Source of the DNA: a virus | DNA length: 29,642 nt | Virus record (IMG/VR): IMGVR_UViG_3300042870_000839 | Location: 1 to 29,642 of that record | Direction: 5' to 3' (one strand) | Shown here: piece by piece, positions 1 to 29,642 of the stretch | How positions within the stretch are numbered: position 1 is the first letter of the stretch | How the letters are laid out: each line of letters starts with the position of its first letter | Position numbers and translations under genes: made by a program | Notes under the pieces: model-generated | The model's input: only the letters and a program-made list of their open reading frames with translations | The model's database searches: none | What the model was told of the DNA's origin: nothing

Positions 1-192
1 TGTTGCGCGTTGACGTTCCTCTTCACGATCGAGAGCTTCCCAAATGCGGCGAAGGGCTTTGTCGGTTTTGTTGGATCCGTTAGGAGCGATGGCGTTTGCT
101 AGCGTGGATAACGAGTAATCACATTCACTCGCTAACCACGTTCTATCTACTCCAAGTTGGAGCATGCGGATTGGTATTTGGTCAAAGGTCAT
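1..192 (-). CDS. Repressor-like HTH protein (partial, C-terminus outside window)
   Basis: The frame runs leftward from ATG at 192 and leaves the window open after 64 codons. The visible N-terminus contains a Cro/CI-type helix-turn-helix: GVDRTWLASECDYSLSTLAN at about residues 14-33 has the usual spacing of a first helix and a recognition helix, followed by a charged helix rich in Arg and Glu. It is the only leftward gene and is divergent from the early gene train, which is the position of a lambdoid prophage repressor. The operator-like repeats at 210-288 lie between it and the rightward promoter. The repressor role is inferred from position and fold; the C-terminal dimerisation or peptidase domain is not visible. 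Confidence 0.7.
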   Translation of the reverse strand, partial: MTFDQIPIRMLQLGVDRTWLASECDYSLSTLANAIAPNGSNKTDKALRRIWEALDREEERQRAT

Positions 193-209
193 GCGTTGAA
201 AATATATCT

Positions 210-288
210 GTTTTTTAGTTGCGCAAGCTAAAAAACACTTTTTCTGTAATTTAATACTAAAAAAGTGTTGACCGCTTACAGAAAAAGT
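210..288. promoter_or_regulatory. Operator cluster with nested inverted repeats between divergent genes
   Basis: Three nested dyads are visible. GTTTTTTAG at 210-218 pairs with CTAAAAAAC at 228-236 around a TTGCGCAA core. ACTTTTTCTGTAA at 237-249 pairs perfectly with TTACAGAAAAAGT at 276-288. AACACTTTTT at 234-243 pairs with AAAAAGTGTT at 260-269. All arms are variants of an ACTTTTT(C/T) half site, as expected for several sites bound by one repressor. The right-hand arms overlap the -35 region and spacer of the rightward promoter, so occupancy would block it. Binding by the 1-192 gene product is inferred. Confidence 0.65.
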
Positions 289-295
289 ATATTAT
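268..295 (+). promoter_or_regulatory. Probable early rightward promoter
   Basis: TTGACC at 268-273 and TATTAT at 290-295 are separated by 16 bases and resemble a sigma-70 promoter. They sit directly upstream of the first rightward gene and inside the operator cluster. A leftward promoter for the repressor gene is less clear; a TATATT-like box lies just above its start on the minus strand without a convincing -35. Confidence 0.55.
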
Positions 296-347
296 TCATC
301 TAGCCGCTGCGAAAAAAGAGCAGCAAACCAAGTAAAAACAAGCATCT

Positions 348-363
348 AACAAAAAGTATCATG
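348..363 (+). promoter_or_regulatory. A-rich non-Shine-Dalgarno leader (one of five)
   Basis: AACAAAAA lies a few bases before ATG 361. The same AACAAAA-type leader occurs before the starts at 1282 (1267-1273), 2356 (2347-2354, AACACAAA), 6893 (6879-6888) and 8448 (8431-8437). All five are genes not overlapping their upstream neighbour. Confidence 0.45.
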
Positions 364-516
364 GTAAATAAAATTGAATACGACCCTGCAAAATATTCAC
401 CGCTCGTGAATCAGCTTATCATGCTGAAAGCGGAGCAATGGAAGTGTGCACCGAGCGAGGCTCTGATGCGCTTACTGGATGAAATGGCCGAGAAAGAACT
501 CAAGCCTGCCGCCTAA
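361..516 (+). CDS. Small early protein, unknown (51 aa)
   Basis: ATG at 361 opens 51 codons to TAA at 514-516. It is the first rightward gene after the operators, so it occupies the cro position, but I do not see a clear HTH. The product is short and mixed in charge, with a Glu-rich helical C-terminal half (SEALMRLLDEMAEKELKP). There is no Shine-Dalgarno site; an AACAAAAA run at 348-355 precedes the start, as at several other genes here. The next gene begins four bases after the stop. Function unknown. Confidence 0.55.
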   Translation: MVNKIEYDPAKYSPLVNQLIMLKAEQWKCAPSEALMRLLDEMAEKELKPAA

Positions 517-519
517 GCG

Positions 520-732
520 ATGCGCTACAACAATCTACCACGTCATATGTCATTCATCACACAAGCCAAAAAAATAGCTGCTCTGATTTTAGAGAAGTTC
601 ACCCCGAAACAAATCTTAGATCACCAATCACGGCATGCTAAAAAACTGCACGTCATACGCCCGAACATGAACCAGCGGCAACGGCGTAAACTGAACCGTC
701 GCATTCTTAGTGCGGGAGGGCGTATCTCGTGA
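520..732 (+). CDS. Small basic protein, unknown (70 aa)
   Basis: The ATG lies four bases after the preceding stop, and the TGA overlaps the next gene's GTG start as GTGA. The product is strongly basic, with clusters such as MNQRQRRKLNRRIL near the C-terminus, so nucleic-acid binding is possible but not shown. I recognise no family. Tight packing on both sides supports a real gene. Confidence 0.5.
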   Translation: MRYNNLPRHMSFITQAKKIAALILEKFTPKQILDHQSRHAKKLHVIRPNMNQRQRRKLNRRILSAGGRIS

Positions 733-977
733 AGATCGCTCTGGAATTAACTGATGAACAATTTTCCGCTCTCGCTGATGCGGTGGCCCAGCGCATGGAA
801 GGCAAGTCCGTGAATCGTGACGCTCTATCCGTTCCGGAAGTGGCAGCGCGCACGGGGCTTAGTCAACCAACGATCCGCAGGCGCATAAAAAGCGGGGCCA
901 TTCCTACGGTGCCAGGGCTGAACCCTGCGCGCATCCCCGCCAATTTTATCAACCGCATGATGAAGAATGAGCCATGA
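729..977 (+). CDS. Excisionase/MerR-like HTH DNA-binding protein (82 aa)
   Basis: The C-terminal half contains LSVPEVAARTGLSQPTIRRR (about residues 33-52) followed by IKSGAIPTVPG, the pattern of the small winged HTH_17/AlpA/excisionase class in which a helix-turn-helix is followed by a short wing. The GTG start at 729 overlaps the previous TGA and has a GGGAGGG site eight bases upstream. It could be an excisionase or a second early regulator. No integrase is in the window to decide this. The first 30 residues form a separate acidic helix. Confidence 0.7.
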   Translation: MKIALELTDEQFSALADAVAQRMEGKSVNRDALSVPEVAARTGLSQPTIRRRIKSGAIPTVPGLNPARIPANFINRMMKNEP

Positions 978-1212
978 ACGCAAAGCAGAAGAAATTCCCT
1001 TTGGGTGGGAGATTGTCGCGGTGTGCGATGAGGCTGACGAGGCTGATCGTCTCTGCGCTGATCAGGGCAATTTCTCTTCTTTGTGGGCCAGAAGTTACGG
1101 CCACATTTACATTTTCCGTGCCGCTCGTCTTGAGTGGCCTGAATACATCTCCCCTCAGCCTCTCTCGGTCCGCTTGGGTGGCGACCAAGGCAAAAACAAT
1201 GCCTGCTCCTGA
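967..1212 (+). CDS. Hypothetical early protein (81 aa)
   Basis: ATG at 967 overlaps the end of the HTH gene by 11 bases. The product has a natural composition, with an acidic stretch CDEADEADRLCADQG at about residues 20-34 and an aromatic segment around YGHIYIFRAARLEWPEY. I do not recognise a family. A competing frame starting at 974 gives a Leu/Ser-rich product typical of a shadow and is not annotated. Start and frame are moderately secure; function is unknown. Confidence 0.5.
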   Translation: MSHERKAEEIPFGWEIVAVCDEADEADRLCADQGNFSSLWARSYGHIYIFRAARLEWPEYISPQPLSVRLGGDQGKNNACS

Positions 1213-1281
1213 TAAGGGAGCTTCAAAACATGACAGTTCCGAGAGGGGCAAACTCTAATCTCCAACAACAAAATACTAAAT

Positions 1282-2007
1282 ATGACTACAATACTAATCG
1301 AAGTTCCCGAACTACCAAAGAATAAACAAATCCATGCTTACATGGCGCAGTCGCTAGAGTCTCTCGCGTGTCTGTTCCATGATTGCGAGGATGACATTAA
1401 CCTAGCACTCACTACAAGCGAAGATGCAAAGGTTACTATCTCACATTCGATCTGCATCGACATGGCGAAAGACAAGCAGACTGACAAACTCAGTGTCAGC
1501 ATCAAGCGCGGCGATGAAATCACCAGCAACATTAAGCATCCTGATCAACCGGAGATGTTTAACCGTGACGGATCGGTGCGCGACATTACGCCGCAAGCTG
1601 AAAATCCTGCAATGGTTGGTCTGCCTGCTCCTGTGGTGGGAATTGGCATGATCGATGCGGAAATCATCGAGGAGGAAGAAGCAAGCGATGACGTGTGGCT
1701 AGTCAATGCGCCTAGCGTGCTGGATGGCATGTATGAGGATGATGAGTTTGCCACAAAAGAAGCTCTACCATGGTGCGGAATCGACCACGACGGTCAAGTC
1801 GATGGTTATGCCAATAAGCCGCGTCTTGGCTCTGGTGTGTGGACATCACCTGTGAAGGTGAACGCCACCGCGGTGATGAGCCTCGGTGAACTTGGCGGTG
1901 ATGTGTCGCCTGAGCTCTGGTTCTGGAACGGCACGAAATGGAATCGTGAATATCCGCTTACTGATAATGAATCCTCAACTGATACGGAAGGAGGCGAAGA
2001 GGAATAA
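1282..2007 (+). CDS. Hypothetical phage early protein (241 aa)
   Basis: ATG at 1282 follows an A-rich leader with AACAAAA at 1267-1273 and no Shine-Dalgarno site. Residues about 45-95 form a beta-rich block ending in HPDQPEMF. This resembles short early phage proteins with a conserved Ser/Thr/Lys strand pattern closed by a PDQPE(L/M)F-like tail; that similarity is from memory and tentative. The middle is acidic (EIIEEEEASDD), and the last 70 residues contain WTSPVKVNATAVMSLG and SPELWFWNGTKWNREYP, probably a compact beta domain. The C-terminus is acidic. The stop overlaps the next ATG as TAATG. Function unknown. Confidence 0.6.
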   Translation: MTTILIEVPELPKNKQIHAYMAQSLESLACLFHDCEDDINLALTTSEDAKVTISHSICIDMAKDKQTDKLSVSIKRGDEITSNIKHPDQPEMFNRDGSVRDITPQAENPAMVGLPAPVVGIGMIDAEIIEEEEASDDVWLVNAPSVLDGMYEDDEFATKEALPWCGIDHDGQVDGYANKPRLGSGVWTSPVKVNATAVMSLGELGGDVSPELWFWNGTKWNREYPLTDNESSTDTEGGEEE

Positions 2008-2330
2008 TGTCCGAAGCTGAATCACTCTACCATCTAGCGCCTGACTGCGAACGCGATGCGATGGCTACCCGACTGGAAGAAATCGATGCGGAAATTGACG
2101 CTCTACGCGATTACCAGTTTGAAACGTGGTGGACGGCGACTGGCCGAGAACATCGTGCGGAAAATGGGCACTCGCTGGCGAAAGTGTCCTTCATAGCGGG
2201 AGCGGAGCAATGTTGCTTTTCTTTGCCGTGCGCCAATCCTGTCGGCTGGTTTGGCATCTTCTCAATAGGTGTGCTGATCGGTCTGATTATCAGCACGATC
2301 ATGTGCCTTCTCGTCATTCAACCTAACTAA
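2007..2330 (+). CDS. Small membrane-anchored protein (107 aa)
   Basis: The start overlaps the upstream TAA (TAATG) and is preceded by GGAGGCGAAGAGG. The N-terminal 45 residues form an acidic helix (CERDAMATRLEEIDAEIDAL). The C-terminal 30 residues are a single strong transmembrane segment (WFGIFSIGVLIGLIISTIM). This predicts a C-tail-anchored protein with a cytoplasmic coiled region. Two or three cysteines precede the membrane segment. I cannot assign a function; superinfection exclusion is possible from location and shape only. Confidence 0.6.
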   Translation: MSEAESLYHLAPDCERDAMATRLEEIDAEIDALRDYQFETWWTATGREHRAENGHSLAKVSFIAGAEQCCFSLPCANPVGWFGIFSIGVLIGLIISTIMCLLVIQPN

Positions 2331-2355
2331 CTTTTACACAAAATTTAACACAAAT

Positions 2356-3324
2356 ATGAATCAAAATACTGCAATACTGTCAACGCCACTCAATCCCTTG
2401 AGTGACACAAACTCGATCTATAACCCTGCGCTGTTCGGCCAACTGGCGGCAATCGCGGAAATGATGGCCATGTCGTCGCTCATTCCCGAAACGCTGACGA
2501 AAGATAAAGCTGGAGTTTTCCCGATTGAGAAAATCAAGGCGAACTGCTTTCTGATCGCGGAGCAATCTCACCGCTGGGGCATGTCCCCTTTCGCGGTAGC
2601 TCAATGTGCCTCGGTGGTCTATGGCCGTCTCATGTGGGAAGGCAAATTGGTTGCCGGTGTAATCACTGAGAAGCTCGGCATTACTCTCGATTATGAATAC
2701 TCTGGCGAGGGCGAGAAGATGACCGTAATCGTTACGGGTACGCTGCAAGGGGAATCGAAAGTGCGCACGGTAAGCGGTAGCGTCGCAAGCTGGAAGACTG
2801 ATCAATGGTCACCGAAAAACTACGAGCAGCGGCTGGCATACCGCGGGGCCCGTGAATGGGCTCGCCGCCATGCACCCGGTGTGATGCTGGGGATCGTGAC
2901 CGACGATGACGAATACGAAGCACCGAAGGGCATGCGTAACGTAACGCGCGATAGTGGGCCAAGTGTTGACGCGGTAAATCCGTTTCCCGTGAAGGCTGTA
3001 GAGAAAGCTGCTCCTGTGATTGAAGCACCAGCACCAGTACAAGCGGTGAAGGTAAAGGCCGCACCTGCTGCCATATCAAAGGGTGTTTCTGAACGTAATG
3101 GCTATGTGACCGGCGTAGCATTTGACGGAGAGCAACACATTGTCACTGTGAAAGGTGCAAATGGAGAGGCCGCATTGATCGCTGACAACACTGAGATTGC
3201 GCAAAAGGCCGAGAGTTATCAAGGCTTTGAATGCAAGATGCAACTCAAAAAGGATGGCAACCAATACCTGCTCACTGCCATCGAAATTATCGAATCACCA
3301 GTGGAAGGAGGGGACTTAGTATGA
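2356..3324 (+). CDS. recT: RecT-family single-strand annealing protein (322 aa)
   Basis: RecT-type proteins anneal complementary DNA strands in phage recombination together with a 5'-3' exonuclease. Two signatures of the family are visible. HRWGMSPFAVAQCASVV (about residues 73-89) with MWEGKLVAGVI follows an N-terminal helical region. AYRGAREWARRHAPGVML (about residues 161-178) is followed by an acidic turn. An Ala/Pro/Val-rich linker at about 215-240 leads to a C-terminal beta-rich block of about 80 residues that is less typical. The start follows an A-rich AACACAAA leader without a Shine-Dalgarno site. The end overlaps the next gene as ATGA. The YqaJ-type nuclease two genes on supports a recombination pair. 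Confidence 0.85.
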   Translation: MNQNTAILSTPLNPLSDTNSIYNPALFGQLAAIAEMMAMSSLIPETLTKDKAGVFPIEKIKANCFLIAEQSHRWGMSPFAVAQCASVVYGRLMWEGKLVAGVITEKLGITLDYEYSGEGEKMTVIVTGTLQGESKVRTVSGSVASWKTDQWSPKNYEQRLAYRGAREWARRHAPGVMLGIVTDDDEYEAPKGMRNVTRDSGPSVDAVNPFPVKAVEKAAPVIEAPAPVQAVKVKAAPAAISKGVSERNGYVTGVAFDGEQHIVTVKGANGEAALIADNTEIAQKAESYQGFECKMQLKKDGNQYLLTAIEIIESPVEGGDLV

Positions 3325-4358
3325 GCACCGCAACAGAAAACGCGCCTGTGATGGCGTTGGCCGTAGTGGTGAAGGGCGAAGTTGTTTCCTCTAACCTTGT
3401 GGAATTCCGTGCATTGGTGAAAGGTTACATCGCCAAGATCAACAAGGAGCTCAAGACCGATGAGCAGTTCGAGCAAGCTGAGCTCGATGTAAAGTCGCTG
3501 ATGAAAATGGAGGGTCTGCACAAGCTCGCGGAAGAGCGTGTGCTTTCTCAAGCGGAAGGAATCAACGCATTGCTGAAAGAACTTGCTGAAAGCAATTCAG
3601 AAGTGGCTCGTGTGCGCCTCGATCTGCAAGCGACGATCAAACGTCAAAAGGAGAGCGTGAAATCTCGCCTTGTGGCCGACGCGCTCAACCAAGTGGATTG
3701 CGCTTCACATCTTCGCCTCAAGACGTTTGGTGGCATTATCGAAGGTGCTATCAAAGGCAAGAAAACTCTCGATAGCATGGAGAAGTCGCTACGTGAAATC
3801 GTAGGATCGTTGAATGAGCAACTGCGCGCCTCGTATGCTGTCATCGCGGAATACGAAGCTGCCAATGAAGTTGTTCCTGACAAGGACACGCTCGCCCTGG
3901 GTGCTGCGGAAAATGTTCGACTAGAACTGGCACGACGCAAGCAGGCTCGTGAAGCTGCTGACGAAAAGAAACGTCTGGAGAAAATCGCCGACGACGAGCG
4001 CAATGCCCGATTGAAAGCGGAAGCTGAAATGAAGCGTGAACGTGAAGCAAACGAGAAAGAGAAACACGCTCGTGATGCCGGCCAAACGATCGTCGCGCCG
4101 CTGATTGTCTCCCCTGCTCCGGTGGCTCCTGCTCCTGTGTCACTTCCCGAAGTTCAACCAGTGGTTGAAACTGCCGCCATGCAGCAATCTCCAGAATCGG
4201 AAATGCGTCAATTCCAAGAAGTTTGCTTGTTGGCCTTCGCTAAAATCAAGGAGGCGCGCGGGAACATCGTGCATGAAGAAAACGCCGCCAAGATCGACGC
4301 TTTCCGCGCGGCTATCAATGTCGCTTGGAAGGTGATGAAAGGGGGGAATCCATCATGA
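3321..4358 (+). CDS. Coiled-coil protein of the recombination module, DUF1351-like (345 aa)
   Basis: I place the start at ATG 3321, which overlaps the recT stop as ATGA and has GGAAGGAGGGG just upstream; a longer frame starting at 3231 would overlap recT by almost 100 bases. The product is almost entirely helical, with long heptad-like Lys/Glu/Leu segments at about residues 20-130 and 190-260, then a Pro/Ala/Val linker (APLIVSPAPVAPAPVSLP) and a small C-terminal helical domain. A coiled-coil protein of the DUF1351 type commonly sits between RecT and the exonuclease; this assignment rests on shape and position. The C-terminus ends in a Gly-rich Shine-Dalgarno-encoding stretch. Confidence 0.65.
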   Translation: MSTATENAPVMALAVVVKGEVVSSNLVEFRALVKGYIAKINKELKTDEQFEQAELDVKSLMKMEGLHKLAEERVLSQAEGINALLKELAESNSEVARVRLDLQATIKRQKESVKSRLVADALNQVDCASHLRLKTFGGIIEGAIKGKKTLDSMEKSLREIVGSLNEQLRASYAVIAEYEAANEVVPDKDTLALGAAENVRLELARRKQAREAADEKKRLEKIADDERNARLKAEAEMKREREANEKEKHARDAGQTIVAPLIVSPAPVAPAPVSLPEVQPVVETAAMQQSPESEMRQFQEVCLLAFAKIKEARGNIVHEENAAKIDAFRAAINVAWKVMKGGNPS

Positions 4359-4408
4359 GTTATCCAGTAAAAGATATAATGCTCGCCGCAAGAAAGGAGG
4401 GCGCATGA
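4355..4408 (+). CDS. 17-codon mini-ORF coupling two recombination genes
   Basis: The ATG overlaps the upstream stop (ATGA at 4355-4358), a GGGGGG-containing site precedes it, and its own TGA overlaps the nuclease ATG (ATGA at 4405-4408). It fills the only spacer between the two genes exactly. The peptide is MSYPVKDIMLAARKEGA. Its last codons encode the AGAAAGGAGG site of the nuclease gene. It may simply keep ribosomes running through the junction; an independent function for the peptide is not shown. Confidence 0.45.
   Translation: MSYPVKDIMLAARKEGA
4391..4408 (+). promoter_or_regulatory. Repeated Shine-Dalgarno/start junction cassette, copy 1
   Basis: AGAAAGGAGGGCGCATGA joins the 17-codon ORF to the nuclease gene. 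Near-identical 18-base copies occur at 5303-5320 and 5533-5550, differing only at two bases after GGAGG. Each encodes the upstream C-terminus RKE(G/V)A and supplies both stop and start. Confidence 0.6.
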
Positions 4409-5079
4409 TCGTCCACACCATGCCTCAAGGCTCTCAAGAATGGCTTGATGCTCGTAAAGGGAAAATCACGGCCTCGGAAGCCGGCGAATTCATCGTTACT
4501 TGCACCACTGCGACGGCAAAGAAAGCTCGTCACTCTCTGGCATGCAAAAAGATCGCCGAACGCTCTAAGGCTTACATCGCGCCGACATTTGTCAACGATG
4601 CGATGAAGCGCGGCACTCTCTTGGAGGGATCCGCGCGGCAGGCCTACATTGATTACCGTAGCTATGATAGTATCATCGAAGTCGGATTTCTGGAATCGAA
4701 CTGTGGTTATTATGGTGCATCACCTGATGGGTTGGTGGAAGTCGATTCAGAAGGTCCGGGTGGCTGCGAAATCAAATGTCCATCGGGCGAAAAGCATTTT
4801 CTCTACCTTCTCAACGATGAAACGCCGCGCGAGTATTACCATCAAGTTCACATGTCGATGGCGATCAGTGGCCGTAAGTGGTGGGATTTTGTTAGCTGGT
4901 GTCCATCTGAGGCTGATACATTTATCCCGATTTTCGTGCATCGGGAGTATTGGAATTCTGATACGGACGCTATTCTCACGGGATTAAAAGAAATGGCCGA
5001 CTTGGTGCGCAGTTACGAGCGGCAAGTCGGGGCAATCATCGAGAATCTACGCTTACAGATGATGGAAGCAAAAAAATAG
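4405..5079 (+). CDS. YqaJ-family (lambda Exo-like) recombination nuclease (224 aa)
   Basis: The protein carries the full motif set of the lambda-exonuclease/YqaJ fold. The N-terminus is GSQEWLDARKGKITASE, followed by GTLLEGSARQ with Glu74, SPDG with Asp108, EIKC with Glu122 and Lys124, and YYHQVHMSM with Gln147. These fit metal-dependent 5'-3' resection of double-strand ends, which supplies single strands to the RecT-like partner upstream. Length is normal for the family. It has a strong AGAAAGGAGG site with ATGA overlap to the 17-codon ORF before it. The call is secure at family level; processivity and polarity are inferred. Confidence 0.9.
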   Translation: MIVHTMPQGSQEWLDARKGKITASEAGEFIVTCTTATAKKARHSLACKKIAERSKAYIAPTFVNDAMKRGTLLEGSARQAYIDYRSYDSIIEVGFLESNCGYYGASPDGLVEVDSEGPGGCEIKCPSGEKHFLYLLNDETPREYYHQVHMSMAISGRKWWDFVSWCPSEADTFIPIFVHREYWNSDTDAILTGLKEMADLVRSYERQVGAIIENLRLQMMEAKK

Positions 5080-5101
5080 CCATGATGAAGGAGGAAGTTG
5101 T

Positions 5102-5320
5102 ATGAATGTTCCCGAACTAACCTGCCGCCATATTTTTGAATGGTGCGAGAATGAAAACGTAGCGAATCCAAGCAAGGAAGCTTTGCATGATTTGGCAATG
5201 TCATGGTTTGCTTTGCAGGAAAAGCTAGAGGCCGTCATGGATCGTCTCGCGAACTCTGAGAACAGCAGCCGTGAAATGCGCACCGAGATTGTGAAGGTCT
5301 TGAGAAAGGAGGTCGCATGA
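5102..5320 (+). CDS. Small helical protein, unknown (72 aa)
   Basis: ATG at 5102 follows GAAGGAGGAAGTTGT, a strong ribosome site. The protein is acidic and helical; residues 25-72 suggest a coiled coil (LAMSWFALQEKLEAVMDRLA). Its C-terminus, LRKEVA, is encoded by the Shine-Dalgarno cassette of the next gene, which it overlaps as ATGA. No family recognised. Confidence 0.6.
   Translation: MNVPELTCRHIFEWCENENVANPSKEALHDLAMSWFALQEKLEAVMDRLANSENSSREMRTEIVKVLRKEVA
5303..5320 (+). promoter_or_regulatory. Repeated Shine-Dalgarno/start junction cassette, copy 2
   Basis: AGAAAGGAGGTCGCATGA joins the 72-aa and 77-aa genes and encodes the tail RKEVA. Confidence 0.6.
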
Positions 5321-5550
5321 GTGCCAAGAAAAAAGATGCTACTAAGATAAACACCTTGGAAGAAATTCATGGAGCCAGTCTCATGAAGCGCAGTCTAATG
5401 TATTCAGGATGGGCTCGACCTGTTCCGGCCTCGATCGTTATATCAATGCAGGGCACGATGATTTTAAGATACATTCGCAAAGGTTTGTTTCTCTACGAGC
5501 CAAAGCCAAAGGTTGATGTTTTCGCTAAAAAAAGAAAGGAGGGAGCATGA
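5317..5550 (+). CDS. Small basic protein, unknown (77 aa)
   Basis: ATG overlaps the previous TGA and is preceded by AGAAAGGAGG at 5303-5312. The product is basic, with a central beta-like segment (PVPASIVISMQGTMILRYIR) and a Lys-rich tail KKRKEGA encoded by the next ribosome-site cassette. No family recognised. Position in a tightly coupled series supports a real gene. Confidence 0.6.
   Translation: MSAKKKDATKINTLEEIHGASLMKRSLMYSGWARPVPASIVISMQGTMILRYIRKGLFLYEPKPKVDVFAKKRKEGA
5533..5550 (+). promoter_or_regulatory. Repeated Shine-Dalgarno/start junction cassette, copy 3
   Basis: AGAAAGGAGGGAGCATGA joins the 77-aa gene to the MarR-like gene and encodes the tail RKEGA. Confidence 0.6.
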
Positions 5551-5813
5551 AAACTCTCGATGTGGTCATCAGTCTCGGCATAACTGCAACACAAGCGCAA
5601 GCGTTGGTCAACCTGCGTGAAGCAAATCTTAGCATGACAAGTATCTCGTTGATTTGTGGCGTATCGACGGCAGCAGTCACCGGCATGGTGGATCGATTGG
5701 TGAAAAAAGGATTAGTGCAGCGTGTAGATAGCAAGTTTGATCGCAGAATTATCACAGTAGAACTCACCGACAAGGGGCGCGAGTATGCTGATAAGATTGG
5801 GGGTGACGCGTGA
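5547..5813 (+). CDS. MarR-like winged-helix DNA-binding protein (88 aa)
   Basis: The product is close to a bare MarR DNA-binding domain: helices around TQAQALVNLREANLSMTSIS, the recognition helix STAAVTGMVDRLVKKGLV (about residues 43-60), and the wing DRRIITVELTDKGREYA. MarR proteins usually have extra dimerisation helices on both sides; here they are reduced or missing, so it may dimerise differently or act as an accessory factor. It has ATGA overlap and an AGAAAGGAGG site at 5533-5542. The target is unknown. Its place before the resolvase suggests an early regulator. Confidence 0.75.
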   Translation: MKTLDVVISLGITATQAQALVNLREANLSMTSISLICGVSTAAVTGMVDRLVKKGLVQRVDSKFDRRIITVELTDKGREYADKIGGDA

Positions 5814-6274
5814 TCGCGTTCTTCCTCCCGATCGTGCCGCCAACCAGCACGAGCCAGGGTAAGCGCATGGCGGTGATCAATGGCCGGCCAATGTTCTTCA
5901 AGAAAGCTGCTCACCAATCCGCGGAAAACGATTTGCTGTTGCTTTGCTCTACTCACGCTCCTGCCGATTCTTTTGAATGCCCGGTAATTCTGGAAATTGA
6001 GTTTGTGTTCCCATTTCGCAAGACCGAGAAGAAGAGAAATCTGCGGTTTCCTAAAATCCCCCATACATCGAAACCAGACTGCGACAATATGGCAAAGCTC
6101 ATCGGCGATGTGCTGACCAAGCTGGGATTTTACAAAGACGATTCGCAAGTGTGCCGATTGGTCGTCTCGAAGTTTTGGGGGCACACCGTAGGCATTGGCA
6201 TCTCTGTAGTGCCATTCGTTTTGCAAACCATGGAGAAGAAACCTGAACCTCAAGCATTACAGCTAGAGTGGTAA
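5810..6274 (+). CDS. rusA: RusA-family Holliday-junction resolvase (154 aa)
   Basis: RusA enzymes cut four-way junctions made by recombination and help clear branched DNA before packaging. The family signature is clear: KPDCDNMAKLIGDVL with Asp90, Asp92 and Asp100, then YKDDSQV with Lys109 and Asp110-111. Length is somewhat above the usual 120-140 residues, with a short C-terminal extension. The GTG start at 5810 overlaps the previous TGA as GTGA and follows a GGGGGTGA site. It fits with the RecT and YqaJ proteins upstream. Confidence 0.88.
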   Translation: MIAFFLPIVPPTSTSQGKRMAVINGRPMFFKKAAHQSAENDLLLLCSTHAPADSFECPVILEIEFVFPFRKTEKKRNLRFPKIPHTSKPDCDNMAKLIGDVLTKLGFYKDDSQVCRLVVSKFWGHTVGIGISVVPFVLQTMEKKPEPQALQLEW

Positions 6275-6462
6275 TGGAAAGCAAAGAACTTATAGATCGG
6301 CTACAGCGCATTCGTGACACCTTTCACAAGTCGTTTGAGGAACTCCGCGAAGGAAGACCGCACAGCGCGCTATCGCTCGATCTGGAAGCCACACGGCTAG
6401 CTAATCGAACCATTCTCGATCTGGAAATAGTTGAGAAAACCTTAAAGAAGAAAAAATCATGA
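6274..6462 (+). CDS. Small helical protein, unknown (62 aa)
   Basis: I choose ATG 6274, which overlaps the resolvase TAA as TAATG; an in-frame GTG at 6268 would add two residues. The product is a charged helix-rich protein (ELIDRLQRIRDTFHKSFEEL, then LEIVEKTLKKKKS). It ends overlapping the SSB start as ATGA. No family recognised. Confidence 0.55.
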   Translation: MESKELIDRLQRIRDTFHKSFEELREGRPHSALSLDLEATRLANRTILDLEIVEKTLKKKKS

Positions 6463-6872
6463 ATCAAATCAATATTATAGGCCGCGTTGGCGGGGAAGTA
6501 GAACTGAGATACACACCAAGCGGAAAAGCCGTGGCCGAGGTCAACATCGCTGTTGATGACGGCTGGGGCGACAATAAGAAAACCATTTGGCTAGGTGTGA
6601 CGATGTGGGGCGTAACGGCAGAACTCGCCGCCAAGGCCGTCCAGAAAGGCGACAAGCTAGGTGTCAGCGGGAGACTCACCCAAGATGAGTGGGAGGATAA
6701 GACCACCGGCCAGAAGCGCACTAAGATCAAGGTCACATGCGACAGCATGACGCTGCTATCGCCAAAGCGTGACGAAGCAATACGGCATCAACCAGAAGCT
6801 CGGCAAGCATCGAGGCCGCACACAGATGTGCCAGTGCCGCAAGCCGATGATGAAGATGACATTCCTTTTTGA
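6459..6872 (+). CDS. ssb: Single-stranded DNA-binding protein (137 aa)
   Basis: The N-terminus MNQINIIGRVGGEVELRYT and the following FNIAV-like strand AEVNIAVDD open a bacterial-type OB fold. TIWLGVTMWGVTAELAAKAV and KGDKLGVSGRL are further SSB signatures. A flexible linker leads to the acidic tip DEDDIPF, the tail that in SSB proteins recruits replication and repair partners. It coats single strands in replication and recombination; the intact tip suggests it still contacts host or phage partners. It is short for SSB because the linker is reduced. Confidence 0.92.
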   Translation: MNQINIIGRVGGEVELRYTPSGKAVAEVNIAVDDGWGDNKKTIWLGVTMWGVTAELAAKAVQKGDKLGVSGRLTQDEWEDKTTGQKRTKIKVTCDSMTLLSPKRDEAIRHQPEARQASRPHTDVPVPQADDEDDIPF

Positions 6873-6892
6873 AAATTTAACAAAAAAATATT

Positions 6893-7639
6893 ATGGCAGG
6901 AGATTGGATAAAATTTGAAACGGTTACGCCCGATAAACCAGAAATTCACAAAATCGCGGAAATCCTCGGTATTGATTCTGACGCTGTAGTGGGTAAAATA
7001 CTACGATTCTGGATTTGGGCCGACCAACAAGCGGTAAATGGTAACGCTCTGAGCGTTACAAAAACGTTCATCGACCGTATCACTTATGCGTCAGGATTCG
7101 CGGAAGCAATGTTACAAGTTGATTGGTTGATCGATCACGGGGATTCTTTTACAATACCTCGCTTTGATCGGCATAATGGGCAAACAGCTAAAAACCGTGC
7201 AGCTACCAATAGAAGAGTGGCAGATCACAGAAAATGTAACGATAGCACCGTTACAAATGTAACGCCAAAACCGTTACAAAAACCGTTACCAGAGAAGAGA
7301 AGAGAAGAGAAGAGTATATTATCTTCTAAAGAAGATAATAGCGCGCTTCCTTTTTCGTCTGCTGATTTCAAACTTTTTTGGGGGAATTGGGAGAAGCATC
7401 GGAAAGAGAAAAAACAAACGCTAACTCCCACAGCGCGAAAGCAGCAACTCGAAAAACTCCAGGCCATGGGAGAGCTCCGAGCCATTGCGGCACTAAAGCA
7501 CTCGCTAGCCAACGGGTGGACAGGCCTTTTCGAGCCAAAACAAGACACGGGCTCACTCAACGGCCATAAGCCGCAAAGCTACCTCGACAGACACCCAAAC
7601 CAAAAACATTTAGAACCAACTGAAGAAAATCCGCTATGA
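6893..7639 (+). CDS. O-like phage replication initiator (248 aa)
   Basis: The N-terminus, MAGDWIKFETVTPDKPEI and then ILGIDSDAVVGKILRFWIW, matches the DNA-binding domain of phage initiator proteins related to DnaD/lambda-O-type replisome organisers. Residues about 115-160 are a Lys/Arg/Glu/Pro linker, and the C-terminal 90 residues are helical, where loader contact would be expected. Lambda O has the same two-part plan with the origin inside its gene, and iteron-like repeats occur here at 7235-7339. The gene is followed by a DnaC-like loader overlapping as ATGA, which supports the O-P pair. The A-rich leader AACAAAAAAA at 6879-6888 lacks a Shine-Dalgarno site. Confidence 0.8.
   Translation: MAGDWIKFETVTPDKPEIHKIAEILGIDSDAVVGKILRFWIWADQQAVNGNALSVTKTFIDRITYASGFAEAMLQVDWLIDHGDSFTIPRFDRHNGQTAKNRAATNRRVADHRKCNDSTVTNVTPKPLQKPLPEKRREEKSILSSKEDNSALPFSSADFKLFWGNWEKHRKEKKQTLTPTARKQQLEKLQAMGELRAIAALKHSLANGWTGLFEPKQDTGSLNGHKPQSYLDRHPNQKHLEPTEENPL
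7041..7059. repeat. Perfect inverted repeat with GTTAC arms
   Basis: GTAACGCTC at 7041-7049 and GAGCGTTAC at 7051-7059 form a perfect 9-bp dyad around one base. The GTTAC arms match the iteron-like boxes about 180 bases downstream in the same gene, so the same initiator may bind here. Its coding position makes chance a fair alternative. Confidence 0.5.
7235..7339. other. Candidate replication origin inside the initiator gene
   Basis: Five GTTAC boxes in both orientations lie within 56 bases: 7235-7241, 7248-7257, 7258-7264, 7271-7280 and 7283-7290. AAAACCGTTAC is directly repeated with a 12-base period at 7267 and 7279. Next come a pure purine tract of AGAGA units (7291-7314), an AT-rich stretch, and a perfect dyad ATTATCTTC/GAAGATAAT at 7318-7326 and 7331-7339. 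Iterons followed by purine and AT-rich DNA in the linker region of the O gene is the lambda-origin design. It encodes only low-complexity linker residues, so the DNA pattern is not explained by a conserved protein domain. Confidence 0.6.
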
Positions 7640-8415
7640 GCACCGAATCACACAAACTACCAACTGACCCACATGACCACAAAGCAGAATCGCACACATC
7701 GATTATCGACGCGATGATTGCCGCACTTCCTGACGAACCAGAGCAACAAACCTCTGATAATTTTGAAGAGGACATGACACTGAGTGACCGCGATGTCATT
7801 TCTGAACTTCCTAAGCATTTTGACGGGTGGCCTCAACGTCATGTCAACCGAAGTGTTGACCCAAAGGACCCTGTTGACGATCGCGCGTGGAAATGGTGGG
7901 AGGCTTACGACACTGCATTTCATGCTGCAAAAAGCGGTGCGCTGATCGTCATTTATGGCGGCCATGGCAGTGGGAAAACTCAGATGTGCATGGAAATTGC
8001 CAAAAAACTTCCTGATCGTTTTTTCCCAGCAAAAAAGGAGGGGGCTTTTACACTGGCTCCTATTCATCGGCCTTTGCTTTACCGGAAAGCCATGGAGTTT
8101 TTTAACGATATCCGCAGCACTTACGGTGCTAATCGCAAAGAGACGGAGCGCGATGTGATCAATCGCTATGCTGACGCTGCGCTTGTGGTCATCGATGAGG
8201 CGCACCAACGAGGGGAGAAGGAATTTGAGGATCGTCAACTTACGCTCATGCTGGATAAGCGCTATGATGCGATGCTGCCAACAATCCTTGTCACGAATCT
8301 CACCCGTGAAGACTTTTACGCGACTCTCTCCCCTGCCGTGAAGTCTCGCATGATCGAGACAGCAGAAGGGATCGAGGCGAATTGGCGTAGCTTCCGAAGC
8401 CGTAAAACCACCTGA
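7636..8415 (+). CDS. DnaC/IstB-like helicase-loader ATPase (259 aa)
   Basis: After an N-terminal region of about 80 residues comes an AAA+ core: Walker A GGHGSGKT with Lys114, Walker B LVVIDEAHQR with Asp187 and Glu188, sensor-like ILVTNLTRED, and an Arg-containing SPAVKSRMIE that may supply the arginine finger. DnaC/P-type proteins load the replicative helicase at the phage origin. It overlaps the initiator gene as ATGA, as expected for an O-P pair. No phage helicase is visible here, so the host DnaB is the likely client. Confidence 0.85.
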   Translation: MSTESHKLPTDPHDHKAESHTSIIDAMIAALPDEPEQQTSDNFEEDMTLSDRDVISELPKHFDGWPQRHVNRSVDPKDPVDDRAWKWWEAYDTAFHAAKSGALIVIYGGHGSGKTQMCMEIAKKLPDRFFPAKKEGAFTLAPIHRPLLYRKAMEFFNDIRSTYGANRKETERDVINRYADAALVVIDEAHQRGEKEFEDRQLTLMLDKRYDAMLPTILVTNLTREDFYATLSPAVKSRMIETAEGIEANWRSFRSRKTT

Positions 8416-8447
8416 AAGACGACAATCTTTAACAAAATCACAACATT

Positions 8448-9053
8448 ATGAAGAAAATATTATATTTTGATACGGAAACCACGGGTTTTCCTAAGAGTTC
8501 AACCGCTCCTTTGGAGGAACAACCGCACGTCGTGCAACTCGCCTGCACGCTGGTGTGCGCGGCGACGCGAAAGGAAATGGCTTCGCTTAGCGTGATTGTT
8601 GATTGTCCTATCGAGGAAATCCCTTCTGGTGCATCGGACATTCACGGCATCACGCACGATGTCATGCGCGCGTTCGGCATCTCACCCAGGGCGGCACTGA
8701 GCGCGTTTCATCAGTTCACCAAGCAGGCCGATGTGATCGTGGCTCACAACATCGCCTTCGACCTCAAGTTGCTGGACTACCTCTACCAGCGCGAGAACGT
8801 GCAGAATCCGCTCTGGACCATGGAGCAGTTTTGCACGATGCAGGCGACAACGAACCTATGCAAACTCCCGGCTGCGAACGGACGTGGCGGCTACAAGTGG
8901 CCCAAGCTCACCGAGGCTTACATGCACTTCTTTGGTGAAACGCTGGACGGCGCTCACGATGCGCTTGTGGACGTGCGCGGGTGTCAGCGTGTGCATTTGC
9001 ACTTGCTGGGTGATGTGAAGGCCGTGGAAGTGAAGGAGGAAGATGTGGTATGA
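8448..9053 (+). CDS. DnaQ-like DEDDh 3'-5' exonuclease (201 aa)
   Basis: The N-terminus [10 protein letters not shown] gives Asp8 and Glu10 (Exo I), [11 protein letters not shown] gives Asp105 (Exo II), and HDALVDVRG gives His170 and Asp175 (Exo III), so all DEDDh catalytic residues are present. DGIHGIT-type residues appear as [10 protein letters not shown]. Stand-alone proteins of this kind proofread or trim DNA. It follows the loader gene and has an A-rich AACAAAA leader at 8431-8437. Its last codons encode the AAGGAGG site of the next gene, giving an acidic KEEDVV tail. Confidence 0.88.
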
Positions 9054-9628
9054 AAATCACAGCAATTACAAAATACAAGCACGGTGAACTTCACGCTGCG
9101 CTAACCCGTCTTGGATGGTCGATCGCTGAACTCGCACGCCGATGCAAAGCGACTCATAGCAATGTGTGCGCAGTTATAAACCTTAAACTACGGCCATCGC
9201 CAAAATTGGCAAACAAAATTCAGATGGCTCTCGGAGAAGAAGGAATATTTTTAGACGTGCTGGAACAATGGCCCGAAGCCTTCAAGATCAGAAGGCGCTT
9301 CGAGAGGATAGAGACAATGGACATACCAATGGAACGTCTGATTGGCTGTCGTGAGGCGATGATGGTTCTCGCGCCAGAACAGAATAAAGAAGAGGATTGG
9401 TCTGTTTCTATAAATGGGATTTTGGAAACGCTGACAGAAAGACAAAGGCTGGTTATCGTTGAAAGGTTTTACAACTCAAATAGTTTAGAGGGTGTGGCTA
9501 ATAAGCTGGGGTTAACGTGTGAGCGAGTTCGCCAAATTGAGGCTAAAGCATTGCGTAAATTACGCCACCCTGAACGGATATGCGATCTTGAGCAAATTGC
9601 TGAAGAGCATTTTTTTACAATACGATAA
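9050..9628 (+). CDS. XRE-type HTH fused to sigma-70 region 4: probable late regulator (192 aa)
   Basis: Residues about 18-62 form a Cro/CI-like HTH ([20 protein letters not shown]). After a linker, residues about 127-172 match sigma-70 region 4: [14 protein letters not shown], then [20 protein letters not shown], the -35 recognition helix-turn-helix. No sigma region 2 is visible, so it is unlikely to work as a full sigma factor. It might act like small region-4 phage activators, redirecting host RNA polymerase. Its place at the end of the early genes and just before the terminase fits a switch to late transcription. Overlap is ATGA upstream and TAATG downstream. Confidence 0.75.
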
Positions 9629-10098
9629 TGACAGAAAATCACAATAAATTCCTAAATCATTTAGATCAAAGTGCTGACGCGGTTTGGCTTGTTGCGAGAT
9701 TGTTAAATGATCGTGGTTATAGCGTTACTGTTCCAAATTCAAGCAAGGCTGCACAGCATAGTGATTGGAAAAATCACGCGGATAATGGTGATCTTTTTAT
9801 TAACCAGAGAGTAGAAGTGAAGAAACTCAGCGCAGAATTCACAAGCGCTAAAGATTGGCCGTTTGGATCCAAGTTTATCGTATGTGCCAAGCACGCATTT
9901 GACAAAGCGAGGCCAAAACCGTTTGCGTATGTGATACTTTCAAAGTCTGCCAATAATGCCGCTGTTGTTTTCGCATCAACGTCAAATAATTGGATAACGG
10001 AAGCAAGGAAAGATAGTAGATATGAAAACATTTCTCAGGAGTTTTATTTTTGTCCGATTGAAAAGGTTCGATTTTTTGCAATGCCAAGATCACAATAA
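9628..10098 (+). CDS. Small PD-(D/E)XK-like nuclease (156 aa)
   Basis: GDLFINQRVEVKKLS places Asp55, Glu63 and Lys65 in the D...ExK arrangement of the restriction-endonuclease fold, preceded by a helix with LVARLLNDRGYSV as in the usual first helix and strand. The later strand FAYVILSK fits the core sheet. Substrate and role are unknown; DNA processing at packaging or against competing DNA are both possible. It sits between the regulator and the terminase genes and is lower in GC than its neighbours, with longer AT-rich stretches, which may indicate separate acquisition. Confidence 0.6.
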   Translation: MTENHNKFLNHLDQSADAVWLVARLLNDRGYSVTVPNSSKAAQHSDWKNHADNGDLFINQRVEVKKLSAEFTSAKDWPFGSKFIVCAKHAFDKARPKPFAYVILSKSANNAAVVFASTSNNWITEARKDSRYENISQEFYFCPIEKVRFFAMPRSQ

Positions 10099-10227
10099 AA
10101 TTGTTTTTGTCACGATTCATCGGGCTCATTTGTGACTAAAAGCACCATTCCTGCGCCCATTACACAACTCCACTACCTGCGCTAGAATCCCCACCGAACG
10201 CCGACTGGTGCGCAACCGTCTAAGATC
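10099..10227. other. Intergenic region before the terminase genes
   Basis: This 129-base gap is one of the few real breaks in the gene train. It holds a short dyad (GTCAC near 10111 and GTGAC near 10133) and, at 10147-10161, the 15-base element shared with the gap before the giant gene. I see no clear GC-rich hairpin with a T-run, so no intrinsic terminator is called. Confidence 0.5.
10147..10161 (+). promoter_or_regulatory. Shared 15-bp element, copy 1 (candidate late promoter or activator site)
   Basis: ATTCCTGCGCCCATT recurs exactly at 12971-12985. Similarity continues for about ten bases (ACACAACTC here, CACAAACTC there). Both copies lie in non-coding gaps on the same strand upstream of packaging or virion genes. 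The HTH/sigma-region-4 protein encoded just upstream is a natural candidate to bind it. Confidence 0.5.
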
Positions 10228-10713
10228 ATGAAAACTACCGAAAAGAAAAAACTGAATGCCCGGCAAGAACGATTCTGTGAATTTGTCGCCGCTGGGGAAA
10301 CGCAGGAGGCTGCTCACAAAAAAGCTGGTTACAAGTGCAGCGCGAACAGCGCGCGTGCCGCGGCCTCGATCATGGCTAATCGTCCTGAAATTAAAGCTCG
10401 TATCTCTGAGCTCAAGCAAAAGCAGCCTGATCTACTGGAGGCGCGATTGACGAAGGAGGAAAAGCTGAAAGTGCTGGCTCGTCTCATTCGCACGCCTGAT
10501 AATTCCGAAGTGGTGAAAGTGGCCGACAAGCTTCGCGCCATCGAACTGCATAGCAAGCTCATGGGTCACTTCGAGCCGGACCGTATGGAATTGGAGCTTG
10601 GCAACACGACGCTGCAAACGATCAAGGAGCGTGCGAAAGAAGTCGGTTACACGCTATCCATGCGTTACGCTCAACCTTCCAGCATGCCGCCAAGAAGCAA
10701 TCACTTGTCATGA
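10228..10713 (+). CDS. terS: Terminase small subunit (161 aa)
   Basis: The N-terminus LNARQERFCEFVAAGETQEA, then HKKAGYKCSANSARAAASIM and NRPEIKARISELK, is the classical Terminase_2 pattern: an HTH DNA-binding region followed by helices. Small terminase subunits recognise the packaging site and stimulate the large subunit. Length is normal. The large subunit follows one gene later, so a packaging operon is clear. The start is ATG 10228, 66 bases after the shared 15-base element; there is no strong Shine-Dalgarno site. Confidence 0.88.
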   Translation: MKTTEKKKLNARQERFCEFVAAGETQEAAHKKAGYKCSANSARAAASIMANRPEIKARISELKQKQPDLLEARLTKEEKLKVLARLIRTPDNSEVVKVADKLRAIELHSKLMGHFEPDRMELELGNTTLQTIKERAKEVGYTLSMRYAQPSSMPPRSNHLS

Positions 10714-11138
10714 GCGGCGGGACACTAGATTTTATCGATGATGCCGTAGATGATCTGACGGCCAACGGCCAATCTTACTTACTTTTTGTCATTCGCGGAG
10801 AAAAGACGCTCACTGATACTTTTCTCAACGATGAAGACAGGAAAACTCTTCAAATGTGGATCGATACAGGACACTGGAATCGACTTCTGCAAATGAGACT
10901 GGATAAACACAAACCAAATACAACCATGAGTGAAGAAACACATATACCGCCGCATCAAAAGCGCGTGATCGACGAAAAAACTGATTTGGATGATAAAATT
11001 GAAAAACTAGGCATATTTATTAAAGATAGTCCTATTTTCAAAAGTCTTGACGAAGACGAGCGTTGTCGCTTGCAACGTCAATGGATGATCATGGTAGAAT
11101 ACTCAAGTATTCTAGGTGAACGAATAGCGGCCTTCTGA
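10710..11138 (+). CDS. crAss001_48-like phage protein with N-terminal extension (142 aa)
   Basis: Residues about 75-142 (PPHQKRVIDEKTDLDDKIEK, then FKSLDEDERCRLQRQW and YSSILGERIAAF) match the small helical crAss001_48-related family common in tailed phages, whose function is unknown. The first 70 residues (DFIDDAVDDLTANGQSYLLF and IDTGHWNRLLQMRLDKHKP) are an extra region I do not recognise; an internal ATG near 10926 would give the typical short form. The gene overlaps terS as ATGA and ends one base before terL. The location between the terminase subunits is unusual and may only reflect operon insertion. Confidence 0.7.
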   Translation: MSGGTLDFIDDAVDDLTANGQSYLLFVIRGEKTLTDTFLNDEDRKTLQMWIDTGHWNRLLQMRLDKHKPNTTMSEETHIPPHQKRVIDEKTDLDDKIEKLGIFIKDSPIFKSLDEDERCRLQRQWMIMVEYSSILGERIAAF

Positions 11139-11139
11139 A

Positions 11140-12969
11140 ATGAGCCTAGAACCGGAGATTGTAACTCGCTTCCGTGATTACCTCGACGCATCAAGTGAAG
11201 AGGAATTACAGGCGCGCGCTTACAATTCTCCGGCTGTTCATTTTTCCATCTTCATGGAAATCAAGAACAAGGAAGGCGCATGGGTAAGGCCGACGGCAAA
11301 CGTGTTGCAACTGCGCATTAGTTCCACTATCGAGACGTTGCGCGATCTTTGTCCGGGAATAAAGATTCGCATCGTCGCCGTGAAGCCTCGTCGTGCTGGT
11401 CTGTCCACGTTCTCGCTGTTCTGCGGTTACCACGAGGCCATGCGCAGGCCGATCGAGGGCATCACGATTGCTGACTGCGCTAAAAACTCAGCTATGCTTG
11501 TTGAAAAGCTGGGTGAATACTCGAATCACGATACCTTCCCGTGGCAGAATCCATTGGTGCGCAATCCAGAAGGATATTTCCAATGGCAGAATGGTAGCAC
11601 CTGGACCATTGACACAGCGGAAAATCCTGATGCTGGTGTGGGCGGTACTCGTCAGTTCGGGCATTTCTCTGAGTGCTCTAAGTTTCCACAAACGAAAGTC
11701 AAGAACGACAAGAAAACGATGACGGCCGCTCTGCCGTCGCTCTCTGGCAATGATACGATCGGCATTGCGGAAAGCACGCCCGAAGGTGCGAGTGGATGGT
11801 TTTACGATACCTTTGGCGAAGCGATGACGCTTGATGAGTTCATGGCGCGCTACAATGCCGGCTATCGACCAGAACAGCAATGGATCAAGGTATTCGCGGC
11901 GTGGTGGGAGTTCAGCGACTACGCGCGGCAACAGCCTGTTTCCGATGTAGAGAAAGCGGAGATTGATCGATCGCTATCGAAGATCGAGCAGGAAGAAATC
12001 GACAAGTATGGACTCACCTACGAGCAACTAGCATGGCGCCGTGATACGCTGGCCGCTGAGTGTAACGGCGATGAGCGTATTTTCGGCTATTACTATCCGT
12101 CTGATCCGATTACGTGTTGGCTATCGTCGGGCTCGCCGCGTTTTGATCAAAACATCTTGCTCACAATGAAGCAACGGGCCAAGAACATCACTCCCGAATC
12201 TGGCTTCTTGGTGCGTCAAGACAATGGCCGCGTGTCATTCTCCGGCACGCATGACGGCAGCGGTGACATTCTCATTTGGGAGCAGCCGCGCGAGGGCATG
12301 GCGTATATCGTCTGCGGTGATCCTGCGACGGGTGCCAGCCAAACGGTCGGTGCCGATCCCGATGCGAACTCGGTCCAGGTGTGGCGGCAAAAGTTCTACG
12401 ATCCTGATCTTGGTCGGGCTCGCCCTGCTAAGCTCGTGGCTCGTGTTCGTCCACCGTGCTACGATGAAGATGATGAAGTGGGCGGTCACATGCACCGATT
12501 GAGCAAGTATTACGGTGGCTGTATTGTCGGCCTAGAGGTCAATCAAGGTCTGCAAGTTCTCCGTGTGCTCAAAGACTCGAGCACGCCGCTCTACAAGCGC
12601 ATCGTGATGAGTCACAAGACCAACACGAAGGAAGAGCAATACGGATTCAAGTTGAACGATCAGAATCAACGGCGCATGATCATTGCTGGGCTGGCCGCGG
12701 CGATTCGCAATGAAGAAATCGAAGTGGATTGTCCGCACTGGATCAACGAGGCAATCAAGTTCGTTGTCTCACCGAACGGAAAAGCAGAAGCGGCACCGGG
12801 CGAACATGACGATGATGTGATGTGCGGCGGCATGGCGTGGGAAATCCTGCCAAGTGCTACGGTGTTCGCGCGTAAAGTGGTCCGCAATGTGGATCCTCCC
12901 GACATGGTGAAACCCGGAAGCAAGAAGCAAGGTTGGCGCGTGGTGAATAATGTGAAGCGTGGTTACTAA
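11140..12969 (+). CDS. terL: Terminase large subunit (609 aa)
   Basis: The ATPase half has a Walker A variant KPRRAGLST (about residues 82-90) and an acidic Walker B-like position at Glu178 in GHFSECSKF. The C-terminal nuclease half has Asp394 in CGDPATG, Glu466 in GLEVN and an Asp triplet at 557-559 in HDDDVMCGG, the RNase-H-like metal site of large terminases. It translocates DNA into the prohead and cuts it. Length is normal to slightly long. What follows is not a portal gene but the giant ORF at 13018. Confidence 0.92.
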   Translation: MSLEPEIVTRFRDYLDASSEEELQARAYNSPAVHFSIFMEIKNKEGAWVRPTANVLQLRISSTIETLRDLCPGIKIRIVAVKPRRAGLSTFSLFCGYHEAMRRPIEGITIADCAKNSAMLVEKLGEYSNHDTFPWQNPLVRNPEGYFQWQNGSTWTIDTAENPDAGVGGTRQFGHFSECSKFPQTKVKNDKKTMTAALPSLSGNDTIGIAESTPEGASGWFYDTFGEAMTLDEFMARYNAGYRPEQQWIKVFAAWWEFSDYARQQPVSDVEKAEIDRSLSKIEQEEIDKYGLTYEQLAWRRDTLAAECNGDERIFGYYYPSDPITCWLSSGSPRFDQNILLTMKQRAKNITPESGFLVRQDNGRVSFSGTHDGSGDILIWEQPREGMAYIVCGDPATGASQTVGADPDANSVQVWRQKFYDPDLGRARPAKLVARVRPPCYDEDDEVGGHMHRLSKYYGGCIVGLEVNQGLQVLRVLKDSSTPLYKRIVMSHKTNTKEEQYGFKLNDQNQRRMIIAGLAAAIRNEEIEVDCPHWINEAIKFVVSPNGKAEAAPGEHDDDVMCGGMAWEILPSATVFARKVVRNVDPPDMVKPGSKKQGWRVVNNVKRGY

Positions 12970-12970
12970 A

Positions 12971-12985
12971 ATTCCTGCGCCCATT
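12971..12985 (+). promoter_or_regulatory. Shared 15-bp element, copy 2
   Basis: This copy lies between the terL stop (12967-12969) and the giant gene's ATG, 32 bases before that start. It is identical to the copy at 10147-10161. Its position suggests that the giant gene has its own transcription start or control site rather than relying only on read-through from terL. Confidence 0.5.
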
Positions 12986-13017
12986 TTCACAAACTCGGCG
13001 GCTGGCTACTGTGCGGC

Positions 13018-14110
13018 ATGTCCCGATTCACCAATCCTGACGAGAACGAAGTTCAGTCTTATCTCCGCAAAGTTCAAGCCGGTCAAGGTGGGCAAAGCCC
13101 GAAAGACCAAGCATTAGCACGTAGCAAAAATCCAATGGCGCGTCGTGTAGGCGAGCAGAACATGGCGCAACGTGACAGTGAGAACCTCCGCGCAACCAAC
13201 GAGCAAGCCAAGGTCCAGCAAGACCAACAAAACGACGCGATCAAAGCGCAGGCCGATGCCGTGAAAGCTCAGGAAACGGCAGCGGAAGATCAACGCAAGC
13301 AAAACGTGCGTGCTCATGCTGCTAACAATGGCGTTGTCGAAACTGATATTGCCACTGGTCATCGTGACATTGCTACTCATGCCGATGGCGCGCCCAAGTA
13401 TGAAGCGGGGCCGATTGGTGACCCTGTGAAAGTGGGTGAAGCACGCACGGCTCTGCCCGATGCGCAAGGACAAGCGCAACGCGTGCCCGACATGTCGAGT
13501 ATGCTCGGCGGTGGTGGTGGCGGCGCCATCGGTGCGTCTGGTGCTTCAAGTGCCGCGGTATTTGCTCAATCGGTGCGCGACGATCGCGGACAAACAAGCC
13601 TCGTAACGCCCAATAGCGACACCGATCAGAAAACGGGTGCTATCACTACGTCGAAAATCAATCCTGTGACTGGTCGCACGGAAAAAAATCTCATTGGCCG
13701 GGATCAAGACATTGCAGCAAAAGCCGCATGGCAAAAAGACCTAGAAGAGCGTTCTAAGCTCGTGGAGTTTGACAAAGCAGGCATCGAAGGTGCTCGGCTG
13801 CGCTTCAATCCACAATGGGAACCGGCACATAAAGCCGTGGAAGCTGCGCAGAAAGCTTTCGATGATCTAGGACCAGCGGTCACAGCAAAGGGCAATGCCT
13901 TCGTGCGGACATCGGACAAAGGAAAGGAAACTCTCGCCACTCCCTCCGAGTATGAAACCGATAAGCGCCTGCGCGCTGAGGCGCAAACAGCACTGGAGAA
14001 CGCCAAGAAAGTGCATGAACCGCTCGCGCAACAAAATACTGTCATCGCTGAACGTGAGCAGGCAATCGCTGTGCAACGCCAAGAGCTCGCGGAGGAAAAG
14101 GCTGCGATGG
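13018..14110 (+). other. Giant protein: N-terminal Q/A/K-rich coiled-coil region
   Basis: Residues about 40-110 are rich in Gln, Ala, Lys and Glu with heptad-like spacing. A Gly run at about 162-180 (LGGGGGGAIGASGASS) interrupts, then a second long charged helix spans about 234-365. No enzyme motif is seen. It may be a structural or packaging segment that anchors the protein in the capsid. Confidence 0.5.
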
Positions 14111-17100
14111 AAGCAGGCCTGCCGATGGGTTACAATCACTTGGCCGCTGCGATCGCAAAGCACAACGGTGCTATCGAAGCGAATGACGCTGATGCAGCAC
14201 AAGCGGAAATTGCACAGAAATCCACAACTCCCGAAGGTCAACCGAACATAGCAGTGCCAGTAACCGACATCAACGCGCAAGGCAAGCGTGCGCTCGGTGG
14301 TATGGCTGACCTTCCCGACGTAGTGGGTGAAGCATGGGGCGGAGGTAAAGAAACGGCCTTCTATCGTGGCAATCAGCGTGTGGCGATCATGCGTCCGACT
14401 GACGGTGCTCAAGCTCTGTTTCTCAACGATGCTGAACCAGTAGCAAAGAATGATTGGGATATCGTCAAAGCGCAAGCTGGCAAGCCTGGCTCGATGCCGT
14501 TGTATGTGCGAGAAAATCCGAACCGCAAGGCCATTCCCGTAGAAGCAAAGTGGGTAGCTGACAGCATGGCTACGCTGCAAGCATTAAACGCCAATCCTGA
14601 TGCACCTCCTACACTCGCGCAAACTGACAAGCTCATCACCGACTTAGGTTTGCAACCAGAAGCGATCAAGCAGAAAGTTTTTAATGGTGAAATCAGTGTC
14701 AACACTGGCGAAAAGCTACTCAAGGATTTATACAACGATACTCTCGAAGTCGTGGATCCGAACGATGAAGGCGTATTCCAACAATGGGTCACTGCCGATC
14801 CTAAGCGCGCGGAAAAATGGAAAGAAGCCACCGAGGGCGTGGGCTATAGCTTTTCCAAGCAAAACACCATCAAGCAAGATTACCTTGCAGAATGGTATGC
14901 TCTGAACAAGGGTAAGCCGGGTGTGCGTCGTTCCGATGTGCTGGCTATGCACGCTCTCGATATGGGAGACAAGCATGGTGCGCTATCGAAGGCGAACATT
15001 GTCAGTAAAGCCGGTGCCATGGGACGCAGTGTGCGCGATGACGTGGCTGGATCAATGACTGGTCTGGCCGTTGGTGCGCTGACTACATTAGGAGCTGGTG
15101 AAATGGCGATTTTCGGCGTTGACGGTGCGAAAAAAGAATTCGATGAGGGCATGCGCCTGCGCAATCGCGATTTCGCATCATGGGCAAATACATTCGGGCG
15201 CAATACCGTAGCTTGGAATACCAAAGCAGGCATGAAAGCGCACAGTCAATTCGACATCAGCGCAGGATTGCTAAAGAGTGCGATCGACGATGCCGAAGAT
15301 CATCCCGGCGACTCTACTTATTCCGATTTGGTGGTGAAGCGCGAGAAAGAGATGCGTGCCGCGGCTCTGACGATGCACAATCTTTCGCCCGATGAAGAAT
15401 GGCCGATCACTGCCGACAATCTGGACCCGGACAAGGATGAAGCGCTCGGCATGGCACTGGCAAAATACAAAGCCACTGCGGATCCGCGCATGTTCGCGCT
15501 CTACAAAGATCGTTTGCTTCAAGGTAACGGCCGGCGCCAATATTCCCTCGAACTGGAAAAGAAAATCGGACAGCAAGAAAGCGGATTCTTTGCGTCGGCC
15601 AATCATGCGATGTATGCAGGCTGGCAAGAACTCGGTAGTGAATTGGTAGCCGATTTAGCTGTGCTCGCTACTGCCGGTGCATCCAAGTATTTACAAGTCG
15701 CTGGGAAAGCTGCGCGCGGCATGTCTTTAGCTGGCGATGCTGCTAAGGTGGGCAAGGCTGCTCGTCTTGGTAAAACGATCGATGCGGGGATGGAAGCACT
15801 TGCCAAGTTTGGCAAGCTCGGTGAAGTCACCGGCACGCTACAAAAACCTCTGACCGGACTGCAAAAAACTACTAACGCGGTTCTTGCTGGCGTCAAAGGT
15901 GCGATTGCCGAAGGTGGCGAGGAAGTAATGGTGGAGCTAGGTGCTGACAATCCTGAGCTCATGCAATCATTCGGCATGGGCATGCTTGGCGCGTTCGGGC
16001 TCGCTCCTGTGCAAGTCGCTGGTGCAGCGATATCGAAGCCAGGCGTTACGGCCGCCACGGAAACCAAGCGCAACGAGAACGCTGCAAAAATCTACAATGA
16101 TCGAATGGCCGGCACTGCTGGCTTTGTGCCGATCACTCCAGAACAAGCGGCCGTAGTGCGATCGCTAGCACCACGGGACACAAAAGCGCTTGTCAATGCG
16201 CTCATCGTTGAAGCTGGCAAGGCTCCTAGTGCTGGCATGACTCCGCAACAATACGGCATGCGTCAGCTTGCAATCCGCAATGAACTGGCCAACATCGCGG
16301 CAATCGAGGAAATGAACGTGCAGGCTGCGCGCGAGATTGATCAAGTCCCCGCTGCGGAACGTCCGTTTGTCACTGGCATGGCGAAAGTCGCCGCTGGCAA
16401 CATGGCACTTCTCACGCGTAACGAGCTCGCTGCAATCCAAGGAGCGAAAACCGAGAACGGTGCCGATTACTTCGCGCAAGTGAGAATGCCAGATGGCAGC
16501 ACGGTGGAAACCGTGACATCTGAAGGCCGTGTTGCTTTCGCCGATCGTTATCCTGCCGTCGGTGAACTCATCCAGACAGATGAAAGCACGCTACTCGCGC
16601 AAAATTATGAGCAGAACCAACAAGGACAATCCGCAAGTCCATCCACGGCGCAACCTGTCGCGGTGGCACAGCCTCAGCGTGATGCTATTCTAGGAAGGCT
16701 CGCGCAGATCGAATCTGAACTCGGTCCCGTTGATTCTGTGGATCAAAATGGCAAAATAATCCAGCCTTTACGCGGAATTACCAATGAAGAGCGTACGTTG
16801 CGTGAACAGTTGGCGCAATTAGACGCTGCGGAGTCGTCCGCTGCATTACAAAATCAAGCGCAAGGCCAAGCTCCGAATGTAGGCGCTGCCAGCATGGACG
16901 CTGGGCTTTACGAGTCGATGCGCGCGGAAAATCCCGGCATGCCATCGATTAAAAGCGTGGTGACTGCGGCTCGCGCTGCTGGTGCGCCAGTGCATCCAAG
17001 CATGGCTGCGATCGCTGATCTTCCTGAGTCGTCGAACAGTGCTCCGAACACCTCCCCCGCCCCGGCTGTTTCATCGGGTAGCGTGAATCTGAAAAATCCC

Positions 17101-20100
17101 GCTCTCGCGCCTGCTTTAGCGGTGGCCGAACGTGTGAAAGCGACAATCGAAAGCCGTGTTCCTGGCCTGCGTGGTCGGGTAGCGATTCAAGAAGAGGGAT
17201 ATGATTCTGGTGGTGTTGCTCAGTCGGTCAATACTGGCGGTCTGATATTGCCACTGGAAGACATTCAGCGGGAAATTGATTTAAGGGGCGGCGATGCTGC
17301 CTCTACTGCGGACATTATCGAGCAACTGGCCTCCCGTCATGAAGTCGTGCATGTGGCTCAATTTGAGCATGTGCGTGCAGAGTGGGAGAAAGCAGGATCG
17401 CAAGGTGATTTTGTTGCGTTCTTCAAATCATTCTACGAGAAAATTGCTAGTGACATACTTACTCCCGAAGCTGAGGCCGTGGCTCGTGACATCTACGGTG
17501 CAGAAGCATGGGATGCGATCGACAATGACGGGTTAAAAGCTGCGGAGTATGTGCGCATGCTGGTGGAATCAAAACTTGATCCATCCAAGCAGGACCAATT
17601 CGGCGAACTGTTCCGTGCCATCAAGGACAAATCTACAATCGCCGATATCATTCGTCGTGCACTGGAAATGCTGCGAACCATGACTCTCTCGCCTGCCGCT
17701 AAGGAGCATGTCGCCAAGATCGAGCAGCTTTACAAAGAACTGACCACGGAAAGCGCAACCTCGGCAACGAAAACGGACGGTTTACGCGTCATCAACAATG
17801 GCAATCAATCGCAAATTGTGAACGGTGACACCGTGTTGTGGCAGGGCCCCGCCGATCAAGCTGATGCAGAACTGCAAAGCCTGAACGATCAAGCTTCCTC
17901 TTCGCTTCGTGTAGCCGGTCAAGCCATCACTGAAAACTTAGAAAAATTCCCTGCCCTATCAGGAAAATACCGCGCGGAAATCGAAGGAGCCACTGATGAC
18001 ATTTATGACATTCTGGAAACGCTAGCACCGGGCGAACGCATGGCGGCAGCGCAACAAGCCGTCGCCGATCGTATCAACGCCATTGCCGATCGTGAGGCCG
18101 CTCGCACCGGCAAGGATCGTATGGAAGTCATCGAGGGTTTTCGTGCTGTGGCAGGCAAACAGCGTGCGGCCTCCGCTGCTTCTGTGGAGTCGGCCATTGT
18201 CGGCACTGATGCTCCTGTGATTCCTGCAGGTGTTACCGAGAAGCGTGATACTCCCAATGGCGAAATGACCATCGACGTTGTGCAATCTGCCGTCGATCTG
18301 GATCAACTCGTGGGATCCTCTGACCCTCGCTTTCCGGGTGCTGCTTTACAACCTCGCAATCGTTCCGGCCAAGCATCGGCCAACCAGCGCGAGGAAATGG
18401 TGAAAAATATCCGCGATAAGGACGGCCAATACAAGCGATACGTCGAAGGCGCAACGACTGATAGCGGTCGCCTCGTTGTCGCTCCCCTGTTCGGGGCCGA
18501 TGGCAAACACATGACAAATGAAGCTGGCAAGCCATTGTTTTATGTGATTTCTGGCAACGGCCGCCGCAATGCTTTGGAAGAGTCACGCAACCGCAAGGTG
18601 GATTCTCGCTATCAACGTGAAGTTCGGGCGGCGTTATCAGGTGATAACATCGATGTTTCCGGCATGGCTATGCCTGTGCCTGTTTCGGTCTATGTGCCGC
18701 AATCTCCAAAAGATGCCATCGATCTTGCTGAATTTTCAAACCGCGATGCGCAACTTAGCGTTTCCAATACGGAGCAGGCCAATCGTGACGCTGCTAGCAT
18801 CGAGAAAGGAAACCTTCTCAAGTTGTGGGAGCCTGATTCTTCTGGTGATCCCGCGTCCGCATCGAATCGCGATTTCGTGAAAGCGTTCATTCGTGCTACT
18901 GGCGATGAAAGCGTAGTTGATTCAAAAGGCAATCTTACCGATGAAGGATCGCAACGTATCGAGCGCGCCATGGTATCGATGTTGCTCGGGCCCAAAGAAT
19001 TGCAACTGACTGAACTGCTGTTCAATCGCGCAAGCGCGCTTGGCCTTCGCTCTATTCTTAGCGGCGTGGCTACTGAGGCGGGAAATCTTCTCAAGCTTGC
19101 TGCTGCAAAGCCTGATTTCGATCTGACTCCCGCACTGGCCGATGCTCTACGCACTGCGGTGGAAGCGAAAGCCGCGGTAACTTCTGGAACATCTGCCAGC
19201 GTGTCAGAATTCTTCGACCAGGGCGACATGTTCAACACCACGGAAAATACGCCCGAACGTCAACTGGCTCGTGCTATCGTTGAAAGTCGCTCGCGCAAGG
19301 CTATTCGTGATATCCTCGGTGCTTACATCAAGGCCGCAAATGCCGTTGATACTGGCACAATGTCGATGTTCGACGATGGCGAGACTACGCGCGAGGATCT
19401 GATTCTCAAAGCACTGGAAGCACGCCCGATCGAGCAAGTGATTGCCGAAGTCGCGGCAGAGTTTGGGCCAAATGCGGACCTTCCCGCCAAGCTGCGCGTG
19501 ATCGCTCCGGGCGTGAAGAAAATGGATGCCATGCAGCGTCGTGAATTATCGAACGCGATCGGCGCCGAAGCTGACCGGCTGCGCATGGGTGTAATTTCCG
19601 CTCCCGAGTATCAACGTCTCAATCCTGATGCGCTCACGCCTCGCGCTGCGTTCTTCCAGCGGATTCTTGACAGTCACACTGCCGATACCATTCGTGGAGG
19701 GTTTGAAAAGCTGCTCACGCCTTCTGCGCAAGCTGTGCTGGGTGCTTCTGCTACTGTTGATGCTACTCTTCCTTCTGAGTTTGTTCTTTTCCCCGCAAGT
19801 TCAGGAACGCTAGGGATTCCTCGTCGTGAAATGCCGCAAATCAAAATGAAGCATCGCGGCGAACTCATGGATTTCCTTACGTCTAAAGGTGTGAAGTTCA
19901 GTGATGAAGATGTTTCTCCTAGCAGCATCAAGCCGACTCAAGCTGAATACAGCCCAATCAAGACAGAACGAGCCAAGGGCATTGATTTTCCACGGCGTTT
20001 GTTTCTCTCTTCTGATAACTTCTTGATCGATGGTCATCACCAATGGCTCGCTCAGATGGATAGGCCAACAGTGGAAGTTACTCGATTTAATGTGCCTGCC

Positions 20101-23100
20101 AAACGTGCTTTACGCATGATGTTTGCCTTTCCGCTGACTGAAAAAGGATCGGGTATGCCGGTGCTAAAATCCAGTCCAACAGAAATTGCACAGCAAAAAT
20201 TTGATGATGTAATCAAGAAGTATTCGGGCCATGCTCCGCAAATTTCCGATGAGGAATTACTATCGCAACTCGTCGCTAAATTTGGGCAACAGCAAGTTGA
20301 TTTAGTAGGAGAACAATTCGATGAGCGCAAAAAATACCTACAACAATTTGCCGATGGTTTTGACTCAAGCGTAAAAGAAATCGCTGAAAAATTCGAGGCT
20401 CGTCCAATGTTAGCACCGCTCAAAGGTCGCAAGCGCAGTGTCGAAAAAGCACTGTATGACTACGATGGCGATGTGATGAGACTCGGTGACGTTATCCGTG
20501 CATCAATCGTAGCTAAGACCATTGCCGATGTTGATACCATTGCTGACGAAATCAATAGTCGATTCAAGGTGATTAAATTCAAGAATCGCTTTAGTCCACC
20601 ATTGCCACAAGGATATTCTGATATGCTATTTCAAGTGGAAGTTGCACCTGGTGTAACTGCTGAGATTCAAGTTCACATCGTGGAGATGATCGAGGCGAAA
20701 GAAAGAGCAGGACACTATCTTTACGAGATGTATAGATCCATCGAAAAGGCAGCAGGAAAAGAAGCCGAACAGCAACGGCAAATGTATATGGACCAGATGC
20801 TAGAGGTTTATACCGCTGCGGCTGGTTTAGCATTAGCGAAAGAAGATGCGCTTGCCATTGCTCGTTCAACCAGTGCGTCGAACTCTGCGGCTGATATTTC
20901 AGCTTCGTATGCTAACTTCCGCGCGGTGTTTTCCGATAGTGGCCGTGGCTCACCTTTGGCGTTGAACAATCCAACTGGAGATTCTAGCGGTGCTTTGGCG
21001 ACTGGAATATCGTCAACATCGAAGAACTTAGTACCAGCGGGAAATTCAGAAGCATTCATTGCGAATAAAAATACACAAAACACAGAACAAACGCAAGAGG
21101 ATTCTTCAACTATTTTACGTGCCTCCGTAACTGCGGATTTATTCGGTGCTATCGAATCACCTAAGCCACAACTCACGCCCGATGACGATCGAGCACGTGC
21201 GGCTCTTGACAGCAATAAGCGTGACAAGTTTGGCGCGATGCGTGGCGAGAAAGGCATGAAAGCAGGATTCCGCTTAGACCTGCCATCATTCAATCGCGGT
21301 GTGCCGGTCGTGTCGATTCACGGAACAGGGATCGGTAAAGTATTAGGTTACGATGTAGCCATTCACTTGAAAAATGCCACATTCCGTTCGCGTGAAAATG
21401 CGGCCTTAACGATACGCGACGGTGGCGCAAAGTCGCCAATGGCTGCTGTAGAAGGTGAAGTTGTCAATGTTGGGCGTAGTATCTCGGCTCCTTCTGATTG
21501 GGTGCCAGTTCGCTACAATCCAAAGGTGCACAGCTATTTCTTTGCTGCCGATGAAATGCCAGTGATTGCAGCCGATGAGGCTATGCAAGTGGGTGCTCGC
21601 GTGTTCGTGCGCAATCCTACCTACGGCAAGCGTGAAGATTTCCTTTTCGCCTCGCCGACACAAATGGACATGTTCGGCGACATCGAAGCCGCGGCCACTG
21701 GTCCGCGCGCCAAAGCGAAAGCCAACGCTCTAGCACTGGCAAAATCTGCGCCAAATGAAAAGGGCAAGGCCTCGATCGTCAATCGCGTCGCCAAGCTCGA
21801 AGGACTACCCGTCAACGATCTGTTTGGTGACATGGGCGTGAAAGCACTTGACGCGAAACCGAAGAAGGTGCAGAGTGCCCCTGATGAATACGATCTATTC
21901 GGCGGATTTGGTGGCACCGGCAATCGCGGCTCTGACGGAACAACAGATAGTCAATCTGGTGGAACAGCGGAAGTTCGGGGCATGGCTGGCAAGTCGGACC
22001 TCTTCAACCTCGGTGGGCGTAACTCGTCAACCGGACTCGGTGGAAGCAAGCGACGCGGCGATGGCAGCGGGAGAAGCGGATTATCAGGCGACGCAAGTGA
22101 TAGCGACGCTAACGGAGGAACAGCAGGAGGCGCTGGTGTTTCAGGCAAGTCTGGAAATCTCGGGGGACGCAATGACGGAACTACGGGATCTGATGCCAGT
22201 GTAATTGAACTGGATGCGAATGCCGTTCCTGATGTCATCCCGACACCGGAGAACGAAGCGGACCGTAACGCTCGAATCAATCCGGGCGAGATTCTTGTGC
22301 CTAAAGGTCAAGGTGGTAAAATCTCAACAAACTTTGAAGTCATCGAACTGCTGCGCATGCTCACCGAGCAAGGGCGCAATCCCACTACTGCGGAGAAGGA
22401 GAAACTGCTTACTTATTCCGGCTGGGGTCACTCGAAGGCCGCGTTTGATGATGCTAAGGCAAAAGCTTATGAAGAGGCTGCTGATGTTTTCAAAACACAA
22501 CTATGGAAGAGCGATAAAGACACGTTCAAGCGCCGATTCAACTACACGGAAACCGATGAACGAGGCAACAAGATTGCCACTGCTTATGACCTTTTCACAT
22601 GGAATGACAAGTGGGGCGAAACGCACCGCGAATTAAAAGAGCGCCTGTCCGATAAGGAATACAACGCCGCCAAGCGGTCTGTATTGAATGCTCACTACAC
22701 AACTCCTGCCATCATCGATGCGCAATGGAAGATGGTGGAGAAACTCGGGTTCAAGGGTGGCCGCGCATTGGAGCCCGGCGCTGGTATCGGTCACTACATC
22801 GGCACGCAACCGAAACACCTGGCTGAAAGAACCGTGTGGAGTGCTGTCGAATTGGATCTGGTCACGTCGCAAATTCTCGCGCTGCTTTATCCACAAACGC
22901 GCGTCAACTCAGTTTCTTCTGGCGCTGGTCGTGAGATTACTGGCCAAGGATTTGAAGAGGCTCTGATTGCGGACAACTCTCAAGACATCGTAATTTCCAA
23001 CGTGCCGTTTCACGAGACAGGTCCATGGCAATCGAAGAAGCAATTCAACACTGAGTTGAACCTGCACAATTACTTCTTTGCTCGTGCCCTGCAGAAAGTC

Positions 23101-26100
23101 AAACCGGGCGGCTTTGTGGTGTTCATCACCTCATCGAGCACGATGGAAAACAACGCTGCGCAGCGCCGATTCTTGGCCGCGCGCGGTGATTTGATTTCAG
23201 CGGTCCGCCTGCCAAATAATGCGTTCAAAGATAATGCCGGCACAGAAGTGACAACTGATATTATCATCTTGCGCAAGCCTGACGGTCGTAAAGTAGAGAC
23301 TCACTCGTGGCTTGGCACTCGTGTTGTTGGCAATGGCAAGGTCACGTTCAAGCGTGGCGACATGACTCCTACGCAATACCTGAAAGGGTTTGACCTAGAA
23401 GGAACGTGGGAAGATGAATCATTGGAAAGCGCGCGCCAAACGTGGTCGGATTTACGTCTTGCTGGGTTGCAAATTGCCGACGGCAAAGAGTTCAAGGACG
23501 AGAAAAAAGCCAACGCCGATGCAACTGCGAAAGCGTGGAAGAAATACGTCGAGACATTCGAGAGTGTGGAAGGCAATGCCATCGGCATGAAGCTCAACGC
23601 AACGGTGCCGATTCGTGTGAATGAATACTTCGCTGCCAATCCGCAAAACGTATTTGGCACGCACGCCTTAGCAGGATCGATGTATAGTCCGAATGAATAC
23701 GCTTTGCTGCCTGATGAAAACGGCGGCACGCTTGAGCAGCGCTTCGCTAAGGTTATCGAGGAACTTCCCGCTGACATCATGGGGCAAGCATCAGTGCTGA
23801 AACTCAACACGGCCCGTGACATCGAGCGCACTGACATTCCTTATTCCTTTGTCGAGCGTGATGGCAAGTTCTGGCAAGTGCAGAAGGATCGACTAGAACC
23901 GGTCGAATGGGATTTCGCGCAAGGCATGGCATTCCGTTCATGGAAAGACGTCAAAGATGCTGCGCGCAACCTCATCGAAGCAGAGCTAGATCCTCAAGCA
24001 GAAGGTCCAGAAATCAGCGCGTTGAGAGAAAAACTCAACGATGTGTATGCCAAGCATACAAGCCGATTCGGTCCAATCTCCAAGACTGGCGCGGGACAAA
24101 AACACGGCCATCTTGTGGAGGATCCAGATTACCCGCTGACGGTAGCTCTCGAAGTGCCGGTGAAATATACCACCACCAAGGGCAAGAGTGCCACTCGCTA
24201 CGATAAGGCTGACATCTTCCGCGTGCGCATGAATAAACCGCTCGCGCCTCCTGCGACGGCTGACAACGTATCTGATGCGCTGCTCGCCTCATTGGTCTGG
24301 ATTGGTTACCCGCACGCCGGTTACATGGCCAAATTGCTCGGCCAAACAGAAGTAAACGTCCGCGCGGAAGCGATCGAATCAGAATTGGTCTTCGAGGACC
24401 CAACAACGGGGACTCTTGTCATCCGTGACGCTTACTTGTCCGGCCATGTGCAAGGCAAACTCGAAGAGGCTCGCGCCGCGGCAGAAGAGGATCCCGCTTA
24501 TCGTCGCAACGTCGCTGCGCTCGAAGCTGCTCTTCCTGAGCGCAAGGGCATCGCGCAAATCGGCGTCTCGATGAACTCCCCTTGGCTACCGCCTGCGGTC
24601 ATGACTGCATTCATGGAGCATATCGGCATCATGGATGGCAAGGTGAGTTATCTGCAAGCTGCTAACATGTGGACCGTTGAAGGCGATGGTGGATCTGATG
24701 TGTTTGTTACGGGTCATGTCAGCACCAAAGAATTGATTGAAAACGCTCTTTCCATGGTTTCGCCTCGTGTGACAGTCACCGAAGGCACCGGAAGGGATCG
24801 TCGTGAAGTGTATAGTCCAGAACAAAGCCAACTGGCAAAATCGAAGGTGGACGCGTTGAAAGTTGAGTTCACCAAATGGGCAAAAACATCGGACGCCAAG
24901 GTGGATGATGTAAGCGTGCAGGATATGATTGTCGAGGCATTCAACGAGAAAGCCAACGGTCACCGCCCTCCCGCCTATTCTGGCGAACACATCACCCTGC
25001 CCGGCGCTTCTGATGAAGTATTCCGCTCATCGATACGTCGCTCCGCGATCGCTCGCATGATCGATCAAGGAAGCGGCATGATTGCGCACGGTGTTGGATT
25101 CGGCAAAACTTACACACTCATTGCCTTAGCGATGGAGTTGAAACGCCTCGGCAAGGCCAATCGTCCGATGATCATCGTCGAGAATGCTACGCTTGGCCAA
25201 TTTGCTGCCAGTTTCCGAACAGCATACCCGAACGCCCGATTACTGGTCGCTGACAAAGCATCGTTTGAGGGCAAGAAGCGCCGACAATTCATCGCACGCA
25301 TCGCCACCGGCGATCACGATTGCATCGTTATGCCGCATTCGAGCTTCAATCTAATCGGCAATCACAAGGACGTAGTGAACAACTATATCAACGAGCAGAT
25401 TGCAGAACTCGAAGCTGCACGTGCCCTCACTGATTCTTCCGATCGTCGTGCGGTTGCCGCATTGGAGAAAGCAAAGATCAATCTTGAGAACTCTCGGAAA
25501 AAGATTCTCGATGCGCTTGCCAGTCGTCAAGACGGTGGGCTCGTGTGGGAAGACTTGGGCGTTGATACGCTGCTTGTCGATGAAGGGCACCGCTACAAAA
25601 ACGCGCCGGTCATCACTCGCATGCAAGGAATGAAAAACCTTCCTACGGGGGCACCTTCGCAACGTGCTGTCGGCATGGTCCTGAAAACTCGGGGCATTCA
25701 AGACAGAATGGCAGGCCGTGGCGTTTATTTTGCTACAGGCACGCCGGTATCGAACAGCATGGCAGAAGCATACATTATGCTGCGCTATACCGATCCTCGC
25801 TTGCTCGCGCAGGCTGGCATCACAAACTTTGATCAGTTCGTGGCAAGCTTTGGTGAAACCGAAGTAAAAGCAGAAGCCAACTGGAAAGGCGCTGTGTCTA
25901 TGGAAACCCGCTTGTCGAAGTTCGTGAACGGCAACGCGCTCATTAACCTGATTCGCTCGTCGTGGGACGTGCAGATGGATCCCGACGTGGCCGGAATCAA
26001 TCGCCCTGACATCAAGGGCGGTGCTTCTGAGCAAGTTATGGTCGCTCCAGGGCCTGCCAATGCGGCTTACAATGATTGGGTAGTGAATACCATCGCGCGC

Positions 26101-29100
26101 CAGTGGGATGACCCGGCATATTGGACAAGCAATTACGCATCGAAGAAAGACGCGTTTGAGGATCATCCTTGGCTCTCGGCGATTCCGATCATGACGATGC
26201 AGGCCGGTATGGCTGCGGCGTTGGATATCCGACTGATCGACCCGAACGCACCAGACTTTGAAAACTCCAAGGTCAACACCGCAGTGCGCAACGTCGTAGA
26301 AAACTACAAAGCGACAACGAAGTATTCAGGCGCGCAAGCGATCTTTTCCGACCTGCGGGAAAGCTTCTCGATTGATCACTTGCTGAACTTTGCCGGCGAT
26401 CCCGGACTATCCGAGCAGGGCATGGAAATCCCCGAACTTGAGCCGATCGTGCTCGGTCCTGATGGCGTCGCGTTGGATCCTCAACCGAAATCGAAGAAGG
26501 TCAAAAAAGCCAAGGAATTCGATCTGTATGCTGACATCAAAAAGAAACTGGTGGCAGAAGGCATTCCCGCAAGTGAAATCGCGTTGATTTCCTCATCGAT
26601 GGCACCGGAAAAGCGCACTGAACTTTTCGACAAAGTGAACAGTGGCGAGGTTCGTGTGGTCATTGGTTCCACTGACCTCATGGGTGTGGGTGTGAATATG
26701 CAAGAGCGCTTGTTTGCACTGCATCACCTCATGCCGCCGCGCGACTTCAAGCCTGCGTCCATGGAGCAGCGCAACGGTCGTATTTTACGCCAAGGAAATA
26801 TTCACTATGAGATGCAAGTCGAGGCCTTTGTCCTGGCTGCGGAAGGAATCACCGGCCAGAAATTCCGCAAGGAAAAGGGCGGTCGCCAAGTGCCTGACAT
26901 CAAGGCCGCGCGTGCTGCGCTGGCAGAAAATTCCGACGCGATGCAACTCGCCGATGAAGCCGCGGCAAATCATCACATCATTCTGCGCGAGTATGCGATG
27001 GAGAAATCCATTGATAGCGCCGTGTATTCGATGATGGCCGCCAAGCAACGCATGGTCGTGCAGTTGCTCATGGGTGAAGTGTCTGATTCTTTCGAGGATC
27101 CAAGCGACGCCATTTCAATGGGCATGGCAGAAATTGCCGCGCGTGCCATCGGCGACCCAACGTTGATTCGCCGCGTGGAGCTCGATCGTGAGATTCGGAA
27201 TCTAAACATGGAGTATTCTCGATTCGAGTCCGACATGGCAAGCGCGCGTGAGCGTGTAAGATATTTGGAAGGATCTCTTTCAAGGAAAGATGCGGATATT
27301 GCCTACGCTCGAAAATACGAAGCGGAATTAGGCAAAATTGGTGCCACCGAAGGGAAAGAAACCGTGTGGGAATTTGGGGGAACGGTCATTGATCGCAACA
27401 AGCCAAAGGATGCAGAAAAAGGATGGAAAGCTCCGCGACTTATCGAGGCCTTGGATCTTTACTTAGCAGAAGAAAGCGCCAAACTAGCGTCTTCTGATCG
27501 CAAGAAAACCAATGTTAATATCAAGGTGGATGGCGTCGGATTCAATGTAGAGATTCACCACATGCTCGGCAATGTTGTGAGCGATCGCAAAAAAACCGAG
27601 GCCGAAAAATACAAGGCGGCCATGGGCGATAAAGCCGGTGACATTGCTCTGAATCCAGAAGAAGAAAAAGCTGCCATTTCCGCCAAGGGAGAGATTAGCT
27701 GGGTGGGCAACAACCGCGCAAGCATTCCGTTTGCCGGTGCTAAGTCCATGAGTAGTGCTGTGAGTGTCTTTGCCAGAAATGCCGATGGCAAGGTGTCACG
27801 CACGGAGGATGATTTCGCCTATCTTGAAAAGCAACTGCCAAGCGCAAGAAACCGAGCCTCGCAAGTCTTCGACAAGCAGGACCTTCTTGATTCTCTGCGC
27901 GCTGAGATGGCGCAAGTGGAAGCTCAACTAGCAGCCAATGCTGCCCCGCGCACGAATCGTCCAGATACACCTCTTGCTGTGGAAGCAAAGGCGAACGCGC
28001 CAGAAATCAAAGCTGGCGATCTTGTTCGCTTCAAGGATAAACCAAACGATGGCACTTATGAGGTTTGGATGGCAGAAAAAGGAATTGTGAAACTTGCTCG
28101 TCAAGGCATGCGCAACTTGTCTTTCAATGTAGAAAATTTTGAGATTGTTGATCCAAGCGAAACGCATGATGCTGTCGCCACGGTAATGTCTTTGCTTCGC
28201 TCGGAGAATCAGCAAAGCTACCCTGGCCGTGGGCTGGAGCCTAGAAATAACATGCTCATGGCTTCACCTTCCGACGTGATGAGCTACATCGAAACGCAGC
28301 AAGATGATGATGCTTATGATGCGTTTAACAATCGCTTTGATGAATACATCTACGAGGATCCTAGCACGTCTAGAAAAACTCCGACGTTTGATCTTCACAA
28401 GCGTGCTGGTCGTGAAGTTCTCACGCCAAAGCAAGCTGCGGAACGATTGGCAGAATGGAAAAACATCGCGAAGAAAGACGGAAAAGAACGCGGGAATTCA
28501 TCTCGCATCGTGCTGTCTTTATTTGATACATCCGGTGTTATCTCTCAACCGTGGCGCGATGCTGGATTTACTGTCTATTCGATGGATATTGATCCAAACT
28601 CCGAAATTGCTTGGAACGTCGATGTGATGGACCTGACTCGCGACTTCCTAGAAGACAACGGCCTCGACATGGTTGACGTTGTTCTCGCTCAACCTCCCTG
28701 CACCGACTTCGCTTCTTCTGGTGCTCGTTGGTTTGCGGAGAAGGATGAAGACGGGCGCACCAAACACAGCGTGGCAATGGTGAAACGCACTCTTGATGTG
28801 ATTGGATTCCTTCGCCCGTCGCTTTATGCTGTCGAAAATCCGATTGGCAGAATTACCAGTCTTACCGGGTTACCAAAACCGCGATTGGTGATGGATCCGT
28901 TCATGTATGGCGAGCCATATACCAAGCGCACTCAGATTTGGGGTATGTTCAACGAGGATCTGCCCGAAGCCGTAGTAGAACCGACCGAGGGAAGTCGTAT
29001 TCATAATCTCCGAGGCGATGTGCCAGAGCAAAAGAAACTGCGCTCGCTCACGCCCGAAGGATTCGCTTACGCGTTTTATGTGGCCAATCGCGACTTAGGC

Positions 29101-29642
29101 AAGGATCACTATGACCGAGTAGTAAAGGACTCCGCTCACGTTAAGACAGAGCAAGGGATGTTGTTTTCGTCTCCGACACAAAAGGGAGCCAATGGCCGAC
29201 CAGCAATCAAAACAAACGACGGGCGAACTCTCGAAGCGCCTGGCCTTGTGTTGATGGCTTCACCGACGAAGGCATATCACGGCACGCCGCACAAAATTAA
29301 AACTAAGTTCTCAACTGAGAAAATCGGAACCGGTGAAGGTGCACAGGCTTACGGGTGGGGCCTGTACTTTGCCGACTCGATGGAAGTCGCAGAATCATAT
29401 CGCAAAGAATTATCACAAAGCGGTGGATTCGCAGAACGCGCAATAGTGCCGGCCAATGATGACATGAAGAAAAAGCTTCATGGATTCCTCAACTTTGCTG
29501 ATTCCGCTCTCTACAATGTGGCCAACGATGTTGCTATCAATGGAGCAACAAACGCAAAAGAAGCTGCGAAAATTGTTCGTGATGAACTGATCGCACAGCC
29601 ACGGATTCACGATCATTACCTCAAGGCTTATGAGGGCATCGC
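13018..29642 (+). CDS. Giant polyvalent protein, at least 5,541 aa, C-terminus outside window
   Basis: I read the frame from ATG 13018 to the right edge and found no stop codon. Upstream in frame the first codon block is the terL TAA, and no other ATG intervenes. The ribosome site is weak. Domains in order: coiled coils, hydrophobic segments, zincin, ddrB/ParB-like, ParB/Srx-like, RelA/SpoT-like, an LPD-like beta domain, a Gly/Ser linker, N6-methylase, SNF2 helicase, coiled coil, small barrel, C5-cytosine methylase and ADP-ribosyltransferase. This architecture is that of polyvalent proteins, which phages and conjugative elements deliver with their DNA. The methylase-helicase part recalls P1 DarB, a virion protein that protects incoming DNA. 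Delivery and defence roles are inferred. Confidence 0.9.
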   Translation, partial: MSRFTNPDENEVQSYLRKVQAGQGGQSPKDQALARSKNPMARRVGEQNMAQRDSENLRATNEQAKVQQDQQNDAIKAQADAVKAQETAAEDQRKQNVRAHAANNGVVETDIATGHRDIATHADGAPKYEAGPIGDPVKVGEARTALPDAQGQAQRVPDMSSMLGGGGGGAIGASGASSAAVFAQSVRDDRGQTSLVTPNSDTDQKTGAITTSKINPVTGRTEKNLIGRDQDIAAKAAWQKDLEERSKLVEFDKAGIEGARLRFNPQWEPAHKAVEAAQKAFDDLGPAVTAKGNAFVRTSDKGKETLATPSEYETDKRLRAEAQTALENAKKVHEPLAQQNTVIAEREQAIAVQRQELAEEKAAMEAGLPMGYNHLAAAIAKHNGAIEANDADAAQAEIAQKSTTPEGQPNIAVPVTDINAQGKRALGGMADLPDVVGEAWGGGKETAFYRGNQRVAIMRPTDGAQALFLNDAEPVAKNDWDIVKAQAGKPGSMPLYVRENPNRKAIPVEAKWVADSMATLQALNANPDAPPTLAQTDKLITDLGLQPEAIKQKVFNGEISVNTGEKLLKDLYNDTLEVVDPNDEGVFQQWVTADPKRAEKWKEATEGVGYSFSKQNTIKQDYLAEWYALNKGKPGVRRSDVLAMHALDMGDKHGALSKANIVSKAGAMGRSVRDDVAGSMTGLAVGALTTLGAGEMAIFGVDGAKKEFDEGMRLRNRDFASWANTFGRNTVAWNTKAGMKAHSQFDISAGLLKSAIDDAEDHPGDSTYSDLVVKREKEMRAAALTMHNLSPDEEWPITADNLDPDKDEALGMALAKYKATADPRMFALYKDRLLQGNGRRQYSLELEKKIGQQESGFFASANHAMYAGWQELGSELVADLAVLATAGASKYLQVAGKAARGMSLAGDAAKVGKAARLGKTIDAGMEALAKFGKLGEVTGTLQKPLTGLQKTTNAVLAGVKGAIAEGGEEVMVELGADNPELMQSFGMGMLGAFGLAPVQVAGAAISKPGVTAATETKRNENAAKIYNDRMAGTAGFVPITPEQAAVVRSLAPRDTKALVNALIVEAGKAPSAGMTPQQYGMRQLAIRNELANIAAIEEMNVQAAREIDQVPAAERPFVTGMAKVAAGNMALLTRNELAAIQGAKTENGADYFAQVRMPDGSTVETVTSEGRVAFADRYPAVGELIQTDESTLLAQNYEQNQQGQSASPSTAQPVAVAQPQRDAILGRLAQIESELGPVDSVDQNGKIIQPLRGITNEERTLREQLAQLDAAESSAALQNQAQGQAPNVGAASMDAGLYESMRAENPGMPSIKSVVTAARAAGAPVHPSMAAIADLPESSNSAPNTSPAPAVSSGSVNLKNPALAPALAVAERVKATIESRVPGLRGRVAIQEEGYDSGGVAQSVNTGGLILPLEDIQREIDLRGGDAASTADIIEQLASRHEVVHVAQFEHVRAEWEKAGSQGDFVAFFKSFYEKIASDILTPEAEAVARDIYGAEAWDAIDNDGLKAAEYVRMLVESKLDPSKQDQFGELFRAIKDKSTIADIIRRALEMLRTMTLSPAAKEHVAKIEQLYKELTTESATSATKTDGLRVINNGNQSQIVNGDTVLWQGPADQADAELQSLNDQASSSLRVAGQAITENLEKFPALSGKYRAEIEGATDDIYDILETLAPGERMAAAQQAVADRINAIADREAARTGKDRMEVIEGFRAVAGKQRAASAASVESAIVGTDAPVIPAGVTEKRDTPNGEMTIDVVQSAVDLDQLVGSSDPRFPGAALQPRNRSGQASANQREEMVKNIRDKDGQYKRYVEGATTDSGRLVVAPLFGADGKHMTNEAGKPLFYVISGNGRRNALEESRNRKVDSRYQREVRAALSGDNIDVSGMAMPVPVSVYVPQSPKDAIDLAEFSNRDAQLSVSNTEQANRDAASIEKGNLLKLWEPDSSGDPASASNRDFVKAFIRATGDESVVDSKGNLTDEGSQRIERAMVSMLLGPKELQLTELLFNRASALGLRSILSGVATEAGNLLKLAAAKPDFDLTPALADALRTAVEAKAAVTSGTSASVSEFFDQGDMFNTTENTPERQLARAIVESRSRKAIRDILGAYIKAANAVDTGTMSMFDDGETTREDLILKALEARPIEQVIAEVAAEFGPNADLPAKLRVIAPGVKKMDAMQRRELSNAIGAEADRLRMGVISAPEYQRLNPDALTPRAAFFQRILDSHTADTIRGGFEKLLTPSAQAVLGASATVDATLPSEFVLFPASSGTLGIPRREMPQIKMKHRGELMDFLTSKGVKFSDEDVSPSSIKPTQAEYSPIKTERAKGIDFPRRLFLSSDNFLIDGHHQWLAQMDRPTVEVTRFNVPAKRALRMMFAFPLTEKGSGMPVLKSSPTEIAQQKFDDVIKKYSGHAPQISDEELLSQLVAKFGQQQVDLVGEQFDERKKYLQQFADGFDSSVKEIAEKFEARPMLAPLKGRKRSVEKALYDYDGDVMRLGDVIRASIVAKTIADVDTIADEINSRFKVIKFKNRFSPPLPQGYSDMLFQVEVAPGVTAEIQVHIVEMIEAKERAGHYLYEMYRSIEKAAGKEAEQQRQMYMDQMLEVYTAAAGLALAKEDALAIARSTSASNSAADISASYANFRAVFSDSGRGSPLALNNPTGDSSGALATGISSTSKNLVPAGNSEAFIANKNTQNTEQTQEDSSTILRASVTADLFGAIESPKPQLTPDDDRARAALDSNKRDKFGAMRGEKGMKAGFRLDLPSFNRGVPVVSIHGTGIGKVLGYDVAIHLKNATFRSRENAALTIRDGGAKSPMAAVEGEVVNVGRSISAPSDWVPVRYNPKVHSYFFAADEMPVIAADEAMQVGARVFVRNPTYGKREDFLFASPTQMDMFGDIEAAATGPRAKAKANALALAKSAPNEKGKASIVNRVAKLEGLPVNDLFGDMGVKALDAKPKKVQSAPDEYDLFGGFGGTGNRGSDGTTDSQSGGTAEVRGMAGKSDLFNLGGRNSSTGLGGSKRRGDGSGRSGLSGDASDSDANGGTAGGAGVSGKSGNLGGRNDGTTGSDASVIELDANAVPDVIPTPENEADRNARINPGEILVPKGQGGKISTNFEVIELLRMLTEQGRNPTTAEKEKLLTYSGWGHSKAAFDDAKAKAYEEAADVFKTQLWKSDKDTFKRRFNYTETDERGNKIATAYDLFTWNDKWGETHRELKERLSDKEYNAAKRSVLNAHYTTPAIIDAQWKMVEKLGFKGGRALEPGAGIGHYIGTQPKHLAERTVWSAVELDLVTSQILALLYPQTRVNSVSSGAGREITGQGFEEALIADNSQDIVISNVPFHETGPWQSKKQFNTELNLHNYFFARALQKVKPGGFVVFITSSSTMENNAAQRRFLAARGDLISAVRLPNNAFKDNAGTEVTTDIIILRKPDGRKVETHSWLGTRVVGNGKVTFKRGDMTPTQYLKGFDLEGTWEDESLESARQTWSDLRLAGLQIADGKEFKDEKKANADATAKAWKKYVETFESVEGNAIGMKLNATVPIRVNEYFAANPQNVFGTHALAGSMYSPNEYALLPDENGGTLEQRFAKVIEELPADIMGQASVLKLNTARDIERTDIPYSFVERDGKFWQVQKDRLEPVEWDFAQGMAFRSWKDVKDAARNLIEAELDPQAEGPEISALREKLNDVYAKHTSRFGPISKTGAGQKHGHLVEDPDYPLTVALEVPVKYTTTKGKSATRYDKADIFRVRMNKPLAPPATADNVSDALLASLVWIGYPHAGYMAKLLGQTEVNVRAEAIESELVFEDPTTGTLVIRDAYLSGHVQGKLEEARAAAEEDPAYRRNVAALEAALPERKGIAQIGVSMNSPWLPPAVMTAFMEHIGIMDGKVSYLQAANMWTVEGDGGSDVFVTGHVSTKELIENALSMVSPRVTVTEGTGRDRREVYSPEQSQLAKSKVDALKVEFTKWAKTSDAKVDDVSVQDMIVEAFNEKANGHRPPAYSGEHITLPGASDEVFRSSIRRSAIARMIDQGSGMIAHGVGFGKTYTLIALAMELKRLGKANRPMIIVENATLGQFAASFRTAYPNARLLVADKASFEGKKRRQFIARIATGDHDCIVMPHSSFNLIGNHKDVVNNYINEQIAELEAARALTDSSDRRAVAALEKAKINLENSRKKILDALASRQDGGLVWEDLGVDTLLVDEGHRYKNAPVITRMQGMKNLPTGAPSQRAVGMVLKTRGIQDRMAGRGVYFATGTPVSNSMAEAYIMLRYTDPRLLAQAGITNFDQFVASFGETEVKAEANWKGAVSMETRLSKFVNGNALINLIRSSWDVQMDPDVAGINRPDIKGGASEQVMVAPGPANAAYNDWVVNTIARQWDDPAYWTSNYASKKDAFEDHPWLSAIPIMTMQAGMAAALDIRLIDPNAPDFENSKVNTAVRNVVENYKATTKYSGAQAIFSDLRESFSIDHLLNFAGDPGLSEQGMEIPELEPIVLGPDGVALDPQPKSKKVKKAKEFDLYADIKKKLVAEGIPASEIALISSSMAPEKRTELFDKVNSGEVRVVIGSTDLMGVGVNMQERLFALHHLMPPRDFKPASMEQRNGRILRQGNIHYEMQVEAFVLAAEGITGQKFRKEKGGRQVPDIKAARAALAENSDAMQLADEAAANHHIILREYAMEKSIDSAVYSMMAAKQRMVVQLLMGEVSDSFEDPSDAISMGMAEIAARAIGDPTLIRRVELDREIRNLNMEYSRFESDMASARERVRYLEGSLSRKDADIAYARKYEAELGKIGATEGKETVWEFGGTVIDRNKPKDAEKGWKAPRLIEALDLYLAEESAKLASSDRKKTNVNIKVDGVGFNVEIHHMLGNVVSDRKKTEAEKYKAAMGDKAGDIALNPEEEKAAISAKGEISWVGNNRASIPFAGAKSMSSAVSVFARNADGKVSRTEDDFAYLEKQLPSARNRASQVFDKQDLLDSLRAEMAQVEAQLAANAAPRTNRPDTPLAVEAKANAPEIKAGDLVRFKDKPNDGTYEVWMAEKGIVKLARQGMRNLSFNVENFEIVDPSETHDAVATVMSLLRSENQQSYPGRGLEPRNNMLMASPSDVMSYIETQQDDDAYDAFNNRFDEYIYEDPSTSRKTPTFDLHKRAGREVLTPKQAAERLAEWKNIAKKDGKERGNSSRIVLSLFDTSGVISQPWRDAGFTVYSMDIDPNSEIAWNVDVMDLTRDFLEDNGLDMVDVVLAQPPCTDFASSGARWFAEKDEDGRTKHSVAMVKRTLDVIGFLRPSLYAVENPIGRITSLTGLPKPRLVMDPFMYGEPYTKRTQIWGMFNEDLPEAVVEPTEGSRIHNLRGDVPEQKKLRSLTPEGFAYAFYVANRDLGKDHYDRVVKDSAHVKTEQGMLFSSPTQKGANGRPAIKTNDGRTLEAPGLVLMASPTKAYHGTPHKIKTKFSTEKIGTGEGAQAYGWGLYFADSMEVAESYRKELSQSGGFAERAIVPANDDMKKKLHGFLNFADSALYNVANDVAINGATNAKEAAKIVRDELIAQPRIHDHYLKAYEGI
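15037..16032 (+). other. Giant protein: hydrophobic helices, possible membrane-active region
   Basis: A hydrophobic stretch at about residues 674-700 (GSMTGLAVGALTTLGAGEM) and a second long Ala/Gly/Val-rich region at about 870-1005, including AIAEGGEEVMVELG and FGMGMLGAFGLAPVQVAG, stand out against the charged surroundings. Similar segments occur in injected phage proteins, where they may cross or line a membrane. That role is inferred. Confidence 0.4.
17149..17720 (+). other. Giant protein: zincin-like metallopeptidase domain
   Basis: HEVVH at 17338-17352 (His1441, Glu1442, His1445) is the zinc-binding HExxH helix, within SRHEVVHVAQFEHVRAEW. A downstream helix with EAEAVARDIYG and AAEYVRMLVE could supply the third ligand and lid. 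Such peptidase domains are known in polyvalent proteins. Targets may be host proteins or this protein itself. Confidence 0.65.
18289..19200 (+). other. Giant protein: ddrB-type ParB-like domain and its helical continuation
   Basis: LQPRNRSGQASANQREEM followed by VISGNGRRNAL (near 18547-18573) is the signature of the ddrB-like ParB superfamily domain. The following AEFSNRDAQLSVSNTEQA and LTDEGSQRIERAMVSML match the helical part usually attached to it. ParB-like domains bind or cut DNA or modify small substrates; activity here is not known. Confidence 0.7.
19822..20115 (+). other. Giant protein: second ParB/Srx-like domain (DGHH)
   Basis: MPQI, a helix ELMDFLTSKGV, SSIKPTQAEYSPIK and LIDGHHQWLA (20026-20052, Asp2338 to His2341) follow the order of ParB/sulfiredoxin-like domains found in phage head-associated proteins. 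The usual Arg after DGHH is Gln here, so catalysis could be altered. Confidence 0.7.
20401..20760 (+). other. Giant protein: RelA/SpoT-like nucleotidyltransferase domain
   Basis: LKGRKRSVEKAL, LGDVIRASIV, FKNRFSPPLPQGYSDM and AEIQVH with HYLYEMYRSI reproduce in order the Arg/Lys, Asp..Arg, Lys..Gly-Tyr and Glu-x-Gln positions of RelA/SpoT-fold enzymes. It could make or transfer pyrophosphate to a nucleotide or an RNA end, or be a degenerate copy. It lies next to the DGHH domain. Confidence 0.6.
21205..21660 (+). other. Giant protein: beta-rich LPD-like domain
   Basis: VLGYDVAIHLKNATFRSREN, IRDGGAKSPMAAVEGEVV, VPVRYNPKVHSYFF and VIAADEAMQVGARVFVRN form a strand-rich block resembling a large-polyvalent-protein-associated domain of unknown function. 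I cannot give its number. It ends at the LFASPT motif. Confidence 0.5.
21661..22210 (+). other. Giant protein: linker with DLF motifs and Gly/Ser-rich tract
   Basis: QMDMFG (21661-21678), NDLFGD, YDLFGG and SDLFN follow one another within about 330 bases, and then a Gly/Ser/Asp-rich tract runs to about 22200. No fold is expected. The same DNA has a protein-like reading in frame 2. Confidence 0.65.
21848..22204 (+). CDS. Candidate overprinted gene nested in the giant ORF (118 aa, or 106 aa from ATG 21884)
   Basis: Frame 2 is open from after a TGA at 21839 to TAA at 22202-22204. A TTG at 21848 gives 118 residues and ATG at 21884 gives 106. The product looks like a real soluble helical protein: ALTEQQIVNLVEQRKFGAWL, then VIATLTEEQQEALVFQASLE and GDAMTELRDLMPV. 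Its codons (GAA, CAG, GCG, CTG) resemble genuine genes here, whereas the giant frame over the same bases is a Gly/Ser-rich tract with many GGA codons. A weak AGAAGG lies about 15 bases before ATG 21884, which is far. It could be a separate gene or a +1 frameshift tail. Confidence 0.45.
   Translation: MTRNRRRCRVPLMNTIYSADLVAPAIAALTEQQIVNLVEQRKFGAWLASRTSSTSVGVTRQPDSVEASDAAMAAGEADYQATQVIATLTEEQQEALVFQASLEISGDAMTELRDLMPV
22300..23290 (+). other. Giant protein: N6-adenine methylase-like domain (DarB-like)
   Basis: LLTYSGWGHSKAAFD, HYTTPAIIDAQW and LEPGAGIGHYIG (AdoMet-binding motif I, 22768-22803) are followed by AVELD and VISNVPF (Asn3328), the catalytic NPPF-type motif in the NVPF form usual for this family. 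NYFFARALQKVKPGGFVVF completes the Rossmann core. Motif order is that of the methylase-helicase fusions of phages and plasmids. Confidence 0.8.
24970..26900 (+). other. Giant protein: SNF2-type helicase domain
   Basis: Walker A AHGVGFGKTY (Lys4030), Walker B VDEGHRYK (Asp4188, with DEGH in place of DEAH), motif III-like FATGTPVSN (25729-25755), and in the second lobe STDLMGVGVNMQ and QRNGRILRQGN (26767-26799) give a complete SF2/SNF2 motor. Together with the methylase it would move along DNA, as proposed for DarB-like antirestriction proteins. Confidence 0.85.
27175..28150 (+). other. Giant protein: coiled coil and small beta-barrel after the helicase
   Basis: A charged coiled coil (VELDREIRNLNMEYSRFESD and onwards) at about residues 4720-4770 is followed by an unassigned region and then a compact strand-rich segment AGDLVRFKDKPNDGTYEVW (28015-28071) that resembles an SH3/KOW-type barrel. 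Functions unknown. Confidence 0.45.
28384..29105 (+). other. Giant protein: C5-cytosine methyltransferase-like domain
   Basis: LSLFDTSGVISQPW (AdoMet motif I, 28516-28557), AQPPCTDFASSGARW (motif IV with Cys5228 at 28699-28701) and AVENPIGRI (motif VI ENP, 28834-28842), then TKRTQIWG, give the catalytic order of Dcm-type enzymes in the compact form seen in phages. It likely modifies phage DNA in the cell or guards it. Confidence 0.8.
29272..29642 (+). other. Giant protein: ADP-ribosyltransferase domain (cut by window end)
   Basis: AYHGTPHKIKTKF, IGTGEGAQAYGWGLYFADS and VAESYRKEL are the N-terminal motifs of the ADP-ribosyltransferase class found in polyvalent proteins, with the NAD-binding H-G-T and the Y-G-x-GLYFA turn. 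The catalytic Glu region would lie beyond the edge. The target is unknown. Confidence 0.75.

Follow-up and report, generated by a model that had tools for sequence, protein, structure and literature searches.

A conserved box at a fixed distance from a −10 hexamer heads packaging and giant polyvalent protein genes in a family of uncultured phages and is probably the upstream half of their promoters

We herein describe a 15-letter element, present twice in the virus contig IMGVR_UViG_3300042870_000839, which probably forms the upstream part of a class of phage-specific promoters, wherein a factor bound to this element (hereafter, the box) would replace the −35 contact. The whole contig of 29,642 bases was analysed and is referred to as the window; its end falls inside a giant gene. 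In related phages the box lies on the coding strand, at a fixed spacing from a −10 hexamer and in the same gene context, and it varies in a concerted manner within each genome. From this pattern we infer where transcription would start, that a factor would read the box and act as an activator, and when the genes behind it would be expressed.

The element, ATTCCTGCGCCCATT, occurs in two exact copies, both on the plus strand, at 10147–10161 and 12971–12985. This agrees with the initial annotation, which had placed one exact 15-bp element on the same strand of two non-coding gaps, and a search of the full record revealed exactly these two copies, with no third one in the 29,642 bases. Copy 1 is located within a 129-bp gap (10099–10227) ahead of terS (10228–10713, +; terminase small subunit, Pfam Terminase_2, phrog_51), while copy 2 is located within a 48-bp gap (12970–13017) between terL (11140–12969, +; terminase large subunit, as indicated by phrog_2 and by the alignment of relatives) and the giant gene (13018–29640, +), which encodes a large polyvalent protein of at least 5541 aa and runs off the record. 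Between terS and terL, at 10710–11138, there is a gene of the crAss001_48 family whose homologues are found elsewhere in the genomes of the relatives. A 15-mer repeat somewhere in 29.6 kb is unremarkable, since 47% of dinucleotide shuffles of that length contain at least one exact repeat of this kind; a 15-base word common to two short gaps is remarkable, because 15 is the length of the longest word that the gaps have in common and the maximum in 3000 shuffles of the two gaps was only 11. A chance repeat without function, to which the presence of exact 15-mer repeats in about half of the shuffled windows might lend some credit, is refuted by the conservation of the element at fixed positions in 14 sequences, and we consider its probability negligible. 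The similarity previously noted downstream of the element is real insofar as CACAA(A)CTC is present, but it lies outside the element and is not kept in the relatives. Rfam models gave no match.

Using the first part of the giant protein as the query, we recovered IMGVR_UViG_3300048583_000219 (G001; 59,637 bp), whose ends overlap by 127 bp and which was therefore taken as circular and complete. In this genome, GCTGCGCCCGTT is present in the gap preceding terS as well as in that preceding the giant gene, and there are exactly six copies of CTGCGCCCGTT, all on the plus strand and all ahead of genes. A scan of viral contigs with a single TerL sequence yielded no match; two-sequence and seven-sequence TerL alignments did find relatives. 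Among them were IMGVR_UViG_3300042325_000473 and a 64,767-bp contig of an Acidobacteriales MAG (G003:C69), both carrying the element ahead of terS as well as ahead of the giant gene, and the seven-sequence profile added G421, G422, G423, G424, L078, L082 and others. When the promoter pattern alone was run against 2.9 million viral contigs, 45 stretches were returned, and all contigs with at least two copies belonged to the same TerL/giant-gene family; the members recovered in this way possess the giant gene and TerL proteins about half to 60% identical. When the ATT variant of the window was used as the pattern, only isolated matches were returned, at chance level. The pattern is specific enough to recover family members that one- and two-sequence protein searches had missed. 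In one relative (G010, IMGVR_UViG_3300025476_000005), roughly 300 additional residues are inserted in frame at the conserved HDDD motif of TerL (about 13732–15525), and they show the hallmarks of an intein, starting with CFIRGTMILTPSG and ending with VHN before C.

The core xTGCGCCCRTT (in one genome, CCCGCCCGT) was collected in 56 copies from 14 related phage sequences; these 56 sites were gathered using the −10 as a filter, while the counts on 54 sites given below were made without it. The consensus of the 56 sites reads C/T/A-TGCGCCC-G-T-T-A, and at sites with a 24-nt spacer CGCCC is invariant, as is the T after the next base. The xTGCGCCCRT core is found in 54 copies on one strand versus 6 on the other, and box, spacing and −10 together are found 45 times on the coding strand and once on the opposite strand, versus 0.3 expected in shuffles. 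At 38 of the 54 plus-strand sites, a YANNNT hexamer begins exactly 24 nt past the box; any other spacer accounts for four sites or fewer. Additionally, there is a tendency toward an extended −10 (G two bases ahead of the hexamer in 29/38 sites, TGN in 17/38). Two conserved blocks, the box and the −10, are separated by 20–21 unconserved bases. The start codon lies 43–46 nt from the start of the box in 37/54 sites and 5–8 nt past the −10 in 41/56; hence, leaderless transcripts are predicted, and at most sites the mRNA would start at or beside the start codon. With the start codon taken as +1, which is an inferred start, xTGCGCCCRTTA would extend from about −44 to −33 and the −10 from −12 to −7.

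Both window copies follow this arrangement. The conserved core of copy 1, CTGCGCCCATT (10151–10161, +), has an orthologous counterpart before terS in nearly all relatives, and that of copy 2 likewise recurs in relatives at the corresponding position ahead of the giant gene; the two would belong to a terS-terL promoter and a giant-gene promoter, respectively. The −10 hexamers, TAGAAT (10183–10188, +) and TACTGT (13007–13012, +), each start 24 nt after CTGCGCCC, and transcription of the giant gene is predicted to begin on the ATG at 13018 or right next to it. With A as their second base and T as their sixth, both hexamers conform to a sigma-70 type −10. No TTGACA-like −35 element was found 16–18 bp before the −10, where the columns are unconserved, and a sigma-70 consensus scan returned a weak match for copy 1 (9/12) and no match for copy 2.

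The terS sites differ from the others in having mostly a TAAAAT-like −10, a spacer of 23–26 and a leader of approximately 30–40 nt. They also share GCTYGMC, a second box situated about 14 nt ahead of the −10, and the leaders between the −10 and terS (10189–10227 in the window, and its counterparts in the relatives) share blocks such as GGTGAAYAACCGTCC or GACGACGCGAACAGC; possibly, these blocks and GCTYGMC constitute a cos/TerS site or serve a second regulator. It could be argued that the box itself is a signal for DNA processing or packaging, for instance a TerS-binding site, rather than part of a promoter: one copy lies just ahead of terS, where cos or pac sites can be located, and the terS leaders are conserved beyond the box. 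However, each genome has five to seven copies, invariably on the coding strand, and these precede unrelated genes at a fixed spacing to the −10 hexamer and to the start codons, which makes this explanation very unlikely. The only clear opposite-strand box promoter found is at 19248 (+) of G012, where it diverges from terS and precedes a predicted leaderless gene.

The genes headed by the box further support a promoter element common to virion genes, a part of the initial annotation that is borne out by conservation, by the fixed spacing to the −10 and by gene context in related phages. The box stands before terS and the giant gene at orthologous places in the relatives, on the coding strand, and six sites are orthologous between G001 and the Acidobacteriales-bin contig. 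These precede terS-terL, the giant polyvalent protein gene, an SU10-like portal gene, a presumed scaffold gene with Phage_capsid_3 behind it, a gene without assigned function (G001 16834) and a DUF1376 replication-type gene. The proposal of a late regulon therefore fits the packaging, giant, portal and capsid genes, but since one copy heads a replication gene in two genomes, the class is not confined to virion genes. Later expression of the class is nonetheless likely, because the early genes of the window start from a sigma-70 type promoter instead, TTGACC-N16-TATTAT (268–295, +). An inverted repeat around this early promoter, CTTTTTCTGTAA/TTACAGAAAAAG (238–249/276–287), is a likely operator, and the promoter is faced by a short, divergently oriented gene (1–192, −), HTH-like in sequence and with no Pfam match, so that positions 1–300 look like a lysis-lysogeny type switch. 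The early region of G001 encodes two likely anti-defence proteins, with matches to the Acb2/Tad1 hairpin domain and to the Lar restriction-alleviation family, respectively.

It was tempting to consider the regulator encoded upstream of copy 1 as the factor that reads the box. This 192-aa protein (9050–9628, +) had been described as an XRE HTH joined to sigma region 4 and encoded just before copy 1, and had been suggested to form a dedicated activator–promoter pair with the element. Sigma-70 region 4 is indeed present (Pfam E 2.9e-17), as is a weak N-terminal HTH (E 0.07); one gene (9628–10098) separates the coding sequence from copy 1. As a dedicated activator or a partial sigma factor of both window promoters, the protein would have in its favour a true region 4, through which sigma contacts the −35 region, as well as a gene located in an early operon just upstream of terS. 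Nevertheless, it is not common to the relatives that carry the same box: an iterated profile search in all six frames detected no homologue in 11 related sequences, and no PF04545 match above the cut-off was found in G001, G007, G010, G012, G421–G424 or the G003:C69 contig. All 36 sigma-4 matches in the MAG are on contigs other than the phage contig. Moreover, complete G001, with six such promoters, and complete G423, with five of a variant form, both lack a sigma-4 protein above the cut-off and provide the strongest evidence on this point. Among the sequences scanned, a sigma-4 protein is found only in the window and without region 2, which does not correspond to a phage sigma-factor regulon. 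The dedicated-activator role is consequently not upheld by the relatives and appears improbable: the promoter class does not depend on the XRE-sigma4 protein, which, judging from sequence comparison, is probably not the box-reading factor. Sub-threshold HTH sequences resembling sigma region 4 were noticed inside the giant proteins of G421 (29242–29328, E 3e-4) and G007 (17493–17591, E 1e-3).

Two further window proteins are low-confidence candidates for regulators: an HTH_17 (excisionase/MerR-type) protein (729–977, +) and a MarR-type winged-helix protein (5547–5813, +). HTH_17-type proteins as well as homologues of the MarR-type protein are also encoded in G001, G003:C69 and G422, and G423 yielded neither. 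As a common regulator, we rejected a 114-aa Cys/His protein (G001 34440–34784), a RecU-like protein and another conserved protein; these are present in seven early regions and absent from the window. Neither protein clusters nor iterated profiles revealed a regulator present in all box genomes.

That all members have no phage regulator in common would also be expected if the box were bound by a transcription factor of the host, or by one of its alternative sigma factors, of which several related phages make use; box variants could then track the host species, and the host could belong to a phylum other than Acidobacteriota. Against this, 296 Acidobacteriota genomes show no enrichment of the promoter pattern (11 occurrences versus 10 in the control, the chance level), within the MAG the pattern is confined to the phage contig, and among viral contigs the many-copy matches are restricted to this TerL/giant-gene family. 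We regard a host factor as less likely than a phage-encoded one. A TerL profile scan of 396 Acidobacteriota genomes returned only the already known MAG; hence, the Acidobacteriales contig may be mis-binned.

Comparison of the boxes themselves revealed concerted variation within genomes. Over ten positions, the mean box distance is 1.9 within a genome versus 3.8 between genomes (permutation p=0.0002). All five G421 sites carry TTGCGCCCGTGTTT, four of the five G422 sites carry TTGCGCCCGTAT, five G423 sites, located at orthologous genes, carry CCCGCCCGT, and both window sites carry the core given above for copy 1. Boxes that are alike within a genome are most simply explained by a sequence-specific factor and its sites changing in step. 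The notion that G423 and G424 use plain TTGAC promoters instead was dropped, as G423 carries its own variant and G424 a TGCGCCC box.

The box promoters would belong to a known kind, the activator-dependent phage promoter, and the box itself appears to be new; our literature search yielded nothing on it. The middle and late promoters of phage Mu, activated by Mor and C, have a −10 without a proper −35, and the Mor site is dyad-symmetric, centred at −43.5 and bound by a dimer (PMC4287176). Similarly, the box is positioned like a regulator site that begins upstream of the −35 region and extends into it, and several late promoters of one phage share it; unlike the Mor site, TGCGCCCGTTA is not palindromic, spans about 11 bp and would be centred near −38. 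No Pfam match to the Mor/C family was obtained among the 24 G001 early proteins scanned. At T4 middle promoters, a MotA box acting with AsiA replaces the −35 while the contact of the host sigma with the −10 is kept (PMC7403470). The box described here likewise is phage-specific, occupies the −35 position (in a numbering that rests on the inferred start) and leaves the −10 in place. It differs from the MotA box in sequence and in position, the MotA box being centred at about −30 and thus nearer the −10. The same 24 G001 early proteins included no member of the MotA or AsiA families, a scan that distant homologues could escape. The middle and late promoters of Thermus phage P23-45 are assigned to an extended −10 class (PMC7403470), and they resemble the box promoters in the extended −10 tendency and in little reliance on a −35 element; in contrast, the box is the most conserved part here, and no such upstream box was noted for P23-45 in that account. 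Promoters of T7-like single-subunit polymerases form a contiguous block of ~20 bp up to the start site, unlike the two separate blocks found here.

Large polyvalent proteins of phages are recognised by Pfam domains such as ddrB-ParB and ART-PolyVal. The giant protein resembles them in its ddrB-like ParB, Eco57I-type methylase and helicase domains, all above their cut-offs, and possibly in an ART-PolyVal domain, matched at 28 bits, under the cut-off of 31. It differs in that its gene directly follows terL, stands behind a box promoter and is predicted to be leaderless. The idea that it is a virion RNA polymerase was discarded, as a single DYDGD is present in the window protein and absent from the others.

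Taken together, our data point to a likely mechanism wherein early genes start from an ordinary TTGAC promoter with operators, and the packaging, giant polyvalent, portal and scaffold/capsid genes would be switched on afterwards. Host RNA polymerase with its main sigma factor would open the −10, and a DNA-binding factor on the box would stand in for the missing −35 contact, presumably as an activator beside sigma region 4, as is the case for Mu Mor/C or T4 MotA. We speculate further, and only tentatively, that a phage transcription factor of a new kind, not related to any known late activator, reads the box; it would replace the −35 contact, change together with its sites in each lineage and give rise to leaderless virion mRNAs, including that of a polyvalent protein of 5,000–6,000 residues. 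The box could serve as a short DNA bait for fishing out its factor, and its concerted variants amount to a natural experiment on joint change in a phage activator and its sites. A leaderless start on a gene for a 6,000-residue protein would, if true, be a useful case for the study of translation. For an uncultured phage family, sequence alone thus gives a regulon and its promoter grammar.

Follow-up and report, generated by a model that had tools for sequence, protein, structure and literature searches.

A DarB-type polyvalent protein of a tailed phage with a Tas1-like alarmone synthetase domain and two variable stretches that look like cargo slots

The DNA analysed here, referred to as the window, is the whole of virus record IMGVR_UViG_3300042870_000839 (29,642 bp), and it ends within an ATG-initiated frame of 5,541 codons that contains no stop and is open at the 3' end of the contig. 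The original prediction, made from the letters alone, read this frame as a single phage protein joining enzymes of genetic conflict, and regarded it as an extreme case. The question raised by the locus is whether so long a frame encodes one genuine protein and, if so, to which class the protein belongs and what its domains would do for the phage. The features identified are listed in Table 1.

Table 1. Features of the window, with nucleotide positions, residues of the giant protein and the basis of each assignment.
Feature	Position	Strand	Residues	Basis
Terminase small subunit	10228..10713	+		phrog_51 3e-15; 40-41% identity to the orthologues' genes
Terminase large subunit (terL), directly upstream of giant	11140..12969	+		phrog_2 2e-12; 70% identity to neighbour gene on the Acidobacteriales-MAG phage contig
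Giant ORF	13018..29640	+	>=5,541 aa	3' end past contig; ~6,700 aa expected when complete, from orthologues
N-terminal carrier region	13018..17007	+	1-1330	Shared with orthologues
Putative zincin metallopeptidase	17131..17817	+		HEVVH at 1441-1445; conserved Glu in (A)AE downstream
ddrB-like ParB domain	18265..18687	+	1750-1890	PF18763 2e-9, above cut-off
Second ParB-like domain (ParB2)	19789..20133	+	2258-2372	KPTQAE, DGHHQW motifs; slot A
Tas1-like alarmone synthetase (RelA/SpoT SYNTH) domain	20281..20838	+		Profile, model, fold, motifs; slot A
Phage L5 gp82-like domain	21310..21588	+	2765-2857	PF25735 4.6e-8, above cut-off; slot A
N6-adenine DNA methyltransferase	22243..23337	+	3076-3440	TP, EPGAG, NVPF motifs; PF07669 (Eco57I) 6.7e-6; phrog_10089
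SWI2/SNF2 ATPase	23605..27387	+	3530-4790	GVGFGKT, DEGH, QRNGRILRQG; Helicase_C 1.7e-8
Short segment, last independently confirmed point of continuity	28162..28287	+	5049-5090	45% identity to orthologue, E 1e-4
Cytosine-C5-methyltransferase-like domain	28360..29160	+	5115-5381	PPC, ENP motifs; slot B
ADP-ribosyltransferase (ART-PolyVal), N-terminal part	29263..29640	+		YHGT, YGWGLYF; PF18760 4.4e-7; slot B

Reality and length of the frame

The frame is open from its start to the contig edge, as had been claimed. The odds of 5,541 open codons arising by chance are about 1e-108 (by arithmetic, given that ~4.4% of random codons are stops), so a chance frame is excluded. The start codon at 13018 is backed by the N-terminus of an orthologue, as the window begins MSRFTNPDENEVQSYLRKVQAG and the corresponding ORF of contig JAJFUV010000287.1 begins MSSRFRRSDPEAEVQAYLDEVRAG.

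IMG/VR searches for close relatives with the N-terminal 800 aa, or with the adenine methylase-SNF2 dyad alone, gave no match; alignment queries succeeded, and three other phage contigs were found to carry the same gene in the same location. The giant is 6,526 aa in IMGVR_UViG_3300048583_000219 (G001, 59,637 bp) when read across the contig ends, 6,457 aa in IMGVR_UViG_3300032293_001543 (G008) and 6,341 aa in JAJFUV010000287.1 (G011, 64,767 bp). The ends of G001 form an exact 127-bp terminal repeat (L090:1-127 and L092:19874-20000), so it is most simply circular, which suggests an assembly broken inside the giant gene; annotation of this giant fragment by fragment would miss ~500 residues. The 64.8-kb contig JAJFUV010000287.1 (L169) was binned with an Acidobacteriales MAG, which is a hint at the host and, as binning alone, no proof of it. 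In all three contigs the gene order is terL, giant, portal-type gene, the portal being called by PHROG in G001 and by homology in G008 and G011.

Residues 2-369, 550-2245 and 3076-4733 of the window giant are collinear with one ORF of JAJFUV010000287.1, residues 1283-2709, 2875-4963 and 5049-5090 with one ORF of G001, and residues 97-1214, 1371-2244 and 3077-4771 with one ORF of G008. Because the same order is found in single ORFs of independent contigs, an assembly fusion, one of the errors by which the original prediction could have failed, is excluded for residues 1 to ~5,090, and the giant frame is real rather than an artefact.

The conserved C-terminal ~1,140 aa common to G001, G008 and G011 (50-63% identity) are missing from the window. 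A more distant relative (G002) encodes a giant of 6,604 aa; related giants span 6,102-6,604 aa and many others 4,800-5,400 aa, and among 112 ORFs with a DarB core 15 of the 65 distinct complete lengths, counted stop to stop, are at least 5,000 aa. The examples examined from cultured phages measure 3,640-5,145 aa, and a plasmid polyvalent protein of 12,242 aa has been published (PMC5512222). By size the giant is therefore typical of its lineage and not the extreme case it was taken for: DarB-type giants of more than 6,000 residues recur in ~60-kb phage genomes and are no oddities.

Class and domain content

Polyvalent proteins were described as a class by Iyer et al. 2017 (PMC5512222), and the giant, whose gene lies between terL and the portal gene of a tailed phage of ~60-65 kb, is a DarB-type member of it. 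It contains the dyad of an EcoKI/TaqI-like adenine methyltransferase fused to a SWI2/SNF2 ATPase, which matches the DarB-like phrog_10089 at 2e-242; Pfam, PHROG and PDB profile searches place several domains of unrelated activity in the one chain; and packaging genes surround it, with terL upstream in the window and the portal gene downstream in the orthologues. SGWGHS, a variant of GxG(G/A/S) seen in the sequence itself, stands where the motif of a candidate LPD36 domain would be expected before the methyltransferase. In the methyltransferase itself NVPF is shared by 41 of 112 relatives, and 63 of the 112 have NPPF.

The polyvalent identity, the N6-methylase, the SNF2 helicase, the two ParB-like domains and the ADP-ribosyltransferase of the original prediction were all upheld, though not with equal force. 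Recognition of the ddrB-like ParB domain by Pfam is clear. ParB2 is 41-42% identical to its counterparts in phages 8P, PEp14 and BcepIL02, and its KPTQAE and DGHHQ motifs are conserved in an alignment of seven giants; a PDB sequence search with it returned nothing. The ADP-ribosyltransferase match lies exactly at the PF18760 cut-off and the domain is cut by the contig end. Of its H-Y-E triad, YHGT and YGWGLYF are present in the truncated domain, while the third residue is probably encoded past the contig end; a PDB sequence search with the fragment returned nothing. The L5 gp82-like domain had been missed.

Two further domains were sustained in part. For the zincin, the two histidines and the glutamate of HEVVH and the later glutamate are invariant in four orthologues, and a model built from four sequences reached pLDDT 82, but neither a profile nor a PDB or BFVD fold match at E<0.001 recognised it, so that it is termed putative here. 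For the C5-cytosine methylase, the region matches phrog_757, a large PHROG annotated as DNA methyltransferase, at 7e-45, is 44% identical to the phage 8P giant, and has a catalytic PC (motif IV) and an EN (motif VI, within ENP) that are invariant in an alignment of nine giants. Against this, it scores 13.3 bits with PF00145, below the cut-off of 22, for which reason it is called C5-methylase-like, and there was no significant match among solved cytosine methylases; cytosine would be its likely target on motif grounds.

The presence of adenine and cytosine methylases in one chain had also been considered extreme. The C5-like domain was however found in eight other ORFs, of which seven have the DarB core (8P, L022, L037, L043, L051, L057 and L067) and one, L080, is a fragment; the combination thus recurs in at least seven other giants, including that of the cultured Pseudomonas phage 8P. 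The giant of the cultured Burkholderia phage BcepMigl has no C5 domain. A synthetase and a C5-like methyltransferase in one chain were seen in the window alone among ~110 related ORFs, many of which are truncated, and no claim of uniqueness is made.

The DarB-like proteins of phage P1, the Bcep22-like podoviruses (BcepIL02, JC1) and PEp14 (Iyer et al. 2017) share the dyad, a ParB-like domain, giant size and a packaging-gene neighbourhood with the window giant. Their genes follow structural genes, whereas the window giant lies between terL and portal, has no transglycosylase that could be found, combines an alarmone synthetase, a C5-like methylase and an ADP-ribosyltransferase in one chain and, if complete, is ~30-40% longer. 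The giant 'structural protein' of phage 8P (5,145 aa) likewise unites C5 methylase-like, ParB2, N6-adenine methylase and SNF2 domains; its C5 domain precedes the dyad, unlike that of the window giant, and it has no alarmone synthetase match. A prophage giant of Acetonema longum, WP_004096050.1, joins a zincin, SNF2, adenine methylase, ART and a nucleotide-signal enzyme (Iyer et al. 2017); compared by description alone, that enzyme is a GGDEF cyclase rather than a RelA/SpoT synthetase. The domain set of the window giant, alarmone synthetase included, is uncommon, while its class is a known one and its relatives match it in length.

The Tas1-like domain and the two variable stretches

The RelA/SpoT-like domain was the most strongly confirmed. 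A single-sequence search already matches Tas1 (5e-10), and a five-sequence profile run against the PDB matches it at 4.8e-24, with RelA/SAS enzymes at ~5e-5. The model has a pLDDT of 95.2 and Tas1 as its top PDB fold match (1.2e-9); all 50 PDB fold matches listed are RelA/SpoT-superfamily pyrophosphokinases (alarmone or tRNA). The K..R..K, DxxR, GY and ExQ motifs (and a histidine) are invariant or at least 90% conserved in 42 aligned phage homologues. By motifs and model the alarmone-synthetase domain is complete, is most similar to Tas1 and is predicted to be active. Members of the Tas1/Apk family (Tas1/Apk1, the MuF-linked Apk2 and SaEAS) are the best match in both sequence and fold; unlike them, the window domain is embedded in a DarB-type giant. 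Phage alarmone synthetases linked to MuF have been described (Apk2; PMC12691689), as have polyvalent proteins of phages that contain RelA/SpoT domains (PMC5512222).

The domain is present at 66 IMG/VR loci, in DarB-type giants and also in smaller genes; in 50,697 phage records no synthetase domain inside a DarB-type giant was found at tblastn sensitivity. The gene directly after the portal gene of Bordetella phage PHB04 (L008:11083-12564), annotated as hypothetical, encodes a Tas1-like synthetase domain, and many ORFs of 300-800 aa like it occur in IMG/VR. A human-gut phage record (L009) that matched the synthetase domain was dropped as a phage polyvalent case, since by sequence it resembles an ordinary RelA. 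GC3 of the stretch 20200-20940 is low for the ORF (0.40, z -2.1), and below average in the G001 counterpart (z -1.4), which is faintly suggestive of recent acquisition.

Among the orthologues, residues 1-2245, the dyad and the C-terminus are conserved blocks, with two variable stretches between them. The N-terminal block is 42% (residues 2-369) and 43% (residues 550-2245) identical to that of JAJFUV010000287.1, and its first 1,330 residues have no Pfam or PHROG match. The first variable stretch, slot A (~aa 2250-2870), holds ParB2, the synthetase and the gp82-like domain in the window, and ParB2, the synthetase and a weak ART match in G001. In G008 and G011 it holds a zeta-toxin kinase (PF06414), located inside the orthologous giants at L165:10737-13379 (1e-30) and L169:12031-13533 (1e-28), respectively. 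Slot B, after ~aa 5,090, contains the C5-like and ART domains in the window and an ART in G008 (1.7e-12). Since the position of the synthetase is taken by a zeta-toxin-like kinase in two orthologues, the variation looks like an exchange of cargo within a carrier that itself stays fixed. Polyvalent proteins of Helicobacter are known to be mosaic (PMC5512222).

A tentative extension of this pattern regards the giants as constant carriers in the virion that offer two slots for exchangeable cargo. Slot A would be reserved for an enzyme that arrests growth, either a Tas1-like synthetase or a zeta-type kinase; its injection at entry would stall the host through small-molecule poisoning in the same step in which two kinds of methylation protect the DNA. 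The occupants of the same two positions would offer a route to further phage-delivered effectors.

Delivery and its alternatives

What the analysis shows directly is the frame itself, which domains it encodes, their motifs, the synteny and the conserved ends, and the exchange of slot contents between orthologues; from these we infer packaging, injection, cleavage and the enzyme activities of the window giant, injection by analogy with relatives. With a probability of roughly 70%, the giant is a packaged and injected carrier whose dyad and C5-like domain protect DNA, whose cargo enzymes stall or modify the host, and whose HExxH domain may cleave. It would most likely be packaged in the head and enter together with the DNA, on which the N6-adenine methylase/SNF2 pair would travel, modifying it or shielding it against restriction; a second modification would come from the C5-methylase-like domain. 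Synthesis of (p)ppApp or (p)ppGpp by the Tas1-like domain would deplete ATP/GTP and so stall the growth of the host. Host proteins would be the substrates of the ART, and the ParB-like domains would act on nucleotides or DNA by binding or cutting them. Cleavage by the HExxH domain may release working pieces from the chain, a self-cutting role suggested by the class (PMC5512222).

Packaging is proposed because the conserved C-terminal stretch of G001, which is 50-53% identical across orthologues, matches phrog_6651, 'internal virion protein' (4.5e-10), and because mass spectrometry of JC1 virions purified on CsCl identified the related 4,515-aa DarB-like protein by 51 unique peptides (PMC9144972). 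On the other side, P1 DarB is reported to need partners such as DarA (PMC9144972, PMC10269572). The 'defence-and-takeover kit delivered in one chain' of the original prediction is plausible, and its logic is that which Iyer et al. published for the class (PMC5512222). If this is correct, an alarmone synthetase or a zeta-type kinase is injected by some phages as part of a very large anti-restriction protein, and protection of the DNA is coupled to arrest of the host in the one chain that is delivered.

That same virion-like C-terminus, together with the long conserved N-terminal region, in which no known enzyme is recognised, would also fit a giant that is packaged chiefly for a role in structure or ejection, with several of its enzyme domains as degenerate passengers. 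The motif residues of the synthetase, SNF2 and adenine and cytosine methylase domains are however intact across divergent relatives, which makes this reading unlikely. The cargo domains may instead act late, in the producing cell or a lysogen, in host shut-off or the exclusion of competing phages, and not at entry. The giant gene sits with late packaging genes, and both alarmone synthetases and zeta kinases typically occur in toxin and exclusion systems. Action of polyvalent proteins on rival elements has been discussed (PMC5512222), but the presence of the related giant in purified JC1 virions (PMC9144972) and the conserved virion-like C-terminus argue for entry, and late action is considered quite improbable. 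That the frame is a fusion of separate genes, or that its last ~450 codons alone are chimeric, is very unlikely: the C5 and ART tail (aa ~5,100-5,541) has no orthologue match at that position and its GC drops slightly, to 0.50, but its GC3 is normal (0.50), G008 has an ART in the corresponding slot, and up to ~5,090 the residues follow the same order in single ORFs of independent contigs.

The genes before the terminases in the window are phage replication and recombination genes (RecT-like, RecE-like, YqaJ exonuclease, SSB, replication initiator, DnaC-like loader and exonuclease). The RecT-like gene (2356-3324) shares 94 bases with the RecE-like gene (3231-4358), and the YqaJ-type exonuclease gene (4405-5079) comes next, so that two recombination exonuclease-type genes adjoin each other within 2356-5079. 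Upstream of the terminases, at 9050-9628, a small protein matches a phage sigma-factor family (phrog_351, 2e-13).
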